A stretch of DNA of 56,806 nt, taken from positions 1-56,806 of the forward strand of contig JAJYTC010000008.1 in NCBI GenBank assembly GCA_021793275.1, read 5' to 3'. A model generated the notes under the pieces. The model did not search any database. It was not told the DNA's origin and saw nothing but the letters and a program-made list of their open reading frames with translations. Shown piece after piece: positions 1 through 56,806 of this stretch; the stretch's first letter is position 1; each line of letters opens with the position of its first letter. A program made the position numbers and the translations under genes. The stretch comes from Deltaproteobacteria bacterium. GTDB lineage: Bacteria; Desulfobacterota; Syntrophobacteria; Syntrophobacterales; Syntrophobacteraceae.

Positions 1-293
1 GGCTTCTGCGCAACGGCTTGATCCGCGTAGACCGGGACAAGGTCCATTCCGCAGGGGGCTTTGCCGGGCTTTTTCGATATAAAAGAAGGATTCATCGGGT
101 CCCTGTAGTAGAGAATCTTCCTCTTGCCCGACGTTTTGGGGGAAGTGGGCGCGGCCGGAGAAACGGTCGCGGCCTGTTTTGAGGCGCTGGGCGGGACTTT
201 GGCCGTTTTCTCGCTTATTTGACCCGCCACGAAGGCGACCGCTGCGATTAATACGCAAAGGGCCAAATAAGCGATGAAGCGGGTTTTTTTCAT
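1..293 (-). CDS. CusB/HlyD-type RND adaptor with heavy-metal-binding domain (N-terminus only)
   Basis: The reading frame is open from the ATG at 291-293 to the window edge, so only about 97 N-terminal residues are visible. A hydrophobic signal or anchor segment (residues 5-25) is followed by an Ala/Pro/Ser/Lys linker. Then comes a motif beginning LYYRDPMNP and ending APCGMDLVPVYAD, which is the hallmark of the short heavy-metal-binding domain (HMBD) at the N-terminus of many CusB-type adaptors. The start is supported by GGAAAGGA 6-7 nt upstream. By family knowledge such adaptors bridge an inner-membrane RND pump and an outer-membrane channel and export Cu, Ag or other soft metals. The partner genes should lie left of the window. 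The RND operon to the right has its own adaptor, so this looks like a second, separate system. The C-terminus is not visible, so the metal specificity is unknown. Confidence 0.75.
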   Translation of the reverse strand, partial: MKKTRFIAYLALCVLIAAVAFVAGQISEKTAKVPPSASKQAATVSPAAPTSPKTSGKRKILYYRDPMNPSFISKKPGKAPCGMDLVPVYADQAVAQK

Positions 294-767
294 TGTATTT
301 TCCTTTCCAGTCTATTCGATCACAGGCAGGACGATCTCCGCAAATTGAATGCCAATTGAAACAAATGGTAAAAAATTAACTAAATATGCATCAGAGAACG
401 AGTGCAATTCGAACCGGTGCGCCCAGTCGGGGGGCGGGACACAGCTCGCCGCGCTTATGTCATGCGCTCTTTTCGGTCTGATAAGGGGGCGGAGGGCTGA
501 CGACACATTATAAAAAGTGAAAGAATCTTTCTCATCGATTGAAAGTTTGTTTCAACACTTTCAGGAGGTCCCCGCCCGCAGTTTTTCCACGCCGGTTTCT
601 CGGGATCCGTTGGCCGTGAAGTATACAACAGGCACTACGATGGGGGTGAAAAAAAGTCGAAACCGTTATACCGGATCAGCCCGTCCGGCGACAGGACGGC
701 TGAGGAGGTTGAGCCGCCGGAAGCCGGTCAGGATGCCCATGACCGAGAGGGGCAGGGCTGTACGCTT
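294..767. other. Intergenic region, no convincing gene
   Basis: This 474-bp stretch lies between the metal-adaptor start and the 3' end of the RND permease. Short open frames at 312-506 (minus) and 517-771 (plus) have no recognisable domain and no good ribosome-binding site. A G-rich dyad around 427-455 resembles elements near 17985 and 51781. The promoter of the adaptor gene is presumably here, but I cannot place it with confidence. Confidence 0.5.
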
Positions 768-3700
768 CTAACGTTTCTGCCACATTTCGTAGAGAAGCGG
801 GATGACCACCAGGGTCAGCATGGTCGAGGTGATTGTGCCAAACATCAGGGAAATTGCCAGTCCACCGAACACCGGGTCGGTCACCATCACCGCCGAACCG
901 AAAACGATGGCAAGGGCGGTGAGAAGAATCGGCCGGAACCTCACCGCGCCGGCCTGAGTCACGGCCTCTTCGACGGAAAACCCCTGCTCGCGGTAGTCCA
1001 GGATGAAGTCGATGAGCAGCAGGGAGTTGCGCACAACGATGCCCGCCAGGGCTATGAAGCCTATCATGGAAGTTGCGTTGTAAGGCATATGGAAGAGCCA
1101 GTGGCCGGGGAACATGCCGATCATGGTGAGCGGAATCGCCCCCATGACGATGAGGGGTATCATGAAGGATTGGTAGTAGCCCACCAGAAGCAGGTAGATA
1201 AACACCAGGGCCACGAAGAACGCTGCGCCAAGATCGCGGAACACGTTCAAAGTCAGGCGCATGTCCCCGCCCCAAAAAATCTGGTAGCGGCTTACGTCTT
1301 TGGGCTGGGCCGGAAAAGCGCCCAGATTGCCGGTCTTTACCGTTACGCCGTTGGGCAGTTTGCGATTGTCCAGCATCTTGTTCAAAACCAGTGCGGCGAA
1401 CTCGGGCGAGAACCCCAGCACATCGCCCATGACGTAGACCAACGGATGCTCGTCACGAGTGAGTATGGGTTTTGCTGCCTGGACGCGCCGAATCCGCACT
1501 ATGCCGTTAAGAGGCACCTGCATGCCCAGCCCGTTGGTGACGGAAAGGTCTTTCAGTTGTTGAATCCAGGCGCGGCCGGCCGGACTCAGGCGTACGACAA
1601 TGTCCTCGGGCTCGACACTGGGCCGAAAGACCGAGCCTACAACGTAACCTGCCAGATAGTCATGGACCAGCCGGGCGACTTCGGAGGGCGCCACGCCGGA
1701 GAGCATCGCTTTTCGCTGATCCACGGTGATCCGATATTCAGCGCGCGTGGCTGTGACCGAATCGTGGACATCGGTCATTCCGTAGACTTGCCTGAAATCG
1801 TTTGACACATAATGAGCGATTTGCCTGAGCTTATGGTAGTTTGGCCCATAGATGCGGGCCACCACTTGAGCACGGGTTGGCGGCCCGGGGGGAGTAAGGA
1901 AGAGCATGATGTGCGTTTTGGGAAACCGTGCGCGCACCGGCTGTAGCGCCTTCCAGACCTGCGTTCCCACCACCGCCGTATGCGGGCGCTTTCCAATCGG
2001 TACGAGGTTCACGATAATCTGAGAGATGTTGCTTCCCCTCGCCAACTCGTCGCCCCGCGCCATTCCGGCAAAAGAGAGCGGACCCGTGCGTCCGAGATAG
2101 GTGTCGACGTTTTCCACATAACGGTTGGCAAGCACCACCCGCGCCACTTCAAGCGCAACGCGGTTGGTCGCGGGAAGAGCGGTGCCTTCCGGGGTTTGGA
2201 TCTGAATGGCAAAATCGCTCACGTTGCTGTCCGGGAGCATACTCAGACTCACACCCAGTGCGCTTTCTTTGCCGTTCATTCCCTGGGGCCGGATGAACTG
2301 CCACAACGGCATCAGCATCGAGCCGATGAGGAGGAGGATTACCGCGATGAAAAAGAGATTGCGTTTTACGCCGCTTTTTTGCAGCGGCACGAAAACAGCC
2401 AGATAGGCGCGGTGTAAAGCATCCTGCTTTTCTCTATCTTTTTCCTCCAGAGGTGGGCGCTCTGCCGCTTCTTTCCGAGCACCCCGGCGGCGGAGCCAGC
2501 GCAGAGAGATAAACGGGACGACGACATCGGCCAGAATCAGTGAGGTGATCATGGCGATGGGCACGTTGATGGGGATGGGGCGCATGAAAGGCCCCATCAT
2601 GCCGGTGACGAACGCCATCGGAATAAAGGCGACGATGACGGTGAAAGTGGCCATGATCGTGGGGCTTCCGATCTCATTGGTAGCGTCCACGACAAGTCCG
2701 CCGAAGTCGCCGATGGTCGGGGCCTGGTGGATACGGCGATGAATGTTCTCGATGACCACTATACCGTCGTCGACCAGCAGACCCAAAGAGAGGATCAGGG
2801 CGAACAGACTGATGCGGTTGATGGTCTGGCCCATTACCATTCCCATGCCCAGAACAACGCACAGAGTCAGCGGGACCAGTATTGTAACGATCACTGCTTC
2901 GCGCCACCCGAGGAAGAAAAGGAGAATGACCATCACCGCCGCAATGGCGACTCCGAGGTGCTCGATCAGAGTGTTCACCGCTTCGTTGGCACGGTGTCCG
3001 TAGTTGCGGGTAACGGTGACCTTGACCCCTTCGGGGAGTGCCTGCCGCTCGAGAGTATCGAGTCTGGCCAGGATGGCCTTGGCCGTTGTGACGGCATTTT
3101 TTCCGGGCCGCTTTCCGACGGCGATCGTGACGGCGTTGGTGGGGTCGTCAACCTTCTCGGAATGCTGGCCTTTCCCGAAAGCGAGCCAACTGTGTACCTG
3201 ATCGGTTTCCGGCCCCGTCACGATCTTCGCGACTTCATGGAGCAATACGGGTTTGTTGCGCCGCACCCCGATCACGATATCGCCGAGGTCGGTTACCGAA
3301 CCGAACGTGGCATCGATGCGTATGGGAATTCGCCTGTTTCGATTTTCCAGGTGGCCGCCGGGGAGCACGACGTTCGTGCCGCCCAGGACCTGCAAAAGGT
3401 GATTGAGGGAAATGCCCGTGGCGGCCAGGCGCTGGGGATAAACCATGATTTTGAGCGCTTCCGGCTCGGCCCCGACGATGGTGCTCACCCCGGTGTCCGG
3501 GACGCTGTGGAGTTGGGTGAGAAACCGTTGCGCGATCTGTCTCAGCCGGGTTTCGGGAAGCGAGTTGGAGCTCAAGGTGATTGCCAGGATCGGGACATCA
3601 TTGATGCCGATGCTCTTTACGAGAGGAAGCTTTGTGCCCGGCGGGAGGCGATCCATATTGCGCTGAATCTCATTGTAGAGATACATGAGGCTGGCGATCT

Positions 3701-4037
3701 CGTTAGAGCCGACCTGGAACTCCACTATCACAACGCCTTCATCGTTGGCTGCATACCCGTATGTGTGCCAGACTCCCTTGAGAGAGGACATCAATTGCTC
3801 AAGAGGCGTCACAACCTGGGTCATGATTTGCTCAGGGCTGTTGCCCGGCCGCACCACGATGATCTGGGCCGCGGGGACTGTGATTTCGGGATTGTAGAGA
3901 CGCGGCGTGACAAGGATGGCCGTTAGCCCGAACAGGGCAATGGCCAGCATCATAAGAGGAGTGATCTTTGTGTGGAGAAAGGATCGGGCCAGCCAACCCG
4001 AAGGGTTCAACCGTGGCCCGGGTGCTGGATCGCTCAC
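768..4037 (-). CDS. RND efflux permease (AcrB/CzcA superfamily)
   Basis: A protein of 1089 residues, the usual size for an inner-membrane RND proton/drug or metal antiporter. TM1 is near residues 28-45. A large periplasmic porter loop follows, then TM2-TM6. TM4 carries LVDDGIVVIE (421-430) with the paired Asp residues (423-424) of the proton relay. A second periplasmic loop and a second TM bundle complete the duplicated RND fold. A charged cytoplasmic insert near residue 520 is rich in Arg, Glu and Lys. It overlaps the upstream adaptor gene by 4 bp, so translation is probably coupled. It is the last gene of an outer-membrane-factor, adaptor, permease operon. I see no clear CusA-type metal methionines, so the substrate (drug, solvent or metal) cannot be read from the sequence. 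Confidence 0.93.
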   Translation of the reverse strand: MSDPAPGPRLNPSGWLARSFLHTKITPLMMLAIALFGLTAILVTPRLYNPEITVPAAQIIVVRPGNSPEQIMTQVVTPLEQLMSSLKGVWHTYGYAANDEGVVIVEFQVGSNEIASLMYLYNEIQRNMDRLPPGTKLPLVKSIGINDVPILAITLSSNSLPETRLRQIAQRFLTQLHSVPDTGVSTIVGAEPEALKIMVYPQRLAATGISLNHLLQVLGGTNVVLPGGHLENRNRRIPIRIDATFGSVTDLGDIVIGVRRNKPVLLHEVAKIVTGPETDQVHSWLAFGKGQHSEKVDDPTNAVTIAVGKRPGKNAVTTAKAILARLDTLERQALPEGVKVTVTRNYGHRANEAVNTLIEHLGVAIAAVMVILLFFLGWREAVIVTILVPLTLCVVLGMGMVMGQTINRISLFALILSLGLLVDDGIVVIENIHRRIHQAPTIGDFGGLVVDATNEIGSPTIMATFTVIVAFIPMAFVTGMMGPFMRPIPINVPIAMITSLILADVVVPFISLRWLRRRGARKEAAERPPLEEKDREKQDALHRAYLAVFVPLQKSGVKRNLFFIAVILLLIGSMLMPLWQFIRPQGMNGKESALGVSLSMLPDSNVSDFAIQIQTPEGTALPATNRVALEVARVVLANRYVENVDTYLGRTGPLSFAGMARGDELARGSNISQIIVNLVPIGKRPHTAVVGTQVWKALQPVRARFPKTHIMLFLTPPGPPTRAQVVARIYGPNYHKLRQIAHYVSNDFRQVYGMTDVHDSVTATRAEYRITVDQRKAMLSGVAPSEVARLVHDYLAGYVVGSVFRPSVEPEDIVVRLSPAGRAWIQQLKDLSVTNGLGMQVPLNGIVRIRRVQAAKPILTRDEHPLVYVMGDVLGFSPEFAALVLNKMLDNRKLPNGVTVKTGNLGAFPAQPKDVSRYQIFWGGDMRLTLNVFRDLGAAFFVALVFIYLLLVGYYQSFMIPLIVMGAIPLTMIGMFPGHWLFHMPYNATSMIGFIALAGIVVRNSLLLIDFILDYREQGFSVEEAVTQAGAVRFRPILLTALAIVFGSAVMVTDPVFGGLAISLMFGTITSTMLTLVVIPLLYEMWQKR

Positions 4038-5131
4038 GCCCCGGCCTCCTTTTGGATTCGGATCTTGACGCCATTAGCCAGGGGACCTTTGGCGGACACT
4101 ATGACACGGTCTCCCGGGAAGACCCCGCTCAAAACCACCGTTCCACGGGGCAACCGTTCTCCCGGGGTCACCATGCGAAACTGGGCGCGCTGCTCGGAGG
4201 TGACTACAAACACACCTTCGATGCCCGCACGTTCGTGGATCGCCCCTGCCGGAAGCACAATGCCTTCCTGTTGGGCAACGGGGATGCTGACGACGGCATA
4301 CTCTCCGCTGTAGACCCGGCTGCCGGGCTGCAGTCCTATTTTTACAAGGTGCGTGTGGGTGACAGGGTTGGCGGCGGCAACCAACCGCTCGACTTCTCCT
4401 GTGAGCGTGCGCATCGCGTAATCGGGGCCCTCCAGCCGGATATTGATTTGCTGCCCGAGCTTGAGGTGCACAAAGGCCTGTTCGGTCGCCTGGACCTGGA
4501 CCTGCAGATGATTCGGGTTCTCGACCACGAGCACAGGGGTTCCAGGGCCGGCGAGTTGCCCATTGTCTACAAGCTTGGAAACTACCAGGCCGTCGAAGGG
4601 AGCGTGCACCTCAGCATACCTGAGCTGGGATCGAGCGGCCGACAGCGCGGCCAGTGCAGCCTGGTAGCCATGTTGTGCAACCCTGTAGGCAGTCTCCACA
4701 TTGTGGTACGTTTCCCCGGTCGCGGCCTTGTGAAGATAGAGATCTCTATAACGCACATAATTAGCCCGGGCATTGACGAGGCTCGCCGCAGCCCTGGCCG
4801 TCTCGGCTTTCGCCTGATTAATCTGCGCCTTGACTTCGGTCGGGTTCACAGTGAACAGCAACTGCCCCTTCCTGACGCTTTGCCCCTCATGAATTTCCAG
4901 ACCCTGAACATAGCCGGTCAGTCGGGAGGAAATTTCAACCTTGTATGCCGACACAACGGTTCCCGGGAGCTTGACATACACCGGCAATTGCACGGGTTCT
5001 GCCTTTATGACCGCGGCCGAAACCGGCTGAGCCTCTTTTGCAACCTTCCCGGACCCGCCGCGCTCACAGCCGGCCAAAAGGCAGATCAAGGCTACCATCA
5101 CAAGAAGTATCGCTGTCTTATGAAAACGCAT
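4034..5131 (-). CDS. RND periplasmic adaptor (membrane fusion lipoprotein)
   Basis: HlyD/AcrA-type membrane fusion protein that would join the permease (768-4037) to the outer-membrane factor. The protein begins MRFHKTAILL, has a hydrophobic signal and a lipobox (LLAGC), and so should be a lipoprotein facing the periplasm. A biotinyl-lipoyl-like half, a helical hairpin (about residues 80-150), the second lipoyl half (VHAPFDGLVV) and beta-barrel domains follow. I chose the internal ATG at 5129-5131 because it places the lipobox about 22 residues from the start. An alternative ATG at 5213-5215 overlaps the preceding stop as ATGA and would add 28 residues before the signal, so coupled initiation there is also possible. 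The 3' end overlaps the permease start by 4 bp. Confidence 0.88.
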   Translation of the reverse strand: MRFHKTAILLVMVALICLLAGCERGGSGKVAKEAQPVSAAVIKAEPVQLPVYVKLPGTVVSAYKVEISSRLTGYVQGLEIHEGQSVRKGQLLFTVNPTEVKAQINQAKAETARAAASLVNARANYVRYRDLYLHKAATGETYHNVETAYRVAQHGYQAALAALSAARSQLRYAEVHAPFDGLVVSKLVDNGQLAGPGTPVLVVENPNHLQVQVQATEQAFVHLKLGQQINIRLEGPDYAMRTLTGEVERLVAAANPVTHTHLVKIGLQPGSRVYSGEYAVVSIPVAQQEGIVLPAGAIHERAGIEGVFVVTSEQRAQFRMVTPGERLPRGTVVLSGVFPGDRVIVSAKGPLANGVKIRIQKEAGA

Positions 5132-5211
5132 CGCTTTGTGGGCCTCAAAGTGAGATTTGTCGTAGAACCCCTTCCCGACTCTTATAATCAGATCCGCGCC
5201 GTCCTGCTCGG

Positions 5212-6723
5212 TCATGTATGACTCTGTGTCCAGTCCGTGAACGAGCCGATCGACTGCATCAGCACGGTCTGGGCTATTTTTATGTTGAAAAGGGCGGTCG
5301 TATACGACACAGCCGCGCGGTTGGCGGCCACTTCGGCCTGTAGCAGCGCGTCGATGGTGGCCGCCTGGTCCCGGTAGAGGCGCTGGGTTTGCGAAAGGGC
5401 CTGATCGGCCAGACGCCTTTGAACTAACGAAACCCGGACCTGCTCCATCGCTTCCTTTACGCCAAGCGAGGCCTGCCGAACTTGCAGGGCTATATTGAGG
5501 GCAACCTGCCGGCCGTGAGCTTTCATCTGTTCAAGATCAGCCTCCGCCTCGCGCATACGGGCAAGGGAAGCGCCGCCCTCGAAAAGGGGCCAGGTCAGCG
5601 AAACGCCCACAAACCAGCCCCCCGGCGGAAGCGTCCCCTCCTGGGCGCCAATTCCATGGCTGCTGCCAAGGTTTCCCAGGTTCTCGTTGTCCCATTCATA
5701 GAAGGCGTTCGCGTTGATTTTGGGCAGAAATCCGCTCCTGGAGGCCAGCAACCGTTGCTGGGCAGCCCGGATCAAATAGGCGGCGGCGGCCATTTCCGGC
5801 CGGTACTTGAGCGCCTGGTCCACAAGCTCCTTTTGACTTCCCGAGGCTTCTTGCCGCGTGGGCCGCCTCAGTTCCACCACCGGTTGGGGTATTTCATCGG
5901 GCTGTACGGGCCTTGCGATAAGCCATTCGATGGCTGCCTGCAGCCTGCTGGCCGCGATTTTGGCTGCAATAAGGTTGGAGTGAGCTTCGGCTGTGCGCAC
6001 CTCGAGCCTGGTAAGATCGCTTGGAAGGGCTGTCTGCGCGCGCACGCGGGCTGCGCCGAGCTGCTGGCTCACTTTGGCCGATTCGTACGCACGCTCGGCA
6101 ACGTGGATGAAAGTAAGGGCCTCCAGCCACTTGAAATAGGTTTCGCATACCTTGGCTACGAGTTGGTTCCTGGCCGCCGCGTACTCGGCCGCAACGGCGT
6201 GCTGTCGGGACCATGCGGCCTTTCTGCCGTACCAGTTGGCCCCTCCAACAAATAATGGCATTTGTGCCCCGATCTGGGTCTCGAAATCCTGCACCACCCC
6301 GGGGTTGTTGAAGTCCAGCCCTTGCTGAAAGCGCCGCTGGTTGAGGATATACATGAAGGCAGTGCCCGGCAGGTTGGTGATCCCGTAATTCTCGCTAAAC
6401 ACCAGCCTGGGGTAAAAAAGCGCATCGGCCTCCTTCACCTGTTGGGAGGCCGCTTCGATCCTGTGCCTGACCTGATCCAGTTCCGGGTTTGCCGCCAGTG
6501 CCTCCTCAATCGCCTTGTCCAGCGTGAGCAGGCCGTGTGATGCGGTTGGCTTCTCCACCACGGCAGCAGCAGCGGCGAGCTCCCGGTTTACCTGCTGCAC
6601 CTTGGCCGGAGTTTTGGCGGCAGGCGCGGAAGCGCCCTCCATCACATCCAGGTTGGAGCACCCGGAAACAGACAACACGCATATCAGCGCCAAGCAAAAA
6701 ATACCTGCCGGAATTCTCCTCAT
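5212..6723 (-). CDS. TolC-family outer-membrane factor lipoprotein
   Basis: Outer-membrane channel of the tripartite efflux system, first gene of the operon. The protein of 503 residues starts MRRIPAGIFC, with a signal ending in the lipobox VSGC. It shows the two repeated TolC/OMF halves: long heptad-rich helices around AAQSRQLG-type segments, and an SLTWPLFEGG motif near the second half that is typical of this family. The ATG at 6721-6723 has GGAAGGGG 4-5 nt upstream. An upstream in-frame start at 6741 would put six residues before the signal and is less likely. Its stop overlaps a possible start of the adaptor. A candidate sigma-54 promoter lies upstream at 6839-6852, which fits the adjoining sigma-54 activator gene. 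Confidence 0.9.
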   Translation of the reverse strand: MRRIPAGIFCLALICVLSVSGCSNLDVMEGASAPAAKTPAKVQQVNRELAAAAAVVEKPTASHGLLTLDKAIEEALAANPELDQVRHRIEAASQQVKEADALFYPRLVFSENYGITNLPGTAFMYILNQRRFQQGLDFNNPGVVQDFETQIGAQMPLFVGGANWYGRKAAWSRQHAVAAEYAAARNQLVAKVCETYFKWLEALTFIHVAERAYESAKVSQQLGAARVRAQTALPSDLTRLEVRTAEAHSNLIAAKIAASRLQAAIEWLIARPVQPDEIPQPVVELRRPTRQEASGSQKELVDQALKYRPEMAAAAYLIRAAQQRLLASRSGFLPKINANAFYEWDNENLGNLGSSHGIGAQEGTLPPGGWFVGVSLTWPLFEGGASLARMREAEADLEQMKAHGRQVALNIALQVRQASLGVKEAMEQVRVSLVQRRLADQALSQTQRLYRDQAATIDALLQAEVAANRAAVSYTTALFNIKIAQTVLMQSIGSFTDWTQSHT

Positions 6724-6838
6724 TGCCCCTTCCCGAAACAATCCGACAAGTTGTGCCCGCTACGGCCCAACCACCCTCCCCATTCCAATTCCGGTCCGGA
6801 GGTACTTCAGACCGAGTCCCAAAACCGTTGAAACCCTA

Positions 6839-6852
6839 GCATTTCCAAGTCC
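6839..6852 (-). promoter_or_regulatory. Candidate sigma-54 (-24/-12) promoter of the RND operon
   Basis: On the minus strand GG (6852-6851) and GC (6840-6839) are separated by exactly 10 nt in the context TTGGACTTGGAAATGCTA. This meets the essential GG-N10-GC rule but matches the rest of the consensus poorly. It lies between the NtrC-type regulator gene (ends 6888) and the outer-membrane-factor gene (starts 6723). The regulator next door is a sigma-54 activator, so self-contained control of the pump is plausible. Confidence 0.35.
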
Positions 6853-6887
6853 AACACGCAAGGGATATGTCGCGGCAGATATCGGCC

Positions 6888-8249
6888 TCACTCCCTGTGA
6901 TCGGCCTCCAGGCCGTAATCGTTTATCTTCTTGCGCAAAGTGGGTCTCGTTATTCCCAGAATCTTGCAGGCTTCTCCGTAATTTCCTCCAGTGTGCCTGA
7001 GGATTTTGGAGATATGCTCCTTTTCCATATCGCTCAGGCTCCTGAGCTGATTTTCTTGAGATCCGCAAGCTTTATCGGCAGCGGGCTCTCTTCGTTCGAA
7101 CCAACATTGGTCGATTTCGAGCACCTCGGCCTTGGAAAGGATCATGGCCCTCCTGATCATATTTTCCAGCTCCCGGACATTTCCCGGCCAGTCGTAAGCC
7201 GTGAGGACCCTGACATATTCCATCGGGATCCGCTTGACGTTTCTATCCAGTTCCCGGTTTATTCGCGAGATGAAATTTTCGGCAAGCGGAACGATGTCCT
7301 CGATGCGTTCCCTGAGCGGTGGGATGCGAATTACGAACACTTTCAGCCTGAAGTAGAGATCTTCGCGAAAGCCGCCGGCCTCAACCATGCTTTCGAGGTC
7401 TCTGTTCGTGGCCACAAGGAGGCGGGCTTTGAAAGCGATATCCTTCAAAGCCCCGACGCGCTGGAACTGTTTTTCCTGGAGCACACGCAAAAACTTCGCC
7501 TGAGTTTCCAGGGGAAGTTCACCCACCTCATCAAGGAAAAGCGTACCGCTGCCCGCGATTTCCAGTTTTCCGGGCTTGCGCTGGATTGCCCCGGTAAAAG
7601 CCCCCCGTTCGTGCCCGAATAGCTCACTCTCCAGCAGATTGCTCACAATTGCAGCGCAATTAATGGCCACAAAAGGTTCGTCCGGGGCCCACTGCTGGTG
7701 GATGGTCCTGGCGACCAATTCCTTGCCGGTGCCCGTTTCGCCTTGTATGAGCACCGTTACGGGCGAGCCGGCTACACGCGCTATGTCTTTCAAGACTTCC
7801 AGCGTTGCCTGGCTTTTACCGATAATCTGGTTTGGCTTGAAACTATCCGAAACCACATGGCTGAGGCGTTCGATTTTTTCCCGTTCCCTTCGCCTGACGA
7901 GGATTTTTTCGAGCAGAACATCCAGGCTGTCGAGATCGAGTGGCTTATAGAGATAATCGGTGGCGCCGCGCTGAATGGCGGCAAGGGTTGCTTCCATGTC
8001 CTGAAAGGCGGTTATCATGATCACATCGCCCGGAAGATTTTCATCCTTTGCCGTTGCAAGAGCTTGTGTTCCATCCATTCCCGGGAGCTGAACGTCGAGG
8101 AGCACGATGTCGGGTTCGTTCTTGCGCCACAGGCGCAGGCCCTCCCTGGCGTCGAAGGCGGAAAAAACGTTGTAGCCCTTGCCACGGAAATAAAGATCCA
8201 GGGTGCGCACAAGGGAGCTTTCGTCGTCTATCAACAATATTTTTTTCAT
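6888..8249 (-). CDS. NtrC-family sigma-54-dependent response regulator
   Basis: A protein of 453 residues with three modules. The receiver domain (1-120) has the acidic pair near 8-9, the phospho-accepting Asp at about 52 and the conserved Lys at 102. The AAA+ domain has Walker A GETGTGKE (170-177), the sigma-54 contact loop GAFTGA (216-221) and Walker B GTLFLDE (235-241). The C-terminal Fis-type helix-turn-helix lies around GITRPTLRKKINDYG. When phosphorylated, such proteins remodel sigma-54 RNA polymerase bound at -24/-12 promoters. The histidine kinase gene 29 bp upstream is the obvious partner. The downstream RND operon is the likely target, given the candidate promoter between them. Confidence 0.96.
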   Translation of the reverse strand: MKKILLIDDESSLVRTLDLYFRGKGYNVFSAFDAREGLRLWRKNEPDIVLLDVQLPGMDGTQALATAKDENLPGDVIMITAFQDMEATLAAIQRGATDYLYKPLDLDSLDVLLEKILVRRREREKIERLSHVVSDSFKPNQIIGKSQATLEVLKDIARVAGSPVTVLIQGETGTGKELVARTIHQQWAPDEPFVAINCAAIVSNLLESELFGHERGAFTGAIQRKPGKLEIAGSGTLFLDEVGELPLETQAKFLRVLQEKQFQRVGALKDIAFKARLLVATNRDLESMVEAGGFREDLYFRLKVFVIRIPPLRERIEDIVPLAENFISRINRELDRNVKRIPMEYVRVLTAYDWPGNVRELENMIRRAMILSKAEVLEIDQCWFERREPAADKACGSQENQLRSLSDMEKEHISKILRHTGGNYGEACKILGITRPTLRKKINDYGLEADHRE

Positions 8250-8278
8250 TTGCGGATTTTTGACCTCAAAAGATCATC

Positions 8279-10132
8279 CTATTTAGACTGGAAGTGCAAG
8301 TTTACAACCGTGCCTGCGCCCTCCTCGCTTGAAATCAGAATTCGAAACCCATGCGCCTCCATTATTTTTTTCACGATGGAAAGCCCCAGCCCCGTTCCAT
8401 TCTCCTTCGTGGTGAAAAACGGTTTGAAAATGCGCCGGATGTCCTGTGGCGAAATACCGGGGCCGTTGTCGCGAACCTCAACCAGGGGGTAGGCGCCGTT
8501 ATCTTCTCCAACCGCCTTTATGCGTACTTCAACCCTGCCCGAGGACCCGGCCGACTCGATACCGTTTTTTATCACGTTTGTAAATACCTGCCGGATCTGC
8601 TCGGCGTCACCCTCCACTTTCGGGACCGGCCCCTCCTGCTTGATCTCTACCGAGCAATCTTTTACGAAGGACTGCAGTTGCAGCATGCTCTGGGCGATGA
8701 TCGTTTCGAGCTCAAAGGGCGCCTTTTCGAGCGAGATCGGCTTGCTGTAATCAAGAAGACTGGAGAGCATCTTTTCAAGCTGCATTATCTGGTCAAGGCC
8801 GATGGAATAATGCTCGTGCAAACGATCTGAGCGGTCGATGGACCTGCCGATTATCTGAAAGTTCAACTTGACCGATGAGAGAGGATTTCTCATTTCATGG
8901 ACCACTCCGGCAACCAGTTCGCCTATGGCGGCCATTTTTTCCGATTGAACGAGCTGGCCCTGCGTCTGCACCAGCTCATCGCACGCCCTCTGCAGAGAGA
9001 TTTCCTTCTGCTTGAGAGAACTTATCAGGGAGGTGAGGTCTTGGGCCATCGAATTGAAACTCTGCGAAAGCGTTCCTATCTCGTCATGACGCTTATAAGA
9101 AATTCGCCGGTCGAGGGAGCCGTTTGCCATTTCGCGCGAGGCCTCGGCCATATCGATTATGGGCCTCGATATTTGCCTGCTCAACAGGAAGGAGGCTAGA
9201 ATGCAAATCAGGATCACCAGGGCGGCTGTTGACAGAACAGTGGTCCTGATCACCCTGATGGGGGCAAGGACCTCATTTTCCTGCATCTCAACCAGAAGGC
9301 CCGAGTGAAAAAGCGGAAGCCACCTGTAGCAGCCCACCACGTCACGGCCAATGTAGTTGCGGTATGTCGAGACGCCATGCCTTCGAGCGATGGCCGAGAC
9401 AATGCCTAACGTTTTGAACTTGCGTCTTGCGGTTTCCTGGAGGCTTAAATACCTGGACCGGGTGACTATTTTCCCGTCCTTATCGACCAGATAAGCTTCG
9501 CCGGTCTTCCCCAGGCCGGTCCTGTCCGAAAGAAGGGGATCCAGGGTCCCCAATGCGTCCAGAACACAAAAGACAGCCGCCCTCATCTTGCCGTTCCGAT
9601 CATAGAGCGGCATTGTGAGATGTATGTACCATTCGCGGTTCGAATGCTGCATCAAATGGCTCAGGACCGGACCGTCTGCGGCTTCCATGTTTTTGAGGTC
9701 CTGCAGATACATTTTAGAGACAATCATCTCGCTGTTCGGCTCGGTAGAAGCTATGACCCTGCCGGAAAGACTGATGATGTGAACGCTGGCGTAAGTTGGA
9801 GACTTGCCGCGGGTGAGCGCAAGGAGGTCATTGACAAGGGCGGTCTTCAGGGCCGGCGAGACCTTCGAATCCGCGCCGGCCTCGGCGCACAGCTCCCTGA
9901 TCGCCGACAGCCTTGCAAAGAACCTCATGTCGCCCAATCTTTCCGCGTACCAGGTTTGAAGCGTTTTGGCGCGGTCCTGCGCGATTGTCTGGATGTGAGT
10001 GTCGGCGGCGTTGATGAGGGTGCGTTGGGCCGCCAAGTACAAGCCTGTCCCCATTATTACGATCGGGATGACCGCGACTATGAAAAAAGCGGCAAAAAAC
10101 CTGTGCGAAATTTTTCCCTTTAGTCTGAACAT
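8279..10132 (-). CDS. Membrane sensor histidine kinase (Cache, HAMP, HisKA, HATPase)
   Basis: A protein of 617 residues. TM1 (about 12-32) and TM2 (about 300-325) bracket a large extracytoplasmic region with the pattern of a double-Cache sensor (an N-terminal long helix, then segments such as SVHIISLSGRVIAST and GEAYLVDKDGKIVT). A HAMP linker and a short coiled coil follow. The HisKA box is VVHEMRNPLSSVKLN, with the phospho-accepting His, and the ATPase has N, G1 (VRDNGPGIS) and G2 (GTGLGLSIV) boxes. It is transcribed with the NtrC-type regulator. Cache sensors usually bind small ligands such as organic acids or amino acids. The ligand cannot be deduced here. Control of the adjoining efflux pump is inferred from position. 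Confidence 0.95.
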   Translation of the reverse strand: MFRLKGKISHRFFAAFFIVAVIPIVIMGTGLYLAAQRTLINAADTHIQTIAQDRAKTLQTWYAERLGDMRFFARLSAIRELCAEAGADSKVSPALKTALVNDLLALTRGKSPTYASVHIISLSGRVIASTEPNSEMIVSKMYLQDLKNMEAADGPVLSHLMQHSNREWYIHLTMPLYDRNGKMRAAVFCVLDALGTLDPLLSDRTGLGKTGEAYLVDKDGKIVTRSRYLSLQETARRKFKTLGIVSAIARRHGVSTYRNYIGRDVVGCYRWLPLFHSGLLVEMQENEVLAPIRVIRTTVLSTAALVILICILASFLLSRQISRPIIDMAEASREMANGSLDRRISYKRHDEIGTLSQSFNSMAQDLTSLISSLKQKEISLQRACDELVQTQGQLVQSEKMAAIGELVAGVVHEMRNPLSSVKLNFQIIGRSIDRSDRLHEHYSIGLDQIMQLEKMLSSLLDYSKPISLEKAPFELETIIAQSMLQLQSFVKDCSVEIKQEGPVPKVEGDAEQIRQVFTNVIKNGIESAGSSGRVEVRIKAVGEDNGAYPLVEVRDNGPGISPQDIRRIFKPFFTTKENGTGLGLSIVKKIMEAHGFRILISSEEGAGTVVNLHFQSK

Positions 10133-10642
10133 ACATTTACACTCATTTCGTGCCCGGGTTCAGTCGGGTTGGATTATAAGGCTTTCGGGGCAAAATAGTG
10201 AATAACAATTAGTAAGTAGTGAATAGTGACTGCTTGGCAGGTCCATTGGAGGGCCTCATACAAAGGTGCTTTCAGGATGCCTCGAGGCGATGGGTTCCAA
10301 TGCGTTTCACCTTCCTAATCACTCTCCAGACATGGTCAACCCTCGGATGGGTGGGGCTGGTGTGTGGGAGGGCTGCAATCCATAACATTAATCCTAGACG
10401 CTACCTCGTATTTCAGACCGACTCGGGGCCTATGGAGCTTGATCGGCAGACACTGCTGGAATAAAGAGATGTCCGCATCGGTTGTAGAGATTTGTATGCG
10501 GCGCCGCACAGCTACATCGTAAATTAGGTCAGATACCAGGGGACGCCACCAGCAGAGGCAAGAGCTATAGCCGGACCAACGAAAGTGAGGCAGTGCCCGT
10601 AGAATCGGCCCTGCCTCAAACGGGCGACATCGCCTTGCTCTG
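10133..10642. other. Intergenic region, no gene recognised
   Basis: About 510 bp between the histidine kinase start and the stop of a small secreted protein. An 81-residue frame at 10219-10464 (plus) has neither a domain nor a good ribosome-binding site. The promoter of the kinase-regulator operon should lie near 10133-10230, where the sequence is AT-rich, but I cannot assign boxes. Confidence 0.4.
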
Positions 10643-10855
10643 CTAAAGCCGTGAAGAGCAGCGACCAGGCTGAATCTCCACGGGGATGGTCACCCATCCA
10701 GTGTGCGGATTGGTGAAAATCCGCTGATAAGTGGTGATCGGGCTGCAATCGTCCGTCAGGTTCGATGCAGCAGAGCTTTGATAAGGCGACGCCCAGGCAA
10801 AGCCCGAAAAAAACAACAACGCACAAAACAGACTTGTCATGATTATCGTTTTCAT
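10643..10855 (-). CDS. Small secreted protein, unknown function (70 aa)
   Basis: The product begins MKTIIMTSLFCALLFFSGF and ends its signal at AWA-SP, so it should be exported and cleaved to a mature peptide of about 47 residues. The mature part has two Cys residues (DDC and GRC) that could form one disulfide, and is rich in Thr, Pro and Ser. AAGGAGG lies 9-10 nt before the ATG. On the minus strand a perfect TATAAT occurs at 10896-10891, about 40 nt upstream of the start, although no good -35 box is visible. I recognise no family. It is one of four small exported proteins within 6.3 kb. Confidence 0.7.
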   Translation of the reverse strand: MKTIIMTSLFCALLFFSGFAWASPYQSSAASNLTDDCSPITTYQRIFTNPHTGWVTIPVEIQPGRCSSRL

Positions 10856-10955
10856 TGGAATTGCGCCTCCTTACTACAAACCTGATAATCATTATAACCG
10901 CTTCCGGCAATGGGCGGCCGCGATATGGCACGGAGAATAACCCGCCCGGGGTTCG

Positions 10956-11024
10956 CCCGGCACTCAGCCGAAGTTTCAAACTTCCACTGTTAGGTAAAAT
11001 TTGAATTTCGGGCTGAGCGCCGGG
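10956..11024 (-). terminator. Long stem-loop between two small secreted-protein genes
   Basis: The arms 10956-10983 and 10997-11024 are 28 bp each and pair with only a few mismatches around a 13-nt loop. It begins 14 nt after the stop of the gene at 11038. No strong U-tract follows, so it may act as an mRNA-stabilising or repetitive palindromic element rather than a classical terminator. Confidence 0.6.
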
Positions 11025-11037
11025 AGCGGCGAGCTTA

Positions 11038-11247
11038 TCAAAAGCCGACAGCTCCCATAACGGACGGACTGTTAGCGCCAACCGCACCCATCGTCGGGCA
11101 GCTTCCGGGGGCGCCGATGAAGCTTGTGTAACCGGGCGCGCAGCAGGGCGCCTTCCATGTTTTCGGGGTTGCAGCCATAGCGCCGGCCACTCCGACAAAG
11201 CCGACCAATGCGAGGACCATTACTAATGTTGCGATTGCTCTTTTCAT
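11038..11247 (-). CDS. Small secreted Cys/Gly-rich protein, unknown function (69 aa)
   Basis: The start is the ATG at 11245-11247, with AAAGGAGAT just upstream. A longer frame upstream has no signal and no ribosome-binding site. The product begins MKRAIATLVMVLALVGF and has a signal peptide cleaved near GAMA-AT. The mature part of about 45 residues has a CC pair (KAPCCAPGY), one further Cys, and a repeated MGAVGxxSP / MGAVGF pattern at the C-terminus. The Cys pair could bind metal or form disulfides. I know no family for it. A long stem-loop follows the stop. Confidence 0.65.
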   Translation of the reverse strand: MKRAIATLVMVLALVGFVGVAGAMAATPKTWKAPCCAPGYTSFIGAPGSCPTMGAVGANSPSVMGAVGF

Positions 11248-11756
11248 GACTATCTCCTTTCGATAAGCGAGTCTGCGAGACCCGGATTTTTCTGCTTGCG
11301 TCCACCGTGAAGCAGTTACCGCTAACATATGGCAACATTGATGCCAGGCCGGCAAAACTTTCGTCCATTAAAGATCTAGTTGATATTGCAGGATAATTTT
11401 CATCGGATAACGATATCTGGGTTTCGAGTGAGGCAAAAATTGAAGGAGGCTTGCAATACTGTTGAAAGAATTTTTCAATCAAGTCGTCCTGGATATCCTT
11501 TTCATTTAAATGAAAGCCGGGTCTGTCCACTGCAATGTCAGGCTCCAAACCGCTAGAGCTTGAAAGAAATTTTCTTTCTGTAAAAGTAAAGTCAGTCGGA
11601 GAGTTCGAGTCGTTTGCAGGTGGGATAAGGCTTTTGGCCATCTGGCAGGTAATTTGCTTGCTAATAGCATTAGCGCGTTCATCAGAGTGATTCGCAAAAT
11701 TATTCCTGAAGAGTGTTATTCTGAAAAATCTTTGCAACACGCAAGGGATTAGCGGC
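11248..11756. other. AT-richer intergenic region upstream of two divergent genes
   Basis: About 509 bp between a small secreted-protein gene (minus) and a kinase gene (plus). A minus-strand frame runs through it (to 11758), but it has no domain, continues out of frame into the small gene, and lacks a ribosome-binding site. I regard the stretch as promoter and leader sequence for the two divergent genes. Confidence 0.4.
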
Positions 11757-13553
11757 ATGGAAAATTCGATTCAAACTAGTTTCCAGGCAGGAGACGTGGT
11801 CGACTCCAAATGGGTGATCCTCAAACTCGTGGGGCAAGGCGGGATGGCCGAGGTCTATCGGGCTTACCAGCTAAAGCTTCAGCGGGAGGTGGCTATTAAG
11901 GTCATATCGCGTAAACTGATCGAGGAAATAGGCGATAATGAGTATGAGGCTTCTCTCTGCCTGGAGAGGTTCCGGCGCGAAGTGAAGGTCATGGCGCAAA
12001 TTCAGCACCCGAATGTCGTCAGGGTTTTCGATTATGGGTCCGCTTCGGTCAGCAGGGGCGAAAAGGAAGTTCAGATCGAATACATTGTCATGGAATTCAT
12101 GCCCGGGACCTCTCTTAGAACCTCCATGTCTGCCGAAGGATTCTATCCGGATGAAGACCGGGCACGGGAATGGCTGCTCGATTACTTTCTCCCGGTGCTC
12201 GACGGAGTATTGGCTTTGCACCGCATTGGCATAGTGCATCGGGACCTCAAACCGGAAAACGTTCTCTTTGACGGGAAGAAACCAAAAATCACAGATTTTG
12301 GGATCGCAAGGTCCTCCCGATTGGAGCCTATTACTCAGTCGGTTGATATCAAAGGCACTCCTGCCTACATGTCGCCCGAACATTACCTCGATTTCCGCAG
12401 GTCCGACGAGCGCGCCGACGTCTATTCCCTGGGGAAAATCCTCTATGAGGCTATATCCGGTAAGATCAGGGCCGATCAAATTCCCTTCAAACAGTCAAGC
12501 CTTAATGAACCGGATGGTCAATTCTTCAAAGCGCTCGACACGATAATTCGAAACGCAACTGCTGAGAACAAGGCGGCTCGGCTTCAGTCTGTAGAAGAAT
12601 TGAAGTACGCCATTGAACAAGTGCTGGACCGGGGCTCCAAGCCATCCCCGAAAACCACCCGTTTCGGACCGGACAAAAAGACCTCAAAGATTGTTCCTAT
12701 GCTGTTTTTAACCGCTGCGTTGGCAGTGCTGGCCTCGTTCGCCACTGCGGTGTACCACACCAAAACTTTGCCGGACGCCGGTTTGAAGCTTGGAAAAACT
12801 TCGATTACAGGGGCAAACAATTTGAAAGAACAGGTCCCGCACGGCACAAAGGAGCTGCCGGCCCAGATTACGGGACGAGACGGCGACGTTTTGCACCTCA
12901 TCCCGGGCGGAGAAATACCGCCGGCGGCTGAAGCCGGCGCGGCCGCAGGTAAATCTTCAAAGATCAAACCATTTTACATGGATGAATACCTGGTGACAAA
13001 CTACCAGTTCATTCATTTCCTGAACGATTCCCTTTCTGAGATAACCGTTAAAGACAATGCGGTTATTGCCGAGGGCCACATCTGGCTTTTCCTCGGTGAC
13101 GTGGTGAAGGGGTACGAACCGATCCTCTACAGGAACGGCAAGTTTGAACTGAGCGGCGCCCAGCATTCTTCGTGTCCTGTTCTTCGCGTAACCGCATACG
13201 GGGCGGCAGCCTATGCTGTTCATTACGGGCGCCGCCTGCCGTCCGAAAGGCAGTGGGTTTACGCGGCTTATGAAGGCAGGCTGTCCAAAGACCGCCCGCC
13301 CTTAAGTGGTCTCAGTTTTGGTTCGAATTTTTCCGCTCCGGTTCTGGACATGGAACCGGATCGTTTGGGCATTCGCGGACTGGACGGTCACTTCGCCGAA
13401 TGGGCGGTGTCGGGTAATGGCTCCAATGGTCCCGGTTACATTGTTTTGGGGGGTGCGGCGGATAAGGGATTTCCAATGAGAGGGATTGCTCGAAAATCAT
13501 GGGATGCTTCGGCGGATATAGGATTTCGAACCGTATTCGATCCTTCGAAATAA
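11757..13553 (+). CDS. Ser/Thr protein kinase fused to a formylglycine-generating-enzyme-like domain
   Basis: A protein of 598 residues. An N-terminal Hanks-type kinase (about 18-290) has the Gly-rich loop GQGGMAEVY (26-34), the VAIK lysine (48), HRDLKPEN (161-168) and DFG (180-182), so it should be active. One TM helix (about 312-333) follows. The outer part (about 375-598) has the pattern of the FGE/SUMF1 sulfatase-modifying fold (VTNYQFIHFLN, then RLPSERQWVYAAY, and a C-terminal GFRTVFD). In this fold family many members are not oxidases but binding modules. No obvious pair of catalytic cysteines is visible, so sensing or ligand binding is more likely than formylglycine formation. The start has AAGGGA upstream. 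The kinase closely resembles the one at 14750-15838. Confidence 0.88.
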   Translation: MENSIQTSFQAGDVVDSKWVILKLVGQGGMAEVYRAYQLKLQREVAIKVISRKLIEEIGDNEYEASLCLERFRREVKVMAQIQHPNVVRVFDYGSASVSRGEKEVQIEYIVMEFMPGTSLRTSMSAEGFYPDEDRAREWLLDYFLPVLDGVLALHRIGIVHRDLKPENVLFDGKKPKITDFGIARSSRLEPITQSVDIKGTPAYMSPEHYLDFRRSDERADVYSLGKILYEAISGKIRADQIPFKQSSLNEPDGQFFKALDTIIRNATAENKAARLQSVEELKYAIEQVLDRGSKPSPKTTRFGPDKKTSKIVPMLFLTAALAVLASFATAVYHTKTLPDAGLKLGKTSITGANNLKEQVPHGTKELPAQITGRDGDVLHLIPGGEIPPAAEAGAAAGKSSKIKPFYMDEYLVTNYQFIHFLNDSLSEITVKDNAVIAEGHIWLFLGDVVKGYEPILYRNGKFELSGAQHSSCPVLRVTAYGAAAYAVHYGRRLPSERQWVYAAYEGRLSKDRPPLSGLSFGSNFSAPVLDMEPDRLGIRGLDGHFAEWAVSGNGSNGPGYIVLGGAADKGFPMRGIARKSWDASADIGFRTVFDPSK

Positions 13554-13557
13554 AGTT

Positions 13558-14667
13558 CTAGAGGTTTACCTGGCAGGCGGTAGCGCCGGCAGGGAATTCA
13601 CGGGAGCGATATGTTCGAAGCGGAAGAGTGATCCTGGCCGTAATACCCCTGTCCTCATTGTTTAAGAGGTGCAGCCCTCCCGCATGAGCTTCGATTATTT
13701 TCCTGGCTATCGGAAGGCCCAACCCGCTGCCGTCTCGCCTGGTCGTGAAAAAAGGTGTAAATACCTCCGCCTTTTTGTCCTCCGCAATCCCGGAACCATG
13801 GTCGGTAATGTCGATCACGGCGGTGCGACCCGCCTGGTACAGCCGGATGAAAACCTTTTCGTTTTCAGGCGAGGCTTGAAGTGCATTGCTAACGAGGTTA
13901 ATAAGGGCCTCCTCGACCCTTCCGGAATCAATCGACATGGGAAGCGGGCAGGGGCAGAGCCGGGCAACCAGCCTTCTGGCTGCGGTCGATGCCTCACATA
14001 CCGATACCGACCTTGATACAACCTGGTTAAGGTCCTCTTGGCGCAAATCCAATTTCAATGGACGGGCGAAATCGAGCATGTCTTTCACAAGAACCTCCAA
14101 CCGCCCTGTTTCCGTGGAAATGATTTTTAATTTCTCTAGTGATGGCCCATGCTCTGTGCATTGGCATCGCGCCAGGTCTCTGGCGACAATATTGCTGAAT
14201 CCCCCGATAGCGATGAGTGGCGTCTTAAAATCGTGGGCGACGGCTGACAGAGCTTTGCCAATGGAAGCAAGGCTTTCGGTTTCCCGGATTCGCAGTTGTT
14301 TGGCCGTGTCGCGATCCTTGAGTACCCCCAATAGGAGAGTCATGGCAGTGTAGATTGTCAGGCACGAAACCCGGCAGAAATCCGTAACCGAGAAGTGGTT
14401 CCAGTTCATAATGATGAAAGGAAAGTAAACCAGGCTAACGAACAACGAAGCGTAAACGGCGCCGGTGAGGCCGAACCAGAAGGAAGCCAGGATAAGGGGA
14501 ACGAGGTAGAATTCCTGAAACATGAGGTGTAGATGATTTGCTGCTTTGCAGGTCTCATACTCAAAGATGCTGTTGGCTATTACATAAAGAACCAGGAATA
14601 CGATTTTCGGCCGGTCCGATCTCGACAACCTGCCGATTAGATGGGAGGAGGGCAGTTTGTAAGTCAT
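13558..14667 (-). CDS. Integral-membrane sensor histidine kinase
   Basis: About 369 residues from the ATG at 14665-14667 (CGGAG 9 nt upstream). A GTG at 14703 is possible and would add 12 residues. Several hydrophobic segments in the first 130 residues (VFLVLYVIANSIF, LVPLILASFWFGL, YTAMTLLLGVL) form a membrane sensor with almost no periplasmic loop. A short linker follows, then a HisKA box AVAHDFKTPLIAIGG with the phospho-His, an N box (LINLVSNALQ), a G1 box (DHGSGI) and GSGLGLPIA. It lies between two Ser/Thr kinase genes and converges with the first (4 bp apart). No response regulator is adjacent. The signal may be membrane state or a lipid-soluble ligand, which is speculative. Confidence 0.92.
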   Translation of the reverse strand: MTYKLPSSHLIGRLSRSDRPKIVFLVLYVIANSIFEYETCKAANHLHLMFQEFYLVPLILASFWFGLTGAVYASLFVSLVYFPFIIMNWNHFSVTDFCRVSCLTIYTAMTLLLGVLKDRDTAKQLRIRETESLASIGKALSAVAHDFKTPLIAIGGFSNIVARDLARCQCTEHGPSLEKLKIISTETGRLEVLVKDMLDFARPLKLDLRQEDLNQVVSRSVSVCEASTAARRLVARLCPCPLPMSIDSGRVEEALINLVSNALQASPENEKVFIRLYQAGRTAVIDITDHGSGIAEDKKAEVFTPFFTTRRDGSGLGLPIARKIIEAHAGGLHLLNNEDRGITARITLPLRTYRSREFPAGATACQVNL

Positions 14668-14749
14668 TGCTGAACTCCGAAGGATTTTCTCCAAATATTT
14701 CACTCGCCACCGGCCGGCATCCGCTGATATTTCTTAAGACCTGGGAGGC

Positions 14750-15838
14750 TCAACAGCCTCCACCTCCATATGTTGTTGCTCTTCCCGTCCGGAAAGGCCT
14801 CGGAAACCAGCCTGGCAACCCGTTTAGAAGTCTTCGGCCCAACAGCATCCACGGCTTGGCCGCGGCCCGGAAACGACCCGGTAAATTTCTACTTTCGGTC
14901 GGTACTGGGCTCAATCGGCGCCAACGTCCGGCCAATTGAGCAATGGAAGCGAAAAGTGTCTTGTCTTCTTTCCCTATGGCCGATTCCAATGCCTCAAGGA
15001 ACGACCCCACTGAGTGGAATCTTTCTTCCCTGTTCTCCGCCGTAGCCAGTTTGATAATCACATCGAGATCCTGAAAGAACCCGGCTTCGGGCGAGTGTAG
15101 GGCTGCCTGTCTGAGCGGGAATTGATCCGATCCAAGCCTCCCGGTTGTGGCCTCGTAGAGGATTTTTCCCAACGCGTAAATATCGGTCCGCTCGTCTGCT
15201 TTCTTCATATCCAGAAAGTGTTCGGGCGACATATAAAGCGGGGTGCCATGAGTCTCGACAGAATCAGTGAGCGGGGTTGATCGAAAACAGCGGGCCAGCC
15301 CGAAGTCTACTATCTTAGGCGTATCGTTATCCAGGAGAACATTTTCAGGTTTCAGGTCACGGTGGATTATACCGGCCGTGTGCAACGCCTTGACTCCTTC
15401 GAGCAAGGGCAGAAAAAAACTGATGATCCATTCCCTGGCGCGGTTTTCATCGGGATAGAAACCTTCGTCCGGCATGCTTGACCTCAAAGTTCCGCCGGCG
15501 ATATATTCCATTACCGCGAAGTCGACGGGTTGGAGGTCGGCCTCAGCGGGCAGGGTCCCGAAATCGTAGATTTGTACGACATTCGGATGCTTGATCCGAG
15601 CCATTATCCGGACTTCCCGGCGAAACCTCTCGATTGAAGAATTGATTGCGACAGCGTCGCCTCCAAGTGACCGTGTCCGACTTCCGCAAATGAATTTGAT
15701 CGCCACGTAACGGTCGAGATCCATCTGATGGGCTTTGTAGACTTCACCCATCCCGCCTTTGCCGAGGAATTCCAGGATAACCCATTTCCCGTTGATTACG
15801 GCGCCGGTCTTAAGAAGAAAATCATCTCGCCGAGTCAT
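14750..15838 (-). CDS. Ser/Thr protein kinase (Hanks type), cytoplasmic
   Basis: A protein of 362 residues. The kinase domain has GKGGMGEVY (26-34), the VAIK lysine (48), HRDLKPEN (159-166), DFG (178-180) and a GTPLYMSPEH activation segment, so all catalytic elements are present. The roughly 70-residue tail is basic, Trp- and Pro-containing and ends in a run of glycines and a cysteine. No TM segment or sensor domain is obvious. It shares the motif EGFYPDE followed by RAREW with the kinase at 11757, so the two are paralogs that probably arose by local duplication. The start is supported by GGGAGG 9 nt upstream. Substrates are unknown. The nearby histidine kinase and small exported proteins suggest an envelope role. 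Confidence 0.92.
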   Translation of the reverse strand: MTRRDDFLLKTGAVINGKWVILEFLGKGGMGEVYKAHQMDLDRYVAIKFICGSRTRSLGGDAVAINSSIERFRREVRIMARIKHPNVVQIYDFGTLPAEADLQPVDFAVMEYIAGGTLRSSMPDEGFYPDENRAREWIISFFLPLLEGVKALHTAGIIHRDLKPENVLLDNDTPKIVDFGLARCFRSTPLTDSVETHGTPLYMSPEHFLDMKKADERTDIYALGKILYEATTGRLGSDQFPLRQAALHSPEAGFFQDLDVIIKLATAENREERFHSVGSFLEALESAIGKEDKTLFASIAQLAGRWRRLSPVPTESRNLPGRFRAAAKPWMLLGRRLLNGLPGWFPRPFRTGRATTYGGGGC

Positions 15839-15960
15839 TGTCAGAAACCTCCCTTCCTATGACCAGGCCGGCTCAAATTCATTTTCACCTGCCGGCATCT
15901 CTTCAATCCCGAAACAATCAATCGGGGCCATGGTCTCCAGGTCATAATAAGTTCATACAA

Positions 15961-16218
15961 TTATTCCATTCCGGGGCACTCTACCGATGCTTCCCTGAAG
16001 GTCGGCATCCTGACCCATCCCCATTGTCCTGCTCTTCCAGGGACGAGTTTGTTTACCATGATTTCTTCGCTCAGGTTGCAGTACATGCCGGCGGCCTTTT
16101 CAACGCATGGCCTCCCATGCTTCGGACACAGTTGGGTTACCGGTCCGGCCCAAAGAGTCCCGGCAGTCAAAAGAGAGCCCAGCGCTAAAACCGAAAAGAG
16201 ATAAAAAAACTTTTTCAT
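15961..16218 (-). CDS. Small secreted Cys-containing protein, unknown function (85 aa)
   Basis: The product begins MKKFFYLFSVLALGSLLTAG and has a signal peptide that probably ends at LWA-GP. The mature part of about 60 residues has four Cys: CPKHGRPC, MYC and VEC. The first pair with an adjacent His could hold a metal or a disulfide. AAAGGAA precedes the ATG at an acceptable distance. It lies upstream of the kinase gene at 14750-15838 on the same strand, so the two may be cotranscribed. I recognise no family. Confidence 0.65.
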   Translation of the reverse strand: MKKFFYLFSVLALGSLLTAGTLWAGPVTQLCPKHGRPCVEKAAGMYCNLSEEIMVNKLVPGRAGQWGWVRMPTFREASVECPGME

Positions 16219-16540
16219 GGCATGTTCCTTTCTTTCAGTTAAATTTCGTTAGACCGTTCACTCTGTTTGCGCATTAGTTATCCAAGATCCGGGCCAGCGG
16301 GAAAAATCATCAAGCATTTTATAACCAACGGACATTATTGCCAAATCGTAGGGGTAGCAAAAGTGCTGAACCGATTGCCTGCGCGGGGATTGAAAGAAAC
16401 TTGCAGGGATCTGGAAGGGAATTTTCAATAACCTCTCTTGTTCCTTGGACCCCGACGGTGATGTCGCCCGCCGCGTGGGGTGAGCCACATCGCTTACCGC
16501 CGCCGCCGGTACCGGGTAGGCCATGGCTGTCCTAAATAAA
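16219..16540. other. Intergenic region, no gene recognised
   Basis: 322 bp between a small secreted-protein start and a strong terminator. An 88-residue minus frame (16258-16524) lacks a signal, a domain and a ribosome-binding site. I see no clear promoter boxes. Confidence 0.4.
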
Positions 16541-16596
16541 AAAGGGGGCGCGCCCCGCGGTGATGTGGTTTACACCGCGACGCGCCCCCCCCTTTT
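16541..16596 (-). terminator. Strong intrinsic terminator of the Met-rich gene
   Basis: On the minus strand a GC-rich stem (a run of Gs, then GCGCG and CGCGGTG) pairs with its complement across a short AT loop and is followed by TTTTTTATTT. The stem spans 16541-16596 and lies 80 nt after the stop of the methionine-rich gene. Confidence 0.8.
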
Positions 16597-16676
16597 GGTC
16601 CCTGGAATCGTCAGTTGCGACCCTCGCCCGTGGGACCCTCACCGGAATGAGAACCCATCGAGCCGTGTCTGCCACC

Positions 16677-16925
16677 TTACGAGCCCGTGTGGCCGTGAGT
16701 TGCCATATTGGAGTTATGGCCCGAGCCCATCTGTGCGCAACGACCCGAGTGGGCGCCCATGTTAGCGCCTTGCATGCCCTTCATGTTCTGCATGTTCTGC
16801 ATACCATTCATGTTCTGCATGTTTTTCATGCCCTGCATCCCTGTGGCTAGCGCCACACAGGCGGAAGCGAACAAAAATACGAGGGCGATCATTGCGACAA
16901 AAAACTTTCGTGTTCTGAAATTCAT
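16677..16925 (-). CDS. Exported methionine-triplet protein (82 aa), candidate metal-binding peptide
   Basis: The start is the ATG at 16923-16925, with TGGAGG 8 nt upstream. A hydrophobic signal (about 8-27) ends near VALA-TG, or at a weak lipobox SAC. In the mature part Met occurs at every third residue from 30 to 51 (eight M-x-x triplets, x mostly Gln, Asn, Lys or Gly), with another Met at 56. A tail with one Cys and three His follows (CAQM, GHNSN, THGHTGS). Clusters of MxxM and His are typical of periplasmic Cu(I)/Ag(I) carriers, so metal capture is the best guess. No named family fits. The codons are near-perfect 9-bp repeats, which suggests growth by triplet-repeat slippage. Confidence 0.75.
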   Translation of the reverse strand: MNFRTRKFFVAMIALVFLFASACVALATGMQGMKNMQNMNGMQNMQNMKGMQGANMGAHSGRCAQMGSGHNSNMATHGHTGS

Positions 16926-17170
16926 CGGTACCTCCAGAAGAGTTGTTGCGGTTTTTTCCGGGTCGACGAAGCGCCGACCCTTCCTCAATTACCAGCTATG
17001 TTTAGCGAGCGGGCCAGAGGGCCGCCTTGAACGAATCGTTACGATCGACCCTGAAGAGTGGACCATCGATCTTGACGAGACGCATTTGAGTTTGGCAACA
17101 ACCGGGCCAGAAATACGGATTGGGTGCCGGATTTCATATCTTGGTGAATTGATAGGGAATTTAGATGGGG

Positions 17171-17202
17171 AAAAGGGAAGGGACCGCCGGATGGGCGGTC
17201 CC
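17171..17202 (-). terminator. Probable terminator of the L,D-transpeptidase gene
   Basis: The perfect 9-bp stem GGGACCGCC / GGCGGTCCC (17180-17188 and 17194-17202) has a 5-nt loop. On the minus strand it is followed by TTCCCTTTT, 44 nt after the stop at 17246. The rest of the 320 bp between 16926 and 17245 shows no gene. Confidence 0.6.
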
Positions 17203-17245
17203 GGATTTAAAAAAAAATTGCAAAAAGACTGAAAGAAAATTTCAC

Positions 17246-17914
17246 TCAGGGCATTATATAGACGGGTGTGCCGATCTGGGCAACCGAGAATAATTCGTCT
17301 ATGTCGCTATTGTCCACGGCGATGCAGCCCAAAGTCCAGTCCGGGTAGCAGCCGCCGCCGTGGATGAAAATATGTCCTCCCAGGACCGTGTCGGAAGGTG
17401 GCAGACTCAGTGTGTTGTCTGCATCTTTTATCGAGCAGTATTGATCGAAGGAAATAATACCTTCCGACAGGGCTTCCTTAGCGTCCTTTACGGTCGGATA
17501 GTTTATTCCCAGGGATTTGTAATATTGGCTGTGAGCGTTCTTGTCGCAGATCTCGAATTTTCCCACCGGGGTCCTGCCGTCGCCTTGAAAGTACTTGTTC
17601 CCTTTGGGGTCGGGTCCCAGTGCGCAGGGATATTCGCGGACGAGCGTTTGCCCTTGAATCAGCAAAAGCCTGCGTTTCGACTTGTACACGTATATGACAG
17701 GATCGGTGATTTGTGACAGCGGCATATTGAAGTCCACGGTCGTGTAGGGAACATTTCTTTTCGGGAGCGGCGGGGGAGGCGGCTGGACCTTCGTTACAAT
17801 GGGGGGGGGACAAGTCGATTGGAAAATCGAGCAGGAACACAACCCCGAACACAAAAGACCAGCACAAAAAATATAAAGCCCCAAGTCCGTAAATATGCGC
17901 CTCGAGCGCCACAT
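17246..17914 (-). CDS. L,D-transpeptidase lipoprotein (YkuD family), 222 aa
   Basis: The protein has an N-terminal hydrophobic signal with a lipobox-like LCSC (25-28) and a Pro-rich spacer (36-50). A YkuD catalytic domain follows. The catalytic motif is IFIHGGG (His185) ending in LGCIAV (Cys197), the HxG...GC pattern of enzymes that make 3-3 peptidoglycan crosslinks or anchor lipoproteins. PVIYVYKSKRRLLLIQG is the typical first strand. The usual Ser-His before the glycine and Cys is replaced by Thr-Leu, a mild departure. It is probably attached to a membrane and works in the periplasm. It is the first of two such genes on this strand, 139 bp apart. Confidence 0.88.
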   Translation of the reverse strand: MWRSRRIFTDLGLYIFCAGLLCSGLCSCSIFQSTCPPPIVTKVQPPPPPLPKRNVPYTTVDFNMPLSQITDPVIYVYKSKRRLLLIQGQTLVREYPCALGPDPKGNKYFQGDGRTPVGKFEICDKNAHSQYYKSLGINYPTVKDAKEALSEGIISFDQYCSIKDADNTLSLPPSDTVLGGHIFIHGGGCYPDWTLGCIAVDNSDIDELFSVAQIGTPVYIMP

Positions 17915-18053
17915 ACGCTGTTTCTCCTGTTGCTGTTAGCAAAAGTGCCGTGCGGGCTGGAAGCCCGCCTTCCGGACGCCGTGGGGGTGCGGGGGGCACA
18001 GCTCCCCGCGCGTCTGCCCTTCGCTGTTTCAGGGCGCCCCGAGAGGGCGTGAG

Positions 18054-18926
18054 CTACTGCTTCGGTGCTGTTTTTAGAAACTTTACCTGTTTCTTATGCA
18101 CGGATTTGAAGGTCCTACGCCTAATGATCCGCTTTTTTCGAAACCTCCCTTTAAGAACTCGCCTTTTCTGCAGGGCGACCCGGAGATCGCGGTGCAGGTC
18201 CTTAAGAGACTGCGTGACGAGCACAGGGGTCCCGACGGGAGCCCAGTCCCACAGCTTGCCCGAATATCCCATGGGTACGTTTATACAGCCATGCGAACAA
18301 TACGGGCCGATCACGTCTCCCAAGTGAATCCAAACGCGGGCATAAATGTGCAGGGCGTCGGGCATCACGGCCGGGTCGCCGTATGCGTCGGGGTATGTGG
18401 ACCAATGGACGGGGTCTTTCCTGTCGACCCTGTAGAATCCAGCCTTGGTCCAGGTATTTAACTTTCCAATGCCGACATAGGTATCGTCCACAAGTCGGCC
18501 GTTTGCGTACCACCCGAGAAACGGGATGTTCTTTACGACCAGAATAAAGTGGGGGAACTTGCGAACTTCGGGAATGTTACGGGGCAGTGGCGACCAGTTC
18601 ACGTAGGACGCGAAGTCTTTCGGAACGATGAGGGGCTTATGCAGCTTGATATCACTGCGGATATATTCCGGGTCCATCTTGTTCAGGCGGGCAAGAATTT
18701 CAACGCAGCGGGAAAAATCCAAAACGGGGTCCTTTTGCTGGAGTTTCAGCAAATCCCTTTCTGTTATCACGCGTCGCGCGGTGGAAAAATTGTGTCTTGA
18801 AATGCGGCTGGGCGCTTTGAGCCGGCGTGAGGCCGGCAAGGGCGCAGTATGTGATGGCGCGCAGCCGGAGATTATAAAAAGTGCAATCCCGGCGGCCAAA
18901 AGGCATCGGTTGGATCGTGCGAACAT
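18054..18926 (-). CDS. L,D-transpeptidase lipoprotein (YkuD family) with basic tail, 290 aa
   Basis: The signal ends in the lipobox ISGC (Cys22). Residues 47-105 form a short helical region (ERDLLKLQQ, then LNKMDPEYIRSD) that resembles a substrate-anchoring module. The YkuD domain follows and has WIHLGD (His201) and YCSHGCINVPM (His212, Cys214), so the catalytic His and Cys are present. The last 45 residues are strongly basic (Lys, Arg), unusual for the family, and could bind anionic wall polymers, lipid A or nucleic acid. It is only distantly similar to its neighbour at 17246. Both genes may be cotranscribed, but a 139-bp gap with G-rich palindromes separates them. Confidence 0.88.
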   Translation of the reverse strand: MFARSNRCLLAAGIALFIISGCAPSHTAPLPASRRLKAPSRISRHNFSTARRVITERDLLKLQQKDPVLDFSRCVEILARLNKMDPEYIRSDIKLHKPLIVPKDFASYVNWSPLPRNIPEVRKFPHFILVVKNIPFLGWYANGRLVDDTYVGIGKLNTWTKAGFYRVDRKDPVHWSTYPDAYGDPAVMPDALHIYARVWIHLGDVIGPYCSHGCINVPMGYSGKLWDWAPVGTPVLVTQSLKDLHRDLRVALQKRRVLKGRFRKKRIIRRRTFKSVHKKQVKFLKTAPKQ

Positions 18927-19226
18927 AAAAACCTCTGCTAACCGGGTTCCGAAACATTGCCGGTCGAGTTTTGCGTGGGTTTATGAAGTATTGCCACAAT
19001 TTTAAATGCGAGCAGACATTCCCCGCGGGGGAGATAAATACGTTAAGTTGAAATAGTTTGCAAGGGAAAGAATGGGGGGTGATTGGGGCGCGCTTTCCCG
19101 GGGATGAATAAGCGATAACTCCGTTATCCCGGTCCATTGCGAGATAAACTTAAATGATTATTATAGGTTTCTCATTATTACGTCTGTTTAGTCACTGCTT
19201 GGTGTCGTGCTCAGGAGGACTCAAAA
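18927..19226. other. Divergent promoter region
   Basis: 300 bp between the L,D-transpeptidase start (minus) and the DksA-BON start (plus). The half near 19140-19200 is AT-rich and likely carries the promoter of the plus-strand gene. No gene is visible. Confidence 0.4.
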
Positions 19227-19976
19227 ATGACTAATGAAGAAGTGCTGTTCCTTAGAAATGTGCTGGTTGACAGGCGCAACGGCATTCTGGAGAGGGTGGA
19301 AAGGCTTGCGGCCGCATGGCGGGAATTGGAGGAGCCGGCGATAGAGCTTGAAGAGGAAGCTCAGAAAGCCAGCATCACCAAGCCTTACGACAAACTCGAT
19401 GAAAACCGGAAGGCAGAGATCGCACAGATTGACCTTGCGCTGATCAAAATGTCAGTTGGTGATTACGGGGTTTGCGAGTCATGTGGTGAGGACATCTCAC
19501 CGAAAAGGCTGCAGGTGATACCCTGGGCTCGGCTTTGCGTAGAGTGCGCTCGCGATTTCGAAAAGCGTCGCAGAAGTCTGCCGGAGACATCCGAGGCGCC
19601 GATATCGGGTAAAGTTCCCGATGAATACCGAGGCATGGACAATCAGCAGATAATCGACCTGATCTATGAACGTCTGCAAAACGACGAGAGAATCGAGACC
19701 GAAGAGCTAAAAATTTCTTTCAAAAAAGGGGTCGTCTTGCTCGACGGCAGGCTTGAGAGCGAGCGCGAGCATGAACTGGTCCTCCGGTTGATTGCCGAAT
19801 CGTTGGGTTTTTCCTCTATCGTCGATCGCATTGAGATAAACGAGCCGGGCATGGAATCGGATGAGATTTCGGAAAGGGATCCGGAAGACGATGAAGCGGG
19901 CGAGCTGTTTTACGACCGGGAGATGAGCGAGGAGGCTTTTGACGCACAAGGAATTGCCTTCCCGCAGGTTTCATAA
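19227..19976 (+). CDS. DksA/TraR-type zinc-finger protein fused to a BON domain
   Basis: A protein of 249 residues. The N-terminal coiled coil (1-75) and a four-Cys zinc finger, CESC (83-86) and CVEC (104-107), with the typical spacing and PWARLC signature, are DksA/TraR-like. Such proteins enter the RNA polymerase secondary channel or bind its surface. The C-terminal part (about 133-200: IIDLIYERLQNDERIE, then GVVLLDGRLESE and a VDRIEIN strand) matches a BON fold, usually a phospholipid- or ligand-binding module of envelope proteins. An acidic tail follows. The fusion is unusual. No signal peptide is present, so it is cytoplasmic. GGAGGA lies 9 nt before the ATG. The acidic DxxDA pair of true DksA is not obvious. 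Confidence 0.85.
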   Translation: MTNEEVLFLRNVLVDRRNGILERVERLAAAWRELEEPAIELEEEAQKASITKPYDKLDENRKAEIAQIDLALIKMSVGDYGVCESCGEDISPKRLQVIPWARLCVECARDFEKRRRSLPETSEAPISGKVPDEYRGMDNQQIIDLIYERLQNDERIETEELKISFKKGVVLLDGRLESEREHELVLRLIAESLGFSSIVDRIEINEPGMESDEISERDPEDDEAGELFYDREMSEEAFDAQGIAFPQVS

Positions 19977-20093
19977 AAGGTTTGTCTGTCTAGCGCCTGT
20001 TCATAAACACAGAACCCCACGCATATGGTTCGCGGCCCGGCGCGCCAGGCTGTGGCCGGGAGGAAAGGATTTGCAATGGGGTGGGAAATGTTT

Positions 20094-20121
20094 CGAGGGT
20101 TGCGGGGGAACGCAACCCTCG
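20094..20121 (+). terminator. Hairpin downstream of the DksA-BON gene
   Basis: A perfect 11-bp stem, CGAGGGTTGCG and its complement, with a 6-nt loop, 118 nt after the DksA-BON stop. The following AACTGTTTGG is only a weak U-tract, so termination is likely but not certain. Confidence 0.5.
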
Positions 20122-20629
20122 AACTGTTTGGCCATGAAAAGGCCGGGGGATGGGCCGGGGGCTGAGAAGGTCCACGGACGAATACTGACACTCATGCCTT
20201 GCACTACGCGATGCTCTACGTTCACACCAAGCGAGATCGAATTGCGATTGAGCCTCCACGGGGAACATCAGCTTCAGCGGGCAGTCGAATTGCGATTGGA
20301 AAACCAGACTCAGCATCAGGTAGAAGTGGAACCCAATTGTCAGAGAACGTCTTGCGCGCGGTCGAAGGACACGCTCAGCAACGGGGCCGGGACCAATTTT
20401 CCTGCAAGTGGAATCCGCCCCCCACTGGCCATTTATAAAGAGCAACTTGTGTGCCATAAATTGATTGGATTTTATTTGAATCATAATATCCAATAGTTAT
20501 GCCGCACAGGAGTAAATAGCTTTGATAATTTATGCTTGGAATCGTGTAAATAGGGATATATCGAAGCGATATTGTACTATTGAGATGACAGTCGGGCGTA
20601 TGCTGAAAGTTTCACCTGTGCAGCCGAAG

Positions 20630-20699
20630 AAGTAAAAAGGAGGAAGGCAAAAACAATGGAATCAGAAGAGTTTCACCTTTGCCTTTTGCCTTTTTACTT
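20630..20699 (-). terminator. AT-rich inverted repeat after ruvB
   Basis: AAGTAAAAAGG with AAGGCAAAA (20630-20652) pairs with TTTTGCCTTTTTACTT (20684-20699). It lies about 20 bp beyond the ruvB stop and ends in a T-rich run on the minus strand. A terminator for the ruv operon is the simplest reading. Confidence 0.5.
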
Positions 20700-20721
20700 T
20701 TGCCCCCGGCAAGCGTTTTCC

Positions 20722-21741
20722 TCACATCCTCAGTTGGCGGGCTCGCGTTTTATAAGCAACGCCAAGATGCTCGTAAGCAAGGCGGGTGGCCAGGCGGCCT
20801 CGGGGAGTTTTGGTGATGAAGCCTTCCTGGATGAGAAAGGGTTCATAGACATCCTCGAGGGTGTCTTTTTCTTCAGACACCGAAGCGGCCAGGGTTTCGA
20901 TGCCGACCGGTCCTCCGTCGTATTTTTCAATGATAGTGCCCAGGATTTTGCGGTCCATCGCGTCAAAGCCCTTTTGGTCCACATCGAGCATTTTCAGGGC
21001 GGCGTCGGCCACCTGCGCCGAGATATTGCCGTCGGCGCGAACCTCCGCATAGTCGCGGACCCTTCGCAGAAGGCGGTTGGCCACTCGGGGGGTGCCGCGC
21101 GAGCGCCGGGCGATCTCGAGTGCTCCTTCCTGCTCGATGGCTATCCCGAGGATTTTCGCCGAGCGCAGTATTATGCTTTTCAATTCGGTGGGGCTGTAGA
21201 ATTCAAGCCTTAGCGAGACACCGAAGCGGTCGCGCAAAGGAGGCGACAGCAGGCCCGCCCGGGTGGTCGCCCCTATAAGCGTAAAAGGCGGCAGATCCAG
21301 TTTTACGGTGCGTGCCGATGGCCCCTGGCCGATGATGATGTCGAGCTTGAAGTCTTCCATCGCCGGGTAGAGGATTTCCTCTACGACGTGATTGAGACGA
21401 TGGATTTCGTCTATAAAGAGGACGTCGCCCCGTTCGAGGTTTGTCAGGATGGCGGCCAGGTCCCCCGGCCTTTCTATTACCGGCCCGGAGGTGCTTCGAA
21501 GGCTGACGCCCAGTTCGTTGCTTATGACCGCGGCAAGGGAGGTCTTGCCCAAGCCGGGGAAGCCGTGAAAAAGCACGTGGTCCAGGGGCTCCGAGCGTCC
21601 CTTGGCGGCGGCAATGAAGACGTAGAGGTTTTCTTTGACCTTCTCCTGGCCTATGTAGTCGGCAAGGGTACGGGGTCGGAGGCTGCCCTCGACGGGCAGG
21701 TCTTCTTCCTTTTTCTGCGGAGTGATCACGCGGTCCGACAT
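20722..21741 (-). CDS. ruvB: Holliday junction branch-migration ATPase RuvB
   Basis: A protein of 339 residues, the normal length. It has the RuvB N-terminal signature ([13 protein letters not shown]), Walker A GFPGLGKT (60-67, Phe where Pro is usual), Walker [12 protein letters not shown], sensor 1 [18 protein letters not shown] with the arginine-finger region, and a C-terminal winged helix ending TPRGRLAT. The hexamer drives RuvA-bound four-way junctions. It is the last gene of rlmE-yebC-ruvC-ruvA-ruvB. A 97-bp gap with an inverted repeat separates it from ruvA, so it might also be transcribed separately. Confidence 0.98.
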
Positions 21742-21766
21742 CTGCTCAGAATCTCCAGGAAAAAAC

Positions 21767-21820
21767 GGTGAACGGGTGAGTGGTAAGGACCCGCTCGACT
21801 AGCCGACTCACCCATTCACC
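21767..21820. repeat. Inverted repeat between ruvA and ruvB
   Basis: GGTGAACGGGTGAGT (21767-21781) pairs with ACTCACCCATTCACC (21806-21820), 14 of 15 positions. It fills most of the 97-bp gap. It could be a stability hairpin that sets the RuvA:RuvB ratio, or a remnant of a repeat element. Confidence 0.6.
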
Positions 21821-21838
21821 GACTCACCGACAGCGAAC

Positions 21839-22438
21839 TCACACCAGGGCTTTAAGCGCCCCCCTCAGCAGATCTTCGATCGAAGGGTTTTCACCCAGCT
21901 CCTGCCTTGCCCGTTTGAGCGCCTTTTCCGCTTCGGCCGGGCGGTAGCCCAGATTGACGAGTGCGGAAAAAGCATCCGGAAAGGTGTTGGCTGAATCTGC
22001 GAAGGGCTGCGGAGGGCCGGGCTTCTGCCTGCTCTTGCCCTCTACCTTGTCGCGCAGTTCCAGCACGACCCTGTCGGCGATTTTTTTCCCGACCCCCGGG
22101 ACGTTTTTGAGCCGCAGGTAATCCTGCCGGATAACCGCCTGCCTCAGTTCGTCCGGACTGATCCCCGAAAGTATCCCCAGGGCAAGTTTGGGGCCGACGC
22201 CGTTAACCCCGGTCAGCAGAAGAAACATCTCTTTTTCGGCGATCGTGCGAAAACCGAAGAGCTGAATGGCGTCCTCGCGCACGTGGGTGTGGATGTTGAG
22301 CACAACGGGCTGCCCGAGATCGGGCAGGTCGTAGAAAGTGCTCAAAGGGACCTGTACATGATACCCGACGCCACTTACATCGACGATGACGTATTCAGGG
22401 CTCTTGGCCCGCAATTTCCCTTCGAGAAAACCTATCAT
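21839..22438 (-). CDS. ruvA: Holliday junction-binding protein RuvA
   Basis: A protein of 199 residues with an N-terminal OB fold (MIGFLEGKL, VDVSGVGYHV), two helix-hairpin-helix motifs (LLTGVNGVGPKLAL and LKNVPGVGKKIADRVVLELRDK) and the flexible domain III (SALVNLGYRPAEAEKAL) that contacts RuvB. Tetramers hold the four-way junction in a square-planar form. The start overlaps the ruvC stop by 4 bp, so translation is likely coupled. Confidence 0.98.
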   Translation of the reverse strand: MIGFLEGKLRAKSPEYVIVDVSGVGYHVQVPLSTFYDLPDLGQPVVLNIHTHVREDAIQLFGFRTIAEKEMFLLLTGVNGVGPKLALGILSGISPDELRQAVIRQDYLRLKNVPGVGKKIADRVVLELRDKVEGKSRQKPGPPQPFADSANTFPDAFSALVNLGYRPAEAEKALKRARQELGENPSIEDLLRGALKALV

Positions 22439-22938
22439 GATCTATCCGGGAGCTTCCACCTGATGTTGGATGACCAGGTGCTGATATGGCAAACCGCGAC
22501 CGCAAGAGCATCGGCGGCATCGGGCTCCAAGGCCGAGTCGATGCGGAAAAGCTTCTGGATCATTCCCGCAACCTGCTCCTTGGGAGCTCTGCCGTAGCCG
22601 GCTACCGACTGCTTTATGCCCAGCGCGCTATACTCGTGAATAGAGAGCCCCGAGCAGATTCCGGCCAGGATAACGGCGCCGCGGGCCTGCCCGAGACTGA
22701 GTGCGCTTTTGACGTTTTTTGCAAAGAAGACCTCTTCGACCGCCATGAATTCGGGGCTATATGTCCCGATGTGCTCTTTTATCTGCTCGAAGATGATCTT
22801 GAGGCGTTCGGCAAGCGGGCGTGAGGACGGAAGCTTCACTGTCCCATGGTGGATGTGCCTGAGATGGAAGCCGTCACCCTCAACAATGCCGAATCCGGTA
22901 AAACGCGACCCCGGGTCCACTCCGATAGTCCGGATCAT
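22435..22938 (-). CDS. ruvC: Holliday junction resolvase RuvC
   Basis: A protein of 167 residues. The RNase-H fold begins TIGVDPGSRFTGFG with the first catalytic Asp (residue 7). The conserved Glu lies in FMAVEEVFFAKN, and the C-terminal acidic pair is in DAADALAVAVCH. The dimer cuts paired strands of the junction after RuvAB migration. It lies 3 bp from yebC and overlaps ruvA, the common arrangement in many bacteria. Confidence 0.97.
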   Translation of the reverse strand: MIRTIGVDPGSRFTGFGIVEGDGFHLRHIHHGTVKLPSSRPLAERLKIIFEQIKEHIGTYSPEFMAVEEVFFAKNVKSALSLGQARGAVILAGICSGLSIHEYSALGIKQSVAGYGRAPKEQVAGMIQKLFRIDSALEPDAADALAVAVCHISTWSSNIRWKLPDRS

Positions 22939-22941
22939 CTT

Positions 22942-23691
22942 TTATTCCAGCGATTCCATTATCTGGTCAGGGATGTCAAAGTTCGCGTAAACATTTTGAA
23001 CGTCGTCGTTGTCTTCCAGGGCATCCAGCAGTTTTAAGATTTGCTGGGCGGTCTTGGGGTCTTCGATTCGGACCGTCGTTTGGGGCGCCATTGTGACTTC
23101 AGCAAGATCGTAGGTTATGCCTTTTTCGTCGAAAACCGCTTTTACGTTCAGGAACTCCTCGGGCGCCGTAATGACCTCGAACTGGTCTTCCTGATCTTTA
23201 ACGTCTTCAGCGCCGGCTTCGAGTGCCAGTTCCATCAGTTCTTCCTCGGGCATGGTTTTTTTGTCGAAAACGATGCTCCCCTTTTTATTGAACATCCAGG
23301 AAACGCAGCCCGCCTCTCCAAGGTTCCCGTTGTTCCTGCTGAAGATGTGGCGCACTTCGCTAGCGGCCCTGTTTCGATTGTCGGTCATGATATCGACAAG
23401 GACCGCAACCCCGGCGGGGCCGTATCCCTCATAGGTCATTTCTTCGTAGTTTACGCCTTCAAGCTCGCCGGTACCCTTCTTTATGGCCCTGTCGATATTG
23501 TCTTTGGGCATGTTTTCAGCTTTTGCGGCCAGGACCGCGGCCCGCAGACGCGGATTGCCCTCCGGGTTTCCGCCGCCCATGCGGGCCGCAACCATTAACT
23601 CTTTAATCAACCTGGTAAAAACCTTTCCCCGTTTGGCATCAGCCGCCCCCTTTTTGTGGCGGATGGTTGCCCATTTGGAATGACCGGACAT
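22942..23691 (-). CDS. yebC: YebC/PmpR-family regulator
   Basis: A protein of 249 residues with the invariant N-terminus [19 protein letters not shown]. The family folds into three domains with a negatively charged face. Members have been described as DNA-binding regulators and more recently as factors that relieve ribosome stalling on proline stretches. The conserved [19 protein letters not shown] block and the C-terminal [18 protein letters not shown] are present. It lies upstream of ruvC in the same order as in E. coli. Confidence 0.97.
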
Positions 23692-23704
23692 AAACTCCTC
23701 CTGA

Positions 23705-24295
23705 CTATGATTTCCTATTCATGGCGAGAATATAAATTTCTCTGCTCTGTTTCCTGGTGGCCTCGGGTCTTACGACCCTGGTCTTCCCGAATTGTTTCTT
23801 GACCTCGGCGAGCAACTGGTGAAACTCCGGTCCCTGAAACAGCTTGGCCAGAAATGTGCCTCCGGGCGCGAGCCCCCATAAGGCAACCTCCAGGGCCCGT
23901 TCGAAAAGAAGCGCGGAGCGGGCGCTGTCGGCGGCCTTGATGCCTGAGGTGGCCGGGGCCATATCGCTTAGCACGACGTTAAACGGAAGATAGTCGCGCA
24001 AAGCGCTCTCAACGAAATCATGGTCGAAAATGTCACCCTGAAGGGTCACCACGTATTTCGGAAAAGCATGTTGGATCGGTTTGAGATCGATGCCCACAAC
24101 GAGGCCCGCACCTCCTACGATCCCGCCTGCAAGCTGTATCCATGAACCGGGGGCCGCTCCCAGATCGAGGACGCGGTCTCCCGCCTTCAATACCTTAAAT
24201 CTTTTCTGAATCTCTTCGAGCTTATATATAGCCCGCGCAAGGTAATTCTGCTTTTTTGCCTTGCGAAAATAATAGTCCTGGACAGTAAAAGCCAT
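23705..24295 (-). CDS. rlmE: 23S rRNA 2'-O-ribose methyltransferase RlmE (FtsJ)
   Basis: A protein of 196 residues. The SAM-binding motif is [14 protein letters not shown]. The catalytic tetrad can be traced: Lys in the N-terminal RAIYKLEE, Asp in [10 protein letters not shown], Lys in FLAKLFQG and Glu in VRPEATR. The enzyme methylates U2552 of 23S rRNA in E. coli numbering and aids late 50S assembly. It is the first gene of the run toward ruvB, 13 bp before yebC, and is divergent from the macrodomain gene. Confidence 0.95.
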
Positions 24296-24416
24296 CGCGT
24301 CGACCCTAAAGATATGAATTATTTCCTATATCGGAAAATCCCCGATTTGTAAACCGGGGGCTTGCGAAAAGGTGATAAACTCTTTCCGTTCTTATTTTAG
24401 ACCGAGGAGGACACGG

Positions 24417-24974
24417 ATGGAAAAAATAATCAACGGAAAAAAACTTGTGCTCGTCCTGGGCGACATCACGGAGTTGGCGGTTGAAGCGATCGTCAATGCC
24501 GCAAACTCCGGGCTCCAGTTGGGCGGAGGCGTCGCGGGCGCCATCAGGACCAAAGGAGGACCGAGCATCCAGCAGGAGTGCAACCGGATAGGTCCGATCC
24601 GGGTGGGCGAGGCGGTCCTGACCGGAGGCGGCAGCCTCAAGGCCTCCTATGTGATTCACGCGGTCGGCCCGGTCTACGGCGAGGGCAACGAGGACGAAAA
24701 GCTGCGCAATGCTACCCTTGGCAGCCTCGAGCGCGCAACGGAAAAGGGGATAAAATCCATCGCATTTCCGGCCATAAGCACGGGCATTTTCGGCTTTCCA
24801 AAAGACAGGTGCGCCCGGATTATGTTGAAAGCGGTTTCGGAATTTCTTGCAGGCCGGGAAACGAGCCTGGAAAAAGTGATCTTTTGTTTATGGTCCGGGG
24901 CCGATCTCGATTTGTTCGAAAAAACTCTGGCCGAGGCGGCGGCTGCGGAGGAGCCCCCTTTCAGGGGAGCCTGA
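24417..24974 (+). CDS. Macrodomain ADP-ribose hydrolase-like protein (YmdB type)
   Basis: A protein of 185 residues from the ATG at 24417, which has GAGGAGGA 6-7 nt upstream. A longer in-frame start at 24372 lacks such a site. The stand-alone macrodomain has GDITELAVEAIVNAANSGL, GGGVAGAIRTKGGP and PAISTGIFGFP, the loops that hold the ADP-ribose pyrophosphate and distal ribose. Close relatives remove O-acetyl from O-acetyl-ADP-ribose or ADP-ribose from proteins and nucleic acids. No partner transferase gene is nearby. The 3' end overlaps the convergent methyltransferase gene by 14 bp. Confidence 0.93.
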   Translation: MEKIINGKKLVLVLGDITELAVEAIVNAANSGLQLGGGVAGAIRTKGGPSIQQECNRIGPIRVGEAVLTGGGSLKASYVIHAVGPVYGEGNEDEKLRNATLGSLERATEKGIKSIAFPAISTGIFGFPKDRCARIMLKAVSEFLAGRETSLEKVIFCLWSGADLDLFEKTLAEAAAAEEPPFRGA

Positions 24975-25575
24975 ATAGTGTCGGCAATATCGAAGCGTTA
25001 TGCAGACTTTGTATCAGTTGGAGCACTCCATAAATCCACAGGAAATAACTGGCGTCCAGAAGGGCCTTTCTCAGTTCCCTGGTGTTGACCTGACAGGTGT
25101 CGGGTTCCGAGTAGAGCGATATTTTAGGGATAAACCTGGGTACTCGTTTCGCGTAGGCCTCGAATGACTGCCCATGGCGTTTGCGCAGGTTTTCTTCTTC
25201 GTTCAGGATCACGAAGGGGTAATAGAGCCCGAACGAAATCGTGAGCAAAGCCAGAATCAGAAGGCTGCCCGTAGCCAGTCCGATTCCTGCTGCCCCGATC
25301 AGGCTGAAGAGGTAGAGTGGATTGCGCGTTGCCGAATAAGGTCCGAATTCCACCAGGCTGGAAGTTTTGCGTCCGGCAATATAGATGGAGCTCCAGACCC
25401 TGCCGAAGGCAGCGATGATTACACAGCCAAGGCCGGCGAAACTGATCAGGTCCCCCTTAAGACCTTCTCCCGGCCTGTTGCCGGATACCATGAGCAGAAG
25501 GAAGACCAAAAGGGCCAACAAGCGGGAGTGAGCGATACGAATCTTTGAACTTTTGCCTGCTTTGAAAAAATTCAT
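24961..25575 (-). CDS. ICMT/PEMT-like integral-membrane methyltransferase
   Basis: A protein of 204 residues with about five hydrophobic segments. The C-terminal half carries the isoprenylcysteine carboxyl methyltransferase family signature: GPYSATRNPLYLFSL, then a TM segment, then NEEENLRKRHGQSFEAYAKRVPRFIP. In this family these residues bind SAM and the substrate at the membrane surface. Bacterial members act on lipids or unknown small molecules, and the substrate is not evident here. It converges with the macrodomain gene, and the two overlap at their 3' ends. Confidence 0.85.
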   Translation of the reverse strand: MNFFKAGKSSKIRIAHSRLLALLVFLLLMVSGNRPGEGLKGDLISFAGLGCVIIAAFGRVWSSIYIAGRKTSSLVEFGPYSATRNPLYLFSLIGAAGIGLATGSLLILALLTISFGLYYPFVILNEEENLRKRHGQSFEAYAKRVPRFIPKISLYSEPDTCQVNTRELRKALLDASYFLWIYGVLQLIQSLHNASILPTLFRLP

Positions 25576-26189
25576 TCTTTTAATTCCAGGAATTCAAAAT
25601 ATAAAAAATTTTCCGCCCCCCTCACATCCGAGGGTTACGGAGGGACATAAGTATAGAAACGGTGATGTAAAAACAAGCAAATTCCGCCGGTTTGCGGTTT
25701 ACCCACAAGATATTGGACGGGATAGCAGGTAGCACAGCTGCGCTCGAAGCTACCGGCGCAAAAATTTATCCGGAGCGAAAACCCGACCCGGCCGGTGGAA
25801 AGGGCTGCGAGGAAAATAGTTGACATTTTACGGCAATCTATTTATGAAGCGTTGGTTCCACTGCCTGAGAAGGGTGAGGGGAATGAAGCGGATTTTTATC
25901 ATGGCTTTAGCCTTTGAATAGCTTCGTTTTCCGAGTTTTTTTTCGACTCTTGGGCTTTCCTCGTGTAAATCAATCAACAAATACTCGGTGGAACCGAGCG
26001 TTAACCCTGAGAGCTTTTCAGGCAACCCCGAAGGAAATCGCTTTCGGCCCGGCAGGAAAGAATCCCAAGGTTTTGGCTCTAAGATGGCAATGCCTTTTCA
26101 GACGTGTATTCCGCTGATTCAGGTAGGGCTCGAAAGCCTGATCGGCTCGCGGACTAACATGAAATCGACTCTCAAGAAGGAGGCTGACC
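25576..26189. other. Long upstream region of the acetyl-CoA synthase operon
   Basis: 614 bp with no supported gene. It separates the ICMT-like gene (minus) from acsD (plus) and must carry the operon promoter. AT-rich stretches at 25575-25615 and 25815-25990 are promoter candidates. Short frames at 25635-25826 and 25828-26025 (minus) and 25914-26117 (plus) have no domain. I see no riboswitch that I can name. Confidence 0.45.
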
Positions 26190-27134
26190 TTGACATTTCA
26201 ACCATCAAAGCAGGTGTATTCGGGAAAAATCAGAGAGGTAACCCTGGGTAGCGGAGACAAAGCGGTTACGATTGGCGGCAGAGGGGTCTATGCTTTCCAT
26301 TCATTCGAGGGAGCTGTGCCAAACGCTCCGAGGATTGCAATGGAGGTGTGGGACAAGGATCCGAGTGAAGAGTGGTCCGAGGCTGCCAAGGCGCCTTTCA
26401 GCGACGTTTTGGGAGATCCTGCGGCTTGGGCGCGTAAATGCGTTAGCGAGTACGGGGCCGAGATCATAGTGGTTCAGACCAAGAGCGCAGATCCGAACGG
26501 TGACAACCGGCCGGCCGGCGAAGTAGCCGCAACGGTCAAAAAAGTAGTCGATGCTGTCGATGTACCGGTAGTGGTGTGGGGAACGGCGAATCACGAAAAA
26601 GACGTAGAGGTCATGAAGCTGGTGGCGGAAAACTGTGCGGGCCGCAGGGTCGCGCTCTCTCCGGTCGAAGAAGGCGACTACAAGCAGATAGGGGCTGCAT
26701 CGCTCGGCTATCAGCAGTTGGTTGTCGCGTCTTCGCCAATCGACGTAAACCTCGCCAAACAGCTTAACATCCTGCTCGGAAATCTGGGCGTAAACACGGA
26801 AAACCTGATAATCGATCCCACGACCGGTGGGCTCGGCTACGGACTCGAGTACACCTATTCGGTTATGGAGCGCATCGGACAGGCCGCTCTTACGCAGGAA
26901 GACGAAAAACTTCAGCAGCCGATTATAGCCAACGTTGCCAATGAGACTTGGAAGTGCAAAGAGTCGAACCTGAGCGCTGAGGAGGCTCCGGAGCTCGGCG
27001 ACGCGGCCAAACGCGGGATTTTGATGGAGGCGGTCACTGCCGTCGACCTCTTGATCGCCGGGGCCGACGTGGTTGTGATGCGCCATCCTGAAGCCGTAAA
27101 ACTGGTGAGGAACTATATAGCGAAAATGATGTAA
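26190..27134 (+). CDS. acsD: Corrinoid/iron-sulfur protein small subunit (acetyl-CoA synthase complex)
   Basis: A protein of 314 residues forming the TIM-barrel subunit of the corrinoid iron-sulfur protein, which with AcsC carries the methyl group from AcsE to AcsB. Recognisable blocks are GGRGVYAFHSFEG, AMEVWDKDPSEEW, VDVPVVVWGTANHEKD, NLIIDPTTGGLGYGLEYTYS and LLIAGADVVVMRHPEAV. The start is a TTG (26190-26192), chosen because AAGGAGG lies 7 nt upstream at 26176-26182 and no ATG fits. A TTG start at the head of the operon may keep its translation in check. It is the first gene of acsD-cooS-acsB-acsC-acsE. Confidence 0.94.
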   Translation: MTFQPSKQVYSGKIREVTLGSGDKAVTIGGRGVYAFHSFEGAVPNAPRIAMEVWDKDPSEEWSEAAKAPFSDVLGDPAAWARKCVSEYGAEIIVVQTKSADPNGDNRPAGEVAATVKKVVDAVDVPVVVWGTANHEKDVEVMKLVAENCAGRRVALSPVEEGDYKQIGAASLGYQQLVVASSPIDVNLAKQLNILLGNLGVNTENLIIDPTTGGLGYGLEYTYSVMERIGQAALTQEDEKLQQPIIANVANETWKCKESNLSAEEAPELGDAAKRGILMEAVTAVDLLIAGADVVVMRHPEAVKLVRNYIAKMM

Positions 27135-27140
27135 CCCTTG

Positions 27141-27167
27141 CCGAAAATCGAGAGCAGGTGTTTTCGG
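27141..27167 (+). other. Stem-loop between acsD and cooS
   Basis: CCGAAAA (27141-27147) pairs perfectly with TTTTCGG (27161-27167) across 13 nt. It lacks a U-tract, so a processing or stability element is more likely than a terminator. Confidence 0.45.
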
Positions 27168-27206
27168 TAAAATGAACCTCCCCAGGAAGGGGAAAAGAGG
27201 TGCTAC

Positions 27207-29195
27207 ATGGCTGATGAAAAGAAACCGGTTTCGATAGTAGAAGAAAAGAAGGCAAAGAAAGTGGATTTTCGCGACATGACTACTTGCGAGTCCACTCTCC
27301 AGATGCTCAGGAAAATGGAGGCGGACGGGACGGAGAACTGTTTCACCCGCGCGGCGGACATGAAGCCTTGTCCGATCGGCGCCGATTCCGCCTGCTGCAA
27401 GCACTGCTTCATGGGACCCTGCCGCCTCAACGCCAAAGACCCGTACTCGAAGGTCGGGGTTTGCGGTGCGACCATCGACACCATTGCCGCCCGGAATTTC
27501 GCCCGTAACGTGGGCGCCGGCTGCTCGGCCCATACCGACCACGGCATGGGGATGCTCGACATTTTCCGGGAAGTGGTCAACGGCAAGATCGAGCATTTCA
27601 AAATCCAGGATGAAAAAAAGCTGCGCCAGGTAGCCGAGAGCATAGGGATCGAGACCAACGAGAGGTCGGTGATGGACATAGCCAAAGACCTCTATGCGGA
27701 ACTCGAACGCACATACACCCAGGTTGAGGGTGAAATTCCTTTCGCAAAGCGCGTTCCGCCCAAGACGCTCGAAGCGTGGCGAAAAGAAGGAATCGTTCCC
27801 CGCGGTTCGATGCGCGAGATCATGGAAATTATGCACCGCACGCACATGGGCGTTGACCAGGATTATGAGAACATCGTGAAGCAGTGCTCGCGCACGGCGC
27901 TTGCCGACGGCTGGGGCGGCTCCATGGTTGCAACGGAGATATCCGACATCCTGTTCGGCACGCCGACGCCCAAGGTTGCCGGCGTCAATATGGGATTCCT
28001 GAAGCAAGACCAGGTAAACATCGTAATCCACGGCCACGAGCCGCTGCTTTTCGAAGCCATGGTCGTTGCCGCCGACGATCCTGCTAACCTTGAAAGGGCC
28101 AAGGCCGCCGGGGCAAAGGGCATCAACCTTGTCGGCATGTGCTGTTCCGGGGCCGAAGTGCTGGGGCGCCACGGCATTCCTCATGTAGGAAATTTTCTTT
28201 CCGTCGAGCCGGTTATCGCGACAGGCGCGGTCGACGCGATGGGCGTTGACGTCCAGTGCATCATGCAGGCTTTGGTGAAGGTGGCCGATTGCTACGGGAC
28301 GAAGTTTTTCACGACCAACCCGAAAGCACACATCGAAGGCGCCGTTCACATTGAATTTCACGAACATGCGCCCTTTGATGCACCCAATCAGATCATCGCC
28401 TTGGCTATCGAGCGTTTTTCAAAGCGGACCGCCAAAATCGTGATTCCTTCCCGCCAGGACTGGGGCGTGCACGGGTTCTCGCACGAGTATGTCAACTACA
28501 TGCTGGGCGGCGAGTTCCGCGAGTCGTATATGCCGCTTAACGCCAACATCATAAACGGCAAAATCAGGGGCGTTGCCGGCGTAGTCGGCTGCACCAATCC
28601 GCGCGTGAAGCATGACTATCTGCACGTGGAACTGGTAAAAGAGCTGATCAAGAACAACGTCCTGGTGGTCCAGACCGGATGTTCGCAAATATCTTTGGCC
28701 AAAGCCGGTCTCATGAGGCCCGATGCGGCGGTGCTTGCCGGCGAAGGTCTCCAGGAAGTATGCGAAACGGTTGGAATTCCACCCGTTTTGAGCCTTGGCT
28801 CCTGCGTCGACAACAGCCGCATACTCATGGCCGTAGCCGAGATGGTCCGGATAGGCGGCCTTGGCGACAAGATTTCCGACCTGCCGGTAGCGGGCGCCGC
28901 CCCCGAGTATATGAGCGAGAAGGCCATCTGCATCGGGCAGTACTTCGTTGCTTCGGGCGTCTACACCGTTTTCGGCGTAACATTCCCGACCGTCGAAGGC
29001 ACGAAGTTCCACGACCTGCTCTTTAGCGGGCTCGAGGAAAGGGGCCTGGGAAAATGGGGATTCGCCACCGATCCGATAGAAATGGCCTATATGATGATTG
29101 ATCATATCGACAAGAAGAGGGCTGCCCTCGGCATTTCCGAGCAACGCGAAAGGAAACTGTTCAGTATGGAAGACCGCAGAGCGGCTGACGCCTAA
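27207..29195 (+). CDS. cooS: Anaerobic Ni-Fe carbon monoxide dehydrogenase catalytic subunit
   Basis: A protein of 662 residues, equivalent to AcsA. It interconverts CO2 and CO at the Ni-Fe-S C-cluster and passes CO to AcsB. The N-terminus has the Cys-rich block for the D and B clusters (CPIGADSACCKHCFMGPCRL, then GVCGAT and AGCSAHTDHG). Downstream are the C-cluster ligand regions CCSGAEVLGRHG, VGCTNPR, QTGCSQISLAKAGLM and GSCVDNSRI. The order beside acsB, not beside a CooF ferredoxin, shows that it serves acetyl-CoA synthesis or cleavage and not stand-alone CO oxidation. No cooC nickel-insertion gene is in the operon. GAGGTGCTAC precedes the ATG. Confidence 0.97.
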   Translation: MADEKKPVSIVEEKKAKKVDFRDMTTCESTLQMLRKMEADGTENCFTRAADMKPCPIGADSACCKHCFMGPCRLNAKDPYSKVGVCGATIDTIAARNFARNVGAGCSAHTDHGMGMLDIFREVVNGKIEHFKIQDEKKLRQVAESIGIETNERSVMDIAKDLYAELERTYTQVEGEIPFAKRVPPKTLEAWRKEGIVPRGSMREIMEIMHRTHMGVDQDYENIVKQCSRTALADGWGGSMVATEISDILFGTPTPKVAGVNMGFLKQDQVNIVIHGHEPLLFEAMVVAADDPANLERAKAAGAKGINLVGMCCSGAEVLGRHGIPHVGNFLSVEPVIATGAVDAMGVDVQCIMQALVKVADCYGTKFFTTNPKAHIEGAVHIEFHEHAPFDAPNQIIALAIERFSKRTAKIVIPSRQDWGVHGFSHEYVNYMLGGEFRESYMPLNANIINGKIRGVAGVVGCTNPRVKHDYLHVELVKELIKNNVLVVQTGCSQISLAKAGLMRPDAAVLAGEGLQEVCETVGIPPVLSLGSCVDNSRILMAVAEMVRIGGLGDKISDLPVAGAAPEYMSEKAICIGQYFVASGVYTVFGVTFPTVEGTKFHDLLFSGLEERGLGKWGFATDPIEMAYMMIDHIDKKRAALGISEQRERKLFSMEDRRAADA

Positions 29196-29233
29196 GCCTG
29201 TGCGGCGCTCTCAAGTCAATCCGTATCTTAATT

Positions 29234-29248
29234 CCGGCTTGAAGCCGG
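29234..29248 (+). other. Short perfect dyad between cooS and acsB
   Basis: CCGGCTTGAAGCCGG is a 7-bp perfect dyad about a single G. As RNA it would form a 5-bp stem with a 5-nt loop, 36 nt before the acsB start. A minor mRNA stability element is possible. Confidence 0.35.
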
Positions 29249-29284
29249 TTGCGTTGCAGGGAAAAAGAGAAAAGGAGTCAAGTT

Positions 29285-31504
29285 ATGTCCAGGTTAGTCG
29301 CTTTTGCAGCGATCCAGGGAGCTTACAATATAGTTTCCAAGGCCGAAGGCAAGTTCAAGCAGGCCATGGATAAGTATGGCCCGAATCAGCCGTTGAGTTT
29401 TCCCAATACGGCTTATTACCTGCCCATTATTTATTCGATCCTTGGCGTCAAGGTCGAAAAACTGGCTGACGCCGAAGCTGTAATCAAGAAGTGCCGCGAG
29501 CTTCTTCCCAAGCACATCAAGCCTGAGCACAACATTCACCTTCCCTACCTGGGAGGGACGCTTGATTCGGGTATGGCCGCAATACTGGCTGAAGAAGTGG
29601 TCGAGGCGATCCGGTACGTGGACGAGCCCGATTTTTATATGCCCGGCGAGGACTGCGATCTGGATAACGGGAGACTCTGGCTTGGCGCAGCAGACGACAC
29701 GATCATGAGAAAGCGTGGCGTGGAGTTTGTCGACGGGTCGGCCCCCGGTTTTGCCGCAATCGTCGGTTCGGCTCCCAGCCCCGAGATCGCCAAGATGATC
29801 GCCGAAGAATACCAGAAAAAGAACCTCTACGTATTCATGTGCGCCAACCAGAACGGCACCTCGTTTGCCCAGCAGTTGGTCGAGGCGGGCGTTGAAGTTG
29901 GCTGGGGCACGCGCCTCGTGCCGTTCGGTCCCGACATCTCCGGGGCGGTATTCGCACTGGGTTTCGCAAACCGCGCGGCCATGGCCTTTGGCGGTGTCAA
30001 ACCGGGCGATTACAAATCGATTTTGAAATATAACAAGGACCGCATCTTCGCCTTCGTCAACGCTTTTGGCGAAGTGAACGCCGAGTGGGCCGCCAACGCC
30101 GCCGGGGCTATCAACTGGGGTTTCCCCACGATCGCGGACACCGATATCCCCGAAATTCGTCCCTATGGCGTGTGCACCTACGAACATGTCGTCTCCAGCA
30201 TTCCTTACGAGCAGATGACTGCAAAGTCGATCGAGGTTCGCGGACTCAAGGTCACCATTACCGAGATTCCGATCCCTCTTTCCTACGGTCCGGCGTTCGA
30301 GGGCGAGCGCGTACGCAAAGACGACGTCTACCTCGAATGCGGCGGTGGAAAGACTCACTGCTGCGAACTGGTCAAGATCGCCTCGATGGAGTCTGTGGAA
30401 GACGGTAGAGTAGAAGTCATCGGCCCTGACATCAAGGATGTAAAAGCTGGTTCGAGGTTGCCCATGGCGGTAACCGTCGAGGTTGCCGGCCGGAAGATGC
30501 AGGAAGACTATGAGCCGATCCTCGAACGGCAGGTGCACCACCTGGTTAACTATGCGCAGGGCATCATGCATATAGGCCAGCGCGACATTGCCTGGTACAG
30601 GATTGGCAAGCAGGCCGTGGAAAAGGGATTCACCCTGGAGCACATCGGTAAAATCCTGCACGCCAAGTACCACCAGGATTTCGGGGCCATTTTCGACAAG
30701 TGCCAGGTCAAGATTTACACCGAGGAAGCCAAGGTCAATGAAATGCTGGAGGTGGCGCGGAAGGCGTACAAGGTCCGCGACGAGCGTATCGAAGGCATGA
30801 CGGACGAGACCACCGAGACCTACTACTCGTGCACGCTGTGCCAGTCTTTTGCGCCGACGCACGTCTGCGTGATAAGCCCCGAGCGCACCGGTCTTTGCGG
30901 CGCTTATAACTGGCTCGACTGCAAGGCCTCCAATGAAATCAATCCCACAGGTCCCAACCAGCCGGTCCCCAAGGGCGAGACCCTCGATCCAAAGCTGGGC
31001 AACTGGAAGGGTGTAAATGACTTTGTCTTCAAGGCCTCCAGGCAAGCTGTCGCCAGCTACAATTTCTACAGCCTTGTCTATGACCCGATGACCACCTGCG
31101 GGTGCTGCGAGTGCATTGCGGCGGTCCTGCCGATGTGCAACGGCATAATGACGGTAAACCGTGACTTCGCCGGCATGACCCCATGCGGCATGAAATTCAC
31201 GACCCTTGCGGGCACCATCGGCGGCGGTCTGGTTACGCCCGGATTTGTGGGCCACAGCAAGTACAACATCACGCAGCGCAAGTTCATCGTCGGCGACGGC
31301 GGCATCGCGCGGATGGTATGGATGCCCAAGATGTTGAAAGAGGAGATCAGGGACAGGCTTATCAAGCGCGGTGAGGAAATCGGCATTCCCAACCTCATCG
31401 ACATGATCGCCACTGAGGAAGACGGCACCACCGAAGATGAGGTTTACGCCTTCCTGGAAAAAGTGGGACATCCCGCTTTGTCAATGGAAAGCATTCTTGG
31501 ATGA
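29285..31504 (+). CDS. acsB: Acetyl-CoA synthase, catalytic subunit (bacterial type)
   Basis: A protein of 739 residues from the ATG at 29285 (AAGGAG upstream; a longer frame from 29249 has no such site). It condenses CO, the corrinoid-borne methyl group and CoA at the A-cluster. The long N-terminal domain that docks on CooS makes it the bacterial rather than the archaeal CdhC form. A-cluster ligands are visible: Cys516 and Cys519 (SCTLC), further Cys in THVC and TGLCG, and the Cys605-Gly-Cys607 motif that binds the distal nickel. In sulfate reducers the complex may run in either direction, so acetate oxidation is as likely as autotrophy. Confidence 0.97.
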   Translation: MSRLVAFAAIQGAYNIVSKAEGKFKQAMDKYGPNQPLSFPNTAYYLPIIYSILGVKVEKLADAEAVIKKCRELLPKHIKPEHNIHLPYLGGTLDSGMAAILAEEVVEAIRYVDEPDFYMPGEDCDLDNGRLWLGAADDTIMRKRGVEFVDGSAPGFAAIVGSAPSPEIAKMIAEEYQKKNLYVFMCANQNGTSFAQQLVEAGVEVGWGTRLVPFGPDISGAVFALGFANRAAMAFGGVKPGDYKSILKYNKDRIFAFVNAFGEVNAEWAANAAGAINWGFPTIADTDIPEIRPYGVCTYEHVVSSIPYEQMTAKSIEVRGLKVTITEIPIPLSYGPAFEGERVRKDDVYLECGGGKTHCCELVKIASMESVEDGRVEVIGPDIKDVKAGSRLPMAVTVEVAGRKMQEDYEPILERQVHHLVNYAQGIMHIGQRDIAWYRIGKQAVEKGFTLEHIGKILHAKYHQDFGAIFDKCQVKIYTEEAKVNEMLEVARKAYKVRDERIEGMTDETTETYYSCTLCQSFAPTHVCVISPERTGLCGAYNWLDCKASNEINPTGPNQPVPKGETLDPKLGNWKGVNDFVFKASRQAVASYNFYSLVYDPMTTCGCCECIAAVLPMCNGIMTVNRDFAGMTPCGMKFTTLAGTIGGGLVTPGFVGHSKYNITQRKFIVGDGGIARMVWMPKMLKEEIRDRLIKRGEEIGIPNLIDMIATEEDGTTEDEVYAFLEKVGHPALSMESILG

Positions 31505-31512
31505 TCGACTGT

Positions 31513-31543
31513 CCGGGCGTGGGGCTCATGGTCTCGCGCCCGG
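31513..31543 (+). other. Stem-loop between acsB and acsC
   Basis: CCGGGCG (31513-31519) pairs perfectly with CGCCCGG (31537-31543). It starts 9 nt after the acsB stop and has no U-tract. It is a candidate 3'-end stabiliser for the upstream part of the message. Confidence 0.5.
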
Positions 31544-31584
31544 TCCCAATATGGTAATTTAACCTTTAGCAGGAGAAGACGCTC

Positions 31585-32937
31585 ATGGGCCTTACCGGAA
31601 TTCAAATCTTTAAATTGCTGCCCAAGACAAACTGTGGAGAGTGTGGGGTTCCAACCTGCCTGGCCTTTGCAATGAACCTTGCCGCGGGCAAGGCCGAACT
31701 TGACAAGTGTCCGTATGTGTCCCAAGAGGCCAGGGAAAAACTGGCTTCCGAATCGGCCCCTCCCATTCGGCCCCTCACGATCGGGACTGGTGAATACGCC
31801 GTAAAAGTCGGCGGTGAGACTGTGCTTTTCAGACATGAGAAGACTTTTGTCAATCCGCCCGGCTTGGCCGTTATGGTGTCAACCGATGAAGATGCGGCTT
31901 CGGTTGCCGGAAAGATCGACCGGTTCAATAAATCGCAGTATGACCGTGTCGGCCTCAGGCTTCGTGCCGAGATGTTCGCGATAAAAGATGCCGGCGGTAA
32001 TGCGGATGCATTTTGCGCTCTTGCCAAGAAGGTATCCGAGGAGACCGGCGCCTCTATGATTTTCATGTCCGAGTCGGTTGACGTACTTACTGCGGCGGTG
32101 GATAAGTTCAAAGATAAAAAACCGCTTCTTTATGGTGCAACCGCAGCTAACGCCGAAGCAGTCGGAAATCTGGCCAAAGCCGCCGAATGCCCTGTTGCCG
32201 TTAAGGGCGACGGCTCGATGGAGAGTGTGATCGATCTAAGCGAAAAACTCTCCGCAATGGGTGTAAAGGACATAGTGCTGGACACCGGCACGCGGGATCT
32301 CAAGAAGGCTTTCGAAGAGCAGGTGCTCATCCGCCGTGCGGCCCTCAAAGAAAGGTTCCGTCCCCTCGGGTTCCCGACCATCGTTATGGCCAACGAGATG
32401 GGCAGCGGGATAATGGAAGAAGCGCTGGTAGCGGCCACCTTCATCGCCAAATACGGCGCGCTCATTGTTATGAGCGATCTGCAGCCGCACGTGGTTTTCC
32501 CGCTCCTGTTGGAACGGCTCAATATCTATACCGACCCGCAACGACCGATGACAGCCGATCAGGGAATCTATCCGATCAACAATCCGGACGAAAATTCTCC
32601 GGTGCTCGTGACCTGCAACTTCTCGCTTACCTACTTCATCGTTTCCGGTGAGATCGAGGGGAGCAGAGTCCCCTCCTGGCTCTGTGTTCAGGATACCGAG
32701 GGACTGTCCGTCATGACTGCATGGGCGGCCGGAAAGTTTTCGGGGGAAACGGTTGGCACCTTCATCAACAAGTGTGGGATCAAGGACAAGATAAAACACA
32801 AGACTGTTATCATCCCGGGGTATGCTGCCGGCATAAGCGGCGAGTTGGAAGAAGAACTCGGGGCGGGCTGGACCGTTGCGGTCGGCCCGAGGGAAGCGAG
32901 CCAGATTCCAAAATTCCTCAAGACTTTCAAAGCTTAG
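31585..32937 (+). CDS. acsC: Corrinoid/iron-sulfur protein large subunit
   Basis: A protein of 450 residues. The N-terminal [4Fe-4S] domain has Cys17, Cys20, Cys25 and Cys42 in the pattern TNCGECGVPTC then DKCP, which keeps the cobalt in the Co(I) state. A TIM-barrel domain follows (VDVLTAAVDKF, IVLDTGTRDLK), then a C-terminal B12-binding domain (ending GPREASQIPKF). It forms a heterodimer with AcsD and accepts methyl from AcsE. GCAGGAGAAG lies upstream of the ATG. It is 15 bp from acsE. Confidence 0.96.
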   Translation: MGLTGIQIFKLLPKTNCGECGVPTCLAFAMNLAAGKAELDKCPYVSQEAREKLASESAPPIRPLTIGTGEYAVKVGGETVLFRHEKTFVNPPGLAVMVSTDEDAASVAGKIDRFNKSQYDRVGLRLRAEMFAIKDAGGNADAFCALAKKVSEETGASMIFMSESVDVLTAAVDKFKDKKPLLYGATAANAEAVGNLAKAAECPVAVKGDGSMESVIDLSEKLSAMGVKDIVLDTGTRDLKKAFEEQVLIRRAALKERFRPLGFPTIVMANEMGSGIMEEALVAATFIAKYGALIVMSDLQPHVVFPLLLERLNIYTDPQRPMTADQGIYPINNPDENSPVLVTCNFSLTYFIVSGEIEGSRVPSWLCVQDTEGLSVMTAWAAGKFSGETVGTFINKCGIKDKIKHKTVIIPGYAAGISGELEEELGAGWTVAVGPREASQIPKFLKTFKA

Positions 32938-32952
32938 ACGGGAGGCCAAGGA

Positions 32953-33837
32953 ATGAAACTGATAGGTGAAAACCTGAACATAATGAGCAAAAAATATGGC
33001 GCCGCACTGAAGGCCAAAGATGCCAAACCGCTTCAGGAGCTTGCCATCGAAGAAGCCAAGGCCGGGATGGATTATGTAGATCTCAACATCGGGCCTGCGG
33101 GCAAAACGGGCGTGGAGTTAATGAGCTGGCTCGTTCCGGTTATCGAAGAAGTTGTGGATATTCCGCTCGCCCTTGACACTTCCAACGTCAACGCGATAGA
33201 AGCCGGGCTCAAAGCGTGCAAGAAGAACCGGCCGCTCATCAATTCGATTATGGTCCGCCCCGAGAGAATGGAAGCTCTTTTGCCGCTTGCGGCAAAATAT
33301 GACGCCGAGTTCGTCGGACTTCTCTGGGGACCCGAAGGAATGCCCAGGGACGAAAACGAGCGCGGAGCGCTTTGCGCCGAACTGGTGTTCAAGGCGACCG
33401 GTGAATTCGGCATTAAGCCCGAACGAATCTTTATCGATCCCATCCAAACGCCGGTCAACGTGCAGCAGATGCAGATCATGAGCGTTTTGGAGTTCATGAA
33501 AATGTTCGGTGATATAGCCCCCGGGTGCAGAAGCACTATCGGGCTTTCCAACGTGTCCAACGGCCCTCCGGACCACCTGCGTCCGATCCTCAACCAGGTC
33601 ATGCTTATTATTTACAAGCGCCATGGAATGTATTCCGCCATTGTGGACACTTTCGACACGAAGCTCCATGAGATCGCCAGAGGAAAGCATCCCGGCCTTG
33701 AAGCCCTTGTGCACAAGGTCGAGGACGGCCAACCCATTGACATGGGTCCTCTTTCCGACGAAGAGCGCGATGTCGTAAAGACGGCCAAGGTTATACTCGG
33801 TCAGACGCTCTACTCCGACTCCTGGCTCCAGATCTGA
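32953..33837 (+). CDS. acsE: Methyltetrahydrofolate:corrinoid/iron-sulfur protein methyltransferase
   Basis: A protein of 294 residues, about 30 longer than the classical clostridial AcsE, with the additional length mostly at the C-terminus. It is a pterin-binding TIM barrel: MKLIGENLNIMSKKYG, DYVDLNIGPAGKTG, IPLALDTSNVNAIEAGL, NSIMVRPERME, FIDPIQTPVNVQQ and TIGLSNVSNG match the folate-binding family. It moves the methyl group of CH3-tetrahydrofolate to Co(I) of AcsCD. GGGAGGCC lies upstream. It is the last gene of the operon and a strong terminator follows. Confidence 0.93.
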   Translation: MKLIGENLNIMSKKYGAALKAKDAKPLQELAIEEAKAGMDYVDLNIGPAGKTGVELMSWLVPVIEEVVDIPLALDTSNVNAIEAGLKACKKNRPLINSIMVRPERMEALLPLAAKYDAEFVGLLWGPEGMPRDENERGALCAELVFKATGEFGIKPERIFIDPIQTPVNVQQMQIMSVLEFMKMFGDIAPGCRSTIGLSNVSNGPPDHLRPILNQVMLIIYKRHGMYSAIVDTFDTKLHEIARGKHPGLEALVHKVEDGQPIDMGPLSDEERDVVKTAKVILGQTLYSDSWLQI

Positions 33838-33845
33838 TTCGTCAA

Positions 33846-33890
33846 AGGCCCGCCCGTTCCAAGACAAAGGGGCGGGCCTCACCTCTTTTT
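33846..33890 (+). terminator. Intrinsic terminator of the acs operon
   Basis: The perfect 10-bp stem AGGCCCGCCC / GGGCGGGCCT (33846-33855 and 33870-33879) is followed by CACCTCTTTTT. It begins 8 nt after the acsE stop. Confidence 0.9.
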
Positions 33891-33969
33891 CCTGCTTCGC
33901 CCCGTCCCTGTTCCGCCTGACTTGCTCTCATTTCAAACTCTTGGAGAAACTGTCTTTAAGCCTACACTA

Positions 33970-34944
33970 ATGGAGAGCGCCGTGAAAGATGCGATCCGTC
34001 CCCGGCCTGCCGATTGCCGGGGCAGGCTCTGCCGCTCCATAATTTCGGTTCCCGCTAATCGGGAGAAGATGGTCGATAAGGCGTTGAGCCTTGAGGCCGA
34101 TGTCATTATGCTCGATCTTGAGGATTCCGTGCCCGTTGACCAAAAGGATGAGGCCCGCAAACGCGCCGTCTCCATTTTGAGGGGCGCCCAGACGCGCGGC
34201 AAGGTCCTATCGTGCCGTATCAACGGGATGGCTACTCCCTTTGCTTACCGTGACATAATTGATATAGTGGAAGCTGCGGGCGAATTTATTGATACGATCG
34301 TCATTCCAAAGGTCAATGATGCCTCGGAAGTTAAAGCGGTTGATTATTTTCTGACCCAGATAGAGCTGCGGATGGGTTTTAGCAGGCGGATCGGTCTTGA
34401 ACCTTCCATAGAGACCGCCTCTGGAATGTTAAGGGTGGAGGAAATCGCATTCAGTTCACAGCGGATTGAGTCGCTCGTATTCGGAGTCGCCGATTACAGC
34501 GCATCGCTGACCATGCCGGGCGGGGGCATTAGCGGTCATGGCGAAAGCGCAGGCCTTTATCCGGGCGACAGGTTCCATTTCCCGTTGAGCCGGATGGCAA
34601 TGGCGGCCAAAGCGGCGGGTTTGGCGGCGATCGACGCCCCGTATGGAGATTATAAAGACCCCGAAGGTTTGAGGCGCTCCTGTTTGGCGAGCGCCGCTCT
34701 GGGATACGACGGCAAATGGGTGATCCACCCGGACCAGATTGCAATTGTAAACGAGATCTATTCGCCCTCGGAGGAAGATTTCCAACGCTCCGTCAGGATT
34801 TTGGAAGCATACGAGCAGGGCAGGGCCGCCGGGGTGGGATCGATCGCCCTTGACGGTAAAATGGTCGATGCTGCGTCCATAAGGGTCGCGCAGGTTGTGA
34901 GGGCCCGACGGGATGCCATCGACAGGAAAGGCAAAAAGACCTGA
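33970..34944 (+). CDS. HpcH/HpaI aldolase / CitE-like acyl-CoA lyase
   Basis: About 324 residues. It belongs to the CitE/malyl-CoA lyase TIM-barrel family. It has RSIISVPANREKMVDKAL, the metal-binding MLDLEDSVP, VIPKVNDASEV, GLEPSIETASGML and FGVADYSASL with the second acidic ligand. Family members cleave citryl-, malyl-, citramalyl- or methylmalyl-CoA, and I cannot choose between them. The ATG at 33970 is used here. A GTG at 33982 has GGAGAG 4 nt upstream and may be the true start. It follows the acs operon terminator, so it probably has its own promoter, and it is 55 bp upstream of a histidine kinase gene. Confidence 0.85.
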   Translation: MESAVKDAIRPRPADCRGRLCRSIISVPANREKMVDKALSLEADVIMLDLEDSVPVDQKDEARKRAVSILRGAQTRGKVLSCRINGMATPFAYRDIIDIVEAAGEFIDTIVIPKVNDASEVKAVDYFLTQIELRMGFSRRIGLEPSIETASGMLRVEEIAFSSQRIESLVFGVADYSASLTMPGGGISGHGESAGLYPGDRFHFPLSRMAMAAKAAGLAAIDAPYGDYKDPEGLRRSCLASAALGYDGKWVIHPDQIAIVNEIYSPSEEDFQRSVRILEAYEQGRAAGVGSIALDGKMVDAASIRVAQVVRARRDAIDRKGKKT

Positions 34945-34999
34945 TGCGCATATTGTTATATGGCGCGGCAGGGTTCAGAATAAAGCCGGGAAGGCAAAA

Positions 35000-36613
35000 A
35001 TGAGCAACGCCGAGTCCGCAGAAATTCGCCAGGAAGGTTTGGCCGGGCATCTCGAGCTCCAGATACTCTACGATATCTTTTCCGCCCTCGACAGTTCTCC
35101 ATATCTTCAGGATGTTCTCAAACGAACGCTTGCAAATATTCTTGGCACACTCAAATGCAAGATGGGCGCCCTTTACCTCGTCAAGGAGACTTCCGGGGAG
35201 AAATGGCTGCTCGAGCTGTCTGCGCACCACGGGTTTGCGCCAAGACTGCTCAACACCGTCCAGTACCTTAAAATACCATCGGAGATGATGGACAAGTACT
35301 GGCAGGACGACCCTGTCCGATGGTTTCCGATATCGAGACTCTATTTTGCCGCTCTTCGCGAGCGCATGAAGGAAAAGGGCGTCGAGGAAATCATCTGCAT
35401 CCCTCTTATGTCGCACAACCATGTCGTGGGGTTGCTCTATGTGACAAATGACGGAGCATACAAGCTGGGACCGGGGCAGAGCGAACTTTTGAGGGCCATA
35501 GGAAACCAGCTCGGGGTGGCGATCCAGAACGCAAGGCTTTTCGACTCTGTAGAACGGGCCAAAAGAGAGCTGGAAATCAGCTTCGACGCCATCCGGCACG
35601 CGATCTTTCTGGTTGACAGAAAGATGCGGATTTACAGGGTGAACCGCACGAGTGAAGTGGTCTACGGACCGAGCCTGGTCGGACGCAAATACCCTCCGAT
35701 AATTTACGGGACCGAAGAACCTCATGACCAATGCCCTATCTGGGCGGGCCTGGAGAGCGCCCAGCCCCTTCGCACAGAGGGCCCTCACCCGCGTTGGGGC
35801 GGCTACTACCACTATTATGTATTCCCGGTCTTTAACGTATCTTCCGGGGACCTCGAACGAGTCCTTTATTATGAAAAGGACGCCACACAAGCGAGGAAAC
35901 TCGAAGAGCGCCTCCAGCAGGCAGAACGGCTAAAGGCCCTGGGGACGCTGGCGGCGGGGATCGCCCATGAAATCCGCAACCCGCTGGCCACCATAAATTT
36001 CAACACCCAGATGCTCAGGCGCGAATTGGAGCTAAAACCCGCCCAGGCGGAGATGTTCGAAGACGTCTCCGAGCAGATACGCAGGATGGACCGCATTATT
36101 CAGCAGGTGCTCCAGTTCGCGCGGCCCAGCGATCCACAGTTCCTTCCCGCCGAACTCAACGATGCGGTGCGCCGTTGCGTGGATATGGCGAAAATGTATC
36201 TCAGGAAGGCCAGTGTCGAAGTGACGGTCGACCTGCAGCCGGACCTGCCTCCTGTCGTGATGGATTTCAACCAGATCTGCCAGGTATTGATGAACCTTAT
36301 AATCAATGCGATCGAGGCGATGCCCGGAGGCGGGAAACTGAGAATTGGCACCTTTTCGAGCGCAGAGCAGGGGCAGACCTTCGAGATTCATGACTCGGGA
36401 ACAGGCGTTTTGGAGGAAGACAAGCTCCGCATATTCGACCCTTTCTTTACCAGAAAGCCTGAGGGCACCGGGATGGGTCTTAGCATTTCCAGGCAGATAG
36501 CCGAAAAACACGGCGCCCTCATAGAACTGGATTCAACGCCGGGCGAAGGGACCACTTTTCGATTGATCTTCCCCAGGGGTAACGATCAATTAGCATCCCG
36601 GAATGCGAAGTAA
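35000..36613 (+). CDS. Cytoplasmic GAF-PAS sensor histidine kinase
   Basis: A protein of 537 residues from the ATG at 35000 (GGGAAGG upstream). It has no TM segments. A GAF domain (about 20-195; CKMGALYLVKE, IICIPLMSHNHVVGLLY) precedes a PAS domain (about 215-330; DAIRHAIFLVDRKMRIYRVN). HisKA follows (GIAHEIRNPLATINFN with phospho-His) and then HATPase (LMNLIINAIEAMPGG, GTGMGLSISRQIAEKHG). The PAS domain contains a single Cys in CPIW, which could sense redox or bind a cofactor. No response regulator is adjacent. It may be cotranscribed with the CitE-like lyase, so a metabolite cue is conceivable. Confidence 0.93.
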   Translation: MSNAESAEIRQEGLAGHLELQILYDIFSALDSSPYLQDVLKRTLANILGTLKCKMGALYLVKETSGEKWLLELSAHHGFAPRLLNTVQYLKIPSEMMDKYWQDDPVRWFPISRLYFAALRERMKEKGVEEIICIPLMSHNHVVGLLYVTNDGAYKLGPGQSELLRAIGNQLGVAIQNARLFDSVERAKRELEISFDAIRHAIFLVDRKMRIYRVNRTSEVVYGPSLVGRKYPPIIYGTEEPHDQCPIWAGLESAQPLRTEGPHPRWGGYYHYYVFPVFNVSSGDLERVLYYEKDATQARKLEERLQQAERLKALGTLAAGIAHEIRNPLATINFNTQMLRRELELKPAQAEMFEDVSEQIRRMDRIIQQVLQFARPSDPQFLPAELNDAVRRCVDMAKMYLRKASVEVTVDLQPDLPPVVMDFNQICQVLMNLIINAIEAMPGGGKLRIGTFSSAEQGQTFEIHDSGTGVLEEDKLRIFDPFFTRKPEGTGMGLSISRQIAEKHGALIELDSTPGEGTTFRLIFPRGNDQLASRNAK

Positions 36614-36692
36614 GTCGACAATGCGCCATTATGCCGTCGACATTTACGACTGTGGTGACGGCCTGCTTGTTTGCGGGATTGCGCCGGGCTTT

Positions 36693-37073
36693 TCAGCCGT
36701 TTAAACTTCGCGATTGCGCAGCTCTTTTGACTCTGAAAATCTCTTTCAACTGCGCTTTAAGTTCGGAGCGGCGCTCTTGAAACCTTATTCCGCAACGCCT
36801 CATCCGAGGATTGCTCCAGGACTCCTCCGGCGTTTCGAAATCGTACATCACGATGGATTCTATTCGATTCATTCGATGTGAATCCGAACCGAATATACTG
36901 ATGCTTGCCGGACCTGTATCGAGCTTCCTTGTGGCAAGATACTGAACGGCCATACCACCCAGACTCGCATCCAAGACTTTGCCCACGATTACCGGTCCCT
37001 CTGGAATCACAAATGCAGCAAAAACCTCTTTACACATTTCAAATCGCTTGTGCCTTCTCCGTTCTCGGCGCAC
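36693..37073 (-). CDS. PilZ-domain protein (c-di-GMP receptor)
   Basis: About 126 residues from a GTG at 37071-37073, chosen because GGGGAGGAG lies 7 nt upstream. In-frame ATGs at 37100 and 37094 lack a site of that strength. The protein opens with the RxxxR motif in RRERRRHKRF and continues with DASLGGMAVQY (the D/NxSxxG motif) and a final RCGIRF strand. These are the c-di-GMP contacts of PilZ domains, so the protein should bind the nucleotide. A basic helical tail follows. It stands alone, so the output partner is unknown. Confidence 0.85.
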   Translation of the reverse strand: MRRERRRHKRFEMCKEVFAAFVIPEGPVIVGKVLDASLGGMAVQYLATRKLDTGPASISIFGSDSHRMNRIESIVMYDFETPEESWSNPRMRRCGIRFQERRSELKAQLKEIFRVKRAAQSRSLNG

Positions 37074-37561
37074 GCTAAAACTCCTCCCCGACATCGACAT
37101 CGGCCGAATTCCGGCAGTCAGCTTCACGTTACAACGGGCGAAAATGGAAACTGGAAATGCAATTTAAATGCCTATTTTCGGAAAGCACGGTAAGCATGCG
37201 ACACTAAAGAGTATCTTCAACGCAGACAGGGGGTCCTTCCGGGTCGAAAGTGTAAAAAAAACCTACACCCACAGTCGATAAAATGGCCCAGAATGTGATT
37301 TTGCACCGGTTTTAAAATTGTAAAGATTTCCGACGCATTTGTGCAAAAAACTTTGAGAAAATGCATTACGACCAGGCGGCTGAGACCGAAAATATTGTGC
37401 TTCAGAGTTTTTCCCGGATCTCGGGAGGTGTCGCAGACGTTTAAAGTATGGTATGGAACGTATGTTCTCGGGGATTGGGCGTCAAGCGGCAAATTCGGGC
37501 AAGACGCCGGGCGGTCTGGAAAGAAATCACGCTTTTATCCTTGAACCGGGGAGCCGGAATT
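37074..37561. other. Intergenic region, no gene recognised
   Basis: About 488 bp between the divergent PilZ and nuclease-like genes. It is AT-rich near 37140-37320. Apart from the PilZ ribosome-binding site and presumed promoters I see no structure that I can name. Confidence 0.4.
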
Positions 37562-38107
37562 ATGATGTTACGCGGCAAATCAAGGGCTGTTGTCATTGTG
37601 GTCGCGCTTTTTGTGGTCTTCGTTGCGTTTCCTCTACCGTGCCTTGCATATGCCGGGAAGGTGGTGAATGTCGACGGAGGGGATTTGCTGACGGTTTCGG
37701 TAAATGGTTCCGTGCGAAAAATTCGCCTCTACGGCATTGGCTGCCCTTTATTCGGCCAACCCTTTCACGGAAAGGCCATGTTCATGACGAAATTTTTGTC
37801 GCTTCAAAGAGACGTGGAGATCACCCCTGTTTTCAGGGATAATTATGGCGTTGAAAATGCGCTTGTTAGAATCGATGGATCGGCGGAATATCTCAATGAG
37901 AAACTTGTCGAGTACGGGCTTGCCTGGGTAAAGCCCTGCGACAGGAAATCACACCTGTGCCGGGAATGGAAAAAGCTGGAGGGGGTTGCCCAAATGAATT
38001 TTATTGGACTTTGGGCTCAACCGCCTGCGATTGCCCCGTGGGATTGGGAAAAGGCTAAACGGTTGAGGATACTCGATCGCATGAAAGCAGCGGAAAAGCG
38101 GAAATAG
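37562..38107 (+). CDS. Exported SNase-fold protein lacking nuclease residues
   Basis: A protein of 181 residues from the ATG at 37562 (GGGGAGCC upstream; a second ATG follows at once). It has a signal peptide (about 10-29, ending LAYA). The mature part follows the staphylococcal nuclease fold: VVNVDGGDLLTVSVNG, then IRLYGIGCPLFGQPF, then YLNEKLVEYGLAWVKP. In active members the second block reads R-L-x-x-x-D-x-P-E. Here the Asp is Gly60 and the Glu is Leu63. The second catalytic Arg, expected after a Tyr-Gly, is Val97. Only Arg55 and the first Asp remain. I infer loss of nuclease activity and perhaps a binding role. The C-terminus is rich in Lys, Arg and Trp. Confidence 0.8.
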   Translation: MMLRGKSRAVVIVVALFVVFVAFPLPCLAYAGKVVNVDGGDLLTVSVNGSVRKIRLYGIGCPLFGQPFHGKAMFMTKFLSLQRDVEITPVFRDNYGVENALVRIDGSAEYLNEKLVEYGLAWVKPCDRKSHLCREWKKLEGVAQMNFIGLWAQPPAIAPWDWEKAKRLRILDRMKAAEKRK

Positions 38108-38524
38108 CTTGCGACTGCGCCGCCGTCATGCCGCCGGCTTTTATTCATCAGAAGAATGTGTATATACTTTGTCGGACTATTTTTCATGCTCCATCCCATC
38201 CTAAGTAGCTGATAAGGCGAAAGTTGTTTATAATTTTACAATTGCCGGATGATTTTGGTGAGCTATCGGAACGGATGAGGCAGTCCTGATAACTTGCTTA
38301 TTCCCGCCGGAGATTTTATATTTCTTCACTCTAAGGCGGCGCGACTGAAGCTTTTTGGACAAAAAACCGACCTGAAAATGCGGTGGGAACTCTTTGCACC
38401 GAGGTGGTGCATCATTCCTGTTGAGGAATGCAGGCAAGTTTTTTGGACAAAATTTTATCTCGGCATTCAGGTTGGATACATAGCTTAGAAGTTGATGCAT
38501 TATTACAGTTAGAAGGGGGTAGTT
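38108..38524. other. Intergenic region, no gene recognised
   Basis: 417 bp between the nuclease-like gene and the GAF gene, both plus strand. AT-rich near 38150-38260. No convincing gene, and no terminator that I can place with confidence. Confidence 0.4.
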
Positions 38525-39082
38525 ATGGATTCCAGAGAAAGATCTTATCTTGAGTCGTTTAGGAAAGTCTTGAAAGCGGTGACCTCCACATTGTCCTTGG
38601 ACGAGGTCCTGGACATGCTGGTCAGAAATGTCGCGGAGGTCATGAATGTGAAGGCCTGTACCATCCGCCTTCTCGATCCCGAAAAGGGGACTCTGGAGTT
38701 GATGGCGTCTTATGGATTGAGCAATAATTATATCCAGAAAGGTCATATCGAAGCGCAGCGCAGCATTGCCGAATCCATGGAAGGGAAAACCGTGACGGTA
38801 TTGAATATGGCGGAGGATCCCAGAGCACAGTATCCAAAAGCGGCGGTCGAGGAAGGGATCGTCAGTCTGTGTTCCATCCCCCTTTCCATCAAAGGGCGTG
38901 TTATCGGTGTGCTCAGGGTCTATACGGGGGCTCCCCACAACTTTACCGAAGACGAGATTAACTTTGCGGAAGCCTTGGCTGAAATGGGGGCTATAGCGAT
39001 TCGAAATGCCCGGGTTCATGAGGGGCTGCAGGGGGATTTTCAAAGAGTTGTGGACATGTGGTCAGCGGAACTGAATAGATAG
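38525..39082 (+). CDS. Single GAF-domain protein (185 aa)
   Basis: A GAF fold without an output domain: an N-terminal signalling helix (FRKVLKAVTSTLSLDEVLDMLV), VKACTIRLLDPEKGTLELMA, a helix with RSIAESMEGKTV, then LCSIPLSIKGRVIGVLRVYTG and a C-terminal helix. Three Cys residues are scattered. The domain usually binds a small ligand or a cofactor and works with a partner kinase. None is adjacent. AGAAGGGGG lies just upstream of the ATG. It converges with modC across a bidirectional terminator. Confidence 0.88.
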   Translation: MDSRERSYLESFRKVLKAVTSTLSLDEVLDMLVRNVAEVMNVKACTIRLLDPEKGTLELMASYGLSNNYIQKGHIEAQRSIAESMEGKTVTVLNMAEDPRAQYPKAAVEEGIVSLCSIPLSIKGRVIGVLRVYTGAPHNFTEDEINFAEALAEMGAIAIRNARVHEGLQGDFQRVVDMWSAELNR

Positions 39083-39146
39083 CGCCAATCCGGGATCACT
39101 TTTCCGGTCTAACACGTCCTTAGCCTCAAAATAGGAATGAAATGGA

Positions 39147-39190
39147 GGGCCGGCCCTCCCCTCAAGCGCCGTGAGGGTCCGGCCCCCCTT
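39147..39190. terminator. Bidirectional terminator between the GAF gene and modC
   Basis: GGGCCGG (39147-39153) pairs with CCGGCCC (39179-39185), with an inner CCTCA/TGAGG stem. Downstream on the plus strand is CCCTTTAA. It lies in the 169-bp convergent gap. Confidence 0.65.
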
Positions 39191-39251
39191 TAACCCGCAA
39201 TCATCCCCGGATTTCTCATACGAACCGGATTCCAGCCCGCAACTGTATTCG

Positions 39252-40331
39252 CTATAAGATCCCGTGGGAAACCGCGACGCTCTTGATAATGGCGAAAACC
39301 CGCATGCCGGGCTTCAAGTCAAGCGTTGAGAGGGCCATGGGAGTTATTCTGGCCAGAAGGGGACAGCCGATATCAAGCCTTACGTCCACCAGCGATCCGT
39401 TCCCGTTGGTGATTTCTTCAACGGTGCCGGGCAGGATATTCTGCACGCTGATTTGCTCTGGGGAAACAAGCGCAATGGCCACGTTTCTCGCCTCTATGCG
39501 CACCCTCACTCTGCTCCCGATCGAGACATCGAGCCGCGGGACCTTCAAGACGCCCCCCTGGAAACGCAGATAACTGAGACCGGCTGCCTCATGGTGTGAT
39601 TCCACAACCGTCGATATGACGGCGCCGCAATCGGTATATCCGGTTAAACTCTGCAGATCGCGGCGGCTCATCAGTTCTTCGATCGTGCCGGATGCGACCG
39701 CGCGGCCGGAATCCAGCACTACCATGACGTCGGCCAGGTTTAGAATCTCTTCGAGCGAATGGCTGACATAGAGTATGGGAAGGGAAAACTCGCCGGCCAA
39801 ACGGGCGATGAAGGGCAGCACTTCGGCTTTTCTGGCAAAATCAAGGGAAGCCAGCGGTTCGTCCATTAAAAGGACGGAAGGGCTCGTTAGCAGCGCCCGG
39901 CCGATGGCCACGCGCTGCTTTTCGCCCCCCGAGAGTTTGGCGGGACGGCGGTCGACGAGGTGATCGATACCGAGCAGGTTTACGACCTGATCGAACTCCA
40001 CATAGCGCTCCGGCTTGGGAGTAAGGCGCATTCCGTAAGTAAGGTTGGACCGTACGGAAAGATGAGGAAACAGCCGCCCTTCCTGAAAAACATAGCCCAC
40101 GCGCCTCTTTTCGGGAGGAAGGTCAATAGTTGACTTTGAATCGAAAAGGCAACGGCCGCCCACGATAATGTGGCCCTCATCCGGGCGAACGAGTCCTGCT
40201 ACCATGTTGATGATCGATGTCTTGCCTGCGCCCGAGCGGCCGAACAGTGCGGTCACGCACGCAGCTTCCGACCGAAATGTCGCATCTACCGTGAAATTGC
40301 CCTGCCGTCGCCTGACGCATACATCCAGCAC
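39252..40331 (-). CDS. modC: Molybdate/tungstate ABC transporter ATPase ModC
   Basis: About 359 residues. The start is placed at a GTG (40329-40331) with GAGGG 8 nt upstream, 11 bp after modB. A longer frame to 40760 only reads through modB out of frame and is rejected. The protein begins MLDVCVRRRQGNFTVDATF like other ModC proteins. It has Walker A GRSGAGKT (31-38), LSGGEKQRVAIGRALL and LLMDEPLASLD, and ends in two mop/TOBE oxyanion-binding modules (ISVQNILPGTVEEI... and VRVRIEARNVAIAL). It powers ModAB import. It is the last gene of DUF364-modA-modB-modC. Confidence 0.95.
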   Translation of the reverse strand: MLDVCVRRRQGNFTVDATFRSEAACVTALFGRSGAGKTSIINMVAGLVRPDEGHIIVGGRCLFDSKSTIDLPPEKRRVGYVFQEGRLFPHLSVRSNLTYGMRLTPKPERYVEFDQVVNLLGIDHLVDRRPAKLSGGEKQRVAIGRALLTSPSVLLMDEPLASLDFARKAEVLPFIARLAGEFSLPILYVSHSLEEILNLADVMVVLDSGRAVASGTIEELMSRRDLQSLTGYTDCGAVISTVVESHHEAAGLSYLRFQGGVLKVPRLDVSIGSRVRVRIEARNVAIALVSPEQISVQNILPGTVEEITNGNGSLVDVRLDIGCPLLARITPMALSTLDLKPGMRVFAIIKSVAVSHGIL

Positions 40332-40342
40332 GAAATAAACCC

Positions 40343-41041
40343 TCAGCTTTCCATCCGGGCCGCATAGCGCCTGGCCAAAAGCTCCGATGCCACCAGGGCG
40401 GCCATCCCCAGGGCTACCGCGATAACGCACAGCCGCATCGCCGCCCGTTCCCCGCCGGGGATCTGGGTGAGTGTGTAGAGAGCCAGGGGAAGGGTCTGAG
40501 TCTGCCCCTGGATATTGGAGACGAACGTGATGGTTGCGCCGAATTCGCCAAGGCTGCGGGCGAAGGCTAAAATAGCCCCCGCTATCACACCCGGGACTAC
40601 AAGGGGCAGCGTCACAGTGAAAAACACTCTGAGCGGTCCGGCTCCAAGCGTTCGGGCCGCGGCCTCCAACCCCCGGTCCACGTTTTCGATAGAAAGCCTC
40701 ACAGCGCGCACGAGCAGCGGGAAAGCCATCACGGCAGACGCCAGCGCCGCTCCCTTCCATGTAAAGGCAATTGTGATTCCCAAAGTCTTATGAAGCCACG
40801 CACCCAGGATCCCCCTGTTCCCGAGCAGTACGAGCAGCAGGTAGCCCACCACTACGGGCGGCAGCACCAGCGGCAGATGAATCAGGCCGTCCAGGGCGGA
40901 TTTTCCTGGAAACCTGAGCCTCGCCAGCCCCCACGCCGCCAGTATGCCGAATGGAAGGCTCACGGCCACAGCCCAGCCGGAGACCCACAGGCTCAGCTTT
41001 AAAGCGTCGATTTCTACCGGGGTAAGACTGAACCAGCTCAT
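40343..41041 (-). CDS. modB: Molybdate/tungstate ABC transporter permease ModB
   Basis: A protein of 232 residues with five to six TM helices. It has the ABC permease coupling motif EAARTLGAGPLRVFFTVTLP, followed by FARSLGEFGATITFVSNIQG, which is diagnostic for ModB. Its start overlaps modA by 4 bp. It forms a dimer in the inner membrane that accepts oxyanion from ModA. Confidence 0.96.
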   Translation of the reverse strand: MSWFSLTPVEIDALKLSLWVSGWAVAVSLPFGILAAWGLARLRFPGKSALDGLIHLPLVLPPVVVGYLLLVLLGNRGILGAWLHKTLGITIAFTWKGAALASAVMAFPLLVRAVRLSIENVDRGLEAAARTLGAGPLRVFFTVTLPLVVPGVIAGAILAFARSLGEFGATITFVSNIQGQTQTLPLALYTLTQIPGGERAAMRLCVIAVALGMAALVASELLARRYAARMES

Positions 41042-41826
41042 TCTATCACGCTGAAGCCGTATTTTTCAAAAATCGCCCGCGCTTGAGGCGTCTTGAGAAA
41101 TTCGAGGAAACTCCTGGCGGCAGGAGTTTCCTGTCCGGTAACCAGGGCCGCCGGGTAGACGATCGGCGGATGGCTGCTCGCCGGGAATACTCCGATTATC
41201 TTGACCTTTTTCGTGATTGCGGCATCGGTGGCATAAACGATTCCAAGAGGCGCTTCGCCACGTTCGACCAAAACCAGCGCGAGCCGGACGTCGGCCTCCC
41301 TCGCCAGGCTCCCTTTAACGCTGTTCCAGACGCCCAGCGATTCGAGGGCCTGCTTTGCGTAAATACCTGCAGGCACATGCGCCGGGTCGCCCACTGAAAG
41401 CTTTCCGCCCGCAAGGAGCCGTGCGAGGTTGAAACCGCGGGTGATCTCAACCTTATTGAGCTTGCTGCCCGAAGGGGCGATCAATACGAGCCGGTTGCCA
41501 AGCAGATTGAAGCGGCTGGCGGGATCGATCACTTTTTTCTTTGCCAGATAATCCATCCACTTTTCATCTGCCGATATGAAGACGTTGGCCGGAGCGCCGT
41601 TTTCAATCTGTTTGGCAAGGGTCGAAGACGAGAGGTAGGAAGGCGTAAATGCGCACTTGTCCTTTTGTGCAAATAATTTGCCGATAGCATTCAAGGAGTT
41701 CGTGAGCGACGCGGCTGCGAATACGGTCACGTTGCCCTCCGCGCGTGCGGAAACATTAAAACCGACGAGAAAAGTCAGCGCCAACAGTACAGTAAAGACA
41801 CTTCCAGCCATCCGCTTCAGATTCAT
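41038..41826 (-). CDS. modA: Molybdate/tungstate-binding protein ModA
   Basis: About 262 residues from the ATG at 41824-41826 (CGGAG 6-7 nt upstream; an ATG at 41830 is possible). It has a signal peptide ending near ARA-EG. The periplasmic binding fold shows TVFAAASLTNSLNAIG, where the Ser contacts the oxyanion, then GAPANVFISADEKWMDYL, RLVLIAPSGS, GDPAHVPAGIYAKQAL and GIVYATDAAI with the Tyr ligand. It delivers molybdate or tungstate to ModBC. It lies 38 bp downstream of the DUF364 gene on the same strand. Confidence 0.95.
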   Translation of the reverse strand: MNLKRMAGSVFTVLLALTFLVGFNVSARAEGNVTVFAAASLTNSLNAIGKLFAQKDKCAFTPSYLSSSTLAKQIENGAPANVFISADEKWMDYLAKKKVIDPASRFNLLGNRLVLIAPSGSKLNKVEITRGFNLARLLAGGKLSVGDPAHVPAGIYAKQALESLGVWNSVKGSLAREADVRLALVLVERGEAPLGIVYATDAAITKKVKIIGVFPASSHPPIVYPAALVTGQETPAARSFLEFLKTPQARAIFEKYGFSVIE

Positions 41827-41864
41827 AATCATCTCCGATAGTTGTTAAAGCAATTTTCCTAACC

Positions 41865-42677
41865 TTAATCCCGGTCGGCGATCCCTCTATCCAAAGTCAT
41901 AAAGACCTTTCGGCTGAACTGGTGAATGACAGGGGTCCCGGCGCCGTGCCGCACTGCCTTCAATACCGCGTCCCCGTCCACTGCGACCGTCCCGGCCAGC
42001 ACCCGGACGGGCAGCCCGGCGAACGCTTCGCAGACCATCGGAGTGCTCGGCCCGAGCATGATCGCTTTGACTCCGGGGCCGATGCGGCCCAGCACCTCTT
42101 CGGTAGTGCCGTTCAAAATGGAGGTCGAGGTAAGGATCAGCACTTGCGCCCAATCGCCCAGTTTGTCGTAGAAAAGGGTCTCCTGCCCTCCATGCAAAAC
42201 GCGGCCGAACCCTAGATCTCCACCCTCCCTGTGGCGGGCATTTCGCTCGATCACTTCCACTGCCGCGCCCCTGTCTTTTAAAACCTTCATAATCGGCCGG
42301 AATAACCCGACCATAGCCACGCGGCTCCCGGCTCCAATGCCCAAAGAATCCATCCAGGCCGTATCCGAGGGATCGTCCGGAAGCCTGCGCGCAGTCTCAT
42401 GGTTAAGCGCGTTTACAAGGGCCAGCGCCATGCTGCGGCCAAGGGGTGATCTACCTTTGATCAATTCCAGCAGTTCGGACGCCCTTTCGCCTTCGTAGTC
42501 CCGGTAGTCTTCACGCTTCGGGCAGCAACCCCCGCCCCCTGTGTAAGTGTAGGCGATCCCCGTTGCGCCTTCCTCTGTTACCACCGCCGTGTAGCGTAAA
42601 CCAGCGCAAAGGTGGACAACCTTCGTCCCGAGCGCCTTTTCATGAAAAAGATCGTAGAGATTCTCGACGAGTCCCAT
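41865..42677 (-). CDS. DUF4213/DUF364 (putative heavy-metal chelation) protein
   Basis: About 270 residues. The start is placed at the third in-frame ATG (42675-42677) because GGGGAGG lies 6 nt upstream. The ATG at 42690 lacks a site. An N-terminal DUF4213 half (VENLYDLFHEKALGTKVVHLCAG, YTGGGGCCP) precedes a Rossmann-like DUF364 half (RVAMVGLFRPIMKVLKDRGAAVEVIER, VLILTSTSILNGTTEEVL, IMLGPSTPMVCEAF). The family is often found beside transition-metal and molybdenum uptake genes, and a chelation or handling role is assumed, not proven. It is the first gene of an operon with modABC. A decayed copy of its 5' end and promoter is at 46201-46503. Confidence 0.9.
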   Translation of the reverse strand: MGLVENLYDLFHEKALGTKVVHLCAGLRYTAVVTEEGATGIAYTYTGGGGCCPKREDYRDYEGERASELLELIKGRSPLGRSMALALVNALNHETARRLPDDPSDTAWMDSLGIGAGSRVAMVGLFRPIMKVLKDRGAAVEVIERNARHREGGDLGFGRVLHGGQETLFYDKLGDWAQVLILTSTSILNGTTEEVLGRIGPGVKAIMLGPSTPMVCEAFAGLPVRVLAGTVAVDGDAVLKAVRHGAGTPVIHQFSRKVFMTLDRGIADRD

Positions 42678-42900
42678 ATACATCCTCCCCATCGCGCCGT
42701 CGGAGCTTCCGGTCTGCCCTATGCCGCCGGCGCTTCCTCGAAGGGAAGCAAGAACAACAATATATATCGTGTTTACACGGCCATTAATATGTAAAAATTA
42801 CATCTATAGCCATTACTAATGGATGAAACGTCGTGTTTGGACCGTTACCAAGTAAACCTTTTACCCGCCTTAATCAAGGTAAAAAGGCAAAAACATGAAT
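42678..42900. promoter_or_regulatory. Divergent promoter region, copy 1 of a duplicated element
   Basis: Upstream region of DUF364-modABC. It aligns by eye over its whole length with 46296-46503, the region before the TonB-dependent receptor. Features: the near-palindrome CGTGTTTACACG (42768-42779), the perfect dyad ATGTAA-AAA-TTACAT (42789-42803), the shared block ACATCTATAG (about 42800-42809), and a hairpin at 42857-42887 (CCTTTTA ... TAAAAAGG with inner CCTT/AAGG). One or more of these is a candidate operator for an oxyanion-responsive regulator such as the one encoded at 52259. Confidence 0.6.
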
Positions 42901-42903
42901 TTT

Positions 42904-43034
42904 GGAACCAATTGACATACCGCCGATCCCGAATAAAAAAGGCGCCGGAATTTCCCGATGTGGCCAGGCAAATGGGCATTGAGGAATTGTACCGAGCTGT
43001 ACTGTGTTACAAGCATCACACTTGTGGCCCTTTT
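42904..43034 (+). pseudogene. Chimeric remnant: tonB fragment joined to the 3' end of mop
   Basis: Positions about 42911-42980 are nearly identical to 50932-51001 inside tonB (the sequence encoding DIPPIP to PEFPDVARQMGI), with small indels that break the frame. Directly after it, about 42983-43033 matches 51840-51890, the 3' end of mop and the bases beyond its stop. About 840 bp between these two segments in the intact locus is missing. The remnant cannot encode a functional product. It marks a former second copy of the tonB-mop segment. Confidence 0.85.
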
Positions 43035-43081
43035 GGGGCCCGCCTCGCTGCTGCGCAGTCCTTATTTCAGTGTGAGCCGGT

Positions 43082-43885
43082 CTAAGGGCGGAGGTGCGGC
43101 AAAGGGTACCATCCAAACACGATATCGAGCACGGTGAGCAGGACCAGACTCAAGCAGCCCAAAATCAGCGCCTTGTCGAGGAGACCGTAGCGGTCCTCGG
43201 TGACAAAAGTCCGTGTCTTTTTGCAGCCAAAAGCCCTGCCTTCCATCGAAACAACCAGGTCGTCCACGTGCGAGAGCGCACAAACAAGCAATGGTATAAC
43301 AGTACACCGGACGCATCGCATCAGGCCTCTTATGCCGGATTCATCGACGTTTAGTCCGCGCATCTTCTGGGCATTGGTCAGGGTTTTTGCCTCTTGTTCG
43401 AAAACCGTGGTCAGCCGCAACGCCAGGATCGCCATGAAACCGTAGCGGTAGGGAACTCCGATTCGCATGAGAGAATACAGTAAATCGACCGGATCTGTGG
43501 TGGCGACGAACAGTGCGCCAACCATCACCACGGACACAAAGCGCATCGCAATGACCATGCCGTTCAGCAGCCCTGCATCCGTGATGCGCAGACGGGTAAA
43601 ATAGAGCGGAACGGTGATCAAAACCGTTCCCGAATGCGTCATGACTGCCTGCATGATGAGCACTACGACTACGAGCGCCAAAACGAAGCGTGACAGCATG
43701 AATGCGCAAACCTGCCGGCTGCCGGTAATGCGCTCCATGACGAGGACGGCCGCAATGCAAAGCAGCTCCAGTCGCAGGCTGGCCAGGAGAAACACGATGA
43801 GACTGTACGCAACCACAACCGAGAGCTTGGCTATCGGGTTCAGCCGATGGAGAAACGAACTGCCTTTTTCGAATTTTACCATCAT
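43082..43885 (-). CDS. ECF transporter T component (CbiQ/EcfT family)
   Basis: A protein of 267 residues with five or six TM helices. It has the cytoplasmic coupling helices of the CbiQ/EcfT family, seen as MRGLNVDESG and SMEGRAFGCKKTRT (the two A-x-x-x-A/G-R-G-type motifs that contact the ATPases). It couples ATP hydrolysis to toppling of the S component. It overlaps the ATPase gene by 4 bp (ATGA). It is the last gene of the S-A-T operon that lies downstream of the decayed DUF364 copy. The CbiQ-like label does not prove cobalt transport. Confidence 0.9.
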   Translation of the reverse strand: MMVKFEKGSSFLHRLNPIAKLSVVVAYSLIVFLLASLRLELLCIAAVLVMERITGSRQVCAFMLSRFVLALVVVVLIMQAVMTHSGTVLITVPLYFTRLRITDAGLLNGMVIAMRFVSVVMVGALFVATTDPVDLLYSLMRIGVPYRYGFMAILALRLTTVFEQEAKTLTNAQKMRGLNVDESGIRGLMRCVRCTVIPLLVCALSHVDDLVVSMEGRAFGCKKTRTFVTEDRYGLLDKALILGCLSLVLLTVLDIVFGWYPLPHLRP

Positions 43886-45465
43886 GGCTCGTCCGGCAAA
43901 AAGCTGATCTTTCCGATCTCCCGAATTCGCCGGCGCGCCATCTGCGGAACATCGTCGATCAGGACCCTGCCGGCGTCGAAGAGCAGAATGCGGGTGCAGT
44001 AGCGGAACACCATATCGATATCATGCGAGACAATCAGCACGGTATACCCCTCATGTTTCAAACGAAGCGCGGCGGCCATAATTTTTGCCGCATTGAGAGG
44101 GTCCTGGCCGATGAAAGGTTCATCGAGCATGATTATGCCTGGTCCGTGCGGCAGTACCGAGCACAAGTTAAGCCGACGTTTCTCTCCGTGGCTGAGTCGG
44201 AGCGGGTGGAACTCCTCGTAGGATTTGAGATCAAATTCCGATAATACCCTGTGCGCCGTCCTGGCGGTGATCTCCGGGTCAAGGCCGAAATTTCCGGAGG
44301 CGAAGCTGACCTCGGCGCCTACCGTGTTCTCGAAAATCTGATGGTTGGGGTTCTGAAAAACGAAACCTATATCGCGCGCGATAGTAGAGACCTTGACGCC
44401 CCGGGTATTTACTCCGCGCACCTCTATGTCTCCGGAATCGGGCTGGTTCAACCCGGCCAGGCATTCCAGAAATGTCGTCTTACCGGAACCGTTGGCGCCG
44501 ATGATCCCGATGAACTCACCCCGCCTGACTTTGAGTGAAACACCGTGCAACACTTCCACTTCTCTCCGTTTGAACCGCAGGTCGCGTACGTCCAAAACGA
44601 TCGGGCCTTCCGCAGAGGTTTCCGTGTCCGGCGTGGGTGGTTGCGCGATCACGCCGCACTCGTCATGCAACCTGGCGACGTACTGCCGGTAAACCTCATC
44701 GGGCTTTCCCGCGAGCCGGATTTCTCCCTGCGCCATCACGATCAGCCGGTCCGCCAGGCGCAGCAAAGGAGAAAGTCTATGCTCGATAATTACGAGCGTT
44801 ATCTTCCTGCTTTGTCTAAGTTTCTCGACGGCCAGCAACACTTCGTGCGCAGCCTCGGGATCCAGGTTGGAAGTGGGTTCATCAAGGATAAGAACCCGTG
44901 GATTCATCGCCAGCATGGAAGCAAGGGCTACACGCTGTTTTTCGCCGCCGGACAGCCCGACTGTTTTACGGCCCTTGAGGTGCAGACAATCGATGGCGGC
45001 AAGAGACTCTTCTTCGCGCCGTAATACCTCGGCCACCGGCAGCGCCAGGTTTTCGGGGCCGAAGCGAACCTCGTCATCAACCGTAAAAGTGCACATCTGT
45101 GCTTCCGGGTCCTGTTGGCAAAGTGATATGGCCACCGCAAGGTCGCACAATGCAAATTCCGTGGTGCAGGCGCCGCAAACCCTGACCTCGCCGGTCATCG
45201 TCCCCTCGACGACATGCGGGATATAGCCGGCCATTGCCAGGGCAAGGGCCGACTTTCCGGAACCCGAAGAACCGGTGATTACAACAAATTCTCCTTCTGC
45301 TACCTCAAAAGAGATGTTCCGCAAAGCCGGGAGGCTGCGATCGGGGAAACAAAAGCTCAGGTCCCGGATGGAAATCGCTGGAAACACGCGGGAAGAGCCG
45401 TTTGGCTGCAACCGTGCGGAGACAATATCGCCCTCGGTCCTTTTGCGCAATCGTTGGAGTCTCAT
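43882..45465 (-). CDS. ECF transporter duplicated ATPase (two fused ABC domains)
   Basis: About 527 residues from the ATG at 45463-45465, which forms ATGA with the stop of the S component. A longer frame to 45579 would overlap the S gene by over 100 bp and is rejected. Domain 1 has GSSGSGKSALA, SGGEKQRVALASML and VLILDEPTSNLD. Domain 2 has GANGSGKTTFLE, a signature changed to LSHGEKRRLNLC, and IIMLDEPFIGQD. Both ATPases are in one chain, unlike the usual EcfA1/EcfA2 pair. It powers the adjacent S and T subunits. Confidence 0.92.
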   Translation of the reverse strand: MRLQRLRKRTEGDIVSARLQPNGSSRVFPAISIRDLSFCFPDRSLPALRNISFEVAEGEFVVITGSSGSGKSALALAMAGYIPHVVEGTMTGEVRVCGACTTEFALCDLAVAISLCQQDPEAQMCTFTVDDEVRFGPENLALPVAEVLRREEESLAAIDCLHLKGRKTVGLSGGEKQRVALASMLAMNPRVLILDEPTSNLDPEAAHEVLLAVEKLRQSRKITLVIIEHRLSPLLRLADRLIVMAQGEIRLAGKPDEVYRQYVARLHDECGVIAQPPTPDTETSAEGPIVLDVRDLRFKRREVEVLHGVSLKVRRGEFIGIIGANGSGKTTFLECLAGLNQPDSGDIEVRGVNTRGVKVSTIARDIGFVFQNPNHQIFENTVGAEVSFASGNFGLDPEITARTAHRVLSEFDLKSYEEFHPLRLSHGEKRRLNLCSVLPHGPGIIMLDEPFIGQDPLNAAKIMAAALRLKHEGYTVLIVSHDIDMVFRYCTRILLFDAGRVLIDDVPQMARRRIREIGKISFLPDEP

Positions 45466-46061
45466 TTGGCCGCTATCGTTTGCCTTTTGCCGGTCGCAGG
45501 GGCGATACCGCGCATTCTTGCTACTCCGGCTTTTTCCAAAATGACGGCCGCACTGTATGGAAACAATCCGCCCAGGCAAGCTCCCGAGGCAAATGCAACG
45601 GCGCCAAAACTCAACGCGACCGAGGTGGGTCCAAAGGGATGAAAGGTCAGTTGAAAAAGGATAATGTGTGCAATCGAGCTCAGCCCTCCCGCCAGCACCA
45701 TGGCCGGCACAAGACCCAGCCCACTTGCCGGCCAGTAGCCGACTTCGGCCAGGATCCCCTGCATCAGCCCCACCGGCAGGACCAGAACGCCTATGTGGCT
45801 CCCCATCAAAAACTGGATAAGATTATCCACGACGGCGCACAACAACCCGCTGCCCTTCCTGTTCACCAGCGCCAATGTGAGGACCACCCAGAAAACATGC
45901 AGCCCGTCAAACAACTGAGAGGCTAAAGGAATGCCGGTCGCTGAGCCGAGCATATGTCCGATGTAGCCGAGATAGGTCGATGCGATAGCTCCCAGGCAAG
46001 CCAGGACCGCTATGGTCACCAGATCTTTGGTTCGAAAGTAGTGCTTCGTTGTCACAGTCAT
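45462..46061 (-). CDS. ECF transporter substrate-binding S component (YkoE-like)
   Basis: About 199 residues from the ATG at 46059-46061. A GTG at 46097 would add 12 residues, and neither has a strong ribosome-binding site. Five or six TM helices are present. The pattern of an N-terminal G...P..F.GL segment, VNRKGSGLLCAVVDNLIQFLMGS, HIGVLVLPVGLMQGILAE and a final GLLFPY-like helix resembles the YkoE/ThiW-type S components, some of which take up thiamin precursors. I see no TPP riboswitch upstream. The context (DUF364 remnant, Mo/W promoter copy) suggests a different substrate. The 3' end overlaps the ATPase start by 4 bp. Confidence 0.8.
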   Translation of the reverse strand: MTVTTKHYFRTKDLVTIAVLACLGAIASTYLGYIGHMLGSATGIPLASQLFDGLHVFWVVLTLALVNRKGSGLLCAVVDNLIQFLMGSHIGVLVLPVGLMQGILAEVGYWPASGLGLVPAMVLAGGLSSIAHIILFQLTFHPFGPTSVALSFGAVAFASGACLGGLFPYSAAVILEKAGVARMRGIAPATGKRQTIAAK

Positions 46062-46200
46062 GTCATCAAGCCCCAAAAAGTGAGAATAATGGATCACGGC
46101 CTCATTCGATGTCGTTTATCGGACAAAATTGTCGTGTTAGCAAGACATTTTCCACTCACCTTCCCCTCTGCCTGGCCGGCACGCCTCCGGAACAGGATCC

Positions 46201-46295
46201 CGCCGTGTAGCCCGGGATCGTGCAAAGGTGGACGACCTTGGCCCCGAGCCCCTTTTGCATAAAAAAAGATCACAGAGATTCTGCGCGGGTCCCCT
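46201..46295 (-). pseudogene. Decayed 5' end of a second DUF364 gene
   Basis: The minus strand encodes VYRGPAQNLCDLF, recognisably the N-terminus MYMGLVENLYDLF of the intact gene at 41865, followed by a frameshift and loss of similarity after about 30 codons. The position equivalent to the intact ATG reads AGG, so the start codon is also lost. The remnant is followed by the ECF operon on the same strand. Confidence 0.85.
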
Positions 46296-46503
46296 ATAAA
46301 CCTTCCCCATCCCGCAGTCGGACCTTCCGGTCTGCCCTCTGCCGCCCGCGCTTGCTCGGCGGGAGGCGGGAATAAAAAATGTCCGTTTCATATAACACTT
46401 GACATTCAAAAACTACATCTATAGTCTTGTTAATGCGCCGAATATCGTGTTTGTACCATTTGCAAGTAATCCTTTTACCGGCCTTCATCAAGGTTAAAAA
46501 GTG
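46296..46503. promoter_or_regulatory. Divergent promoter region, copy 2, upstream of the TonB-dependent receptor
   Basis: It aligns with 42678-42896. On the plus strand TTGACA (46409-46414) and TATAGT (about 46430-46435) are about 15 bp apart and are possible -35/-10 boxes for the receptor gene. The hairpin CTTTTA...TAAAAAG with inner CCTT/AAGG is kept (46471-46501). In the other direction the element faces the DUF364 remnant and the ECF operon. A leader of about 155 bp, rich in GC in its first half, separates it from the receptor start. Confidence 0.55.
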
Positions 46504-46657
46504 AAAAATCGGGAGCTTGCGCCTACTCCGTCCTTTTCATCGCAAAAGGGGCGGGTATTCGTTCCGGCGAGCTTCGTCTGCTGTAATGGGGGGACTGGTT
46601 TTCATTTCCAATAAAACAGGAGCGAACAGGTTTTTTTAACAAGGGAGGAGAGATGGT

Positions 46658-48787
46658 ATGGGAGGCATGGTAAAAGGCGCCTGCGCGGTTGCGCTGGCCG
46701 TGGCGTTGTGCTTTGTGGCTGTTCCGGGGGCCGATGCCGGGCAGGACCTGTCCGGGTTGCAGAGCCCGAACGATCAAGGTTCTTCTCCGGCCGCAAAAGA
46801 GGCGGAGAAAAAGAGAGTCGCCAAAAAGAAGGCGTCTTCTAAAGGTAAAAAGAAACCGGGTAAAGAAAGCGAAGCGAAAAAAAATCAAGTGTTCCAACTG
46901 GGTCAGGTCGAAGTGTTCGGAAACGAGACCGAAAGCAAGAACACGACGGTGAACAGAGTTTATTCCAACCAAATGCTGCTTTTGGACACGGACAACGTGG
47001 CAACGGCGGCAAACCTCGTGCCGGGCGTGACGCTCTCCTCGAACGGTCAGAGAAACGAGGAGAATGTCTATATTCGAGGCTTCGGGCCGAACGAGGTCCC
47101 GGTCTTCCTCGATGGCGTCCCCATATACGATCCGTATTTCGGCTACCCGCCTCTCGCCGAATTTACCACCTATGGCTTTTCGGAAATGGTTATTTCCAAG
47201 GGCTTTACCTCGGTTCTCTACGGTCCGAACACCATGGGTGGCGCCATCAACCTGATCACCATAAAGCCGCAGAAGAAATTCGAATGTAACGGCGGCTCCG
47301 GGTATGGCTCCGGCGACACCTATCACGGCTACATGAATTTCGGAACCAACCAGGGAAAGTGGTACATGGAAGCTGGAGGCGCCTACGAGAACCAAGGGGA
47401 CTTCCCCCTGTCGTCCAGTTTCACGCCGACCCAGGTCCAGGGGGAGGGGGCCAGGGTAAATTCGGGTTTTGACAACTGGCAAGGTCATATAACACTGGGG
47501 CTTACGCCAAACGACACCGACCAATATGCCATTACCTTCATGAGACTGGATGAGCAAAAGGAAATTCCGCCCTACACCGGGACGGACCCCAACATGAGGA
47601 CTATGTACTGGAGATGGCCCTCCTGGGATTTCCAGGATATTCACTTCAATTCGAACACTGCCGTCTATAACGAAAGCTATGTGAAAACGACCGCTTTCTA
47701 CGATATCTATGACAATAATTTAAACAGCTATACCAACGAAAACTACAATATAATCCAGTCCCCTCCCGGATATTCGTTCATGAGTTTCTATAACGACTAC
47801 TCGTATGGCGGATCGATTGAGGGCGGGACTAAACTCGTGCCTCATAACGACATCCAGGCAGCGTTCCATTTCAAAGACGACGTTCACAGGCAGTGGGAGA
47901 CCATCCCGGTTCAACCGGTTACACAAGATCAGGATCGAACCTATTCGTGGGGCCTGCAGGATACGGTCGGCTTCACTAAGAGGCTCTATTCGATCATGGG
48001 GGTAAGCTATGACTGTCTGCAAACAGTCCAGGCCCCAGGTTTTCCGCTTTATTCGGATAATACCTGGAACCCTCAAATCGGTCTTTTCTACAAGATCGGC
48101 GCTACCGGCACGCTCCACGTAAGTGTCGAGGATAAATCGAGGCTTCCTACCCTTTGGGAGCGGTATTCCTACAGCCTCAAACCGGGGTTGCCGAACCCGG
48201 GCCTGAGACCTGAGAAAGCGACCAACTGGGAAGTCGGCTACAAGGGCCTTATAGGCGGACAACTGGCCGTTGAAGCCACCGCATTCTACGATAACGTCCA
48301 TGACTTCATACTCGACGTCCCGACAGATGTAGCCGCGCCTGGAGGCGGGGTGTACTTCGAGAACCAGAACGTCGGCCACATCGAGTTTTCGGGCATTGAA
48401 CTCGGATTAAACGGGCAAATACTCTCACACCTAAAAGGCGGCGCGAACTATACGTATCTTCAATACGTCAACGTCGACAACAATTTGCTGATTACCAACC
48501 TTCCGCATAACAAGGTTTATGCCTACCTGCAGTACTTCATGCCCGTAAAGGGGTGGAGCATGGTGGGATCGGTCGAATATGACTCCCAAAGGTACAGTGA
48601 TGCGTCATACGCGCCAGCCGTAGCGACGGCGTTTGCGCTGGTGAACTTCAAGGAAATCTACGAGATTTATCCGGGCGTCCAGCTCGAAGCCGGCGTCAAC
48701 AACCTGTTCGACAAGAACTGGGAGCTTGAGGAAGGCTTCCCCCTGGCGGGGCGTACATTCTTTTTTCAGATGCTGTTCAAGTCTTGA
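46658..48787 (+). CDS. TonB-dependent outer-membrane receptor
   Basis: A protein of 709 residues from the ATG at 46658 (GGGAGGAG upstream). It has a signal peptide (about 5-27, ending ADA). A strongly basic linker (about 50-75, mostly Lys) is unusual and sits before the plug. The plug domain has VEVFGNETESKNTTVN, LVPGVTLSSNGQRNEENVYIRGFG, VPVFLDGVPIYDP and VLYGPNTMGGAINLIT. The beta barrel ends in GRTFFFQMLFKS with a terminal aromatic pattern. It imports a large or scarce ligand with energy from TonB (50222). The company of FmdE-like, Mop, ModABC and a Mo-type regulator suggests molybdate, tungstate or a chelate of them, but cobamides or other metallophores cannot be excluded. Confidence 0.95.
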   Translation: MGGMVKGACAVALAVALCFVAVPGADAGQDLSGLQSPNDQGSSPAAKEAEKKRVAKKKASSKGKKKPGKESEAKKNQVFQLGQVEVFGNETESKNTTVNRVYSNQMLLLDTDNVATAANLVPGVTLSSNGQRNEENVYIRGFGPNEVPVFLDGVPIYDPYFGYPPLAEFTTYGFSEMVISKGFTSVLYGPNTMGGAINLITIKPQKKFECNGGSGYGSGDTYHGYMNFGTNQGKWYMEAGGAYENQGDFPLSSSFTPTQVQGEGARVNSGFDNWQGHITLGLTPNDTDQYAITFMRLDEQKEIPPYTGTDPNMRTMYWRWPSWDFQDIHFNSNTAVYNESYVKTTAFYDIYDNNLNSYTNENYNIIQSPPGYSFMSFYNDYSYGGSIEGGTKLVPHNDIQAAFHFKDDVHRQWETIPVQPVTQDQDRTYSWGLQDTVGFTKRLYSIMGVSYDCLQTVQAPGFPLYSDNTWNPQIGLFYKIGATGTLHVSVEDKSRLPTLWERYSYSLKPGLPNPGLRPEKATNWEVGYKGLIGGQLAVEATAFYDNVHDFILDVPTDVAAPGGGVYFENQNVGHIEFSGIELGLNGQILSHLKGGANYTYLQYVNVDNNLLITNLPHNKVYAYLQYFMPVKGWSMVGSVEYDSQRYSDASYAPAVATAFALVNFKEIYEIYPGVQLEAGVNNLFDKNWELEEGFPLAGRTFFFQMLFKS

Positions 48788-48791
48788 TGTT

Positions 48792-48842
48792 TTGCGGGCG
48801 TGAGGCCGCCACCCCGCGGTTTTCGCCCGCAAGGACCGGCTG
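48792..48842 (+). other. Stem-loop between the receptor gene and the FmdE-like gene
   Basis: TTGCGGGCG (48792-48800) pairs perfectly with CGCCCGCAA (48834-48842). It begins 5 nt after the receptor stop and has no U-tract. It may protect the receptor mRNA or reduce read-through to the downstream genes. Confidence 0.55.
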
Positions 48843-48877
48843 CAGTCTCCCCGCTGCATCCGATCGGGAGGCAGATT

Positions 48878-49492
48878 ATGAATGAGGATTTCAAGGCGCT
48901 GCTCGATGAAGCAGTAAGATTGCATGGTCACCTCTGTGGAGGGCAGATCATAGGCGTGAGAATGGCCATGGCGGGATTGAGGGAACTGGGCATTAAAGAG
49001 CCCAGAGGAAAGGAGGGCCGGGACCTGGTCATATTTGTCGAAATCGACCGGTGTCCTGTCGACGCCATCATTGCGGTGACCGGCAGGACTCCGGGCAGGC
49101 GAAGCATCAAGATGATGGATTACGGAAAGCAGGCGGCAACCTTTGTGGATACACGGACATCGAGGGCAGTCAGGATAAGCGTTAAAGCGGATTCTTTCGA
49201 AAAGGCCGGGCTGGTCGCGAAAACTCTCACCAGCCTCAACGATGAAAAGCAGGCGCATCTCGAAGCGCTGGCCTCGATGCCCGAACAGGACCTGTTGAGC
49301 ATTCGCCGGGTAAGGGTCGCGATCAGGCCGGAGGACCTTCCCGGAGAGACGCTCGGGACCGTTATGTGCAGAAAGTGCGGAGAAACGGTGAGGGATATGC
49401 GCCAGGCGGGTGGTGAGGGCGATGTTCTTTGTAAACCTTGCGCTCTTGGCGAGTGCTATTACGAGGAAATCTCAAGTGAAACCGATGGTTGA
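48878..49492 (+). CDS. FmdE-like protein with C-terminal zinc ribbon
   Basis: A protein of 204 residues from the ATG at 48878 (GGGAGGC upstream). The FmdE domain has the conserved HGHLCGGQIIGVRMAM and IDRCPVDAI, whose His and Cys residues form a metal site in the family named after subunit E of tungsten/molybdenum formylmethanofuran dehydrogenase. The C-terminus has a C-x2-C (CRKC) and a C-x2-C (CKPC) ribbon, as in many FmdE proteins. No formylmethanofuran dehydrogenase is nearby, so a role in Mo/W or metal handling is likely. Its stop overlaps the next gene by 8 bp. Confidence 0.88.
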   Translation: MNEDFKALLDEAVRLHGHLCGGQIIGVRMAMAGLRELGIKEPRGKEGRDLVIFVEIDRCPVDAIIAVTGRTPGRRSIKMMDYGKQAATFVDTRTSRAVRISVKADSFEKAGLVAKTLTSLNDEKQAHLEALASMPEQDLLSIRRVRVAIRPEDLPGETLGTVMCRKCGETVRDMRQAGGEGDVLCKPCALGECYYEEISSETDG

Positions 49493-50282
49493 CTGGAACG
49501 AAATATGGCAAAAGACGCAGATCGAAAAACATGGCGTCATGCGCGATCCCGCGTTTTGGGACAAGCGGGCGCCTGAATTTACCCGTTATGCGACGGCAAG
49601 TGATTATATCGGCCAGTTTCTGCAGATCATGAAACCCGAACCGGACTGGAGCGTGCTCGACATCGGGTGTGCGGCGGGGACCCTCGCGGTCCCCCTGGCC
49701 CCGGCGGTTAAATCCATTACCGGGCTCGACCCTTCCCCCGTGATGCTCTCGCTTCTCGAACAACGCTGCCGCAAGAAGGACATAGGCAATATCAGGGCCG
49801 TAAGGGGCAGGTGGCAGGACGACTGGGATGAGCTTGGCATTGGTGTGCACGATGTCGCCATAGCGTCGAGGTCGCTCATGGTGGACGATCTGCGCCAGGC
49901 ACTGCTCAAGCTCCAAAGCCGGGCGCGCAAGCGGGTTTATGTCACGGCCCTGGTCGAGGACGGCCCTTATGACCGCAGGATTGTCGAGGCCGCCGGCAGG
50001 AAGTGCTCTCTCGGGGCCGATTACATAGTTGTGTACAATCTTCTGCGCCAGATGGGGATCTATGCCAACATCAATATTACTGTAACCTCCAACGACGACA
50101 GCTATGGCAGCCTCGAAGAGGCGCTCGATTCCATGCGCTGGATGATTTACGAAATGACCCCTGAAGAAGAGGAAAATGTCAGGAACTACCTGAGGGGCTG
50201 CCTTGTCATGGATGAGGGGAGGTGGAAATTACCCTATTCACGGATCGAACGCTGGGCTGTGATCTGGTGGAACAGGAATTAG
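49485..50282 (+). CDS. Class I SAM-dependent methyltransferase
   Basis: A protein of 265 residues from the ATG at 49485, 8 bp inside the FmdE-like gene. It has SAM motif I VLDIGCAAGTLAVPLA, then ITGLDPSPVML (the acidic residue for the ribose) and a motif II region HDVAIASRSLMVDD. The N-terminus, VDWNEIWQKTQIEKHG, may form a lid over the substrate. I cannot tell the substrate, and a small molecule or metallophore precursor is a guess from context. The 3' end overlaps the assigned tonB start by 61 bp. Confidence 0.88.
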   Translation: MVDWNEIWQKTQIEKHGVMRDPAFWDKRAPEFTRYATASDYIGQFLQIMKPEPDWSVLDIGCAAGTLAVPLAPAVKSITGLDPSPVMLSLLEQRCRKKDIGNIRAVRGRWQDDWDELGIGVHDVAIASRSLMVDDLRQALLKLQSRARKRVYVTALVEDGPYDRRIVEAAGRKCSLGADYIVVYNLLRQMGIYANINITVTSNDDSYGSLEEALDSMRWMIYEMTPEEEENVRNYLRGCLVMDEGRWKLPYSRIERWAVIWWNRN

Positions 50283-51205
50283 GACAGGAAGAAGGCCCGC
50301 CGGGGGAAGCGAATCCGATCGAGGACGTCGAGGTTTCCGAATGGGTGTTCGAAGGCTTGCGGTCCCGTCGGATGTGTCGTCGTGAGACCGCTACGGGATT
50401 GGGACTTGCAATTTGCCTTCATGTACTCGTACCTGCCCTGGTTTTGCTTTCGGGTCTTCTTTTCGCCGTCCCGCCCGTATCCAAACCGCCTTCTGTAACG
50501 GTAAGCCTGGTGACCCTGGCAGGCGTCGGCGTCGGCGCCGGCGGCTTCCCGGGTGCGCCCGGGTTACCAGGGCCGGGTGCCGCCGGTTTCGAGGGAAAAA
50601 AAGCTTCCCCGATCCCGCTCGGGCCGGCGGTCGGGGCACAAAGAAAAGCTCGAGCGAAACCGCGAAAAAAAGTTTCTCTCACCGCAAAACCGGTTAAGCG
50701 GTTATCGAGACGGAGCCCTGTTATTTACAGCCGCCGAAGGGAAAAGGTTTTTCGGGATCGGCCTGCTCCCGCTCGCGCGCCTGCCTCGCACACCCAGCCT
50801 GCGCCGGCTTCCGGCGCGGTGCAAGGTCCGAAGGGCAACAAGGTTGGAGGTGGTTCACTCCCCGGCGGTGGCGCTGGAGCAGGCTCGGGACAGGGAACCG
50901 GCGGATCGGGAGGATTCGGTTTTAAACAGGTTGACATACCGCCGATCCCGATTAAAAAGGTAGTGCCGGAATTTCCCGATGTGGCCAGGCAAATGGGCAT
51001 TTCGGGCAAAGTAGTCCTTAAGTTTCTGGTAGAGGCGAATGGAAGAGTCGCCAAGGCTTCGGTCATCGCAGCCCGGCCGAAGGGAGTTTTCAATCAAAGC
51101 GCGCTGGAGGCCATCGGTGAGTGGAAATTCAAACCCGGCCGTTACCGGGGGAAAGCGGTGGCCGTATGGGTAGAGTTGCCGGTTCGCTTCGATCTTTCCA
51201 GGTAG
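50222..51205 (+). CDS. tonB: TonB energy-transducing protein
   Basis: About 327 residues. The GTG at 50222 has GAGGGGAG very close upstream, and starts further in (for example the ATG at residue 50) are possible, so the N-terminus is uncertain. A single TM segment (about 58-82, LAICLHVLVPALVLLSGLLF) is followed by a Gly/Pro-rich and Lys/Arg-rich periplasmic spanner. The C-terminal TonB fold has VVPEFPDVARQMGISGKVVLKFLVEANGRV and LEAIGEWKFKPGRYRGK. It drives the receptor encoded at 46658. No exbB/exbD genes are in the window, so it must use a distant motor. A fragment of it is duplicated at 42911-42980. Confidence 0.9.
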   Translation: MEITLFTDRTLGCDLVEQELGQEEGPPGEANPIEDVEVSEWVFEGLRSRRMCRRETATGLGLAICLHVLVPALVLLSGLLFAVPPVSKPPSVTVSLVTLAGVGVGAGGFPGAPGLPGPGAAGFEGKKASPIPLGPAVGAQRKARAKPRKKVSLTAKPVKRLSRRSPVIYSRRREKVFRDRPAPARAPASHTQPAPASGAVQGPKGNKVGGGSLPGGGAGAGSGQGTGGSGGFGFKQVDIPPIPIKKVVPEFPDVARQMGISGKVVLKFLVEANGRVAKASVIAARPKGVFNQSALEAIGEWKFKPGRYRGKAVAVWVELPVRFDLSR

Positions 51206-51220
51206 ACAGAGGAGATTTCC

Positions 51221-51748
51221 ATGAAAACCGTGATGAAGACTGGACCGGACGGTCATTCGAACGATCTTCCGGGTAAAGCGGTTCTGCCCCGACAGGCAGG
51301 CGCCGCCACTCTCTCAGGGGCTCTGCGGGTAACAGGCAGAGTTAAGGAGCCTCTTGTCCTTTCCATCGAAGAGCTGTGCGGCATGGAAACCGAGGAGGCA
51401 AGGGACATTGCGGTCAATTGCGGCGAGGGGACTCCTGTGGGAAGAATCGAGAGCTGCAGGGGAGTGCTCCTCGAGAATGTGATCGGAAGGGCTGCAGTGT
51501 TGAAGGAAGATCACAACGATACGAAAAAGATGTATATCGTAGCTTCGGCCTCGGATGGTTACAAAGCCGTCTTTTCCTGGCAGGAGATATTCAATACTCA
51601 AATCGGAGGCGGCGTGATGGTGCTGATCGAAAGGGACGAAAAGTCGCTCGGCGCCGGCGGCCTCGAACTCATTTCCCTCGAGGACTATTTCAGCGGGCCG
51701 AGGTATGTAAAAGGGCTGGAAACCATCGAGGTGCTTATGGTCGGATGA
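51221..51748 (+). CDS. Stand-alone sulfite-oxidase-like molybdopterin-binding domain (175 aa)
   Basis: The product has the start of the oxidoreductase molybdopterin-binding fold: LRVTGRVKEPLVLSIEELCGM, then IAVNCGEGTPVG with Cys67 in the place where the family has its Mo-ligating Cys, then SCRGVLLENVIGRA, and a C-terminal KGLETIEVLMVG strand. It is about half the length of YedY or sulfite oxidase and has no signal peptide or dimerisation domain. It may bind molybdopterin or oxyanion without catalysis. GAGGAGA lies upstream of the ATG. A terminator follows. Confidence 0.75.
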   Translation: MKTVMKTGPDGHSNDLPGKAVLPRQAGAATLSGALRVTGRVKEPLVLSIEELCGMETEEARDIAVNCGEGTPVGRIESCRGVLLENVIGRAAVLKEDHNDTKKMYIVASASDGYKAVFSWQEIFNTQIGGGVMVLIERDEKSLGAGGLELISLEDYFSGPRYVKGLETIEVLMVG

Positions 51749-51780
51749 CCTTTCGATCGAATGGTTCCGGACCCCGTGGG

Positions 51781-51816
51781 GTGCGGGGGTGGGGTGAGCA
51801 GCTCCCCGCACTTTTG
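51781..51816 (+). terminator. Terminator downstream of the TonB-cluster genes
   Basis: GTGCGGGG (51781-51788) and CCCCGCAC (51804-51811) form a perfect stem, followed by TTTTG. It lies 33 nt after the stop at 51748 and marks the probable end of the plus-strand operon. Confidence 0.75.
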
Positions 51817-51859
51817 CCCTCAGCCTGCTGGACGGGGTGGGGAATTGTGCCGAGCTGTA

Positions 51860-52066
51860 CTATTTGGCAAGCATCACACTCGTGGCTTTGATAAGGATAT
51901 TGATGTCGTCGCCAACCTTTACGTCCAATTCCTTGACCGCCTCGAGGCTGACCAGGGCTGAGACGACATTGCCGCTACCGATATCGACTTTCACCTTCGC
52001 CATTACCGCGCCTTCCTTTACGTCCGTTACCTTCCCCTTGAAAACGTTTCTCGCGCTGAGTTTCAT
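51860..52066 (-). CDS. mop: Molbindin (Mop), single TOBE-domain protein
   Basis: A protein of 68 residues beginning MKLSARNVFKGKVTDV and ending INILIKATSVMLAK, an almost exact fit to the length and pattern of stand-alone Mop proteins. By family, these oligomerise into rings that bind several molybdate or tungstate ions, a store or buffer in the cytoplasm. AGGAGATACGAC precedes the ATG. It is divergent from the regulator gene at 52259 and convergent with the SUOX-like gene. The last ~10 codons are also found, decayed, at 42983-43033. Confidence 0.95.
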   Translation of the reverse strand: MKLSARNVFKGKVTDVKEGAVMAKVKVDIGSGNVVSALVSLEAVKELDVKVGDDINILIKATSVMLAK

Positions 52067-52258
52067 GTCGTATCTCCTATGTGTGAAGTTTCCAAAACAG
52101 GACCGACAGGCAGCAGGTAAAAATGCCTGATATCAAGAATGCTCTGGCTTCTCCCGGGGGATGTCAAGGTGTATGATTGAGAATTACACACTTTTCATTA
52201 TAAACTACGTGGTCATTCCTGCCCGGGAGTTCGGCGGCAATGCTTCGGAGGATGTATT
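52067..52258. promoter_or_regulatory. Divergent mop/regulator intergenic region
   Basis: 192 bp containing both starts. GTGTA (52169-52173) and TACAC (52185-52189) form a spaced dyad, a candidate operator for the regulator itself. CATTATAA near 52195-52205 is AT-rich and could hold a -10 box. I see no second dyad of the same form. Confidence 0.45.
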
Positions 52259-53377
52259 ATGAAGACCGAAAAGGAGCAGGTCGTTTGCAATCTCAAGTCG
52301 ATTCGCAAGGCAAGCGGGCTGTCTCAGAGCGAACTGGCCGAGAGAGTAGGCGTAAAGCGCCAGGCCGTCTATGACATGGAGACCGGGCGGTATGTGCCTA
52401 ACACTGCCCTTGCGTTAAGAATCGCAAAAGAGCTGGGCTGCAGAGTCGAAACTCTCTTTGCCCTGGATGACTCGGAAGACGAAAAGCCCATAACCCTGGT
52501 CGAAAAAGCCGAGGGGGCGAGTGCCAGGGTCTCGGTCGCCAGTGTGCGGGATCGGCTCGTCGCCTACCCGCTGGACGGCAAATGGCTTTTAAACGATGGG
52601 TTTCAGGCCGCGGACGGTCTGCTTTCGCCCGATAGCGGCCGCGTGCAGCTCCTTCACAGTGGGCGGATCGAAAAAAAGGTTCTGCTGCTTGGCTGCGATC
52701 CGGCCTTCGCGATCCTTGGCGCGCGCGCATCCATGCGGTCGGCGGACGTAGCAGTCCAGTGCAGGTTCGCATCGAGCCGGCTTGCCCTGGAAAGAGTTGC
52801 CACGGGTTGCGCCCATATCGCAGGAACGCACCTCCATAACCTGCCAACGGTTGAATCGAATCTGTCTTTCGCTCGGAAGATGCTGCCGGGCGCCAAGGCG
52901 ATGGTGGTAGCTTTCTCGTTCTTCGAGGAAGGTCTCATGGTCGCGCCCGGAAATCCACGCCGGATATGTTCGGTGGTAGACCTTGCCAGGGAAGGCACAA
53001 GGATGGTGAACCGCGAACCCGGCGCCGCTTTGCGAACCCTTCTCGATGAACGGTTGGCGCAGGTGGGAATTTCGGGCGATTCGATCCAGGGATACGACAA
53101 ACTTGTTCCCAGCCACAACCTGTGCGCCCAGATGGTTGCCTTCCATATGGCCGACGCCGCCCTGGGGCTCCGGGCCGTAGCCGCCGCCTACGGTTTGGAT
53201 TTCGTTCCCATGGAGGCCGTACGTTGCGATCTGGTGATCCCTTCCGACTTTCTCGACCTTCCCGCCGTAAAGGTCCTCCTCGACATCCTGCAGACGCGCT
53301 CGCTTCGCGACGAACTCTCGGCGCTTCCCGGCTACGAATCTTCCTGCACCGGTAAGGTGATCGGAGAGGTATCTTGA
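52259..53377 (+). CDS. XRE-family regulator fused to a molybdate-binding-type periplasmic-binding domain
   Basis: A protein of 372 residues. The N-terminal XRE helix-turn-helix (about 8-62; SGLSQSELAERVGVKRQAVYDMETGRYVPN) is followed by a PBP-like domain (about 120-345; LLLGCDPAFAILGAR, HIAGTHLHNLPTVESNL, SYDKLVPSHNLCAQMVAFHMADAALGLRAVA) of the type annotated as a cytosolic molybdate-binding domain in regulators. It should sense an oxyanion or molybdopterin-linked signal and control nearby genes. GGAGG lies 9 nt before the ATG. Position and domain make it the best candidate regulator of the Mo/W block. Confidence 0.9.
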   Translation: MKTEKEQVVCNLKSIRKASGLSQSELAERVGVKRQAVYDMETGRYVPNTALALRIAKELGCRVETLFALDDSEDEKPITLVEKAEGASARVSVASVRDRLVAYPLDGKWLLNDGFQAADGLLSPDSGRVQLLHSGRIEKKVLLLGCDPAFAILGARASMRSADVAVQCRFASSRLALERVATGCAHIAGTHLHNLPTVESNLSFARKMLPGAKAMVVAFSFFEEGLMVAPGNPRRICSVVDLAREGTRMVNREPGAALRTLLDERLAQVGISGDSIQGYDKLVPSHNLCAQMVAFHMADAALGLRAVAAAYGLDFVPMEAVRCDLVIPSDFLDLPAVKVLLDILQTRSLRDELSALPGYESSCTGKVIGEVS

Positions 53378-53428
53378 AGGGCAACGGGAAACTGTTCATC
53401 TAGCAGCTATTTTACCGCTTAGGGCTAC

Positions 53429-53467
53429 GGGGGCCCCTGGCTTGCGGCCCCCGCCCGGGGCTTTTTC
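53429..53467 (+). terminator. Terminator after the molybdate-type regulator
   Basis: GGGGGCC (53429-53435) pairs with GGCCCCC (53446-53452), then GCCCGGGGC and TTTTT at 53462. It lies 51 nt after the regulator stop and converges on the DUF169 gene. Confidence 0.7.
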
Positions 53468-54235
53468 CTATCTCAGTTTTTCCTCGAGGTTTTTCACGGA
53501 TTTTATTACCGGCGGCTCGTAGATAATGTACTTTTGCACCGGGTATCTCGTTCCTTTCTCGTGGGTCTTCTTCAATCCATCCAGGAGCGATTCGCAATCG
53601 GCCGCCGGGAAAGTGAAAAACATCTCGGTCTCGTCTGTTCCCGCCAGGATGCGCTCTCCCCGTCCGGGATGCACGAATGCGGGCTTTCCGCTCAGGTAAG
53701 GCTTTACGGCTGAAAGGCACGAGAGGCCAAATCCGGTTGACTTCGACTCGATAAGTTTGCCGGTATGATAGACGTGGCCGGCGGCCAGGCGGGCCATTTG
53801 CGCGGGGCTGCCGTAAATCAGGATGATGTCGGGATCGACCGGGGCTGCGTCGAGCGGGAAAATGCTTATTCCGCCGATTGTCCCCCATGGTATCGGATCG
53901 AGTTCCCTCACTGCGGCCTCGGCAAGTTCCATGCTGGCGAAATAACCCATCTCCACGAAATATTCGGAAAGGTGAGTGAGGCTTTCAAGCCGCTTCAACC
54001 CCAGCGCCGCAAGGCAAGGCGAACAGTTTATATCTTCCGCCACAGCCCCTGTGACCCGGCCCCAGCGTCTTGCCATTGTAGTCCACTGGCAAAGTGAAAT
54101 CCTGATGCCGTATTTCGACGGTCTAACCGCCTCGCGGGGCATGTCTGCCGGATCTCGAACGAATTTCATCCCGACAGGAAAGGACTGCGGACGAACCAAT
54201 GCCGATATTCCCTGGGAAAACGCTTTGTAGTCCAT
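53468..54235 (-). CDS. DUF169 protein
   Basis: A protein of 255 residues that matches the DUF169 family: FPVGMKFVRDP near the start, SLCQWTTMARRWG, NCSPCLAALGL, GISIFPLDAAP, IILIYGSPAQMARL and GLSCLSAVKPYLSGKPAFVHPGRG. Several Cys residues (CQW, CSPC, LSC) are conserved in the family and could bind a metal or thiol. The function of the family is not established. AGGAGG lies upstream of the ATG. It follows the aldehyde dehydrogenase gene by 34 bp on the same strand, so the two are probably an operon. Confidence 0.88.
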   Translation of the reverse strand: MDYKAFSQGISALVRPQSFPVGMKFVRDPADMPREAVRPSKYGIRISLCQWTTMARRWGRVTGAVAEDINCSPCLAALGLKRLESLTHLSEYFVEMGYFASMELAEAAVRELDPIPWGTIGGISIFPLDAAPVDPDIILIYGSPAQMARLAAGHVYHTGKLIESKSTGFGLSCLSAVKPYLSGKPAFVHPGRGERILAGTDETEMFFTFPAADCESLLDGLKKTHEKGTRYPVQKYIIYEPPVIKSVKNLEEKLR

Positions 54236-54269
54236 AAAACCTCCTCAGGTTTTAGCACCGTTGCCGGCC

Positions 54270-55751
54270 CTACTTCAAAATAGCGTACCACGGTTTTACC
54301 GCCTGGCCCGTCAGATCGATGTAAATATGTTTTACGCTGGTGTATTCTTCGAGAACCATGGTGGAAAGGTCCTTGCCCCATCCGGACTCTTTGCATCCGC
54401 CCCAGGGGGTTTCGCAGAATATGATGAGATGTTCGTTTATCCATACCGTGCCAGCCTCGATTCGGCCGGCCATGGCCATGCCCGCACGCACGTCTTTTGT
54501 CCAAATCGACGCCGAAAGGCCGTAGCGCGTTTGATTGGCGAGGGCGACGGCTTCCTCGGGGGTCTTGAACCTGGCGAGCCCCACCACGGGCCCGAAAATC
54601 TCGTCCCTCATAAGTTCCATATCGGTGTTGCATTCGCCGAAAATGGTGGGAGAGACGAAATAGCCGTTTCGTGTCTCAGGGGTGTCGGGACGCTCGCCGC
54701 CGAGCAGCAGCTTTGCGCCGCTCTTCTTCGCCCTGGCGATAAACCCCTCGACCTTGTCCCGATGCCCTTCATAGGCAAGCGGTCCCATGACCGTAGCCAT
54801 GTCCATCGGATCTCCCACTTTGAGCTTTTTCGACGCCTCCACGAATTTTTCGGCAAACTCGTCATAAAGCGATTCGTGGATATAGAACCGGCTGGCTGCC
54901 GCGCAAACCTGGCCGCTGTTAAAGTATGCGCCGAAAACCGCCCCCTCGACGGCCGAATCCACATCCGCATCGGCCATCACGACGAAAGCGTTTTTGCCGC
55001 CCAATTCGAGGCCGACCTGTTTGACGGAATCGCTTGCGATGCGCATGATCCGCTTTCCGGTCGCGGTGTCTCCCGTAAAACCGACCTTCGCCACCCCGGG
55101 GTGCTTCACCAGTTCCTCACCCACCGTTTCGCCGGGGCCGGTAATAACGTTCATCACCCCTGCGGGAATGCCGACTTCCATGGCAAGTTCGCCCAGTTTC
55201 AGCACGGTCAGGGGCGTAATCGAGGGAGGCTTGACAACGCAGGTATTGCCCGTAACGAGGGCTGCTCCCAGCTTCCAGGCGACCATGAGCGCCGGAAAAT
55301 TCCACGGGGTGATCAGCGCCACGACCCCCAGCGGTTCCCGCACGGTCATCGATGCGCACCATGGCCCTACAGGCAGGGTCTCACCCGTTAGCCCGCGCGC
55401 CACTCCGGCAAAGTACTCCAACTGTTCGGCGCAAAGAGGAACGTCGAAATTCATCGTCTTGCGGATCGGAGAACCATGTTCCATCGTCTCCAGTTCGGCG
55501 AGTTCCTTCTGCCTGGACAGGATTGCCCCGGAGAGTTTCAGCAGAAGTTTGGAGCGTTCGGACATGGTCATAGCCTTCCATGCCGGAGCGGCCTGTTGTG
55601 CTGCGCGAACGGCGCTGTCAACTTCCTCCCTGCCGCACTGCGGGACCAGCGCCACAACCCGGCCGTTGGCGGGATTTATGATCTCCCTTGTCTGCCCGCC
55701 CGCAGAACCAACCCATTTCCCTCCAATAAGGACATTGTATGACTGTGCCAT
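54270..55751 (-). CDS. NAD(P)-dependent aldehyde dehydrogenase
   Basis: A protein of 493 residues, the usual size. The catalytic set is complete: Asn151 in the TPWNFP motif, FTGDTATGKRI for the cofactor, Glu249 in LELGGKN, and the nucleophile Cys283 in SGQVCAAASR. The terminal PWGGCKESG region and EEYTSVKHI are typical of the betaine-aldehyde/semialdehyde group. The substrate cannot be fixed. AGGAGG precedes the ATG at 55751. It is upstream of, and probably cotranscribed with, the DUF169 gene. Confidence 0.95.
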   Translation of the reverse strand: MAQSYNVLIGGKWVGSAGGQTREIINPANGRVVALVPQCGREEVDSAVRAAQQAAPAWKAMTMSERSKLLLKLSGAILSRQKELAELETMEHGSPIRKTMNFDVPLCAEQLEYFAGVARGLTGETLPVGPWCASMTVREPLGVVALITPWNFPALMVAWKLGAALVTGNTCVVKPPSITPLTVLKLGELAMEVGIPAGVMNVITGPGETVGEELVKHPGVAKVGFTGDTATGKRIMRIASDSVKQVGLELGGKNAFVVMADADVDSAVEGAVFGAYFNSGQVCAAASRFYIHESLYDEFAEKFVEASKKLKVGDPMDMATVMGPLAYEGHRDKVEGFIARAKKSGAKLLLGGERPDTPETRNGYFVSPTIFGECNTDMELMRDEIFGPVVGLARFKTPEEAVALANQTRYGLSASIWTKDVRAGMAMAGRIEAGTVWINEHLIIFCETPWGGCKESGWGKDLSTMVLEEYTSVKHIYIDLTGQAVKPWYAILK

Positions 55752-56012
55752 GACATTTCCTCCTGGAATCAGTTTTAGACTGGTTTATTGTCGCCGGCTT
55801 AAAAACTCCTCGCTTCTCTTTTCATCACGTTTATAGGAATAGCATACCAAAGTAAAGCTTCTAGAGCCTCTTGCAAAACTCTTCAAGCTTGCGGCGGTTC
55901 TTTTGCGGGAGTATTGCTTCTTTTTGCCGAATAGATCGCTGGAAATTAGACCGGAGAAAGGCTACGATCTTTACCGTGAATTTAAATCCTTTGAAGAAGG
56001 AACCACAAATCT

Positions 56013-56806
56013 ATGTCTCGTCTATTTGAAAAAACCGCCATAAAGTCTTGCGAACTTGAAAACAGGTCCATCCGGAGCGCCACCTGGTCGGGAGTGGCCG
56101 ACGGCAAAGGCCGTGTCACCGATCTGGCGATAAGTTTCTACCGTAGTCTTGCCGAAGGAGGCGTCGGGCTTATCGTAACCGGATTTCAATTCGTCATGCC
56201 CAATGGGATCGCCATTGCCTGGCAACTCGGCAACTATGGCGAAGATATGGTGGAGGGATTGAGCCGCCTTGCCGAAGCGATTCATGCCGCGGGGGGCAGG
56301 GTGGCGGCTCAAATCGCTCACGCCGGGGCCAGGGCGAACCCGAAATTGTTTCCCGAAGAAGGGGAGCTGTGGGGGCCGTCCGCTTTGCCCGACCCTCTTA
56401 CGGGAAACACTCCCAAAGAGATGACCAGGGAGGATATCCGGCAGGCCGTACTGGCCTACGGCGCCGCGGCCCTGCGGGCAAAAAAGGCCGGATTCGACGC
56501 GGTCCAGATCCACGCCGCTCACGGCTACGGCATCAATCAGTTCCTTTCCGGCGCCTCCAACCGCAGGTCCGATGCGTATGGGGGAGACATAACCGGGCGC
56601 TACCGCTTCCTCGCTGAAGTTATGGAATCTGTAAGAGGGGCTGTCGGAAAAGACTACCCGGTTTTTGTCAAGCTGAGCGGAAACGACCACTGTGAAGGAG
56701 GCCTCACGACCGGGGAATCTCTCCACGTCGCGCACCGGCTGGTTCAAGACGGGATCGACTGCATCGAAGTGAGTGCGGGCAGCAGGGCGTCCGCCGACGA
56801 GATCGG
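56013..56806 (+). CDS. Old-Yellow-Enzyme-type NADH:flavin oxidoreductase (5' part)
   Basis: About 264 N-terminal residues are in view, and the frame runs off the window end. The ATG at 56013 has AAGGA 11 nt upstream. The FMN-binding TIM barrel shows IRSATWSGVADGKGRVTD, GVGLIVTGFQFV, AAQIAHAGARA (with the His that contacts the substrate), FDAVQIHAAHGYGINQFLSGASNRR, DAYGGDITGRYRFL and PVFVKLSGND. These are typical of the OYE/2,4-dienoyl-CoA reductase group. Whether it also has the C-terminal Fe-S and FAD domains of the long form cannot be seen. Confidence 0.92.
   Translation, partial: MSRLFEKTAIKSCELENRSIRSATWSGVADGKGRVTDLAISFYRSLAEGGVGLIVTGFQFVMPNGIAIAWQLGNYGEDMVEGLSRLAEAIHAAGGRVAAQIAHAGARANPKLFPEEGELWGPSALPDPLTGNTPKEMTREDIRQAVLAYGAAALRAKKAGFDAVQIHAAHGYGINQFLSGASNRRSDAYGGDITGRYRFLAEVMESVRGAVGKDYPVFVKLSGNDHCEGGLTTGESLHVAHRLVQDGIDCIEVSAGSRASADEI

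Follow-up and report, generated by a model that had tools for sequence, protein, structure and literature searches.

The five-gene operon at positions 46658-51748 of the window, by which is meant the whole 56,806-nt stretch of contig JAJYTC010000008.1 (a Deltaproteobacteria bacterium of sulfate-reducer type, GCA_021793275.1) that was analysed, probably serves the TonB-dependent acquisition of molybdenum or tungsten, such that uptake through the outer membrane is followed by import through ModABC in this organism and through a MolBCA-like importer in its relatives. Iron and vitamin B12 are long-studied cargoes of energised outer-membrane receptors; in the literature searched no TonB-dependent receptor system for molybdate or tungstate was found.

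Organisation of the Operon and Its Neighbours

All five genes lie close-packed on the + strand, as the sequence-only reading had described them, and the first four carry Pfam domains. They encode, in order, a TonB-dependent outer-membrane receptor (46658..48787), an FmdE-family protein (48878..49492, within an ORF at 48800-49492 with its likely start at ATG 48878), a SAM-dependent methyltransferase (49476..50282, starting at GTG 49476 or ATG 49485), the energy-coupling protein TonB (50222..51205) and a stand-alone SUOX-fold protein (51221..51748). The spacing that had been given for them is correct: 8 bp are shared by the methyltransferase, when started at ATG 49485, and FmdE, which stops at 49492; 61 bp are shared by TonB, when started at GTG 50222, and the methyltransferase, which stops at 50282; and 15 bp (51206-51220) separate TonB from the SUOX-like gene. 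The start of TonB is uncertain, because its alignment to most relatives begins only at residue 23.

The operon is flanked by mop, by an HTH-PBP_like regulator and by a DUF364-modABC operon. The mop gene (51860..52066, - strand), which had been recognised beside the operon, encodes a molbindin-type Mo/W-binding protein (TIGR00638, 75.6 bits against a cut-off of 55). An initial profile indicated a wide recurrence of mop among the relatives, but it had pooled mop with the ModE DNA-binding domain, and the recurrence was discarded when Pfam and NCBIfam separated the two. The 'molybdate-type regulator' of the sequence-only reading is present on the + strand (52259..53377), but its domains are HTH_3 and PBP_like (PF12727; Pfam 180.4 and 51.8 bits), not those of ModE, so that by its regulator the operon does not belong to a ModE regulon. 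The protein, which occupies the equivalent place in Syntrophobacteraceae and Desulfobacteraceae relatives, is predicted to respond to Mo or W. Among the relatives, seven loci have ModE-type domains, and a scan of relatives' loci for a strict ModE box gave L061 only.

To the left of the receptor lies modABC (39252..41832, - strand), which had been named correctly as such: it is a canonical molybdate ABC importer, in which modA (41038-41832), modB (40343-41041) and modC (39252-40760) all exceed their NCBIfam equivalog cut-offs (324.9 bits against 253, 354.6 against 262 and 450.8 against 285, respectively). Three features had gone unmentioned. The first gene of the modABC operon encodes a DUF4213-DUF364 protein ('putative heavy-metal chelation'; 41865..42692, - strand, Pfam 122.7 bits), an ECF transporter cassette stands between modABC and the receptor, and the operon of most other relatives contains a FecBCD-type importer. 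Neither Rfam families nor tRNA genes were found when the window was scanned for them.

A Control Region in Common with modABC

The receptor operon and the DUF364-modABC operon are preceded by two copies of one control region. Copy R1 (42695..42893), upstream of DUF364-modABC, and copy R2 (46313..46508), upstream of the receptor, are 74% identical over 200 bp (blastn, E 5e-31). R1 carries the palindrome CCTTAATCAAGG at 42868-42879, the only exact match to it in the genome; three congeners likewise have a single match, located at the divergent region. R2 carries the operator-like CCTTCATCAAGG at 46482-46493. Four genomes of the genus (G000, G006, G007 and G010) contain the palindrome in the form CCTTRATYAAGG a single time in their whole sequence, always at the DUF364-modABC/receptor control region, while in G004 its left arm is missing. 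Since the genomes compared are related, this conservation is partly a matter of shared descent. The palindrome differs from the ModE box. A search for palindromes upstream of receptors outside the genus found no shared operator, and a sigma-70 promoter scan of R1 and R2 gave no match.

The receptor operon and the divergent DUF364-modABC operon are kept together in the window genome and in four congeners. Among these genomes, it is in the window genome alone that the ECF cassette (43082..46055, - strand; S component 45462-46055, fused A-A' 43882-45579, T 43082-43885) stands between them and splits the two control-region copies, and therefore each operon retains one. From this layout one might suppose that the ECF transporter, and not ModABC, is the inner-membrane partner of the receptor and that the operon imports a vitamin-like compound: receptor and ECF operon are divergent with R2 between them, and the S component is present in five family genomes, precisely those whose receptor operon has no FecBCD importer within it. 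These five are closely related, however, so that the co-occurrence is weak evidence; in the four congeners the cassette is located elsewhere in the genome, away from both control region and receptor, and no other family member has the S component. We hold this alternative to be very improbable. The location elsewhere rules out the cassette as a conserved part of the system, and it probably stands outside the Mo system altogether.

The Receptor and Its Probable Inner-Membrane Partner

The receptor has the plug and barrel domains (Pfam, 64.9 and 117.5 bits) and the signal peptide of a TonB-dependent transporter, and its TonB partner (TonB_C, 74.4 bits) is found at the equivalent position in relatives. 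It stays below the cut-off of every curated B12, heme and siderophore receptor model. The best of these models, TonB-hemin, gives 135.8 bits against a cut-off of 316.85, a siderophore receptor model 104.1 against 223.5 and the B12 receptor model 85 against 599.7; the last comparison is by itself a weak test, because the genome's clear B12-type receptor, with 118 bits, also fails it. The receptor falls into a clade with other methyltransferase-linked receptors, separate from this B12-type receptor. By clade and model scores, then, the grouping with known cobalamin or siderophore receptors, which the sequence-only reading had named as speaking against a role in Mo/W uptake, did not appear.

The operons of the window genome and its four congeners lack FecBCD-type genes (Peripla_BP_2, FecCD and ATPase). 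The only strong FecCD permease of the window genome is encoded within a BtuF-type, corrinoid-protein operon, and its only other receptor, with TonB-B12 as best model, adjoins cobO. Both thus sit with B12 genes, which makes ModABC the likeliest inner-membrane partner of the receptor in this genome. The congener G010 has kept the operon and modABC, yet has no FecCD permease above the cut-off.

Conservation among Relatives

A gene-neighbourhood survey, as the sequence-only reading had called for, was carried out with the methyltransferase as marker gene, and it found 36 loci of the cluster, from Thermodesulfobacteriota to Acidobacteriota and Spirochaetes. Because the gene order recurs in other genomes, the cluster is not a chance array. 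Mo markers (modA, or a regulator of ModE or HTH-PBP_like type) are found in 18 of the 30 loci examined and are absent from the examined stretch in the other 12, where some contigs are truncated but full-length Spirochaete loci are included. DUF364 is found in 19 of the 30, and formate dehydrogenase, a Mo/W enzyme, is encoded beside three cluster loci. When FecCD genes of the same genomes are compared, a Mo marker lies within 12 kb of 8 of the 22 near the methyltransferase and of 2 of the 66 others (Fisher P 1.6e-4); with Mop or PBP_like markers alone, before ModE was added, the enrichment is modest (P 0.06 and 0.03).

The binding protein of the in-operon importer in relatives has MolA (HI_1472) as its nearest solved relative with an assigned function (95 bits, Z 28.1). 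YiuA, which binds an iron siderophore, follows not far behind (Z 26), and BtuF gives 41-47 bits and Z 20; nearest of all are 4pag and 4ovk, whose titles name no ligand.

These data also bear on the possibility that the receptor imports another metal chelate or tetrapyrrole, i.e., a ferric siderophore, heme, nickel or a corrinoid, and that Mo genes adjoin it because anaerobes co-control their metal systems. The weak best models of the receptor (TonB-hemin, then siderophore and B12 receptors), the iron chelates, heme or B12 that are the usual cargo of FecCD-type importers, the several loci without a Mo marker and the heme-type annotation of a Clostridium operon, fmdE-metM-hemABC, would all agree with this. 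It is nevertheless unlikely, given that the receptor reaches no curated cut-off, that its control region is in common with modABC, that the genome encodes a B12 receptor and importer separately and that Mo markers are more frequent here than around other FecCD loci. Moreover, Fur, Feo, Nik, Cob and heme families are all missing from the most frequent families among 83 flanking ORFs, so that the linkage to iron, nickel or B12 genes in most genomes, which had also been named as adverse, does not recur.

The Cytosolic Proteins

The FmdE-family protein (Pfam 113.4 bits), predicted to be cytosolic, has the two domains of PF02663, with HGHLCGG at the N-terminus and a CxxC...CxxC zinc finger at the C-terminus. 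By motif count, the zinc-finger pattern is present in 25 of 25 cluster homologues and the HGHxCxG-type motif in 19 of 25. The two-domain architecture of the family is supported by earlier work (PMC2954224). The methyltransferase (Pfam Methyltransf_25) has a DIGCAAGT motif and a conserved RWAVxWW at its C-terminus; solved structures contain no informative relative of it.

The last gene, 51221-51748, has no Pfam match, and a profile made from it finds only chance ribosomal matches among the sequences of solved structures, so that its identity was settled by fold search. The AF2 model (pLDDT 76) matches sulfite dehydrogenase 2blf with a VIA Z of 15.0 across 134 residues at 2.8 A, where the VIA results cover the listed families only and do not exclude unlisted ones. 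The protein, of 175 aa and one domain, has no signal peptide and is predicted to be cytosolic, and the second, dimerisation domain of SUOX enzymes is absent. Cys67 is invariant among cluster homologues and stands, as judged by eye, at the expected motif position, which is likely to be that of the Moco ligand. The earlier description as a 'half-length molybdopterin-fold protein' was right as to fold, while a bound cofactor is only putative.

A cysteine-bearing, stand-alone SUOX-fold protein resembles the pterin-binding PruR, and a DUF364 structure paper proposes flavin or pterin-like chelators, so that the system might be thought to import or scavenge a pterin or Moco-like molecule, bound by the SUOX-fold protein and DUF364 and processed by methyltransferase and FmdE. 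The SUOX-like gene, however, is present in just 15 of the 30 loci, its product is cytosolic whereas PruR is secreted, MolA-type binding proteins have oxyanions as cargo and pterin-processing genes are not among the frequent neighbours; this explanation is quite improbable. Less probable still is that the cytosolic enzymes trap surplus molybdate for detoxification, with the receptor uninvolved in Mo transport. Molybdate is indeed toxic to sulfate reducers (PMC10102598), but TonB-dependent receptors are importers, as is FecBCD with Peripla_BP_2, and modABC is under the common control region.

Proposed Function

In the mechanism that we propose for Mo/W acquisition, the receptor, powered by the operon's own TonB, would draw a Mo- or W-bearing species into the periplasm. 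Since porins let free oxyanions through, this species is most likely an organic chelate. In the clade of the window, ModA would receive the metal in the periplasm and ModABC would import it, while in most relatives the in-operon FecBCD/MolBCA-type importer would take the place of ModABC. Within the cytosol, the ligand may be produced, freed or recycled by FmdE, the methyltransferase, DUF364 and the SUOX-fold protein, or these may accept the metal, for which mop would act as a buffer. The HTH-PBP_like regulator would switch both operons by Mo/W status via the predicted GCCTTnATCAAGG operator.

The link to Mo or W that the sequence-only reading had drawn is thus upheld by the control region in common with modABC, by the Mo genes at the relatives' loci, by the MolA-related binding protein and by the lack of recurrent iron, nickel or B12 genes; a carrier that is made, methylated or unloaded, and with it the 'methylated chelator', is something we infer. 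A more specific proposal, to which we give somewhat less than an even chance, is that in anaerobes the receptor is dedicated to a metallophore specific for Mo or W ('molybdophore'), which a conserved cytosolic toolkit of FmdE, the specific methyltransferase, DUF364 and the SUOX-like protein would build or unload, with MolBCA-like and ModABC importers interchangeable within one Mo/W regulon.

Relation to Known Systems

The relatives' FecCD-type permease and homologous Peripla_BP_2 binding protein are like those of H. influenzae MolBC-A (HI1470-1472), which is described, in the part of the source available to us, as a low-affinity molybdate/tungstate importer with no mention of a receptor, TonB, FmdE or methyltransferase; unlike MolBC-A, the window has ModABC instead of a FecBCD-type importer. 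The layout of receptor, TonB and FecBCD in relatives also recalls TonB-BtuB-BtuFCD/FecBCD uptake, but here the receptor clade is separate, Mo regulators replace B12/Fur control and the window has a type I ModABC. TaoR, an HTH protein with a PF12727 domain, is a Mo/W regulator. The window regulator shares PF12727 with TaoR and MoeA-PF12727 regulators, and ModE DNA-binding domains occur beside relatives' clusters, but its DNA-binding domain is HTH_3 and its predicted operator is not a ModE box. For Azotobacter, a review (PMC10780190) describes how a Mo-siderophore passes the outer membrane, the metal is released and ModA captures it. The proposed sequence of receptor, periplasmic release and ModA follows the logic of this protochelin/azotochelin uptake; it differs in that an anaerobe's gene set brings its own TonB with cytosolic FmdE, methyltransferase, DUF364 and SUOX-like proteins, in that siderophore synthesis genes are not recurrent and in that the control region is in common with modABC. 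PruR, which is periplasmic and has Trp in place of Cys (PMC13259868), agrees with the SUOX-fold protein in size and fold (Z 13.5-14.1), but the latter keeps the cysteine and has no secretion signal. Structure papers had linked the FmdE, DUF364 and SUOX-fold families to metal transport in general terms only.

The operon offers a Mo/W context for these three poorly understood families. In sulfidic water Mo is scarce, being converted to thiomolybdates and sulfides, and formate dehydrogenase is one of the Mo/W enzymes on which sulfate reducers and syntrophs depend. How these organisms take Mo or W across the outer membrane is left unexplained by the literature searched, and with a named receptor, regulator, operator and importers the cluster makes the question directly testable.

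Anatomy and Conservation of the Receptor Operon

At 46658-51748, genes for a TonB-dependent receptor, an FmdE-family protein, a SAM methyltransferase, a TonB and a SUOX-like protein follow each other in tight packing, and all five genes that the sequence-only reading had placed here are real. To the right of the SUOX-like gene lie mop and then a regulator with HTH_3 and PBP_like (PF12727) domains. To the left of the receptor comes an ECF transporter cassette (43082-46055) and, beyond it, a divergent DUF364-modA-modB-modC operon, where the products of modA, modB and modC exceed the curated molybdate cut-offs. The window is contig C246 of its own genome (G000), an assembly of 4.65 Mb in 278 contigs. 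Three genomes have, within the cluster or close to it, an aldehyde dehydrogenase gene (PF00171), perhaps a metal-free stand-in for a tungsten aldehyde oxidoreductase (window 54270-55751; stretches L044:18099-19553 and L055:10835-12298 from other genomes).

When the methyltransferase is compared with 60 relatives, ten genomes have an orthologue with 60-82% identity; every one of the ten belongs to the same family, and their neighbourhoods come in two versions, with either a divergent modABC or an in-operon FecBCD-type importer. Four congeners have modC-modB-modA-DUF364 divergent from receptor-FmdE-methyltransferase-TonB-SUOX-(mop)-regulator with no ECF cassette; other family members have a complete importer (Peripla_BP_2 binding protein, FecCD permease, ATPase) between methyltransferase and TonB. 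A scan of 84,980 species genomes with an alignment of the methyltransferase gave 36 loci, which span Syntrophobacteraceae, Desulfobacteraceae, Syntrophorhabdus, Nitrospirales, Spirochaetes and Acidobacteriota, with weak matches in Coriobacteria, Chloroflexi and Desulfovibrio and a chance-level match in Staphylococcus. The neighbourhood survey proposed earlier found, at 30 loci of which several end at contig ends, the receptor at 24, FmdE at 24, the binding protein at 22, TonB at 21, DUF364 at 19 and the SUOX-like gene at 15. In a Desulfosarcina cetonica draft (L060:9976-12084), methyltransferase and regulator look frameshifted.

Linkage to Molybdenum and Tungsten Genes

A molybdenum marker, i.e., modA, a ModE-type DNA-binding protein or an HTH-PBP_like regulator, occurs at 18/30 loci, where the ModE domains were confirmed by NCBIfam and mostly score below the cut-off of the ModE model. 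As a control, every FecCD permease in 33 cluster genomes was considered, and a permease counted as linked if the methyltransferase was at most 10 kb away. Such a marker lies within 12 kb of 8/22 linked but only 2/66 other permeases (Fisher P 1.6e-4); for FmdE at the same distance, the counts are 18/22 and 6/66 (P 3e-10). These P values are optimistic, since related genomes are counted as independent. Among 83 unassigned flanking ORFs, recurrent families include formate dehydrogenase beta, ExbB/ExbD and radical SAM; iron, nickel and B12 families are absent from the most frequent ones, so that the recurrent linkage which would have spoken for another substrate is not seen. Together with the control region in common with modABC, the markers support the proposed Mo/W link of the operon.

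Long FmdE-domain frames (about 550-600 aa) near ModE-type regulators (G015:C1:45768 and 47523; G072:C24:231829 and 233573; G064:C165) are a further Mo-linked FmdE context. On a Deinococcus plasmid (L077:5092-6573), an FmdE domain lies within a gene annotated as cobA (siroheme), with molybdopterin oxidoreductase and nirB nearby; on a Citrobacter plasmid (L079:2780-7359), FmdE accompanies TauE/SafE transporters and a short LysR-type regulator.

A Shared Control Region

G000 and the congeners G006, G007 and G010 each have the palindrome CCTTRATYAAGG at exactly one place in the whole genome. For the three congeners this place is the stretch between the receptor and DUF364-modABC; the window has its exact copy (42868-42879) upstream of DUF364 and a one-mismatch copy (46482-46493) upstream of the receptor, each inside one copy of a 200-bp direct repeat (42695-42893 and 46313-46508; 74% identical, E 5e-31) on either side of the ECF cassette. 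Two sites at such stringency are not rare (10/100 shuffles of the window), and the weight of the evidence therefore rests on position, on conservation, which comes from related genomes, and on the longer repeat. In congener G004 the left arm is lost. The flanking repeat indicates that the ECF operon was inserted into a divergent control region and that this region was duplicated, leaving one copy with each operon. Of the single lines of evidence, this common region points most strongly to a putative regulon that joins receptor and ModABC.

The ECF S component occurs in exactly five genomes, those with the ModABC version of the cluster; but four of these carry the cassette at another chromosomal location, and we took it as a clade trait and accidental neighbour.

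Receptors and Importers

The window genome has two TonB-dependent receptors. The other one, with TonB-B12 as best model (below cut-off) and its own TonB, adjoins cobO, and the only strong FecCD permease accompanies a BtuF-type binding protein and corrinoid methyltransferase genes. Congener G010 (94% complete) keeps the receptor operon and modABC and has no FecCD permease above cut-off. The most economical choice of inner-membrane partner in the window genome is therefore ModABC, in place of the MolBCA-like importer of the relatives. Two unrelated importers would then serve one operon, and their known members have one substrate class in common, Mo/W oxyanions. Near cobO and the B12-type receptor lies a fused NifH-NifD-like (nitrogenase-like) protein (L082:5462-7666).

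In the receptor tree, which has several long branches and an unsure deeper order, the methyltransferase-linked receptors form a clade of 18 rows, supported at 86/92 and with 95-100 at its inner nodes, separate from second receptors at some loci and from the B12-type receptor of the window genome; the grouping with cobalamin receptors that would have spoken against the proposal is not seen in this tree. A second, distant clade is seen at L050:10937-13024, L055:13128-15206 and L048:10735-12876, and in L050 and L055 a second methyltransferase, DUF364 and FmdE come after its receptor and before the importer.

The binding protein of the relatives is nearest to 4pag (Sulfurospirillum; its title names no ligand) and 4ovk, followed by Eubacterium 4hn9 and MolA HI_1472. 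With 95 bits and Z 28.1, MolA, the H. influenzae molybdate/tungstate binder, stands well above BtuF, which has 41-47 bits and Z about 20, though the iron-siderophore binder YiuA reaches Z 26. Adjoining the cluster in two stretches (L044:14781-16613, L069:6368-8221), radical SAM and Peripla_BP_2-like domains are fused in one protein of 610-617 aa, an arrangement that suggests an enzyme recognising the imported ligand.

The SUOX-Like Protein

The molybdopterin fold assigned earlier to the protein of 51221-51748 holds in the AF2 model (pLDDT 76, low at residues 1-31), with Z 15.0 to SUOX enzymes and 13.5-14.1 to PruR. PruR is secreted and has Trp (PMC13259868), whereas the protein here has no signal peptide and carries Cys67, invariant among cluster homologues; going by these two features, it could bind a Mo or W ligand, and would do so in the cytosol. 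In a Spirochaete (L053:1869-2957), a SUOX-domain protein with lipoprotein-like N-terminus adjoins two TonB-dependent receptors.

Discussion

Metal-ion transporter genes are the usual neighbours of FmdE genes (PMC2954224), and DUF364 genes are associated with iron, tungstate, vanadium and molybdate transport, with an action on chelators proposed (PMC2954201). An operon fmdE-methyltransferase-'hem'ABC is listed for Clostridium (PMC6615313), and the Desulfovibrio MoeA required for the W cofactor carries PF12727 at its C-terminus (PMC10102598). In Azotobacter, Mo-siderophore complexes are imported before capture by ModA (PMC10780190). Our literature search, which covered mainly open-access papers, returned no TonB-dependent Mo/W receptor operon of the present kind.

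The anatomy of the cluster, its conservation, its common control region and its Mo-gene linkage are established, whereas the ligand is inferred, as is what FmdE, the methyltransferase, DUF364 and the SUOX-like protein do. Most likely, the cluster serves the TonB-dependent acquisition of Mo/W, and the inner-membrane importers of this system are interchangeable.
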